Source: Bodo saltans (lineage: Eukaryota > Euglenozoa > Kinetoplastea > Eubodonida > Bodonidae). From it: a DNA stretch of 36,876 nt. The position numbers and the translations under genes are program-made. The notes beneath the pieces were generated by a model. It did not search any database. It saw nothing but the letters and a program-made list of their open reading frames with translations, and was not told the origin of the DNA. This document shows, piece after piece, positions 1 through 36,876 of the stretch; positions within the stretch are counted from its first letter, which is position 1; every line of letters starts with the position of its first letter. Location of the stretch: contig CYKH01001274.1 of assembly GCA_001460835.1 (NCBI GenBank), positions 43,984-80,859 on the forward strand. Reading direction: 5' to 3'.

Positions 1-621
1 AGATGACAACAGCAATGACGACGACGGATCCGCTGTCCCATTACCCAGCTTCTTATTGAACGAAGCCAGGAGCGGCTACGAGAGGCTGAGATCGGAGATG
101 ATGGCGCAACGTCGGTTGGCCGTCGAGCAGATGATAACACCGATGACGACGACGGATCCGCTGTCCCATTACCCAGCTTCTTCTCCACTGATGCTTCCGT
201 AGCGCGAAGCGACGACATACAACTCGAGACGGATGCGACCACCTCACCGCCTCTTCGCTCTGCTGGTGAAGAGATCACATCCGACACCCTTGTTCTCCCC
301 CTTGTGGATCCACAACAGTGGACCACAGAGCAGGTCATCATGTGGATCCGTGCTGTAGGCGAGGAGGGGTGCATGGACGACAGTATGCAGCAAGCGTATG
401 AAATGATGAGGGTCGACGGCAACATGCTGCTGCAGAAGATCAACCCCAACACCATGTTCAAGAACATGCGGAAATGGCACGTGAAGCGCAAGGGACTTTT
501 GAGTAAGGGAGTGAGCGACGGAGATGCCATCGCACAACTGGCGGATGAGTTTCGTACTTCCATATCGGTGCTGCACGTACAAGAAACAATCTACCTCTGC
601 TACCCTTATGGAAGATACTGA
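1..621 (+). CDS. SAM-domain protein, 3' part of a gene cut by the window edge
   Basis: The frame ending at 621 is open from position 19 and has no plausible ATG start in the window, so the gene begins to the left. The visible protein has an acidic, disordered stretch (DDNTDDDDGS, near 130-160) and then a sterile alpha motif-like domain at about 310-500. That domain has the family pattern: a W-T-x-E-Q-V start, an aromatic tyrosine in the middle, VDG followed by LL, and a basic C-terminal helix ending in KGLL. SAM domains mediate protein-protein or sometimes RNA binding; the partner here is unknown. The 3' end lies 172 nt before the CDC45 start. The first 18 bases are closed in this frame but open in frame 2, where they repeat the sequence at 130-183, so a duplication with a frame change sits at the left edge. 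SAM assignment is by eye. Confidence 0.7.
2..183. repeat. Near-tandem duplication, period 128 bp, at the left window edge
   Basis: Bases 2-55 and 130-183 are nearly the same sequence, with about three mismatches, at a spacing of 128 bp. Because 128 is not a multiple of three, the two copies encode the same peptide (D-D-N ... GSAVPLPSF) in different frames, frame 2 for the first and frame 1 for the second. The left copy probably extends beyond the window. Confidence 0.75.
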
Positions 622-689
622 GGGAAGTGTGTTTGAACTTCATTGTTGTCTTGCTTCTAGCCGCTATTTCTTCTTAAAGATCGCTGGGA

Positions 690-737
690 TTCTTATTCCT
701 CGTTCTCTGTATTCTCTTTTTTTAAAAAAAATCGCAG
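690..737 (+). promoter_or_regulatory. Likely spliced-leader acceptor for CDC45
   Basis: A T/C-rich tract at 690-723 is followed by an A run and the first AG at 736-737. This leaves a 56-nt 5' UTR before the ATG at 794. It also argues that the open frame upstream of 794, which overlaps the previous gene, is not translated. Confidence 0.6.
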
Positions 738-793
738 AAAAGGACTCTTTCTCCCCTCTAAAGGCCACACAAGGCAATAATCAACTATCAAAT

Positions 794-3142
794 ATGTCAG
801 CAGAGAGTCCTGTGGCGTCTAACACAGACCTGTGGGAGCGGATTCTTCGATACGCCCACAGTGTCAAACGTCCCGTCACCATCTGCGTCGCGTACAATGC
901 AGATGCGGCCGCTGCCTGCAACATTCTGTGCTCCCTACTCAAAAACAATCTTGTGCTCTACAACGTCCAGCCTATCCTGTTCCTGCAGGAACTGCAGGAC
1001 TCTGTGAAGAAGCTTGAAGATGATGACAATGAGGAGGAGTGCTTCCTGTTCATTGGTCTGGGGGCGTGTACACCACTCCGCCCGTTGTTCAACCCAGCAA
1101 AGCATATCGTGATTGTACTCGACAACCACCGCCCAGTGCACCTCGACAACCTCAGAGAGGAACGGGTCCTGGTGGGAGAGGAGGGGCGAGAACTTCCATG
1201 GTTGCTGCTGTGGCAATCAGCCGATATTCATCTCGAAGTGGATCGTTTCTTTACTAACGCTGCGAGGAAACAAATGAAGAAGCGCCGCAGAAAGCGCCAG
1301 AGGCAACGACAGGAAACCGACCGGCGGCGTCGTATCGAGCAAGTTGAGTCTGATGAGCCGTCCCGCCGTCATCGAAGGGCAAAGAAAACTAAGTCAGAAA
1401 AACCAAGCAAGAAAAAGCGCACCGCGAAGGATTCCAGCGAGCTGGTTGACGTGGATGCAGTCGAGGAGGAGGGGGAGGATGAAGATGATGCTTCCGTCGT
1501 CACAGTGTCGTCCTCTGATGCGGATTCCGACAGCGTCGATGAAGAAATGGACGAGGATATTGACGAGGATATTGACAACGACGATGCAGACGAAGGAGAT
1601 GAATCATTCGACGGCAGCGACGACTCCGACGACATGGACGACGATGATGACGAGCCACCCTCCGCTTCTCAGGCGGTGGAGTGGTCGGCGACGGATTCTG
1701 ACGAGGCGCTCCCCCCTGGCACCGTCGCGCTGTATTACAGCGCTCATTGCTGCGGACAAAGCGTGGCGGTGGAACTCTTGGAGCTTGCCGTAAGTCTCAG
1801 TCGCTCGAGGGACGCGTTCTTGTGGTACGCAGCAATCGGCATCTCTGATTTGTTTCTTCGCTGCGCCATCGACTACGCATCGTATCTCCTCGCTTTGACT
1901 CGTGTCCGAGATCAAGTGGTGCTACAAGCGAATGCGCGCCAACGCACCTCAGCAGCAGCCGACGGCTTCCGTGCGAAGCTGCAGCTTGCAGAAGAACCAC
2001 AGCTGTTTCTCCTGAGGCATTGGTCGTTGTGGGAGGCAATCTGGCACGCCAAGTGGCCAGCGGGACTTCTGCGCTTACACCACATGGACAGCGGCGAGGA
2101 GCACCTTCGAGAACTGTTGGCCCGCAGTGGCATCTCCATCCGTGTGGCACAGCAAAGCTGGACGGAGTCTAGTGCCCAAGTGCGAACCAAAGCAGTGGAG
2201 CTTGTCAGCATCGAGCTTGCTCGGCTCGAGGCCCTCACGCCAAAAGATGCCGCAGACTTCACCGCCGATGGCGTAAATGGTTTTATGGACGACGATCGTA
2301 TGTCCGATACAAACATGGCGTTCACCACTGGAGCAGGTGGGGTTGGTCGTCGGCCTCAGCACGTCATCCCAAGCGTGAAGCATCCTAACATTGTGCCCAC
2401 CATCACCCGCTCCTCCGGTTTCGGTTCTGGAGTGTCGGCGATGGATGCGTGTCATTTGTTTCGTGGCGTCCTCTGCTCACCGATGGCGCCCCTTACTCCG
2501 TCTGCAAGTGGTACACCCGATGTGTCCCCTGATGAACTTCGAGGCATGCTGATCGCCCACCAGCGCTCACTGTTTTGGAAAGCTACCAAGGCGTTTGATC
2601 TTGACCCCAACGACCCTCAGTTTGGAGAGGCAGTGGACGCCGCGAAGCAGCTACAGTCATCTGTCATCGTGGCAACAAGCGCATTGATGCAGCGAGGGGT
2701 GATTTTGTCGACACGAGGGTTGCACTACACACTCCTTAACGACCCAAGTCGAAGAGCAGGCACCATGGATTCGTTCTGGACCCCTCTTCGTCTGGAATAT
2801 TTAGCGGAGCATGTGGCAGTAGCCCTTACAGTGGAGCGAGGGCGGCGATGGGCGATGCGGCCTTTGGCGTTGTGTTGCGCATGGCCGGTGCGTGATGGGG
2901 CGCACGAGTTGCTTCAAATCGCGCTGGCACACTCTGGTGCTGTCAATGGACCTAACCGCACACTCCCTGCCATCGAGGCGTGGCGCCGTGTCGTGAAGGA
3001 GGTTGAGGACGATGCGGCTAATGTCCAGTCGGAGCCGCTCCTACCACTCAGTCTCAGAGTGCGTGGTCGTGATGCCGCAAGCCACGTCCTTGAGTCGTTG
3101 TACCTCCGATCCGCTGAGGGGACACGCAGGGAGCTACGCTAA
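794..3142 (+). CDS. CDC45: CDC45, replication initiation / CMG helicase subunit
   Basis: CDC45 joins MCM2-7 and GINS to form the CMG replicative helicase in the nucleus. It is an inactive relative of RecJ/DHH phosphoesterases. The N-terminus (residues about 25-130) has the family layout: a strand followed by an NADAAAACNIL helix that matches the DVDALCACKIL region of animal CDC45, a short strand ending FIGLGA, and the diagnostic DNHRPVHLDN motif. A second conserved block (FLWYAAIGISDLFLR) matches the W-x-AIxGLTDQ region. At 782 residues it is longer than the usual 560-650. The excess is a lysine/arginine-rich stretch (about 158-212) followed by an acidic, serine-rich stretch (about 215-296) where other CDC45s have only a short acidic loop. 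The start at 794 is the first ATG after a clear trans-splice acceptor. The frame is open back to 524, but that part overlaps the upstream gene. Confidence 0.92.
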   Translation: MSAESPVASNTDLWERILRYAHSVKRPVTICVAYNADAAAACNILCSLLKNNLVLYNVQPILFLQELQDSVKKLEDDDNEEECFLFIGLGACTPLRPLFNPAKHIVIVLDNHRPVHLDNLREERVLVGEEGRELPWLLLWQSADIHLEVDRFFTNAARKQMKKRRRKRQRQRQETDRRRRIEQVESDEPSRRHRRAKKTKSEKPSKKKRTAKDSSELVDVDAVEEEGEDEDDASVVTVSSSDADSDSVDEEMDEDIDEDIDNDDADEGDESFDGSDDSDDMDDDDDEPPSASQAVEWSATDSDEALPPGTVALYYSAHCCGQSVAVELLELAVSLSRSRDAFLWYAAIGISDLFLRCAIDYASYLLALTRVRDQVVLQANARQRTSAAADGFRAKLQLAEEPQLFLLRHWSLWEAIWHAKWPAGLLRLHHMDSGEEHLRELLARSGISIRVAQQSWTESSAQVRTKAVELVSIELARLEALTPKDAADFTADGVNGFMDDDRMSDTNMAFTTGAGGVGRRPQHVIPSVKHPNIVPTITRSSGFGSGVSAMDACHLFRGVLCSPMAPLTPSASGTPDVSPDELRGMLIAHQRSLFWKATKAFDLDPNDPQFGEAVDAAKQLQSSVIVATSALMQRGVILSTRGLHYTLLNDPSRRAGTMDSFWTPLRLEYLAEHVAVALTVERGRRWAMRPLALCCAWPVRDGAHELLQIALAHSGAVNGPNRTLPAIEAWRRVVKEVEDDAANVQSEPLLPLSLRVRGRDAASHVLESLYLRSAEGTRRELR

Positions 3143-3323
3143 TACAATGCGCACACCAAAGAAGATGAACATCACACAACCACTGCTTGGCGCACATGCG
3201 CAGCCACATGGCACATACAGATATAGACACATACACACATACAGACAAGGGTGAGGGACAATCTCCACATATTTATTTCCTTTTGCGTTTCGTGCACACA
3301 CGCAATTCTTGTGCAAACTGTGC

Positions 3324-3353
3324 ATTATTTTTTTTGTCATATCAACCATCAAG
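3324..3353 (+). promoter_or_regulatory. Likely spliced-leader acceptor for the coiled-coil gene
   Basis: A run of T residues (3328-3336) is followed by the first AG at 3352-3353. The next ATG is at 3366, giving a 12-nt 5' UTR. This makes 3366 the probable translation start, although that ATG is not in the main reading frame. Confidence 0.55.
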
Positions 3354-3365
3354 AAAAAGGAAACA

Positions 3366-5995
3366 ATGTTCAGCCCTTTGCCACACGAGCCGCGGCCTAC
3401 TCGCTCGAGTCCATACATCGCGCCCCTCAACATACAATAGAAACGACCAGCAGTACAACTAATGCAACTGCCGCTGCGGAGATAGAGCAGCAGAATCGTG
3501 CCATTTCAGAGCTGCGTGTGGAGAATAGAAACCTACGAATGAGACTTGTGTTTATGGACGAAATTATGGCGAAGCGAAACATCTCCTCGTCTGTGATGAA
3601 CGACTTGGTGGATGCCCGTCAAGAAATTGAACTCCTTAAAAAGCACCTCGCCGAGGCGACTAAGCAGTACGATTACCAACTGGATGAAGTGCGGCAACTC
3701 CGTGTAGAGCTGCAAAGCCTTGGCGATCGTCACGCGTCCGTGGCGGAGCAGAATAGAGGGCTCACGATCATTCCCCAACTCCAACAAGATCTACGGAGAG
3801 TGGAGCTGGAGCGTGACGACGCTGTCACGAAGCTCCTGACATTACAGCTCGATGTGAACGCGGAGAGACAGATGTTCCAGACGACCATTAGTGACCTCGA
3901 GTCGAAGTTACAACGATTGACAAGTGACACTGCTGCCACAATTGCAATGAAGGAGGATACCATCGTCGCAGAACGCCTTGCACATGAAGCACGGGTGCAT
4001 TCCCTCAACGATGCCGCCGATCAAGTGAAATCAGACCTGCGTGCTATGTTGGAGCAGCGATCTGAAGCCCTTCACTCCTCTGAACGCGAGGCCGATCGGT
4101 ACCGTGCGGAGTTGAGTAGCATGGAGGTGGACGTGACGACGTTGCGACGCACTGCTACGCAGCACCTTGATACGATCGATGAGCTTCAACGCCATCTGCA
4201 AGAGCGGGACTTGGAACTACGAAGGGGGGAGATGCGTGCACACGACGCACAGTACCAAGACGAGCGGCGCACTGCCACACTCGAAACGCAGCTGCACGAA
4301 ACTGAAAAGACGTTGGCGTCGAGCGAGGATATGTTAGTCGTGTACAAGCGTGCGTTGCAGTATGCATTGGATCTACTCCGTGGCGGAACCATCATACACA
4401 CAGGAGGGGCTGAGGCAGCTGACGGTCCCTCTTCTCCTGCACTTTCACCTCCGCGCAATGGTGGTGCTGGCGTTCCGTTCGTGTTATCACCGATCTTGGC
4501 GTCACGCTTGCCGGGTAGTAGCACCGATGCGACGAACACAACCGCAAGTAGTCCCGTGCGGCGAGAGAGTCACTTTGACGATGCAGCGTCGCCTCACGTT
4601 GTCAAGTCTAACGGCGCAGTTGTAATGGCGTCCGTGCTCAAGAACGCCATTGACGACTCGGCGAGGACAGGGCATCAGGAACAACAACGACTCGTTCAGC
4701 AAGTTCAAGGAGTCCTCCAGCGTCAACTTGCGTCCCTAGCGTCGGAGGTGGAAAGTCTTCACGTGCAGCAGCTGACGAAGTTGCGGCGGTTGAGCAATCG
4801 CATCGCCGATGCAGGTGACGTTGCAGAGCTGTGTTCCCGTCGACAAACAAAATTTCATTTACGCCTTCGAAACGAAATGAATGCGCTGGTGTCGTCCAAG
4901 GAGGTAGTTGAGGCTGAGTTGAAGAGTTGCCGGCAACATCTTCGAGCTGCTGCAGAAGACCACGAGTCGCTTCATATCGAGCTACGTCGTAACGTCAGTG
5001 AGCGGGAAGTAGAGCGCCAAGCATGGGGAGCACTTCAGGTGTTCCTGGACGAGGTGGGAGGAAACCTTCAATCGGATGTGCGTCGTGCGGCGGAGGAAAC
5101 CCGCCAGAGTGTGGTTCAGGTTCGGTTGATCAATCCTGAATTCCTAGAGGGCATCAAAGCTATCGTGCGCAAGTCCCATGCCACCGTTCAGCAAGTGCAT
5201 GACTTGGTAGACGTTGCACAACGGCAGTATCACCAGCTTGTTGTCTCGGGAGGGGCAGGCTCAACCGCCCCTTCCCCGTCGCACTACGGCCCCCTTCCGT
5301 CGCCTCTCAGCGCTCATTCTTTGCTCAACGGTCGCAGCCCCTCGATGGCAAGTAGGAGTGGAGGCGCTGCTGGCGACGCACCGAAGCCAGCTCTTACCGT
5401 GGAGAACCTCATCCAGCAACTCGTCAACGTCTGTCAACTCTTGGAGAACAACATTCAGCAAGGTAAACAGAGCGAGGAGCGCTTGACGGACTCCTTGAAG
5501 TCTTGGGAAGTAAAGTTGACGAAAGAGTGGACGGAGGTGGAGCGTCGAATTGTCTCATCGTTGGCCCCAGTACGACGAACGCACGCCAATCCGACCACTA
5601 TTCCTTCAGATTCATCCTTTATTCACTCCTCCAGTTACCGCCAACCCTCACAGCAGCAACAACAGCAGCAGCCGTTTATTGTCCATCGCAGCTCGTCGTA
5701 TCAACGGAACAGCTCGGATGACGTCAACTACGGAAGTGGCGCGTCGTTTCTGTCATCCGCGCAGCATCATGTACGATCAACAGAGCCCTCCCCCGCACCG
5801 ATGCCAGCGGCCTACACTCCCACTCCATTGGTGACGGCCCCTACCAATCAATACATAGATCCGGCAAACGCTTATCGTCTTACTTCTGCGTCCCACCAAC
5901 AGAATGTGCAGCAGCAGCAACAGAATGCCACGTCAGGCGCATATGGCGCATCGCTCCCCGGGTGGATGACTTACGCAGCGGCGCTCAGCAAGTAG
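3366..5995 (+). CDS. Long coiled-coil protein, possibly cytoskeletal (apparent frame break near the 5' end)
   Basis: Function is not recognised. The protein of about 875 residues is mainly heptad-repeat coiled coil (3478-4380, 4640-5250, 5395-5560), separated by Ser/Pro/Gly-rich linkers (about 4390-4600 and 5250-5390). Its C-terminal tail has two glutamine runs near 5655 and 5910. Such proteins are common in the kinetoplastid basal body and flagellar cytoskeleton, but nothing here fixes a location. The main frame (frame 2) has no ATG between the splice acceptor and 3554, yet clear coiled-coil sequence starts by 3478. The first ATG after the acceptor, at 3366, opens in frame 0 and stops at 3437-3439 after 24 codons. 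One missing base near 3422 (a C run) would join the two. The stop at 5993-5995 is firm. A conservative start is the ATG at 3554. Confidence 0.8.
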
Positions 5996-6112
5996 GGATG
6001 TGGCACCACACAGCGAAGTTCAAACTGCGCAAGAGAAGGGATGCTGTACCAAAACAAACATAACCACCCGTATTTCTTTTGATCATTCATTTATGAAACA
6101 TTTAGAGTCGAT

Positions 6113-6150
6113 ACCCTTTTGTTTTCCTCCATGGAACCCGTACACATCAG
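6113..6150 (+). promoter_or_regulatory. Likely spliced-leader acceptor that fixes the start of the small coiled-coil gene
   Basis: The tract at 6113-6130 is T/C-rich and the next AG is at 6149-6150. The ATG at 6162 follows after 11 nt. The in-frame ATG at 6093 lies upstream of the tract and is therefore unlikely to be on the mature mRNA. Confidence 0.55.
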
Positions 6151-6161
6151 TTTTTGACGAT

Positions 6162-6506
6162 ATGTCCTGCCCAGATGAACTTGCGATCCTGCAAGCCGAA
6201 CGCAGGATGCTCGACAAGAAATTATCGGAGCGCCGCATTCTCATGGAGAGGATGTGGGAAGAAAAGAGAGAAGAGGACGAGCGTATTCGTGCCGAGGAAC
6301 TCGAAGCCGTCGAGGCTGACTTGATGGGACACGAGCGCATGCTAGTTGCCCAGCAGGAATTATCGGAGGAGTTGCGTTGCATTGAGTCTGTGGAGCGGTC
6401 TCTCCTCCCTCCACCACCAGCGCTCTTGCTGAGGGACGCTGATGGACACGCTGCGAAAATGGAGAAGGTTCGAGCCCGTGAAGCCGCAAGAGGGATCGTC
6501 CGATAA
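6162..6506 (+). CDS. Small coiled-coil protein, 114 residues
   Basis: No family was recognised. The predicted protein starts MSCPDELAIL and is almost entirely a charged alpha-helix, rich in Glu, Arg, Leu and Met, from residue 4 to about 80. A short proline break follows (LLPPPPALLL) and then a basic C-terminus. The composition suggests a small structural or assembly subunit that forms a coiled coil with a partner. The start was chosen because it lies 11 nt after a pyrimidine tract and AG. It stands alone between two long genes, with about 355 nt to the next ATG. No signal peptide or membrane segment is visible. Confidence 0.7.
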   Translation: MSCPDELAILQAERRMLDKKLSERRILMERMWEEKREEDERIRAEELEAVEADLMGHERMLVAQQELSEELRCIESVERSLLPPPPALLLRDADGHAAKMEKVRAREAARGIVR

Positions 6507-6860
6507 ACAAACTGGAATAGCCGACGCGGTGGAAATAGTGGTGTGCTTCTTCTCATCGCCCTGCGCTTCACACACTTTAACCCACATGCCACACACACGG
6601 CGTCGCCACCATTCAACAACCTGACACACACCCATGACACACTTACACCTTTTTTGAAGTTTTCACTCTTTGTGTACCAACCCCCCAGTAACACACAAAC
6701 TCCTTGTAGAGGAAAGTTTTTTCACGCTGTTTCATATCGTCACTGCAAAGTTTCTACGCATTGTTTGTTATTCGCGGCGTAAAAATCAGGCACATGAGAA
6801 AGTAGAGCACTTGGAAACCAAAAAAAATAAATCAACGCCAAAGACACACGTTTCCTTCTT

Positions 6861-9800
6861 ATGCATTCATTTGGAAAACATCCGTCGGGCTCCCCCTCGC
6901 CAGCCCCCGCGCCGCCATCTGTCGCTAGCAGCGGCGCTTCCACCGCTCAGTCTCTACTGTTTCGGAAAGTGGTTGCGTCGAAGCGAGGCGAGTTGTGCAT
7001 GCACTTTGTATCCCCTAGTGGTTGTGCGCTAGGCCCGTTATGCCCGTACCGCCACGCTGGTGCTCAGCGAACAGCTACAGCAGCCACCTTTTTGGATGGC
7101 GACCACTCCTCTTCGCAATCAGAAATTTTATCGGAGATGAAGAGCCGAGAGGATACAGAGGAGGGCGTTGACATCACAACCACCGTCGCTGCACTGCATC
7201 CTTCGTCGTTGTTGTCGTCCTCGTCGAAACGCTTTTCAGCTCCTCCTCAGGTGCCTTCTGTGCAGCCGCTTCACATGACCATCTCTCCATTGTACTCGCA
7301 GCCGCTGTGTGCACATGCTCGTGGCCTGGTGCTATGGTTCTTCGCGGAGCTGCCTGCGGTGACCAACAGTGCCAAGCCCCCGCGCTGGACCGCATTCGAC
7401 AGTGAGTGGACGTCATTTCTAGAGCAAGCGTATCTTAAGATGCTAAAGGAACATCAGTATCACCGAAACATGCCCGCCACAGAATTCAAAGAGTATACCA
7501 TTGAGTTCGCACGGCTTTACATGTGCCGCACCAGCGATAAAGGATCCAGGCGGCCCATTCAGCGAGCACTGATCACCGCATCGCCTACGTGGGTACTAGA
7601 GGAGCTGGACGCGCCACGACAACCGAAGCATCATCACGCAGAGGATGAGTCTCACGGCGACGGACCTGTGTCAGAGGTGATTGACCCGGTCGCCAGCAGC
7701 TGCTTGGAGTACCACTACGTACACGGTGGTAAGGACCTGCTGACCATCGACGTCAACCGCTGGAAGCTTAGGATCAATCTGCTAACGATGGTGGGGCGTG
7801 AGGTGCGGGAGAAAAGGCGATCCATGTTCCAAGGGATCGGTGATCTGAAGGATCGGTTCCGCACAGCAGCGTCGGTGGTGGTGAATAGCGGCCGCTTTGG
7901 TGGCCGCCCGATATCCCCTGATGAGATTGTGAGTCCCACGACGCCAAGCCAGCGGTCGGCGTTCACGGGGAGCGGGAGCGGTAGCATCATTGGTGGGGGC
8001 ATGTCGCGGAATATTATTCACCGGCCAAGCGTGACTGGACCCCGGCCTCCGACGAACCGCAGTGGTAGTACCGCAGCGACAACACCAGCAGCGAAAAATC
8101 GCTCAACGTCTCTAGTTGGCGACGTTCCCGCCAAACGATTTCAGCTTCGGCGCCTACCGATTACTGTGCGCCACGGCTGCCCACCCTCAGATCCATTCGA
8201 CACCTCAGCGCTGCAGGTGCGGTTGACTGTGGTGGCCAAAGGGACCAACAAGCCGATTCAAACTGTCATTGGTCCACGCCCTGTACGAGGCGATGAAGGC
8301 GATCATCGCTTCGTCTTTCCTGTTGCCCTCGATCTCAATGAACTGACCGCTGCAACGCTGCCTGATGTAGCATGCGATGCTCTAGGTCAATGTCACTGGG
8401 AAAGCGGGCACCATTTGTGGACGCATGCACACCGTTGCCCAGCAGGGAGGTCATCGAACTGCTTTCTGTGCAGCTGGACGTCGTCGTCCGTGTCGCAGCA
8501 TGCCGTCAAGTCCGGTCGGAGCCCGTCGACGCAATCGTCTGGGCACCACGTCGTGGAAGGCCATAGGGATGGGTCACACTCTCCCTACCCACAGCCGTCT
8601 GCCTCAACGCGTGGGGAGCTGCATGTCACGCTAGATGCACTTGCAGAGCGGAGCGAAGTGCACAGACAGCTGATGTCGCATGAAGGCGCTCCTATCGGCT
8701 CCGCATTCGACGCCGCACGTAGTGCTGCAGTGTCGGGAGTGCAAGCTGCAACTGGGCCTTGGAGGCGGCATCAGGCAGTCAGCCGCTGGTTTCGTTCTGA
8801 GTGGGACGGTGGGAGAACATTGTCTGTCTCCACCGGCCCTGCAACGAATTTACTAAGCTCCGGGCTCCTTTCCGTCTCCGCGCAGATGGGCGGGGTCGCC
8901 ACACCACACAGCGTCGCCGCCGCCTCCGTGAAATCCCCCACATCAATCGAGCTTCATCACGTCAAGACAGGCGCCACCAGTCATGAGGTCTTACAACTCC
9001 TTTCACTGATGCAGCGCAATGCACACCCAGGTGGCGTTGTGCCCACTGTCGCAAGCAGACGGAGAAGTATTGGGGGTGCCTCGCTGTTGGCTGACGGTGG
9101 AGATGGTTGGACGACGCATCCGACATCCATGGGGCAAAGTTTGACGTCAAGTGCGTTTGGCACTCCTGCCCCTGTGTCGCCGATGATGCGTGCATCGCCC
9201 AACGAAGAAACAGTTGACGGCGTGCCCTCACCAAACTTGTTCCGCCAAAGCGTCCAGCAGCTTGAGAAACAGCATGCACTTGCAGTGGAGCAATGCTACG
9301 CGGCACGCTCTATCCGTCATATCCTCGTGAAGCAAACGTCAGAGGGAGATCGCGACGGTCCTGCCGCCTCACACACAGCAGTGGATGCATCATCAGAAGG
9401 CAGTGGGTCCAATGCAGACGAAACTGACCTCACAGTTGCCCTCCATGGCCTGCAGATACAACGGGTTCAGCATCATGCGTTTTACAGCAGGTATCTGCGA
9501 TCTCGCACAGAGATGTTTACGGAATGGCATGATTCCGACGCAGAATCGGCGGAAAGTTCCCGCGAGGAGGCCCTCTTCCGCTACATCCCTAGATCATGGC
9601 TTAGGAGCATTTTGTACCAAGAAGAAGATCAGCGAGGCTCCCCACCGGAGGGGGTCGACGATACCGGCAGCGACGATATGCTACGATCATGGAACCAGCA
9701 ACGGATGCATTTCTACCGGGACTTGGAGGCGGCGGGCGCAGAGCAGCGTGTGCCTGGCGTGCCGTACCTGCTTCTCGTAGTGGTGGCATTCCCGGGAGCT

Positions 9801-10184
9801 GCAATACGGCTGGCGAACCCGGAGGCCCTTCAGTTGGTCGCGGCACCCCTCGTGGTGCCATGGCACATCAATACAGCCAGCAACGAAGATCAAGTACGCA
9901 GATATCAAACGTATCACGCGGTAGTGTGCGATGAGGGCAGCACTACTGCACCAGCGGCGGCACTGAACACAAGCAGCAGTAAACTGCAAACCTCTGCGCT
10001 TGGCATCGACGCCCCCTTCACATCAACGCGGTCTCCTTCTCGGAGTCCTCGACATCACTCAGGAAGGGACGCAACATCGCCTCGCTCGACGACAAGTTCA
10101 GCGCAGCAATTATCTGCCACGGCGAAGAAGGTGTTCCTCTACGATCCGACTCAGTGGTGCCCGATGTACCTCATGTTTGTGTAA
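6861..10184 (+). CDS. CCCH zinc-finger, WWE-like protein with a C-terminal PARP-like domain
   Basis: The protein has 1,107 residues. A CCCH zinc finger lies at residues 46-65 (Cys46, Cys55, Cys61, His65; spacing 8-5-3), normally an RNA-binding module. Residues about 155-235 resemble a WWE domain, which binds (ADP-ribose) units: an FDSEW block, then YTIEF, then a GSRRPIQR end. A second, weaker copy of the WWE C-terminal half may lie at about 283-320. The last 250 residues resemble a PARP catalytic domain: LQIQRVQHHAFYSRYL matches its first helix, ALFRYIPRSW sits where LFHGT is expected, PYLLLVVVAF fits the core strand, and FLYDPTQWCPMYLMFV matches the final strand of mono-ARTs. The catalytic His is replaced by Arg and no YGxGxYF block was found, so activity is unlikely. 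The order recalls vertebrate PARP12/PARP13 (ZAP). The middle is low-complexity, with a probable frame displacement at about 8370-8570. Coding status is sure; the PARP call is tentative. Confidence 0.72.
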   Translation: MHSFGKHPSGSPSPAPAPPSVASSGASTAQSLLFRKVVASKRGELCMHFVSPSGCALGPLCPYRHAGAQRTATAATFLDGDHSSSQSEILSEMKSREDTEEGVDITTTVAALHPSSLLSSSSKRFSAPPQVPSVQPLHMTISPLYSQPLCAHARGLVLWFFAELPAVTNSAKPPRWTAFDSEWTSFLEQAYLKMLKEHQYHRNMPATEFKEYTIEFARLYMCRTSDKGSRRPIQRALITASPTWVLEELDAPRQPKHHHAEDESHGDGPVSEVIDPVASSCLEYHYVHGGKDLLTIDVNRWKLRINLLTMVGREVREKRRSMFQGIGDLKDRFRTAASVVVNSGRFGGRPISPDEIVSPTTPSQRSAFTGSGSGSIIGGGMSRNIIHRPSVTGPRPPTNRSGSTAATTPAAKNRSTSLVGDVPAKRFQLRRLPITVRHGCPPSDPFDTSALQVRLTVVAKGTNKPIQTVIGPRPVRGDEGDHRFVFPVALDLNELTAATLPDVACDALGQCHWESGHHLWTHAHRCPAGRSSNCFLCSWTSSSVSQHAVKSGRSPSTQSSGHHVVEGHRDGSHSPYPQPSASTRGELHVTLDALAERSEVHRQLMSHEGAPIGSAFDAARSAAVSGVQAATGPWRRHQAVSRWFRSEWDGGRTLSVSTGPATNLLSSGLLSVSAQMGGVATPHSVAAASVKSPTSIELHHVKTGATSHEVLQLLSLMQRNAHPGGVVPTVASRRRSIGGASLLADGGDGWTTHPTSMGQSLTSSAFGTPAPVSPMMRASPNEETVDGVPSPNLFRQSVQQLEKQHALAVEQCYAARSIRHILVKQTSEGDRDGPAASHTAVDASSEGSGSNADETDLTVALHGLQIQRVQHHAFYSRYLRSRTEMFTEWHDSDAESAESSREEALFRYIPRSWLRSILYQEEDQRGSPPEGVDDTGSDDMLRSWNQQRMHFYRDLEAAGAEQRVPGVPYLLLVVVAFPGAAIRLANPEALQLVAAPLVVPWHINTASNEDQVRRYQTYHAVVCDEGSTTAPAAALNTSSSKLQTSALGIDAPFTSTRSPSRSPRHHSGRDATSPRSTTSSAQQLSATAKKVFLYDPTQWCPMYLMFV

Positions 10185-10193
10185 GTGTGTCAA

Positions 10194-10216
10194 GTGTGTG
10201 TGTGTGTGTGTGTGTG
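10194..10216. repeat. (GT)n microsatellite in the 3' flank of the PARP-like gene
   Basis: About 11 uninterrupted GT units begin nine bases after the stop codon at 10182-10184. The run probably lies in the 3' UTR. Confidence 0.9.
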
Positions 10217-10370
10217 AATATGTACTGTCTTGAGCAAAGAAAGGCGACGATCCCCCCATTTTGCTTAGCACCACGTTGTTGTGCCATCGTGCTATTTTCG
10301 TTCTATTCGAAATAAACAAATAAACAGATTCACACACATTCTAGAACAGTGGTGTGTGTGGCCGAGAGAT

Positions 10371-12593
10371 ATGCCTGCGAAACGAAATAGCGTTGGACCT
10401 ACCGCCACCACGCCACGCTCGTTGGCCCCCTCTGCGTCGATTGCACTAGCGCCTCTCGATCTCGTGGACGAGAACAGTCTCACGCACAACAGTTCGTTCA
10501 TTGCACGTCATGCAAGCCCCTCCATGTCCTTCGCTGACCTGATCAGAGCACGTGAATCCCAACAGAAAAAACTGCGAGGGGAGCTCGAAGCGCAGAATCA
10601 AGCACTCCGTGACCGCCTAGGCCTCATCTCCAACACACTCAGCACCAGCCCCTCCGGCGCCGTCTTTGGTGGTGGTGGCAACGGGTCAGACTGGGGATCA
10701 CCACCGCAGCACAACGACGATCCCTACCACCAGCTCAAGTCGCGAGAGTTTACCAACGATGGTGATGGAACCCCAACGTTAGGCCCGGTGATGAGCGCGT
10801 CTTTCAGCAATGTTGCAACGTCGCAGCAACTAATGGACGTGATTAACTTCGTTGCGGATATGAAGGACTCTGTGCGACGTGCGCAGGAGTCCGATACAGT
10901 CCTGCTACAAGCCCTGCGCCAGCGCGTGGAGGAACAAGAACGCCGATACGAAGAGAGGCTATCCGTTCTCGAAGCCCGCCTAGCAGGAGAAGAGCGTGCA
11001 CACGAAATTCTTCGCGAAGAGCAAAGCGAGCAGATCGAGACGTTGACGAGCGCCATCGATGAACTGAAAACGAATTCAGAAGCGGCTTTGCATGAGCGTT
11101 GCACAGTCATTGAGAATGGACTCAGCAACCATCAGTTATCCCTTCAAACCTTCGCGGCGAGCACCGAGGGCTCTGAGGAGAGACTCCAGAGCCTGGAAGC
11201 ATCCCTTGCCACACTCCAACGAAACCAAACCCGTGATGAAATTCACCTACATACTCTTTCAGAGTCTGTGGAGAGGGATCGCTCGCTCATGTCTGCGTTG
11301 AAAGACGAGACCATCCACCAACGGAAGGAACAATTGGATCAAATTTTCAAATCCGCCTCAACGCAGTTAGAATATTGTGAAAAACAAATGTCACGATTGC
11401 AAGAAGCAACCCACGCTGCTCAGGAGGACATGGAGAGAATTGTGGGAGAGCGCATTAGTCAGGTGGAAGAGACGCTGCGTGACCACGTCTTCGACTTAAT
11501 GGGGACCAGTCGTGACACGCTTGAAGCTCAGATCGAGGGCTCGATCCGCCGCATGAACATACTAGGAGAGCAGGTGACGGCGGAAGCACAAGCGACGCGC
11601 GGTCGTGCAGATGACGAGCTGAGGGAATTGAAGGACTTGTACAGGGCAGAGGTGAACACAACGTTAGAGGAGGTAGTGCAGCGTGCCAAGCAGCTGGAAA
11701 ACGATCGACGCGCAGAGTTCCCTGTCGCCGACGTCGATCGAGTCAATTTGATGATTCACGAGCTAGAGGGCGCAGCCGCACTCTTGGAGGGGTTTGCCAA
11801 GAACACCGTGTTGCTGGCGCAGAACGATCAAACAGCAGGTGGGCGAGCATGCCTGCTTACCCCACGCGTGGATGCTCTTGAACATATTATCGAGGTCCTT
11901 CAAGAGAAGGTGGATGAGCAGTCCATGTCCTCAGCAAAGAGAGCAATGTTCTCCGTGGACGTGCAAACAGGCCCCCTAAGCAGGGACAATGGCCCGAGCT
12001 GGTCAGACGAGGACAAAATCCGTAGGTCTGTCGATCGTCACCTGAAGTCCGAGCTTGAGCTTGCCGCAGCAGACCACTCGGCAATGAAGGCTCGCACCGA
12101 AACGGCGCTGACAATTCTTGCCGCAGCATCATCCTCCTCGTCCACATCGTTGCAACGTCCGCACCAAACGCGCCACGATGATGACGTCCTCCTGTCACAT
12201 ATCTCCCCTCCACGATCGGTCACCCCAGGGTCATGGAGCAGAGGTGCGTCGCCACGTGTGGGAGGCGTCAGCGTCGGAGCCCCGCTCCCTCTTCCCTCCT
12301 CAGGTGTTACCCACATCGCTGGTGATGGTCCTCACTACGATGCTGTTCAGATGCACCCACCCAGCAGCTCACACGCGCGGCTGTTAGCGGAAGTGGTGTC
12401 AGAAAGGCAAAAGAAAGAGGCCACAGTTGACAAGATTCAACAAATTCTCCGAGAAATTCAAACAAAATTTCACGAACTCTCAGTGAGAGAGCCCCTCCAG
12501 CGAAGTTTGCACACGAATATCATTGAGGGTGGTGGTGGGCGACGCAGCAAGCACAACTGCGGTGCCAGAAGGTGGGCGTGCAGGCTGGTTTAG
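10371..12593 (+). CDS. Coiled-coil protein; real 3' end probably about 12796 after frame breaks
   Basis: No family was recognised. From the ATG at 10371 the uninterrupted frame gives 740 residues. A basic, Ser/Thr-rich N-terminus is followed by a short helix near 10550-10620, a Gly/Ser linker, then long coiled coil from about 10840 to 11760, and a shorter one at 12390-12490. The region between is Ser/Pro-rich. The earlier in-frame GTG at 10281 is not used as a start, because a splice acceptor (AG at 10343-10344) lies between the two. The last 35 codons before the stop at 12591-12593 do not look like coding sequence. Coiled-coil-like sequence resumes just downstream in other frames (LEEQEEQLHKQQ at about 12675; then WLNEHAIDLRCALIEDENQ, 12725-12781, ending with TGA at 12794). 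Likely a cytoskeletal or flagellar protein by composition only. Confidence 0.8.
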   Translation: MPAKRNSVGPTATTPRSLAPSASIALAPLDLVDENSLTHNSSFIARHASPSMSFADLIRARESQQKKLRGELEAQNQALRDRLGLISNTLSTSPSGAVFGGGGNGSDWGSPPQHNDDPYHQLKSREFTNDGDGTPTLGPVMSASFSNVATSQQLMDVINFVADMKDSVRRAQESDTVLLQALRQRVEEQERRYEERLSVLEARLAGEERAHEILREEQSEQIETLTSAIDELKTNSEAALHERCTVIENGLSNHQLSLQTFAASTEGSEERLQSLEASLATLQRNQTRDEIHLHTLSESVERDRSLMSALKDETIHQRKEQLDQIFKSASTQLEYCEKQMSRLQEATHAAQEDMERIVGERISQVEETLRDHVFDLMGTSRDTLEAQIEGSIRRMNILGEQVTAEAQATRGRADDELRELKDLYRAEVNTTLEEVVQRAKQLENDRRAEFPVADVDRVNLMIHELEGAAALLEGFAKNTVLLAQNDQTAGGRACLLTPRVDALEHIIEVLQEKVDEQSMSSAKRAMFSVDVQTGPLSRDNGPSWSDEDKIRRSVDRHLKSELELAAADHSAMKARTETALTILAAASSSSSTSLQRPHQTRHDDDVLLSHISPPRSVTPGSWSRGASPRVGGVSVGAPLPLPSSGVTHIAGDGPHYDAVQMHPPSSSHARLLAEVVSERQKKEATVDKIQQILREIQTKFHELSVREPLQRSLHTNIIEGGGGRRSKHNCGARRWACRLV

Positions 12594-12796
12594 AACTTTG
12601 TTTTTCTCCGGTAGAAAGTTTTTCTCTCCGACGAACAGCTCGTCGCTTTATTTGACACCCGTGAGATTGGTCAACTTGAGGAGCAGGAGGAGCAGCTTCA
12701 CAAGCAACAGCTCCACCCTTTCACTGGCTGAATGAGCATGCCATTGATCTCCGTTGTGCGCTCATTGAGGACGAGAACCAGTTGACGACGATATGA
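12594..12796 (+). pseudogene. Probable displaced C-terminal coding segment of the preceding coiled-coil gene
   Basis: Downstream of the stop at 12591-12593, coding-like peptide appears in alternating frames: frame 2 to about 12625 (QVGL-type sequence ending VESFSL), frame 0 from about 12627 to 12719 (SDEQLVALFDTREIGQLEEQ), and frame 2 to the TGA at 12794-12796. Adding single bases in the G run near 12535 and in the C/T run near 12717, plus one further indel near 12625, would make one continuous protein. Either the assembly has indels here or the gene tail is decaying. Confidence 0.45.
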
Positions 12797-13559
12797 TGTA
12801 GCTTTCTATCGAATTTGTACGTCGTTTCTTTTCTTTTCATTCAATCGTGTTTTTCGCACACTACTTCGACTTTCCCCGCTCTGATTTTGTGTCGCTCATC
12901 TCTTGCGCGTTAACTTTCTTCTTTGCTTTTCATTTTTGCAAGTTTAGAGTTTTTCGTCCTTTTTTTCGGAAAGGAAGAACAAGTGAAGAAGAAAAGTCAG
13001 TGAAAGTTCGACATCTTTGGATTTTTTTTTCAAGGAAGGTTGACGTGTACCAAGATCCATCAGCATCCCAAAAAACACCCGTGAATACAACTTTGAATCG
13101 GGGTTGCTGCAGCATTCTTCGTACATCGCCACCGCACCTCGAGAATAAATCCCCGCCAACAACAAACGCCACAAACGTTTAAACAAAAAGTCGAAACTTT
13201 CCTTTCGAGGAGTTCTTCTATTGGTTGTTAGCAGACAGTAGTTCCCAACCGCAAAGAGAACGAGAAACGAGACACTCATTTCACACGATTTGAACGCTTC
13301 ACGAAGAAAACATTTGAAAACAGTGTTCTCTTTCTTGTGAGGCAATCAAAAAGTTTTATTGAAAGAGAGACTCTACAAAAATCGCACTCTATCGTGTTAA
13401 GGATCTACAAAAATCAGCCAAAAAAAAAGTCAAAGAGTATTTCCGTCGAGCGGATTTCAATTTGGCGGCACATTTATATCATCACTTACTACCAAACCCC
13501 CCACACACATTGTGAACAAACAAACCCCTCCTCTCCACAACAAACACTAAATCGACACG
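12797..13559. other. Intergenic region and probable 5' UTR before the giant receptor gene
   Basis: This 763-nt stretch is T-rich with several pyrimidine tracts (for example 12826-12850 and 13326-13335, followed by AG at 13339-13340). Short open frames here are low-complexity and unconvincing. I see no RNA gene. Confidence 0.5.
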
Positions 13560-16121
13560 ATGACCTCAACCTCATCGCCCACCCCCGCGTCTCGACCATC
13601 GACCCTTCTTGGGTTGGTGTCCGTTGCCGCACTGCTTCTCGTCGCGGCTCATGCCTCCACCATCACATCCATCACACCGAACACCGGCTCTCTCAACGGG
13701 TGGACTCGTGTCTCCATCCTTGGAACCGGCTTCGACATTCGTGGTCGATCTAACCTCGTGTACATCGGCTCAGGTATGGCTGGCGTCTACTGCGACCCTA
13801 TTCCGAACGAGTGTACCACCACGCGCATCGTTTGCTTGACCCCTGAGTATGCCGGCGTCGGTCCTATGCCCGTCACCGTGAACAGTTTCGGATACAACGC
13901 CATCTGCCAAGTTGCGGCCGGCTGCAACTACCAGTTCACGATCCAAAAGACACCAACCGTCACTCTTATCTCACCCCAGTGGTTGATTGCGCCAGCAAAC
14001 ATCACCGTGTACGGCACCAGGTTCTCCCAGGGTGACGCCAGCGTTGCTGCGTTCGACTTTACCATGTGGATCGGAGATGAGGAGCGCTGCAACCTTGTCA
14101 GCACGATCACCGGTTCTAGCTTCATCTGCAACGTGGTCAACATGCGCCCTGGTCTTCTCCCCACCACCGTGATCTTGGGCGCATCCGGCAAAGCGAACAT
14201 CGCCAGCCTCGTGAGCACCGTCGCGGTCCTTCCGTCGATCAGCGCCGTGACTCCATCCGTTGGCAGCCTCGCTGGTGGCCAGACCGTCACGATCTACGGC
14301 ACGAGCTTCAGCCCCGATGTGTCGAGCAACTACGTCACAATTCACGGAGCCCCTTGCATCGTGGACTACTACGGAACGCTTTACATCACGTGCAAGACGA
14401 CCCCTGTTGCCGCCGCAACCACCAGTGCCTCTCGCATTGTCTCACCGAACGTCTCGTCCACAGTGGACGCGTACTACAACCTGCCTGCCGGTTACGACCT
14501 CGACTTGTACTTCGTAGGCACGATTCAGTACCTCAGCCCCGACTCCACGGCAGTCACGAGCAACTTCAACACGTACATCGGCGCCATTAGCTGCGAGCAG
14601 TGCGGCTTCCGTGTCACGTCACAGTTTGTCCCCACCTTTACAGGAAACCACACATTCAGCCTCAACGGTGACGATTGGTTTGAGATGTGGCTATCAGACT
14701 CCTCCGAGCCGGTTGTTCGTGCACGTGGCGTGACCGCCACCGGCAGCACCCGTGCTCTAGACGTCGACGGCTTCAACCCCCGCCGTATCATTTCATACCA
14801 AGGTTGCTGCACGTACATCAGCAGTGCCCCGCAGTATCTTGTGGCTGGGAAAACGTACTGGCTCCGTATGTTCGTGAAGAACGGTTACGGTGCCCTCGGC
14901 CTCACTGGTCGCGTTTCCTTCAACAACTTGACCAATGTCCCGTTGGAGACGATGTTGTACAACTCCGCCGACTACGTGAGCCCCGTGCAGGTTCTCGTCA
15001 ACGATATGCAAGCACTTCCTCAGAAATCGTGCTTGAACTTCTCGTCCTGCGATTACAACTTCGTTGCGTCCGCGACGCCCACCGTCACCGGAGTGAGCCC
15101 GACGTCCATCGGTCCCCAGCAGTCCCTCACCATTACTGGAACAGGCTTCGACACCAGCACCACCAATCCCGGCACCAGTACTGCATGTGCCGTGGCAACG
15201 TTATGCGGAGGTGGTGGTTGCGCATGCGCCACCCAAGCTCTCTGTGGATTGCACACGTCCTTGTGCTCGTGGAGCGGATCTGCGTGCGTGTACCGCTACA
15301 ACCCTCCCCAGTGCTTCCAGTGGTCTCTGAACACCGTCACCGTTGGCGGCCAGCCCTGCAACGTGACGAGCCAGACCTCCACCCAGCTCGTGTGCACGAT
15401 GCCTTTTGTGACCGCTGGTAGCAAGCGTGTGATTGTGTCCATTGCGACGACTGGCCAAGCATCAGGTGTCGCTAAGTACGTCAACGTCCTGACTGTTGTC
15501 GACGGCATCTCGCCCTCGTCAGGCAGCATCAATGGCGGCAATGTGCTGTCCATCAACGGCTTCGGTTTCGATCCCGCGTCCACACAAGTGCAAGTCGGCA
15601 ATGCGACGTGCGCGATCGTCAGCGTTGCCTTTGACCTGATCACCTGTATCGTTCCGTCTCTTGGTGCAGAAGGTGCCGCCTCTGTGCGCGTCTTGACCAG
15701 CAACGCCCGAGCCTACATCCTGCCCACTTCGTATCAATATGACGCCAAGCCCGTCCGCCCTGGTACCACCGTCGAGGTCACCGAGTCGTCCATCACCCCC
15801 ATCAACGGCCCTGCCAACGGTGCCACACGTGTGTTCGTAACACTTCCTACTGCGTACAGCATGTCGAGCTCCACCGCCATCTCCGTCGTGATCGGCGGCG
15901 TTCCTTGCGCTGTGCGTGCTGCCGGGTCCAACAGCATTCAATGCTTCACTGGCGTTGCCGCTGCTGCTGGTACATTCCTGTGTTGTCGACGGCATCTCGC
16001 CCTCGTCCGGCAGCATCAATGGCGGCAATGTGCTGTCCATCAACGGCTTCGGTTTCGATCCAGCGTCCACACAAGTGCAAGTCGGCAATGCGACGTGCGC
16101 GATCGTCAGCGTTGCCTTTGA
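13560..16121 (+). CDS. Fibrocystin-like receptor, N-terminal part (true frame to about 15980)
   Basis: The N-terminus has a hydrophobic signal peptide (residues about 15-32, probable cleavage after AHA at 30-32). Several IPT/TIG immunoglobulin-like modules follow, each with a start like ITSITPNTGSLNGW and a later G-x-G/S-F turn (residues about 35-110, 132-210, 225-283). A PA14-like module at about 14466-14920 carries the FTGNHTFSLNGDD motif typical of PA14 carbohydrate- or surface-binding folds. A fourth IPT contains a cysteine-rich insert (about 15180-15310). A fifth and sixth IPT run from 15497 to 15980. All of this belongs outside the cell. After 15980 the sequence restarts a tandem copy of 15494-15980 in another frame, so the last 47 codons before the stop at 16121 are out of frame and not real protein. 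The start at 13560 is the ATG directly before the signal peptide. Confidence 0.9.
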   Translation: MTSTSSPTPASRPSTLLGLVSVAALLLVAAHASTITSITPNTGSLNGWTRVSILGTGFDIRGRSNLVYIGSGMAGVYCDPIPNECTTTRIVCLTPEYAGVGPMPVTVNSFGYNAICQVAAGCNYQFTIQKTPTVTLISPQWLIAPANITVYGTRFSQGDASVAAFDFTMWIGDEERCNLVSTITGSSFICNVVNMRPGLLPTTVILGASGKANIASLVSTVAVLPSISAVTPSVGSLAGGQTVTIYGTSFSPDVSSNYVTIHGAPCIVDYYGTLYITCKTTPVAAATTSASRIVSPNVSSTVDAYYNLPAGYDLDLYFVGTIQYLSPDSTAVTSNFNTYIGAISCEQCGFRVTSQFVPTFTGNHTFSLNGDDWFEMWLSDSSEPVVRARGVTATGSTRALDVDGFNPRRIISYQGCCTYISSAPQYLVAGKTYWLRMFVKNGYGALGLTGRVSFNNLTNVPLETMLYNSADYVSPVQVLVNDMQALPQKSCLNFSSCDYNFVASATPTVTGVSPTSIGPQQSLTITGTGFDTSTTNPGTSTACAVATLCGGGGCACATQALCGLHTSLCSWSGSACVYRYNPPQCFQWSLNTVTVGGQPCNVTSQTSTQLVCTMPFVTAGSKRVIVSIATTGQASGVAKYVNVLTVVDGISPSSGSINGGNVLSINGFGFDPASTQVQVGNATCAIVSVAFDLITCIVPSLGAEGAASVRVLTSNARAYILPTSYQYDAKPVRPGTTVEVTESSITPINGPANGATRVFVTLPTAYSMSSSTAISVVIGGVPCAVRAAGSNSIQCFTGVAAAAGTFLCCRRHLALVRQHQWRQCAVHQRLRFRSSVHTSASRQCDVRDRQRCL

Positions 16122-16467
16122 CCTGATCACCTGTATCGTTCCGTCTCTTGGTGCAGAAGGTGCCGCCTCTGTGCGCGTCTTGACCAGCAACGCCCGAGCC
16201 TACATCCTGCCCACTTCGTATCAGTACGACGCCAAGCCCGTCCGCCCTGGTACCACCGTCGAGGTCACCGAGTCGTCCATCACCCCCATCAACGGCCCTG
16301 CCAACGGTGCCACACGTGTGTTCGTAACACTTCCTACTGCGTACAGCATGTCGAGCTCCACCGCCATCTCCGTCGTGATCGGCGGCGTTCCTTGCGCTGT
16401 GCGTGCTGCCGGGTCCAACAGCATTCAATGCTTCACTGGCGTTGCCGCTGCTGCTGGTACATTCCTG
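15494..16467. repeat. 487-bp direct tandem duplication (15494-15980 and 15981-16467)
   Basis: The two copies match base for base except at four positions. In the reading frame of copy 1 these are Ser TCA/TCC, Pro CCC/CCA, Gln CAA/CAG and Tyr TAT/TAC, all synonymous third positions. The length leaves a remainder of one on division by three, so the second copy is read in another frame and the giant gene is interrupted. Synonymous-only differences mean both copies were under coding selection as they diverged, as two alleles would be. Confidence 0.95.
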
Positions 16468-19400
16468 TCCTACGTGTCGTTTGTCGACAAGTACCGCTGC
16501 TGCTGGTACATTCCTGTCCTACGTGTCGTTTGTCGACAAGTACAATGAAGGCGTCTCCGTGCAGCTGCCGTCCTTCACGTACTATCACACCATCTTGTCC
16601 GTGTCCCCTGCAACTCTCAGTTTGTACGGCGGCGTTGCCTTCTCGTTCCAGTTAAGTGGCGCGTTCAGCACGCAGGAGATCTCCCTGTCACTGGCCGGAG
16701 CTCCTTGCGGCGCCTTCTCCATGAGCGGTACCGTTGGCACGTGCACCACTGGCCCCCGCGCCACGCTAGGAGCACGTACGATCCTCCAGGACTTCAATTT
16801 CCTCGGCGATGGCAATGCACTGACAAACCCTTTGAACTTTGTTCAAACGTCCAGTGGCGTGACAGTGAACGATATCGGAGATGCCTATGTCCCTGCTGGC
16901 GACTACATCATGTCCAAGAAATCTTTCAGCCGCCCCTTTTCCCTGCGCGTCCTTCTTCAACCAACCCTGCCCATGGTGCAGTTCAGCTCTCTTGACCGCT
17001 CGATTGTGCTCCGTGCTGGCGTCTCCCAGCCTACCCTGTCCACCGATGGCATCCGCGCCATTGCTGGTGCCCCCAACGCCTCCTTCCAACTGATTGGCTC
17101 GACAACCACCACCGGTGCCACCACCATCAACCCGACGTATGCCAACGCTGCCTTCAGCACATCGACGTTCCAAGAGCATCGCCTTGAGATGTACAACACA
17201 CAAGTGTTGTACTACGTGAACAACGTTTTGATCTACTCTGTTGCAGACAGCGGCTTTCCCAGCGGTACGGTCGGCATCGGCTTCAATGCTCAAGGTGTCA
17301 CTGTACGAAGCTTCACCGTGGAGTCCCTTGCACCAGAACTGCTAAGTCTGAACATCTCTGGCTCCCCCGTAAATGTTCAAACGGATGTGTTCTTCACCTC
17401 GACTGGTCTCCCCAGCGCCACAGGAGCTACTGTGGATGCCACCACAGGCATTCTGACCCTTAGCGGCGCCACGAACTTCGACTCCACCACGAAGCTGATG
17501 GTGACAGGCTCGGACGGCACAATCAACGCGTCATCGGTTGCCCTGTGCCCCACACTTTACACCACCATGAACCCCGTGACCGGCGCACTGACGTACCGAT
17601 GCGTGCCACGTCTCGGTGCTGGAACCTACAACATTGTTCCAAGCAGCGCAACCCTCGGTGGTTCTGGCTCCCCTATTCAAGTGACTGTCGCGTTGATTGT
17701 GACCAGCGTCACCCCAAGCTCCATCCCCCTGGGTGGCGGCCGCGTTACGATCGTCGGTGCTGGCTTCTGGGGAGATATTAGCGTCCTCTTGGGTTCATCT
17801 GCTGCGACCATCGCTTCGTTCAACTCTTCGATGATCATCGCCGACATGACCAGCGTCACCCCAAGCTCCATCCCCCTGGGTGGCGGCCGCGTTACGATCG
17901 TCGGTGCTGGCTTCTGGGGAGATATTAGCGTCCTCTTGGGTTCATCTGCTGCGACCATCGCTTCGTTCAACTCTTCGATGATCATCGCCGACATTCCGGC
18001 ATCGAGCACCAGCGGCACTGTTTCGCTGATTGTTCGCGATGCCTCCGGCGCCAATGTGCAGTCCATTTCTCTCACCATCACGACCCTCTCGCCCTTTAAC
18101 ATCACTGGCATTTCATCCCAATCCGCAACCCTCTGGTCCACTGTCACCATCACTGGCACCGGTTTCAGCACCGGCGTCCTTGTGTACGTGGGCGGGAACA
18201 TCGCAATCCTGTCTACCGTCTCGGCATCAAGGGTTGTCTTCCAAATCCGCAGCACCACCGCAAATATGTTCGGCAACACCACCATCAAGATCGTGCAGCC
18301 TGGCGTCGGCATCGCCACGTCGTCCATCAACATTATTCCGTATGTGTACAGCACAGGCCTCACCCCGCATAACGTCTCCTCTCTTGGTGGCGCAGTCGTG
18401 ACGATCCCTGGTGTGTCCTTCCTCAACATTGCCCTCGGTACACCCACAGCAACGGTGACGTCCAACTTTGTCACTGGAGGCGTGTCGAGCTGGACCGTGA
18501 CCCCCGCCGTGCAGAACGCCCCGGCCCCACAGACAACTTGCGGCGTGCCTTACTTCGGACCATTCAATGGCATCTCCGTGTTGTCCCGCTCATACGGTGG
18601 TCTTGCCGCGCATGAGTACGTGCGCGTCGTCGCCCGCCTCGCAGTCCCTTACGACTGGTCGTTGCCAGTCCTGATCGTAGAGGGGCGCGCGTCCTCTGCC
18701 ATCACAACCATCTGCGACTTCAGCTCCACTGGATGTGCCTACCCGTGCATTGCGGAGCTCGCCGTGATTGTACGCCACAGTGCGACCACCCTGTCCGTGT
18801 CGGTGCAAGGCGACGTCAACCCTATCGGCGTCTCCTCCGTCACCGTGGACACCTACCAAGACATTGGCTACTACGCGAACATCAGCGGCGCCATCGCCCC
18901 CATTGATCGTGCAGACCGACTGGGTGCGACATTCACAGTGCCTGCTAACACGCCGGTTGCCGAAGATCAAGTCATCACGCTTATTGCTGGTGGTGCCAAC
19001 TACTGCCTGTACAACCTGTGCAAGTTGACCGTCGTCGCCCCACCCACCGTGCAGTACGCCACTGTGGTGGATATTCATAGCGCAAGCACCGCCCCGCATT
19101 TTGTGGCCGACGGCACTGCCAACGTTAGCTACCGTGCAGGCGGCACGTCGCTGAGTGACGCTGTTGCTATTGATCACGTCAGCACGCAGCGCATCTACGC
19201 GGCCGACGGCCCGGTGATTCGTGTTTCTGCAACCGTCAATGCCCTTCCAGTATCGACCAATGTTTCCTGGCTGACACTCACCAACCAAAAGTTCCTCACC
19301 GAGTTTGGTTTGTACACCAGCAGCAACGGCCGTGTCAACGCTCTCGCCTACAACCGCTACGTCTACACCGGCTCCGTTCTCAAAATTGGCGACGTGATCT

Positions 19401-22400
19401 CCTTCGAGTACGACACCCGCACCAGCACCGCATCGTACCTGTACAACGGCATCCGCTTCGCATCCACCTACCAGAAGGTGTTCTGGCCCCTCGCGCTCGT
19501 CTACCAAGGCCCACAGCCTCTGGTCAACGTCACCGTCTGGGGGACAAACCTGCCGACTGAGCAGCGCATTGTGTTGTACGGCACGAACCTCACTCAACAA
19601 GGCATGAACACGGAAGACTCGAATGTTGCAACATACATCAACGGCACCCGATGCCGCTCCACCTTTGTGACCAACGGCCAGATCAGCTGCTACATTGCCA
19701 AGGGCACGTACCATGCTGGCGACCTCCTCAATGTCACATTCTCCACTCCTCTTGGAAGTGGCTCGAATGTTGTTCTTCTCCTCCGACCATACCTCACGTC
19801 TGTTGACGCCTCGTCTGGCGGCTCCACCGGAGGCCTCCGTGTGACTCTTGTTGGCGGCCCAGTGGCCAACGGCTCATCGTCCGTGTCCATTTGCTCTGAC
19901 AGCACCGTTCGTGCTGGTGCACAGGCAGCTTCTGTCGCCTGCACCACCAGCGCCACCAGCGCCTCGTCCGTCGTTGTGACGCTTACAACGAACGGAGCGA
20001 CGTCGTTTGTCACGAGCAGCACGTCGCTCGTTGCCTCGACGCCAGCTGTTGTCGATGCTTCCCAACTTACCTTCGCGGTTGTCACCGGCCCAGTTCTTAG
20101 CGCTGTGACTCTTGGCGGAGCGTCGTTGGGCATTGACGGTACCGATATCCCCACGGATGCCACCGTCGTGCTCTCCTCCGGCACGTGCAATATTACAACA
20201 ATCAACAGCACTCGTATCAACTGCGACCTCGTTGGTGTTGCCCCTGGCCTCCAATCAGTCAACATTTACTCACCCACGATCGGCGCCGCTGCCACCAGCC
20301 TCCCGTTCACTGTATCCTTGACGCTTGTCTCTGCTACCCCCAGCTCTCTCGGCGTCGGCGGCTTCGTCGAGCTCGACCTGTTGGGCTCCGGCTTCGGTGC
20401 CGACGGTGATGGCTTGGACGTCGCTGTCACCATCAACAACGCGTCGATCTGCGTGTCTATTTACCGCATGGACTCGGTCCTCATCTGCACCACCGCCCCT
20501 GGCGAGTTGAATGGCAACGTTGTTGTCACGGTTGCTTCCGCTTCTGATGTCTGGTCTGTCACCAGCAGCTTCATCGTCGCCACGAACAGTGCCCTTGCGA
20601 TCCCAACAGTGACCGCCGTCTCCCCCGCTTCAGGCCTTGGCGCACAGACGTTGACCATCACCGGTACACTCTTATCGGCGGTCAACTACGTCGTCCTCGG
20701 TACCTCCCTCCCATGCGCGATTGTCTCTCAGACCTCGACCTCGCTCGTCTGCAGCATCGCCACTGGCTTCCCCGCTGGCCACTACATCGTCCGTGCCATC
20801 GACCCTAGCGTTGGCGCTTCTGTGAACACTGTTGCCTACAATGCCTTGCTTGACATGACATCCGTCGCACCCGGCCAAGGCCCCAAGGTTGGCGGTCAGC
20901 TGGTCACGATCTTCGGCACGGGCTTCAGCGCCACCGGCCACTCGGTTCTGCTCGGTGGCAACCCTTGCTCCGTCGCCAGCGCTACCACCACCTACTTGAC
21001 CTGCTACAGCTCTGCCCTCAACAACGACTTCACCACAGACTACGATGTGACCATCAACGTTGCGGACGACACCAACACGGAGGTCGATGCAACGTCCCAG
21101 TACACCTACACTGCTGCCCTCACTGCGGTGGTGTCGTCTGTCAGCCCAACGGAACTGAGTGCCGGTGGCCAGGAGCTGCTCACCATCAGCGGCTCCAACT
21201 TTGGCACTGACATTTCGTCTGTGTCCGTGAAGATTGGCAATTCAAGCTGCATCGTGCAGAGCCTCACCAACACCACCATCCAGTGCCGCACGACGCCAAC
21301 GTCACCCGTCAACGACGCACTTGTGTCGGTGACCATCGGTGATTCCGGTGCTGCCGCGTCTACCTCAACTGTCTCTCTCAAGTTTGCCATCACCTCGATT
21401 GTTGGCACCTCGGTGTTCAGCGTGGAGGGCGGCGCCGTTCTCACTCTTGCCGGTGAGGGTTTCTGGACCTTCAACGCCGGAGACTGGCAAGCCTCGTACT
21501 ACAACGTGACGCTTGACGGTTGGCTCGTCTGCAACATTCTTACCAGCTCGTGGGCCCAGCTCACCTGCCTGCTACCTCCCAGCCCCCGTGCCCTGACCAA
21601 GACACCGCCCCTTTCCAGCAGCTACATCATGCGCCCTGAGGCGACGATGGCCATTACGCTGCAGGGCAACTCGATTATTGCGACTGTTGCCGACGGCGTC
21701 GTGGTGCAGTACTCCCTGTCTGTCACCCCCACCATCACCAACGTGACCCTTAATAGTGCTACGACTGCCAAATATGGCAGTGTTGTCACCATCACTGGCA
21801 CATCCTTTGCATCGTCTGGCAACATCGTGACAGTGAACAACGCTTCCTGCTTCGTGCAATCCCAGAGCGCCACTTCCATTACTTGCGTTATGACTGCTGG
21901 CAACTACGGCCCCGGCTTTGTGCAAGTGACAGTTCCCGGCGTTGGTCTTGCCGCCACTGTTCGCACCTGCCCCAACGGCGGATTCCTGAATTGCAACGGT
22001 CAATGTCTCACCGATGACATGTGCCGCTACGACGCGTGGGGTGATGATACGTGCAGCGATCTTGCGATTGTGACCGTTGGCGACACCTTCTGTAACGCCA
22101 ACGGTGGTGCAGACTCGACCGACACGCCCTTCCTCACCGATGCAGGTGTTGTGTTTGACCTGAACTGCCCCATGTACAGTTGCGAAGGCAATGATTGCAA
22201 TTCCTCACTCTCCATTGGAGGGCACGGTGCGATCATCAGCTCCTGCGGTTCGGACCCCAACGGTTTCTTGATTGACTTCCGCGCTGAAGTCACGGCCATT
22301 ACTGGTGGAGTTGCGTCTAGCCTAGGTGGCGGCCTGAGCCTTACCATTTCTGGTAACTATCTCCCCGGCATCACGGCTGCGACGGTTCTCTTCGGTGGCG

Positions 22401-25400
22401 TGAACTGCGCCATCATCAGTGCCAACGGGAATGAAATTGTCTGCGTCACTGGCGCGTCGACCAATGGAACTGCCCTTAGCGTTGCGGTCTATGGGGGTGG
22501 CTACCTCGCCCAGTGCGCTGACGCGATCTGCAGCGGACTCTACAGCTACGACAACACGATTACTCCCACTATCAGCACCGGGACGTACACTGCGAGCAGC
22601 ACCTACCCGACAGTGACCCTCTCGGGAATGAACTTCCCTACCTCCTCCTCAGGTTTGTCGGTGTGGATCGGAACCACATCATGCCCCGTGTTTACCACCT
22701 CTGCCACTGAGGTTGTCTGCAACGCGTCTTTTGCCCTCGGCGCTGGATCCCAGTCGCTCGTTGTGAGCGTTGCAAGCGCCGGTTACGCCGTGGGTGCCTC
22801 CGCCGTTACGATTCCCCTCACCATCTTCTCCTACTCGCCCATCAACGGCAGTATGGCAGGTGGTACGATCTTGACGCTGTACGCAAGCGGTCTCACGAAC
22901 GTCTCCACTCTCACCGTTGGTGCTTGTGCTGCGACGATCACATCGCTCAACACTGCCACTGGTGTTCTTATTGCAACGACGGCTGCTTGTGGCAGCGCCT
23001 CCAACGCTGCTGTCGTCGTCAAGACTGGCTCAGTGACCACGACCGCCACGCAACGCTTCGCCCAGACCAGCACCTTCACGCCCACAGTCACCGGCACTGT
23101 GACGAATAACATTTTCACTCTGACCCTTGGCAACCTCGGCACGACATCTGCTGGAGCGATTTCCATCTTCGTGGACCAGTTGACCGCCAACTGCATTGTC
23201 TCAAGCTTCAACCTTCCCACCGTCTCTTGCGAGATGGAGGGCGGATACACTGCCGGCAGCTACAACCTGACGGTTTACGTCGCCCCTCGTGGTTACGCCA
23301 GTCGCACTGTCGCTACCCTTGTGGCCTCCTACGCCCTGTCGGTGACGTCTCTCAGCGCTAGCACTGGTCTGCGTGGCGGCAACCAAGCTCTCACCATCGG
23401 TGGTTCTGGGTTCGGCACCAACACCGCCAGCGTCTCCGTCAAGATTGGCAACGCCACTTGCACGGTCACCTCCGTCACTGCCACCTCGATTGGGTGCAAC
23501 ACTGGCTTCGCTGCTGCTGGCACCTACAACGTGGTGGTCAGCGTCCAGGCCGCCAATGCCGTGTCTTACCCCACTCCCGCGTCCTTCGCAAGCTTCACGT
23601 ATCAATCCGCATCACCGACCGTCACTTCTGTCTACCCCACCCGCGGCTCTACTGCTGGTGGTACGCTTCTCACTATCATGGGTACTGGGCTTACCAGTGC
23701 CTTCACTGTGAATGTCGCAGGACAGGTCTGCACTCAGTCTAGCGCTGAGCAAGTCGCGACGGCTGCCTCCGGTGGCGCAACACTCTACTGCACCACCGCT
23801 GCATACCAACCGATGTACAGCCCAGTCGCCATCCGTGTTATCCCCTCTGGTGGCCTTGGAGACGCCTTTAACGACGGCACCGTGACATACCAGTACATCG
23901 ACCTCTGGAGCCGCTGGACGACGTGGGGCAACTCACCCCCGCCTCAGTTCGGTGACAGCGCTGTGGTGAGCGAGGGGGATGTGGTCATGGTGGACTACTC
24001 CCCTCCACGCTTCTTCTTGATTATTGTCATGGGCACGATGCTGTTTGACGACACCACTGACATCACCGTCGAGTGCACGTACATCATGATCAACTACGGT
24101 CGGCTGATTGTCGGAACACCAGAGAAGCCCTACACGCACCACGCCGTGATCCGACTCTGGGGTGATCGTCTCACACCGGAGATCCCAGTTCACGGCTCTA
24201 AGGTCGTTGCCCTTCGACACGGCTCTATTGACATGCACGGCGTGAAGCGTCAACCCACGTGGACCCGCGTTGCAACCACCGCATATCAAGGCACCACGAC
24301 GATCTACGTCAACGGACCAGTGGATTGGCAAATTGGCGAGTTCATCGTCATTGCGCCCACTGACTTCGACCCCATGGAGGGCGAAACTCGCATGATCACC
24401 GGCGTCATCAACGGCGACACCGCCAACGTGACGCTTGTCCTGGAGGCCCCCCTCGACTACACTCACTGGGGTGTTCGTCAGTGCTTCGATGGTAATAATC
24501 TCTGCGTCGATGAAATCGCTGAAGTTGGCCTCCTTACTCGCAACATTGTTGTGGAGGGCGAGCCCAACTCACAGAATATTGGCTTTGCTGGAACTATGTT
24601 CCTCATGCCACTCGGACAAGATGCCTCGGCCTACTGCCGCCTCTCCTTCATTGAAGTTCGCAACGTTGGTCAGCAGTACATTGTTGGTCGCTACCCTGTC
24701 CACTTCCACGTGACCGGCGAGTCCTCCAACAGCTACGTCAACGGAACCTCCGTCCACGACTCCCTCAACCGTGCCTTCTCGATTCACGGTACCAGCAACA
24801 ACACCTACGTGGACAACGTCGCGTTCAACATCGCTGGCCACGCGTTTTTCATTGAGGACGGTAGCGAGCGCTACAACGTCATCAACCACAACCTCGTCAT
24901 CCAAGTCCTTGCCACGACATCTAACCTCAACACCGACATTACCCCCGCTGCCATCTGGGTGACTGCACCCATGAACTACATTGACAACAACGCAGTGTCC
25001 GGCAGTCAAACCTTCGGTATTTGGATCATGCCTTTCTCCCCATCGAGCACTGGCCCCACGTTCAACCTCTCCATCTGCCCGTACGGTCAGGCTCTCGGTA
25101 GCATGGACAACAACACTGCACACAGCAACTTGTGGCACGGCTTCCACGTCTTCCAGGTGTGGACTCCGTTCAAGAGGGAGTGCAGCAGCAGCAGCGGCGC
25201 CGCCCCTGCTGTCATCCGCAACTTCGTTGCCTACAAGAATCAGATTTGGGGTGCCGCCATGGGTAACTTGGAGATCGGTCGCGTTGGTGCCGTTGTCATG
25301 GACAACTTAACCTCCGCAGACAACGGCTTCCAAAACGCCGACGGTGCGTCGTTCTGGATCGAGCACATGCAGAACTTACCAAACATGTCCTGCGGTCTCC

Positions 25401-28400
25401 AGAACTCCCTGTTGATTGCACGAACCAACAACAACCCATACACTCGCAGCGCCTCCCGTCGTGGCGTCAACCTTCCTCAGGATGACAACTTCTTCGTGGA
25501 GAATGTGACGTTTGTCAACTTCGATCAAGAGAACTACGGTTTTGAGCCACAAGCGTGGGCACACTTCCGCTCCCTCTGCTTCCCCTATGGTTGGGAAGTC
25601 ATGATGCGTGGACTGCGATGGGTGAACAGCCCCAACCGTATCCTTTTCCGCTTCCAGCATCACGGTATTCTGAACGACGTCGACGGCACTCTTAGCGGCA
25701 CGGCTGGAGCCCAAGTGGTCCCGTACTCATTGATCAACAACGCACCCCAGTGCTCAAGCATCGGTTCGTTCTCTCCCATGTACCCTGGTCTCGTGTGCCC
25801 GAACAGCTACAAGATCCGTCGATTCGGTGTGTCGAGCAGCAATACCCCACAACTTGATCAGATCTGGCGCATTGACGGCCGCACGGAGCTCAACTACGCC
25901 ATTGACCGCGCCTACGTCTTCACCGCTCCCATAAACAAGGTGATTAACATCACATTCCAGACCACAGCAACACCCGATTGGTGGTGGAAGTGGGGAGGCG
26001 TGGCGTTCATGCAGCCCGGTGAAAAGGCACTGTTTGTGACAAAGTACCTTCAGTTCCCGTATCGCGCTGCGGTTGCCTTCAACGGCCTCGCCACCAACAC
26101 CACCTACTGGGGACGTGTGCCTCAGATCACCGACAATGTGAGTTCGTACGCATTCGACAACATCAGTGGCAACATCTCTGCGCTGCTGGTCTACCCAATC
26201 ACCGGCTTTACGGCAACGTCCAACCAGTGCCCCACGTGGGGCTGCGCAGTGGAAGTGGTCACGCAGACGTGGGAGAAGAAATGTTTCCACATCACCGACG
26301 CCAGCGGCTGGGGCACAAGCTCCGCCCCCTCGTCGACCACCGCAGCCGTTGTTCCCGCTGGTGTTCACTTCTGCCTGGGCTACAACGCAACCGTCGCCGC
26401 AGCATCCGAGCGCTTCATGGAGGAGCAGTCTGTCCCTCGCACGTGCACTGCCGCCAACCAAGTCACCACGTACAACTTCCAATCCCTCACTGTGTTTGGT
26501 GCCATCAGCTTGACGAACGCAAACTGCCCTTGCCAGGGCGGAAGCATTGTGATTAACATCGCAAAGTTCATCTACATCGTTGGCGGTGGGTTCCTCCTCG
26601 GAAACGAGACGCTACCCATCACTGACTGCACGGTGACGATTAACATGCTGCAAGTGGTGTGGACCGCGGCAGACCTGTCGACGTACCGCAACGGTATTTA
26701 TGGTTACCGTGCGTTGACGCTTGAGGCCGGACTTTTGAGCCTTCACGGAAACAAGCCCGAGCCGATCTTCGCACGCCTCTCCGCCACCGCCGCTGCAGGT
26801 TCTCGCACTCTTGTGTTGGAGTCTGCAGTCCAGTGGAGCGTTGGTGACACAATCGCCATCGCAGGAACCAACCGAGCTCAGAAGTACGCGACCCAGAGCA
26901 CCCGCATCGAACAGTCCGAGTATAACTACATCACTGCCATCTCCGCTGACAAGAAGACCCTCACCCTGCAGAATGCTCTCGCCTACTCTCACTACGGAGC
27001 AGGGCAACAGACCCTCAACGGCATCAGTTACAGCATCGGTGCCGAGGTGGCCGTTCTTTCCCGCACCATCACCATCGCTGGTGATACCGCCATTGCTGCG
27101 GTACCTCAGTACAACGCTGGTTGGAAGATGAACATTGGTTGCACTCCTCAGAACCGCGATGGATGCCAGCCCACTCAAGTCATGAGCGCGACACGTTGGG
27201 GTTTGGCCCAAGTCGAGGGTGTATTCATGAAGGACATTGGTCAGGGTAGCATGGACGACGGTGCCATCAACCTCGACGGCTTGACAGACGGCGTGAACAA
27301 CGCCAAGCTCAGCTACTTCCGCAACAACGCCTTCTGGAAGGCGTACAACACCCCTATCTTTGTGCGTGACACCACCACCGGCATCGAGATCTCCGGCAAC
27401 GTTGCCTATGACCTGTGGAACGACGGTATCAACGTCGCGTCTGCTGGCAACAACATCACCAGCAATTTGATGATCCGCATGATCAACACCGACCCTCTCT
27501 GCGAGCCAGCCGCTTACAACATCTTCTGGTCTTGCCGTAATGGTATGTACCGTATTCACGCTGGCAACACTGTCCAGAACAACATCGCTGCGTCCACCAT
27601 GACCGCTGGTTTCGTCACCGAAGGCGAGTTCTGCACCACATCTTCCAGCACCTGGAGCAACAACGTGGTCCACTCTGCCCGCGATGGTGTCCTGGTCGCC
27701 GACGCTCCAGCTGAGGGTACTTGGGGCTGGAGCACGTACTCCAGCCCAACGGACTGCCGCACCATTAGCGGTATTTTGTCCTACTGGAGCGCCGATCACG
27801 GTATTGTTGGCTGGGGCCCAACTGGCAACGTGACGGTGCAGAACTTTGTGTCCGTTGACGACCAGATCGGCACCTTTATCATGACGACCCAGAGCGGTCA
27901 GTTCCAAACGTACATCCCTGAGGTGAACTACTACAACATCACCTACTCCAACCGCTGGAACAACAACGACTTCAGCTGCCGCAGCAACTTCCTCGCCGTC
28001 CCCCAACCTTGCCGCAGCACCACCTTCAACACGAAGTTCTGGTGCGAATTCTTCACGAGTACGACCCAGGCAATGTTGGTCGGCAATGTGGGTGCGATGG
28101 AGACCATCTTCGCCTCCACCGCCCTGTCCATCGGCCCCACTCATGGTGAGCACAAGAACATGTGGGAAGAGCTCGACCAGTACTCTACCGTCGGAGGCCA
28201 CGCCACGTATCGCGACATTCACTTCGCCAACTACGACGGTATGACAACGTGCGGCTACCGCAACCTCGCCTTCTTCCAGAGCAGCCTGAGCAACGACACG
28301 TTCCATCAGCACACGTTCGCACGTGTGTCGTGGTCTAACGTCGCTGCAGACGGTAAAGTTTTCTTCTGGCGCACGTACGGCATCGTCAGCGCATGGCCCA

Positions 28401-30343
28401 CCGACATCCGCACCACAACCTACTGGCTCGACTTCAACAACTACATCCATGGCGCGTACTGGCCGGATAGCCCGAACAAGCAGCTGATCAACGATATCGA
28501 TGGCACCTTCACCCAGACCGGTTCTCGCTCCTCCATTGTTGCCTCCGAAACGCTCACGCGCACCTCGACGTTTGATCAGATCGGGTACGACGGCTTAGCG
28601 TTCACTGGTGGCAAGCTTGCCCAAGCTCGCACCGGATGCACGTGGCAGACCAACATGAACGGTTACATTTGTGACAGCACCTACAAGTGGCTTTCCCTCA
28701 ACCTGGACAGCCTCGCCGATGACCAGCTGACACGCCGCGCCGGACCTATCGTCATCTGCAAGGGTGACGGTATGGTGGCGGCCAACGGCGATCCGAACTG
28801 CCCTGGAGGTGCGATCGACTTTACCTCCGGGCCAGTCATGAAGGGCAAGACGCAACGCTCGACGCTTGACCGTCTGAGCCGCTGGCGTATGTGGGCAGAG
28901 GATGGCGGTAACTACACACTTGCCTTCCGCGGCTCGCCTCCCTCGTGGATCCGTCTGCAACTGCAAGACTACGAATACCTCGGCCAAGGCCAGAATGTTG
29001 GCATCAATATCAACCTACGCTACTTCGGACTCAACGCTAACAGTCGCGTCGGTGTGTACATCAACGGCAAGCGCATTACTTCCAACATCGGCTTTGCAGA
29101 TCCATGGAACATGGTTCCCGCCCAGCAATGGCCCAACAGCAGCGCCCCCGCAGGCACCCACTTCATGAACCTCGTGACGTACGGATCCGGAGTCAACATC
29201 AGCAAGAAGAATATCCTTTATCTGACCATCCGTCCGGGTGTGCTGATTGACCTCATTCAAGAGCCGGTGATTCAAGTAAACATGCAAGTGGCCATGACAA
29301 TTGATCAATTCTTTGATAAGAAGGACACCTTTGTCGCTGCCATGGCGTCCGTCCTTGGCATCGATGCTAGCCGTATCAAGATCACGAGCATCGTGGCTGG
29401 CACCACCCGTCGCCGTACCGGCAGCAGCGTGCAGGTCGGTTTTGAGATTGAGCAAGACCCCAACACCCTCACCACTCCCACCGACACCACCGGCAACTCT
29501 GTTGGTGGCGGTGTGCCAAGCACCAACACAGAGCTGACCAATCTTGTCTCGACACTCGACGTCCTCACCACGAACCCCAACGTGATTGCTCAGGCCGCCA
29601 ACGACCCCTCCATGGCTGTCTCCGGCGTCACTGCACAATCGATCAGCGTGACGAACTCGCGTCCTGCAGTCACGGTTGCCTCGGGCACGCCGTACCTCTC
29701 CCTTAATGTGACGACCCCCACAGGTGTGAACGACTTTAACGGAACAGAAGTGGCAAACTTGATCGCCAACTGGGTGGCGACGAACTTCAGCAGTGTCGGC
29801 AGCCCGTACAACACCACCGTCGCTGACGGCACCTTGGCTATCGGTAACATCTGGACGAACTCCACCACGAACGTGACGCAGTTCACCATCATGTTTACCT
29901 ACGACAACAACACCTACGGCTACGCAGCACTGAGGAACTTAGAGTACCAGTTCCTGCACGACTCCAACGCTGTACTCCCAGCGTACGGGGTGCAGGGGAT
30001 GGAGTTCGCCTCGAACAACTACGTCCCGGATACCGCCACGACCGCTCCAGGACCCTCACCGCCCGCTGCACTTACCGGCAGCGTCGAGAATATCACCAAG
30101 TTCGCCATCGGTATCGGCATCGGTGTCGCCATCGTGATGGTCATCGGTGGTGCTGGCTTGTACCACTTCCTCATTGTCCAGCCCAAACTGAAGCTGAAGA
30201 ATTTGGAAGAGGAGAAGGTGAAGCTACGAGAATTGATCGGCACCAAGAAGAAGAGCCCCAACGGAGGCCCCGGCCCCGCTGGGCACGTGAACAACTCTGG
30301 GGAGACGATGGTGATGTTCCCCCGTGCCGATGAAACGGCATAA
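16403..30343 (+). CDS. Fibrocystin-like receptor, main part (true frame from about 16495)
   Basis: The first 30 codons read duplicated sequence out of frame; authentic protein starts near 16495. There are about 17 more IPT/TIG modules up to about 23900. They are interrupted by a LamG/lectin-like module (about 16786-17326), a SPRY-like module (about 19160-19560, with GDVISFEYD and LYNGIRF) and a cysteine-rich LNR-like module (about 21961-22230, ending DLNCPMYSCEGNDC). A G8 domain follows (about 23901-24165), then a right-handed beta-helix region (about 24530-25720), a linker domain, a second divergent G8 (about 26460-26690) and a second beta-helix (about 27050-28330). The segment 28870-29450 matches the membrane-proximal part of PKHD1 proteins (MTIDQFFDKKDTF, then LGIDASRIKI and a TRRRTG turn). 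One transmembrane helix lies at 30101-30178, followed by a basic cytoplasmic tail of about 54 residues. N-glycosylation sequons are abundant. Likely surface adhesion or ligand binding. Confidence 0.92.
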   Translation: MLPGPTAFNASLALPLLLVHSCPTCRLSTSTAAAGTFLSYVSFVDKYNEGVSVQLPSFTYYHTILSVSPATLSLYGGVAFSFQLSGAFSTQEISLSLAGAPCGAFSMSGTVGTCTTGPRATLGARTILQDFNFLGDGNALTNPLNFVQTSSGVTVNDIGDAYVPAGDYIMSKKSFSRPFSLRVLLQPTLPMVQFSSLDRSIVLRAGVSQPTLSTDGIRAIAGAPNASFQLIGSTTTTGATTINPTYANAAFSTSTFQEHRLEMYNTQVLYYVNNVLIYSVADSGFPSGTVGIGFNAQGVTVRSFTVESLAPELLSLNISGSPVNVQTDVFFTSTGLPSATGATVDATTGILTLSGATNFDSTTKLMVTGSDGTINASSVALCPTLYTTMNPVTGALTYRCVPRLGAGTYNIVPSSATLGGSGSPIQVTVALIVTSVTPSSIPLGGGRVTIVGAGFWGDISVLLGSSAATIASFNSSMIIADMTSVTPSSIPLGGGRVTIVGAGFWGDISVLLGSSAATIASFNSSMIIADIPASSTSGTVSLIVRDASGANVQSISLTITTLSPFNITGISSQSATLWSTVTITGTGFSTGVLVYVGGNIAILSTVSASRVVFQIRSTTANMFGNTTIKIVQPGVGIATSSINIIPYVYSTGLTPHNVSSLGGAVVTIPGVSFLNIALGTPTATVTSNFVTGGVSSWTVTPAVQNAPAPQTTCGVPYFGPFNGISVLSRSYGGLAAHEYVRVVARLAVPYDWSLPVLIVEGRASSAITTICDFSSTGCAYPCIAELAVIVRHSATTLSVSVQGDVNPIGVSSVTVDTYQDIGYYANISGAIAPIDRADRLGATFTVPANTPVAEDQVITLIAGGANYCLYNLCKLTVVAPPTVQYATVVDIHSASTAPHFVADGTANVSYRAGGTSLSDAVAIDHVSTQRIYAADGPVIRVSATVNALPVSTNVSWLTLTNQKFLTEFGLYTSSNGRVNALAYNRYVYTGSVLKIGDVISFEYDTRTSTASYLYNGIRFASTYQKVFWPLALVYQGPQPLVNVTVWGTNLPTEQRIVLYGTNLTQQGMNTEDSNVATYINGTRCRSTFVTNGQISCYIAKGTYHAGDLLNVTFSTPLGSGSNVVLLLRPYLTSVDASSGGSTGGLRVTLVGGPVANGSSSVSICSDSTVRAGAQAASVACTTSATSASSVVVTLTTNGATSFVTSSTSLVASTPAVVDASQLTFAVVTGPVLSAVTLGGASLGIDGTDIPTDATVVLSSGTCNITTINSTRINCDLVGVAPGLQSVNIYSPTIGAAATSLPFTVSLTLVSATPSSLGVGGFVELDLLGSGFGADGDGLDVAVTINNASICVSIYRMDSVLICTTAPGELNGNVVVTVASASDVWSVTSSFIVATNSALAIPTVTAVSPASGLGAQTLTITGTLLSAVNYVVLGTSLPCAIVSQTSTSLVCSIATGFPAGHYIVRAIDPSVGASVNTVAYNALLDMTSVAPGQGPKVGGQLVTIFGTGFSATGHSVLLGGNPCSVASATTTYLTCYSSALNNDFTTDYDVTINVADDTNTEVDATSQYTYTAALTAVVSSVSPTELSAGGQELLTISGSNFGTDISSVSVKIGNSSCIVQSLTNTTIQCRTTPTSPVNDALVSVTIGDSGAAASTSTVSLKFAITSIVGTSVFSVEGGAVLTLAGEGFWTFNAGDWQASYYNVTLDGWLVCNILTSSWAQLTCLLPPSPRALTKTPPLSSSYIMRPEATMAITLQGNSIIATVADGVVVQYSLSVTPTITNVTLNSATTAKYGSVVTITGTSFASSGNIVTVNNASCFVQSQSATSITCVMTAGNYGPGFVQVTVPGVGLAATVRTCPNGGFLNCNGQCLTDDMCRYDAWGDDTCSDLAIVTVGDTFCNANGGADSTDTPFLTDAGVVFDLNCPMYSCEGNDCNSSLSIGGHGAIISSCGSDPNGFLIDFRAEVTAITGGVASSLGGGLSLTISGNYLPGITAATVLFGGVNCAIISANGNEIVCVTGASTNGTALSVAVYGGGYLAQCADAICSGLYSYDNTITPTISTGTYTASSTYPTVTLSGMNFPTSSSGLSVWIGTTSCPVFTTSATEVVCNASFALGAGSQSLVVSVASAGYAVGASAVTIPLTIFSYSPINGSMAGGTILTLYASGLTNVSTLTVGACAATITSLNTATGVLIATTAACGSASNAAVVVKTGSVTTTATQRFAQTSTFTPTVTGTVTNNIFTLTLGNLGTTSAGAISIFVDQLTANCIVSSFNLPTVSCEMEGGYTAGSYNLTVYVAPRGYASRTVATLVASYALSVTSLSASTGLRGGNQALTIGGSGFGTNTASVSVKIGNATCTVTSVTATSIGCNTGFAAAGTYNVVVSVQAANAVSYPTPASFASFTYQSASPTVTSVYPTRGSTAGGTLLTIMGTGLTSAFTVNVAGQVCTQSSAEQVATAASGGATLYCTTAAYQPMYSPVAIRVIPSGGLGDAFNDGTVTYQYIDLWSRWTTWGNSPPPQFGDSAVVSEGDVVMVDYSPPRFFLIIVMGTMLFDDTTDITVECTYIMINYGRLIVGTPEKPYTHHAVIRLWGDRLTPEIPVHGSKVVALRHGSIDMHGVKRQPTWTRVATTAYQGTTTIYVNGPVDWQIGEFIVIAPTDFDPMEGETRMITGVINGDTANVTLVLEAPLDYTHWGVRQCFDGNNLCVDEIAEVGLLTRNIVVEGEPNSQNIGFAGTMFLMPLGQDASAYCRLSFIEVRNVGQQYIVGRYPVHFHVTGESSNSYVNGTSVHDSLNRAFSIHGTSNNTYVDNVAFNIAGHAFFIEDGSERYNVINHNLVIQVLATTSNLNTDITPAAIWVTAPMNYIDNNAVSGSQTFGIWIMPFSPSSTGPTFNLSICPYGQALGSMDNNTAHSNLWHGFHVFQVWTPFKRECSSSSGAAPAVIRNFVAYKNQIWGAAMGNLEIGRVGAVVMDNLTSADNGFQNADGASFWIEHMQNLPNMSCGLQNSLLIARTNNNPYTRSASRRGVNLPQDDNFFVENVTFVNFDQENYGFEPQAWAHFRSLCFPYGWEVMMRGLRWVNSPNRILFRFQHHGILNDVDGTLSGTAGAQVVPYSLINNAPQCSSIGSFSPMYPGLVCPNSYKIRRFGVSSSNTPQLDQIWRIDGRTELNYAIDRAYVFTAPINKVINITFQTTATPDWWWKWGGVAFMQPGEKALFVTKYLQFPYRAAVAFNGLATNTTYWGRVPQITDNVSSYAFDNISGNISALLVYPITGFTATSNQCPTWGCAVEVVTQTWEKKCFHITDASGWGTSSAPSSTTAAVVPAGVHFCLGYNATVAAASERFMEEQSVPRTCTAANQVTTYNFQSLTVFGAISLTNANCPCQGGSIVINIAKFIYIVGGGFLLGNETLPITDCTVTINMLQVVWTAADLSTYRNGIYGYRALTLEAGLLSLHGNKPEPIFARLSATAAAGSRTLVLESAVQWSVGDTIAIAGTNRAQKYATQSTRIEQSEYNYITAISADKKTLTLQNALAYSHYGAGQQTLNGISYSIGAEVAVLSRTITIAGDTAIAAVPQYNAGWKMNIGCTPQNRDGCQPTQVMSATRWGLAQVEGVFMKDIGQGSMDDGAINLDGLTDGVNNAKLSYFRNNAFWKAYNTPIFVRDTTTGIEISGNVAYDLWNDGINVASAGNNITSNLMIRMINTDPLCEPAAYNIFWSCRNGMYRIHAGNTVQNNIAASTMTAGFVTEGEFCTTSSSTWSNNVVHSARDGVLVADAPAEGTWGWSTYSSPTDCRTISGILSYWSADHGIVGWGPTGNVTVQNFVSVDDQIGTFIMTTQSGQFQTYIPEVNYYNITYSNRWNNNDFSCRSNFLAVPQPCRSTTFNTKFWCEFFTSTTQAMLVGNVGAMETIFASTALSIGPTHGEHKNMWEELDQYSTVGGHATYRDIHFANYDGMTTCGYRNLAFFQSSLSNDTFHQHTFARVSWSNVAADGKVFFWRTYGIVSAWPTDIRTTTYWLDFNNYIHGAYWPDSPNKQLINDIDGTFTQTGSRSSIVASETLTRTSTFDQIGYDGLAFTGGKLAQARTGCTWQTNMNGYICDSTYKWLSLNLDSLADDQLTRRAGPIVICKGDGMVAANGDPNCPGGAIDFTSGPVMKGKTQRSTLDRLSRWRMWAEDGGNYTLAFRGSPPSWIRLQLQDYEYLGQGQNVGININLRYFGLNANSRVGVYINGKRITSNIGFADPWNMVPAQQWPNSSAPAGTHFMNLVTYGSGVNISKKNILYLTIRPGVLIDLIQEPVIQVNMQVAMTIDQFFDKKDTFVAAMASVLGIDASRIKITSIVAGTTRRRTGSSVQVGFEIEQDPNTLTTPTDTTGNSVGGGVPSTNTELTNLVSTLDVLTTNPNVIAQAANDPSMAVSGVTAQSISVTNSRPAVTVASGTPYLSLNVTTPTGVNDFNGTEVANLIANWVATNFSSVGSPYNTTVADGTLAIGNIWTNSTTNVTQFTIMFTYDNNTYGYAALRNLEYQFLHDSNAVLPAYGVQGMEFASNNYVPDTATTAPGPSPPAALTGSVENITKFAIGIGIGVAIVMVIGGAGLYHFLIVQPKLKLKNLEEEKVKLRELIGTKKKSPNGGPGPAGHVNNSGETMVMFPRADETA
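16446..16543. repeat. 49-bp perfect direct tandem duplication (16446-16494 and 16495-16543)
   Basis: The two 49-bp units are identical and overlap the end of the second 487-bp copy. The unit also shifts the frame by one. Only with both duplications collapsed (536 bp in total) does the upstream frame continue into the downstream one. Confidence 0.95.
17701..17994. repeat. 147-bp perfect in-frame tandem duplication (17701-17847 and 17848-17994)
   Basis: Two identical 147-bp units encode the same 49 residues twice, starting TSVTPSSIPLGGG and ending SSMIIAD. This is only about the first half of an IPT module. The frame is kept. The absence of any synonymous change marks it as very recent or as an assembly error. 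Confidence 0.95.
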
Positions 30344-31357
30344 GGGGCGCCATCAGCGGCTCTCTTTTGTGTTTTTTTCTCTTTGCAAAAGAAAATTGGA
30401 GTGGATTTTTTCAACGAACACACTCCCCTTTGTTGATTTTGCTTTCTCACACTTCTCTCTCTCTCATCCCAAAGCCCCACCACTCTTTGTGAATTCTTAC
30501 CTCTTCTTGCCGCAAAGCGACTCCACAGAGCACACAAACCACAAGGCAATTCATCAATGAGTTGAATGTGGCAAGACCGAAATCAAAGAGCATCCTGAAT
30601 ACTACATTTGTGTGCGTGCTAAGCTTGGCCACAGATGTGCGCCATGTATGAAACGCTGTTGAAAACTTCTTAAAAAAGAAAACGAACAAGAAATGTGAAT
30701 AACAAAATGAAAAGACGTTCCCTTCCACCTACTATCTTGCCACCCCCTCAACGACAAAAATGAGAAAAGAAAATGAAGCGAGACGACGGCGACGATACAA
30801 CACATTTTTAGTTTCAATTTCCCCTCATGCTTGATTGACAAAAAAGTTGACAACATTCCCTGCACGCATGAACTGAACGGAAGACATAAAACATTGGGAT
30901 TGAGCTGACAGGATCAATAGCAAAACACACGAGATACGCGAGACGTTTGTTGAGGAGTTACGTGTGCTTGTGAAGGGATGCCTTCCTTACCGTTTCACTC
31001 AGATTTGTGCTGCCCCTGGGCCCTTTTTTGCAGAACAACCAGAGGCTTTCATTGGCCATCGTTGATGTAGGAGGGCTTTTTTGTGCGACGAAAATGAGAG
31101 GAAATGCTTGTGGGGCGAGGATAATTTCTGTGAGCCTCTAAATTTCACCACATTGTTTCAATTGTTGTGCGCGTTGTTGACCCCCTCACTTTCTCATCTA
31201 GGCTTCTGTTCGCCGTTTGTTTGGTTTATCGTGTACTCTCCTGCGAGAAGAAAAAAACACCTTATGAACACTTTACTTGTCGATTAAGCAAAGATGTCCT
31301 TTAATTCTACATCTGTCTGATACGTTTTGTGAAGAGAGGAGTTATTTTTTCTGAGTC
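30344..31357. other. Intergenic region of 1.0 kb without a recognisable gene
   Basis: I find only short open frames, the longest starting at a TTG (31081) and not at an ATG. No tRNA box motifs were seen by eye. Two pyrimidine-AG candidates for the next gene lie at 31181-31201 (AG at 31200-31201) and 31342-31355 (AG at 31354-31355). The rest is AT-rich and probably 3' UTR and spacer. Confidence 0.5.
31181..31201 (+). promoter_or_regulatory. Candidate spliced-leader acceptor for the GAR-like gene
   Basis: A C/T-rich tract ends in CTAG at 31198-31201 and would give a 156-nt 5' UTR to the ATG at 31358. A second candidate AG at 31354-31355 would leave only two bases, so this one is preferred. Confidence 0.45.
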
Positions 31358-33937
31358 ATGTTAAATTCGGACGACCTTCGCAAGCAGCTCACTGCGTCTG
31401 AGGCTTACAACCGCTTCATGGAGAAACGTGTGCGTATGTTGGAGATGGAAGTGAAGCTTCTGCAATCCGCAACGTCTGAGTCGGATACCGCCGCGAAGCA
31501 CTTCGGCCTGCTCGGTGTCGCGTCAGCTTCCCAAGGGGGCGCATCGAGTCCCACATCAGCTGGAGCGTCAAAGAAGTTTCAAGATGTGAAAGAAATGACA
31601 GCGACGCAAGTGTTAGAAGAGCTCATGCGGCTCAGATCGGAGCACAAGGCGACGCAAGCGGAGTTGAAACAAGCCAAGAAGGAGCTTTCCATGACATCTG
31701 CCAACTTACAGCACTTTACGTCCAAGGAACAGCAGCAACGGCAACGAGCCACCCAGCTCACCGAAGAGGTCCGCCAACTGCGCTCCCTCCTCCCATCCCA
31801 CCTATTCGACGGAAGCTCTATCGGCAGTGTCGCTGGTGGCGATGGCGGTGCAGCGTCTCGTGGCGTCAGTTACTTGTCAAGCGACGCTCAGTTCTCGCCG
31901 TCGTCCACCAGTCGCCGTGGGGGGAGCACGAACACTAACCAAAGCTCCAGTGACGACGGTGCCACCGCGCAAGATAACGCGAAGATCCGCAGCGCGGCGC
32001 AAGTCGCGCAAGACACCACCTACCATGTGAAACAGCTGGTGGCCGATGTGCAAGCCCATGCAGACCAGCTCTTCGCCTTACCGTCCGCTTCTTACAACAC
32101 GTCCATCTACTCCTCTGGCCCCCCTCCCCCGTCGACTGTCCCCCTCAATTTCAGCGATTGCCCCACCCCGAAAGAACGCGTGGATCGTTGGCGATCTGTC
32201 AGCACCCGCATTCACACAATCATGAAGTTCTCCAAGCGTGATATGGTCGAGCAAGACGTAAGCATCGGCTTCCTCAGCAGCGCCTCGTCGCCAAAGAGCG
32301 CAGGGACAAAGTCGTCGACCAGCTACAAAAAGAAGATGTATGATCGAACTCAATCTCAGCTGGAAGCCCTATTGTCCTTGGTCGAGCGGAATGTGGAGAA
32401 GTTGAAAGAGTTGGTGATTGATCTCCCAAAAGGAATGTCCGCTTATTTGACCAAGTGCCGCTCAGGCATCAGTATTGTCGTGGACGGACAACGTGCCAAC
32501 ACGCCGAGCGCCCTCGCTGCCATTCGTGCCCAATCAGAGCAGCTCGTTCAAGAGCTTGCGCGACACCGTAGTGAATTTGCGGCGACGTTGGGCGCCGTGC
32601 GCGAGCAGACTCTTGTCCTGTGTGCCGTGCTCATGAGCTGCGTCGACGGTGCGATTGGCATCAACATGTACCGAGGCATTCCCAATGCGATGAAACTCAT
32701 CGCTGCAATGGAAACACAGGTCGCCATGTTGGTGAGCTTCGACCATGCAGTGGAGCTTGACGCGGTGCGAGAGCATCTTGTGCGACCGGCTGAGGGGCCG
32801 TCGCAAGGGCCTGAGGAAGCGTGGTATGTCAGAGGCCTTACTCTTGAGCGAGAGATTGGCCGCCTTGCGCAGCTCGACCCCGCACGAGACCGCATTGAAA
32901 AACTCGATATTCTCGCCATCAAGCGGCTCTTCCCCGACACACTTGCCGCCGCAACATCCGTTGCCGCCTCAGGGGGCATGAATCCTGCGTTTGCCGAAAC
33001 TGTCGTGACTCTTGAAACCATCAAAACTGCCGCCGTGCATCTACAGAAAATGTTCCGCGGGGAGCTGAACCCTGCCGGCACGTCGTCTTCGACTGGTGAC
33101 GATAATGTGGCAAGCCACAAAGCTGTTCAGTGCAACTTGCAGCAGCAAAAGCTGCAAATGACCGACAATGAACTGCACATTGCACGATTGGCCAACATTC
33201 GTAGCAATTGGTTTGAGGCTGCGGTGCGTGCGTCATCCCCGATCGCTACCGGTAGTGGCAGAGATCCCTCATCGCCGCCCGGCATCAACAACCTTCAGGC
33301 GCTGCAAGATGGAACTGGTGGCGGGTCCAGCCCCTCACTGACGCCGCGTGGTGGTGGACGCAGTGGCGGTGGTAACTTATCCAACACGCGCTCCAAAGGC
33401 CGTCTCACTTCTGCAGAAGTGTCGGCAATGCTAGAAGACATTACCGGGCGTATGCAGCTGCACCTCCCGTCCAACTTCGCTGCGGTCAAATCGAGAGTCC
33501 CTCGCTACAACAACGAAACGGATGGTTATTTGTTCCACTATGGCCGCCGTGTCATAAGCGTGCATGTCACCGGTAACGGGGCAAACTTAGCCGTTCACAT
33601 CGGCGGAGGCTACATCACGTTTGAAGAATTCTGTCTGAAGTACGGTGCGACGGAATCACTGATGTACGAGCAGAAGCAGGGCGGCGGCGGAAACGTAAGC
33701 GAAGGAGGTGGCAGCCCGTTAGGTCTCGGACGAAGCATCACATCGCCGGGGGCAGTGAGTGCTGCCGGTGGAGCTGCTGCAGCTAGCTTTGCAAGCAACG
33801 CGTCTCCGCACCACCGATCACCCCACCAGCAGCATTTGGACATCAACGCTGATGAAGTTCTTCAGGGCGTTGCAGGAGGCAACAGAGCATCTATTCCGAA
33901 GCTACGGGAAGCGCTAGCAAAGCATTTGCCAAAGTAA
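31358..33937 (+). CDS. Coiled-coil protein with C-terminal GAR/GAS2-like domain
   Basis: The protein has 859 residues. The N-terminus (residues about 1-40 and 75-150) is coiled coil, followed by a Ser/Gly-rich linker, a largely helical middle (about 200-610) and a Gly/Ser linker. Residues about 685-770 form a compact module: a helix (SAEVSAMLEDITGRM), then YLFHYGRRVISVHV and NLAVHIGGGYITFEEF. The order strand-strand-V-x-GGG-(W/Y)-x-(T/P)-x-EE-(F/Y)-L matches the GAR domain of GAS2 and spectraplakin proteins, which binds microtubules and zinc. The usual cysteines were not checked. A poly-Gly/Ser and His-rich tail follows. If correct, it is a microtubule-associated cytoskeletal protein, which suits a cell with a subpellicular microtubule array and flagellum. 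The domain call rests on a motif seen by eye; the remainder is unrecognised. Confidence 0.8.
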   Translation: MLNSDDLRKQLTASEAYNRFMEKRVRMLEMEVKLLQSATSESDTAAKHFGLLGVASASQGGASSPTSAGASKKFQDVKEMTATQVLEELMRLRSEHKATQAELKQAKKELSMTSANLQHFTSKEQQQRQRATQLTEEVRQLRSLLPSHLFDGSSIGSVAGGDGGAASRGVSYLSSDAQFSPSSTSRRGGSTNTNQSSSDDGATAQDNAKIRSAAQVAQDTTYHVKQLVADVQAHADQLFALPSASYNTSIYSSGPPPPSTVPLNFSDCPTPKERVDRWRSVSTRIHTIMKFSKRDMVEQDVSIGFLSSASSPKSAGTKSSTSYKKKMYDRTQSQLEALLSLVERNVEKLKELVIDLPKGMSAYLTKCRSGISIVVDGQRANTPSALAAIRAQSEQLVQELARHRSEFAATLGAVREQTLVLCAVLMSCVDGAIGINMYRGIPNAMKLIAAMETQVAMLVSFDHAVELDAVREHLVRPAEGPSQGPEEAWYVRGLTLEREIGRLAQLDPARDRIEKLDILAIKRLFPDTLAAATSVAASGGMNPAFAETVVTLETIKTAAVHLQKMFRGELNPAGTSSSTGDDNVASHKAVQCNLQQQKLQMTDNELHIARLANIRSNWFEAAVRASSPIATGSGRDPSSPPGINNLQALQDGTGGGSSPSLTPRGGGRSGGGNLSNTRSKGRLTSAEVSAMLEDITGRMQLHLPSNFAAVKSRVPRYNNETDGYLFHYGRRVISVHVTGNGANLAVHIGGGYITFEEFCLKYGATESLMYEQKQGGGGNVSEGGGSPLGLGRSITSPGAVSAAGGAAAASFASNASPHHRSPHQQHLDINADEVLQGVAGGNRASIPKLREALAKHLPK

Positions 33938-34599
33938 ACTCGAGACGGAGGCGTCTCCCCATCTGCCAACTGGGATTTTCGTGTGTTCACACATCCCCTT
34001 TGTACAACACACTGAAAAACACAAAAACGAACGAGAACAAAGAAATTTCAACAGGTTCCACTTTTTATCGCTTAGTGGCTGATTTTTTGGTTCTCTCCAC
34101 CTCTCTTACATCACTTGTAACCTGTATCGTCGTTGATAGTGTAGTCGAGTGCGTCGCCAAATTTTTTTTTAGAAAAATTCCCAATTTTCAATGTTTAGGT
34201 TTTCCTTTTTTTCTTCGAAATTCTCTTTGCTTTATGTATCCCATTTTATCAGGTTGCCCGGCAAACCAAAGAGTGGATAGTAGGACCTACCCACACTCCC
34301 CCTTCTCCCAACAACAATAACAAAAACAAAATACAAGAAAATACAGAGCTCTAGGGCTTTGCTTTGCTTTTTTTCGTCACCAGGTTTAGCTCTTTTCAGT
34401 TAGACTGACAACAGCACCAGGAGACAGTATTCAGAGGTTCACGCATTCCCGACGAATTCACTACTTCGCGTGCGCGCCTCTTCTCTCTCGTTGTGTGAAC
34501 GGACTCAAGCCCACATCAACACACGAGCAACAGCAACTTCAACCATCACAATTATCAATCAATCGACCATTACCAACAACATCAGCACGCTAGAAAATC
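33938..34599. other. Intergenic region and 5' UTR of the CAF1 gene
   Basis: The 662-nt gap is T-rich and contains two pyrimidine tracts ending in AG, at about 34200-34252 and 34356-34383. Open frames inside it (for example 34000-34320) are T-rich and hydrophobic and lie before the likely acceptor. I see no other gene. Confidence 0.5.
34356..34383 (+). promoter_or_regulatory. Likely spliced-leader acceptor for CAF1
   Basis: A T/C/G-rich tract with a run of seven T residues ends in CACCAG at 34378-34383. This would give a 216-nt 5' UTR before the ATG at 34600. Confidence 0.5.
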
Positions 34600-35634
34600 A
34601 TGTCCACCCCGCCTCCTTTGACGACGGGACCTGGCACGAACCTGCCGTCCCTCTCAAAGTCCCCGATGATCCGAGACGTGTGGGCCGACAACTTAGACAC
34701 TGAATTTGCCCTTATCCGGGAGCTCATGCACGACTACCCTTTTGTCGCCATGGACACTGAGTTCCCCGGTGTCGTGGCAAAGCCGGTAGGCACCTTCCGA
34801 ACGACGCACGAATTCTATTACCAAACGCTCCGCTGCAACGTAAATCTTCTGAAGCTCATTCAGCTTGGCGTGACGCTGCTCAACGAAAAAGGCGAGGTTC
34901 CGCCGTACTGCTGTACGTGGCAATTTAACTTCCGCTTTAGCCTCACCGAAGATATCTACGCCCAGGACTCTATCGAACTGCTCAAGAACGGAGGTATTCA
35001 CTTCGACTACTTCGCAAAGCATGGAATCGAAGTCGCCCGGTTTGCGGAGCTGTTTATCTCAAGCGGTTTAGTGCTGAACGACGAGGTCCGGTGGTTAGCG
35101 TTTCATGCAGGGTACGACTTTGGGTACCTCATGAAGGCGCTCTGCGGCCGCGACTTGCCAGAAAAGGAAGAAGAATTTTCCCATATCTTTCACTTGCTGT
35201 TCCCCTCAGTGTTCGATATCAAATACCTGTTGCGCTCCACCGACATCTCACATTCCTGCGGTCTTGATGTGCTCGCAGAAACATTCCGAGTTCGACGTTT
35301 CGGTACTGCCCATCAAGCAGGCTCTGATTCTCTTCTGACCGGACACAGCTTCTTTAGGCTCGTACGAGAGCGTTTCGCAGGAAAATTACCGCTGACAGCA
35401 AATGGTGTTCTGTATGGCCTTAGCGAAGATGCCGCGAGCAATGCAACGCCCAATTTCGTCCCGGGTGGCGGTGGTGGTGGCGATCGTGGAGGTGCGGATC
35501 GCGGTGTCCAGAGAGAGCACACTCCGTCGCAGGTGTACACGCCAACGAGCGGATTCCCATCCACGCCCCTTAGCAATTTAGTGATGCACGGAGGATCTTC
35601 AAGCTCCAAGGTACATCACTCTGCCAAGGCGTAG
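34600..35634 (+). CDS. CAF1: CAF1/POP2 poly(A) 3'-exonuclease of the NOT complex
   Basis: CAF1 shortens mRNA poly(A) tails in the cytoplasm as the catalytic subunit of the (CCR4-)NOT complex. The 344-residue protein shows the full DEDDh nuclease set: Asp52 and Glu54 in MDTEFPG, Asp173 in FHAGYDFGYLMK, and His238 and Asp243 in HQAGSDSLLT. The family's IRDVWADNLDTEF start and the FDIKYL motif (Asp206) are also present. Length and order match CAF1 from yeast and animals. The last 50 residues are a Gly-rich and Ser-rich tail with no known domain. All catalytic residues are present, so it should be active. Established knowledge: kinetoplastids lack a typical CCR4 in this complex, and CAF1 is the main deadenylase in trypanosomes. 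Confidence 0.97.
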   Translation: MSTPPPLTTGPGTNLPSLSKSPMIRDVWADNLDTEFALIRELMHDYPFVAMDTEFPGVVAKPVGTFRTTHEFYYQTLRCNVNLLKLIQLGVTLLNEKGEVPPYCCTWQFNFRFSLTEDIYAQDSIELLKNGGIHFDYFAKHGIEVARFAELFISSGLVLNDEVRWLAFHAGYDFGYLMKALCGRDLPEKEEEFSHIFHLLFPSVFDIKYLLRSTDISHSCGLDVLAETFRVRRFGTAHQAGSDSLLTGHSFFRLVRERFAGKLPLTANGVLYGLSEDAASNATPNFVPGGGGGGDRGGADRGVQREHTPSQVYTPTSGFPSTPLSNLVMHGGSSSSKVHHSAKA

Positions 35635-35740
35635 CGAGATGCGTGGTGGTGTCCCTGTGCGTTTTTTTTGCTTGTTTTTGTTGTCGTGCTGCTGTGCGAG
35701 TCAGCGACACCAAAAACAAAACGAAATCGCATCGTTGCGC

Positions 35741-35807
35741 TCTTTATCTTTCCCTCACTCACCTCCCTACTTTGTTGTTTTCCCGTGCTCCCCCTTCCCC
35801 TTTCTAG
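35741..35807 (+). promoter_or_regulatory. Exceptionally long polypyrimidine tract and AG acceptor
   Basis: About 67 nt are almost entirely C and T and end in CTAG at 35804-35807. It is the strongest splice-acceptor-like signal in the window. It should direct trans-splicing of the next transcript and polyadenylation of CAF1 upstream. The first ATG after it opens the small frame at 35853. The tryptophan-rich gene has its own closer acceptor. Confidence 0.6.
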
Positions 35808-35852
35808 GACTCCGCAAATTACAAAATAACACACAAAAAAAAACTACAATCG

Positions 35853-35969
35853 ATGGACGACGGAGTAACGACTACAACAACAACTATCAAGAAAAACACA
35901 AAACCCTCAAAAACAAACAAAAACAAGAAATATTGCAAGGCATCCAAGAACAAACAAAACTCTTTTTAA
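35853..35969 (+). CDS. Possible 38-residue basic small protein or upstream ORF
   Basis: This frame starts with the first ATG after the 35741-35807 acceptor, 45 nt downstream of it, and runs 39 codons including the stop. The predicted peptide starts MDDGVTTTTTT and is otherwise rich in Lys, Asn and Thr. The A-rich composition could equally be untranslated leader, and no domain is visible. It could be a real small gene, an upstream ORF of the next gene, or chance. I hold it at low confidence because composition alone could produce it. Confidence 0.2.
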   Translation: MDDGVTTTTTTIKKNTKPSKTNKNKKYCKASKNKQNSF

Positions 35970-36070
35970 CTCGCAGATTTGACCCCCTGTGAAACATGAA
36001 ATTCAAACTTCCAATGTTCACTAAATTTGCCTCTGCTAAAAACGATGCACGTTGCCCTTGAACTGCATAC

Positions 36071-36109
36071 TCTCTCGCTTCGCTTTTCGTATCAAACGTG
36101 AACAAAAAG
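36071..36109 (+). promoter_or_regulatory. Likely spliced-leader acceptor that sets the start of the Trp-rich gene
   Basis: A T/C-rich tract (36071-36090) is followed by the first AG at 36108-36109. The ATG at 36119 follows after nine bases. The in-frame GTG at 36098 lies before the AG and is therefore not a start. Confidence 0.55.
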
Positions 36110-36118
36110 TGTGACGTA

Positions 36119-36418
36119 ATGTCCAACGATTCTCAAATCGCCCATGCCGAGGAGGCCACCATGTGGTCCAACCCCGCGGACCACTTCCGTCCCAACATGA
36201 AGGTCGTGACGATGTACAGCGACCGCAATTGGAACGTGCAGACCTGGATGGACCTGAAGGCCAAGTGGCTCGACGCATGGTACCTCCCCTGGTGGTCCCC
36301 GTTGTACCAGGCCGGTCTCTGGTTCTCCCAGCGTAACCGTAACCTGTGGCTGGTCGAGAACCACCTGAATTACCGCCCCTACAAGTGGCGTCGCAACACC
36401 GAGGACAGCAAGTACTAA
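36119..36418 (+). CDS. Tryptophan-rich small protein, 99 residues
   Basis: The family is not recognised. The protein has 10 tryptophans in 99 residues, including a WW pair (residues 58-59 in AWYLPWWSPLY), with many Tyr, Asn and Arg and no clear signal peptide. Residues 50-72 are the most hydrophobic part, and the C-terminus is basic (KWRRN). Codons are strongly biased to C endings, more than in the flanking genes, which in kinetoplastids usually marks high expression. Composition and size fit a small subunit of a mitochondrial respiratory complex or ATP synthase, many of which are euglenozoan-specific, but this is only a suggestion. The start follows a pyrimidine-AG acceptor by nine bases. 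Coding status is well supported; function is open. Confidence 0.85.
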   Translation: MSNDSQIAHAEEATMWSNPADHFRPNMKVVTMYSDRNWNVQTWMDLKAKWLDAWYLPWWSPLYQAGLWFSQRNRNLWLVENHLNYRPYKWRRNTEDSKY

Positions 36419-36594
36419 GACAGGTCGTCTGTTTGTACTTTTCTGTTGGCGGAGAAAACGTGTGTTAGTAGCAAGACAAAGCCTCCCTTCTTTAGTTTTC
36501 CTGTTTAATTTTTACGCTTCACACAATTTTGTCCTCTCGGACTTTTTGTTCTTTCGGATTTGGGAAACTAGCAAGCGAGACCTATGTCATACGG

Positions 36595-36616
36595 ACTTTT
36601 GTCATTTGTTTCTCAG
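36595..36616 (+). promoter_or_regulatory. Candidate spliced-leader acceptor for the FG-repeat gene
   Basis: A T-rich tract ends in TCTCAG (AG at 36615-36616), 70 nt before the ATG at 36687. An ATG pair near 36635-36640 lies between, so a later AG near 36655 could be the one used. Confidence 0.4.
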
Positions 36617-36686
36617 AACCGAGTTTCTTGTTCTATGTATGTTGCCCATAAAAAAGCTTTCAAAACAAATAAAAAAGCACGGAAAA

Positions 36687-36876
36687 ATGTCGGCGTTTGG
36701 TTTTCCTAGCTCGCAACCAACAGGAGCGACGACTTCGTCAAGTTCAGCATTTGCGTTTGGCAGTGGTGGCGGCAGTGTCGCGGGCTCTGCTTTTGCGCCA
36801 AGTTCGAACGTATCCACATTTGGCTCAGTTGCCACCGGATCGACAGCAGCCTCGCCACTTTCGGCATTTCCAGCAG
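36687..36876 (+). CDS. FG-repeat nucleoporin-like protein, N-terminus only
   Basis: The frame is open from the ATG at 36687 to the window end (63 codons seen). The visible part is low-complexity, rich in Ser, Ala, Gly and Thr, and has three FG dipeptides in SAFGF, FAFGS and STFGS contexts. This is the composition of the FG domains that line the nuclear pore channel and bind transport receptors. The rest of the gene is missing, so the identity within the FG-Nup group is open, and some RNA-export factors also carry short FG stretches. Being at the window edge, its length cannot be judged. Confidence 0.7.
   Translation, partial: MSAFGFPSSQPTGATTSSSSAFAFGSGGGSVAGSAFAPSSNVSTFGSVATGSTAASPLSAFPA

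Follow-up and report, generated by a model that had tools for sequence, protein, structure and literature searches.

Does Bodo saltans, a kinetoplastid flagellate, encode a member of the fibrocystin family, and what might such a protein do on a single cell? Fibrocystin and fibrocystin-L have been studied mainly in vertebrates, and fibrocystin-L is known from kidney and hearing research. The question is raised by a giant gene at 13560-30343 of the window, by which we mean the whole 36,876-nucleotide stretch of contig CYKH01001274.1 that was analyzed; all coordinates below refer to its forward (+) strand. The initial annotation, made from the letters of the DNA, had read this locus as a complete fibrocystin/PKHD1L1-like receptor. 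Judging from domain content, order and spacing, we conclude that this kinetoplastid gene very probably encodes a protein of the PKHD1/PKHD1L1 (fibrocystin-L) family. Taken as a whole, the locus is rather likely to be best explained by a PKHD1L1-family single-pass surface glycoprotein.

Host genome and gene structure

The kinetoplastid origin of the DNA was supported by the content of the assembly. A trypanothione reductase of the kinetoplastid type scored 854 bits against TIGR01423 (cut-off 738) and matched trypanothione reductase structures over its full length, paraflagellar rod genes are present in the genome, and the long open reading frames in the contig pieces read (outside N stretches) run in one direction. 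The contig of the giant gene also carries a leishmanolysin-type gene. The pattern AACTAACGCT...CAGTTTCTGTACT, which we take to be that of the spliced-leader exon, had no match in the assembly, either exactly or with three mismatches, and the repeat may be missing from the assembly. Two neighbors of the giant gene in the window had no PDB match at E ≤ 1e-5.

In the list of open reading frames, the giant gene appears as two open frames, ORF1 (16121 being its last position, from 13560; 853 codons), which encodes the N-terminal part, and ORF2 (16403..30343; 4646 codons, with GTG at its head), which encodes the main part. The split is located at tandem duplications, namely two 487-base copies with 99% identity (15494..16468), where the frame breaks, and two exact 49-base copies (16445..16543). 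The final 46 codons of ORF1 lie in the second 487-base copy, in a different frame. Two further exact tandem copies of 147 bases (17700..17994), in frame within the TIG array, represent a real repeat or an assembly artefact. The description of the protein as complete was therefore not supported, since its frame is broken in the assembly. The length of about 5,400 residues is an estimate that bridges the break.

Interruption at the 487- and 49-base duplications could also mean that the locus is decayed or mis-assembled, with a dead gene or a chimeric contig. However, the 487-base copies differ at four sites, and in the frame of ORF1 every one of these is a third-position change that leaves the amino acid unaltered, as would be expected of two alleles of a working gene. 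Because the copies differ only synonymously, two alleles placed head to tail by the assembler seem likelier than a dead gene, which was set aside as the first choice on this ground. Moreover, ORF2 stays open across all its codons, the codon bias is uniform over the whole gene, and the long open frames in the contig pieces read share one direction. We therefore regard decay or mis-assembly as most unlikely and treat the two frames as parts of one gene.

Domain architecture

ORF1 begins with a signal-peptide-like N terminus (13560..13664), in which residues 17-35 are hydrophobic (Kyte-Doolittle mean 2.06); by hydropathy, the proposed signal peptide was thus recovered. The first IPT/TIG modules follow at 13662..14438, where our own profile matched ORF1 residues 35-107 and 227-293, with a weak match (E 0.04) between them. 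The IPT/TIG array of ORF2 extends over 16598..23815 (own-profile matches at residues 66-2471; 16 Pfam stretches). Pfam TIG scored 163 bits in ORF1 and 339 bits in ORF2, with 7 and 16 stretches, respectively, at E ≤ 1 (duplicated copies counted), and our own profile gave 22 stretches with a domain E below 0.01, in keeping with the roughly 20 modules reported at first. On 40 shuffled sequences, that profile produced no match in four of five rounds and two in the other. The PDB matches of the TIG parts were mostly plexins and the HGF receptor. Two long non-IPT inserts inside the array had no Pfam match, and the NCBIfam search yielded only a sub-threshold CoaZ_rpt_PGGG in ORF2 (24.9 of 30 bits) and nothing in ORF1.

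A lectin-like domain of the PA14/GLEYA type is probably present at 14604..14906, after the first IPT modules, as in fibrocystin. Although this candidate stands in the right place for the PA14 domain claimed initially, it stayed below the Pfam cut-offs (PA14, 20.5 bits against 24, with E 4e-4 on the cut-out piece and 33 residues aligned only; GLEYA, 20.9 against 26.2), and a whole-genome search for PA14, in which one candidate was scored, gave no match at E ≤ 0.001. An AlphaFold2 single-sequence model of the region reached a pLDDT of 34.5 and was discarded, so that it was not used for fold searches.

The first of two G8/beta-helix units (unit 1) is placed after the last IPT. Its G8 domain (23921..24274) scored a significant 95.2 bits against PF10162 on the cut-out piece, as the fibrocystin reading had supposed, and is the sole G8 in the genome among the matches listed. 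Its CEMIP-type beta-helix (24629..25144) scored 146.9 bits against PF24606. The TMEM2 structure 8c6i matched unit 1 with E 9e-38, and a GRYPVHFH motif (24686..24709) is identical in the two. Unit 1 thus shares with CEMIP and CEMIP2/TMEM2 a G8 domain followed by a CEMIP beta-helix. To our knowledge, CEMIP and TMEM2 have a single such unit and no IPT array, whereas the giant protein has two units and an array. The G8 and helix matches are 11 residues apart here and 176 residues apart in the TMEM2 chain, and therefore the giant protein is not of the CEMIP type; plain CEMIP/TMEM2 membership was rejected on the gap, the two units and the array together. The motif is probably the histidine-finger site, which we equate with His552 of TMEM2; the histidines TMEM2 His552 and PKHD1L1 His2479 are named in the part of PMC11043200 covered.

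The second unit (unit 2) is weaker in the Pfam search, in which both its G8 domain (26462..26779; 19.6 bits, cut-off 22.9) and its beta-helix (27182..27625; 24.2 bits, cut-off 27.3) stayed under the cut-offs. A profile built from bacterial sequences only nevertheless gave 85.2 bits over ORF2 residues 3392-3737, while 200 shuffles reached at most 2.0 bits and the reversed ORF2 at most -1.3, and hhalign returned 99.2% with E 2.2e-19. Two units are thus present as proposed, the first by Pfam and the second by profile. The HxH motif is absent from unit 2. The profile search that the initial annotation had proposed succeeded for TIG and the G8 of unit 1, whereas PA14 and unit 2 remained under the Pfam cut-offs; the pieces 25160-26420 and 28001-29080 matched no Pfam family at E ≤ 10.

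Beyond unit 2, a juxtamembrane segment (29255..29452) occupies the place of the fibrocystin SEA domain; by eye it resembles a beta-alpha-beta-beta arrangement and carries a GSS-V-V motif, which is a hint of a SEA domain. A Pfam search of the segment gave no SEA and no meaningful match (best Plug, E 0.26), and the earlier label of a PKHD1-type membrane-proximal segment was not substantiated. The core of a transmembrane helix lies at 30104..30160, the top Kyte-Doolittle window of ORF2 (mean 2.31). By hydropathy this agrees with the single helix near the C terminus described before, where "single" is a judgement because seven further ORF2 windows reach 1.62-1.87. The last 60 residues (30161..30340), comprising the helix end and the cytoplasmic tail, are lysine-rich and contain no cysteine; the tail is short, as described before, with at most 60 residues.

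Relation to fibrocystin and fibrocystin-L

The family reading is backed by domain order and spacing. Neither result that would have counted against the initial reading was obtained, since the G8 matches were significant and the genome is that of a kinetoplastid. The order IPT-PA14-IPT(n)-G8-helix-G8-helix-juxtamembrane-TM-tail, with PA14 sub-threshold, is the same as that given for fibrocystin in the part of PMC13424714 covered, IPT-PA14-IPTs-G8-PbH1-G8-PbH1-SEA-TM. Measured by hand and with the start of the second G8 extrapolated, the two G8 domains are about 820 residues apart, against 808 in human fibrocystin, and the second G8 is about 1240 residues from the TM helix, against 1119, the human values coming from the portions of the sources covered. 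PKHD1 (fibrocystin/polyductin) therefore resembles the giant protein in order and in near-equal G8-to-G8 spacing, with PA14 and SEA as candidates only here. The tail differs, since fibrocystin has 192 residues with a ciliary targeting sequence according to the same part of PMC13424714, in contrast to the short cysteine-free tail here.

PKHD1L1, as described in the sections of PMC11043200 covered, has a signal peptide, an IPT array, a TMEM2-like unit straight after the last IPT, a conserved histidine, a single TM helix and a short tail, all as here. On the same source, the human protein differs in having 14 IPTs (about 20 here), 4,243 residues (about 5,400 here) and a tail of 8 residues (at most 60 here). 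The two long non-IPT inserts also distinguish the array from that of PKHD1L1, as judged from published descriptions.

Putative orthologues are known from green algae to vertebrates, according to the passages covered of a 2026 review (PMC13424714), and this range fits the earlier statement that the family occurs in scattered protists. The family is thus already on record down to green algae in that source, and the giant protein would add a kinetoplastid representative. In the open-licence PMC literature, nothing joined Bodo saltans with fibrocystin or a kinetoplastid with a G8 domain; by titles and the start of abstracts, the articles on kinetoplastids and fibrocystin reported no such protein, broader listings contained none by title among the entries listed, and the portion covered of a Phytophthora zoospore proteome paper made no mention of fibrocystin.

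Bacterial relatives and origin

Relatives of unit 1 were found at 34 loci in bacteria (Deinococcota and others), with up to 41% identity, and 31 of these loci matched unit 1 in phmmer. The top bacterial relative scored 272 bits and TMEM2 133 bits, on query pieces that differ slightly. These bacterial proteins are colinear with unit 1 across about 420 residues, and the four closest span about 820-940 residues each, stop to stop. They have one unit and no TIG in all nine scanned of the 34, in contrast to the two units and TIG array here.

Such close bacterial relatives, together with TIG matches on 11 other contigs and further giant open frames with TIG or EGF matches in the genome, might suggest independent domain shuffling, in which a giant protein with TIG or EGF modules in this lineage took up G8/beta-helix units from bacteria and only resembles PKHD1L1. 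However, the giant protein matches fibrocystin in its domain order, in having the G8 unit twice, in the distance between the two G8 domains and in its IPT-PA14 start, the scanned bacterial relatives are single-unit proteins without TIG, and no G8 was found at E ≤ 0.1 in eight scanned pieces of the other giants (7 of the 11 contigs). We therefore consider shuffling very unlikely and retain membership of the PKHD1/PKHD1L1 family.

The tree of the unit used 19 of 34 rows (31 bacterial, the two window units and TMEM2), 15 bacterial rows being left out by a 380-residue limit. Unit 1 stood beside TMEM2 with a support of 94/73, which is not firm, and two of the 16 inner branches were starred. Both window units lie on long branches, were flagged as such with others, and unit 2 is too divergent for placement; unit 2, TMEM2 and the row L017 were flagged as odd in make-up. 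The initial annotation had offered either an ancient protein or a transfer, and the tree does not separate transfer from descent. A viral collection scanned with ORF2 contained no relative, and the same collection scanned with the unit-1/TMEM2 alignment gave six contigs.

A near part-for-part likeness to fibrocystin-L in a flagellate of the trypanosome group suggests that proteins of this type have a longer history and a wider distribution than their animal roles. With a strongly codon-biased kinetoplastid protein of the same order, the family would reach into one more deep eukaryotic branch, and a single-celled flagellate offers a system in which a fibrocystin-L-like protein could be tagged and removed. 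We speculate, as a doubtful proposal, that a full IPT-PA14-IPT-G8-G8-TM protein of the PKHD1L1 type was ancestral to eukaryotes and predated the kinetoplastid/animal split as an abundant glycocalyx or hair-like flagellar coat. A general ciliary coat would then have been put to late use in vertebrates, as the stereocilia coat and the kidney cilium protein, and would have been lost in kinetoplastid parasites.

Possible role at the cell surface

The giant gene has an effective codon number of 41.2-44.7 over four pieces, compared with 53.2-57.6 in the six window neighbors measured; trypanothione reductase had 43.4 and one paraflagellar rod gene 32.9. Because the bias is strong, an abundant coat or adhesion protein would fit better than a rare signalling receptor. 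However, abundance cannot be read cleanly from codon bias, since the other rod gene (L006) had 55.0, and low values also occurred in two frames of L047 (45.2 and 43.7), in one of L049 (45.7) and in frames that are perhaps no genes, such as an antisense one on L005 (45.7). The two ORFs together contain 70 N-x-S/T sequons. PKHD1L1 is a coat protein of hair-cell stereocilia, according to the part of PMC6707252 covered. A coat or adhesion role for the giant protein seems to us slightly short of evenly balanced, and a flagellar location somewhat less likely. If the protein were on the flagellum, the idea that the family long ago served to coat the surface of cilia would gain support.

In the mechanism that we propose, the roughly 20 IPT modules and the PA14-like domain would form a long rod standing off the membrane, and the two beta-helix units close to the membrane may bind carbohydrate. 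Cleavage of the juxtamembrane segment might shed the ectodomain. The whole would be present in large amounts on the surface of the cell or the flagellum and act there in coating or adhesion.

Alternatively, the protein could be a surface enzyme whose unit 1 cuts extracellular polysaccharide, an activity that has been proposed for CEMIP/TMEM2, for feeding on bacteria or their matrix, with the IPT rod as a mere holder. The TMEM2 histidine motif kept in unit 1 and the higher score of its top bacterial relative than of TMEM2 are consistent with this, and the review passages covered term TMEM2 a cell surface hyaluronidase and suggest a similar, hyaluronidase-like activity as a possibility for fibrocystin (PMC13424714). 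In contrast, a title in a reference list denies that human TMEM2 is a catalytic hyaluronidase, the literature passages covered contain no measured PKHD1L1 activity, and a rod of 5,400 residues would be an odd enzyme holder. We thus consider a surface enzyme unlikely and prefer the coat or adhesion role, in which unit 1, with the TMEM2-type motif, may be catalytic or metal-binding and unit 2, without it, structural. The contrast in histidine motifs between the two units makes this split of labor testable.

Two open frames and the break between them

Two long open frames were found on the plus strand between 13560 and 30343: ORF1 (13560-16121, 853 codons) and ORF2 (16403-30343, 4646 codons), the N-terminal and main parts of a giant fibrocystin-L (PKHD1L1)-like gene. 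The initial annotation had read this span as one complete giant gene; the domain order is kept, but the frame is divided. ORF1 and ORF2, or pieces of either, were searched separately throughout. The gap region contains two 487-base tandem copies (99% identical) and two exact 49-base copies, and the TIG array of ORF2 includes a further exact, in-frame tandem duplication with a unit of 147 bases. All four sites that differ between the 487-base copies are synonymous third positions in the ORF1 frame, the pattern that two alleles of a working gene would give if the assembler had joined them head to tail.

Domain architecture

Pfam recognized two stretches each of G8 and CEMIP_beta-hel in ORF2. The first G8/beta-helix unit (unit 1) gave the significant G8 match (95.2 bits), a helix score of 146.9 bits and an alignment to the TMEM2 structure 8c6i in three colinear pieces (E 9e-38). 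The motif GRYPVHFH is letter-identical in unit 1 and TMEM2. Human PKHD1L1 His2479, the site of a deafness-linked variant, has been matched to TMEM2 His552, part of a nickel-binding "histidine finger" (PMC11043200). Judged from chain positions, this position would fall in the HxH of GRYPVHFH. The second unit (unit 2) scored under the Pfam cut-offs and reads DDGAINLD approximately opposite the histidine motif. A profile built from five bacterial proteins only yielded 357.9 bits for unit 1 and 85.2 bits for unit 2, with at most 2.0 bits for 200 shuffles of the unit 2 region and at most -1.3 for reversed ORF2, and hhalign matched unit 2 to unit 1 plus the five bacterial proteins over 375 columns (99.2%, E 2.2e-19). 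Both units proposed initially are thus upheld, unit 1 by Pfam and unit 2 by profile and hhalign.

Pfam detected 7 IPT/TIG stretches in ORF1 and 16 in ORF2, and a profile built from the protein's own modules detected 22 (domain E < 0.01); on 40 shuffled sequences, this profile gave no match in four of five rounds and two in the third. Since a Cys-rich insert divides one of the modules and another two are exact duplicates of each other, the earlier count of about 20 IPT modules is correct. The Cys-rich insert (21902-22300, around CPNGGFLNCNG at 21968-22000) matched no Pfam family at E<=1 and by eye resembles a Notch LNR repeat. Two long non-IPT inserts also interrupt the array (16760-17690 and 18470-19600); neither matched a Pfam family at E<=0.1, and by eye they look like lectin or jelly-roll domains.

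The N terminus of ORF1 is signal-like, in agreement with the proposed signal peptide. The strongest hydrophobic window of ORF2 stops 60 residues short of its end, as expected of a transmembrane helix with a short tail, but seven weaker windows elsewhere (1.62-1.87) make a single helix less certain.

Comparison with fibrocystin and TMEM2

Human fibrocystin is ordered as IPT, PA14 (322-485), IPTs, G8 (1932), PbH1s, G8 (2740), PbH1s, SEA (3557-3717), TM (3859) and tail (PMC13424714, a 2026 review). The window protein shares this order, with PA14 and SEA as candidates only. The PA14 candidate previously noted (ORF1 residues about 349-449) occupies the fibrocystin-like place but scored below the Pfam threshold. 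The segment at the SEA place carries a GSS-V-V motif, and none of the tools applied confirmed its SEA identity. About 820 residues separate the two G8 starts (the second extrapolated from profile position 26), compared with 808 in human fibrocystin, and the second G8 start lies about 1240 residues from the TM, compared with 1119. In contrast, the TMEM2 chain has a long insert separating G8 from the helix. Overall, we consider the window protein a genuine, newly found fibrocystin-L-type member in an unexpected lineage. Putative fibrocystin orthologues are reported to span green algae to vertebrates (PMC13424714); because family members in single-celled organisms were already reported, its presence here is less surprising than the initial annotation held.

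Outside eukaryotes, relatives of unit 1 were found at 34 bacterial loci, in Deinococcota, Planctomycetota, Bacteroidota, Acidobacteria and others. All nine scanned have a single unit and lack TIG, and one (L012) has an SLH anchor. The nearest, from Deinococcota and one unclassified bacterium, scored 265-272 bits against unit 1, whereas TMEM2 scored 133 bits with a slightly different query piece. A tree of unit 1, unit 2, TMEM2 and some of the bacterial relatives gave no resolved placement. G8/beta-helix relatives are also encoded on six IMG/VR "viral" contigs; five of the ORFs have 905-1,071 codons, and the sixth, of 480 codons, extends past the end of the contig piece.

Origin of the genome and contig

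We conclude that the source genome belongs to a kinetoplastid, and the organism is probably a free-living bodonid type. The window occupies C486:43984-80859 of a 29.3-Mb assembly (934 contigs), which contains a trypanothione reductase (854 bits, above the equivalog cut-off) that aligns end to end with trypanothione reductase structures, and nine paraflagellar-rod family matches across eight contigs. Upstream on the window's contig (C486), where 4 of 10 ORFs scanned were assigned a family, lies a leishmanolysin-type Peptidase_M8 gene (1.2e-72, L062:4395-8087). In four pieces covering C486:4001-43983, every ORF of at least 250 codons outside N stretches runs in one direction; the eight window ORFs >340 codons that are not antisense within another likewise share one direction. 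These observations bear out the kinetoplastid placement first proposed. A spliced-leader pattern had no match in the assembly, either exactly or with 3 mismatches. Upstream of the window, C486 also encodes a family 85 glycosyl hydrolase (7.6e-86, L063:3-2378). Neighbours in the window encode CDC45 (524-3142, 1.5e-76), a WWE-domain protein (6861-10184, 1e-5) and a CAF1/CNOT7-type deadenylase (34600-35634, best PDB E 1.9e-87).

Codon bias and other giant frames

The effective codon number of the giant gene is 41.2-44.7 along its length, compared with 53.2-57.6 in the six neighbours measured; its bias is uniform, with GC3 of 0.70-0.74 over 13560-30343. Reference values were 43.4 for trypanothione reductase, 32.9 and 55.0 for rod genes and 43.7-56.2 for giant EGF/TIG frames, and some possible non-gene frames reach down to 44.7-45.8. 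PKHD1L1 is a coat protein on hair-cell stereocilia (PMC6707252). Because the low effective codon number, 70 sequons (ORF1 plus ORF2) and about 20 IPTs forming a putative rod would suit such a role, we speculate that the protein acts as an abundant coat or adhesion protein.

Among the genome matches listed, G8 and CEMIP_beta-hel each have one, both at the window locus; weak copies elsewhere could go unseen, since the genome searches passed over unit 2. Thirteen of the 31 TIG matches listed fall outside the window's contig, on 11 contigs, within other giant frames. Other giant ORFs of about 1,700-4,450 codons were observed at L045-L053 (contigs C353, C318, C78, C138, C388, C633 and C523). Eight pieces of such frames from seven contigs had no G8 at E<=0.1; EGF-type domains occur in six, and TIG lies above the cut-off in two and below it in one, although hmmscan did not recover every TIG match listed by the genome search. 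The L045-L053 frames probably encode giant surface proteins of the same protist.
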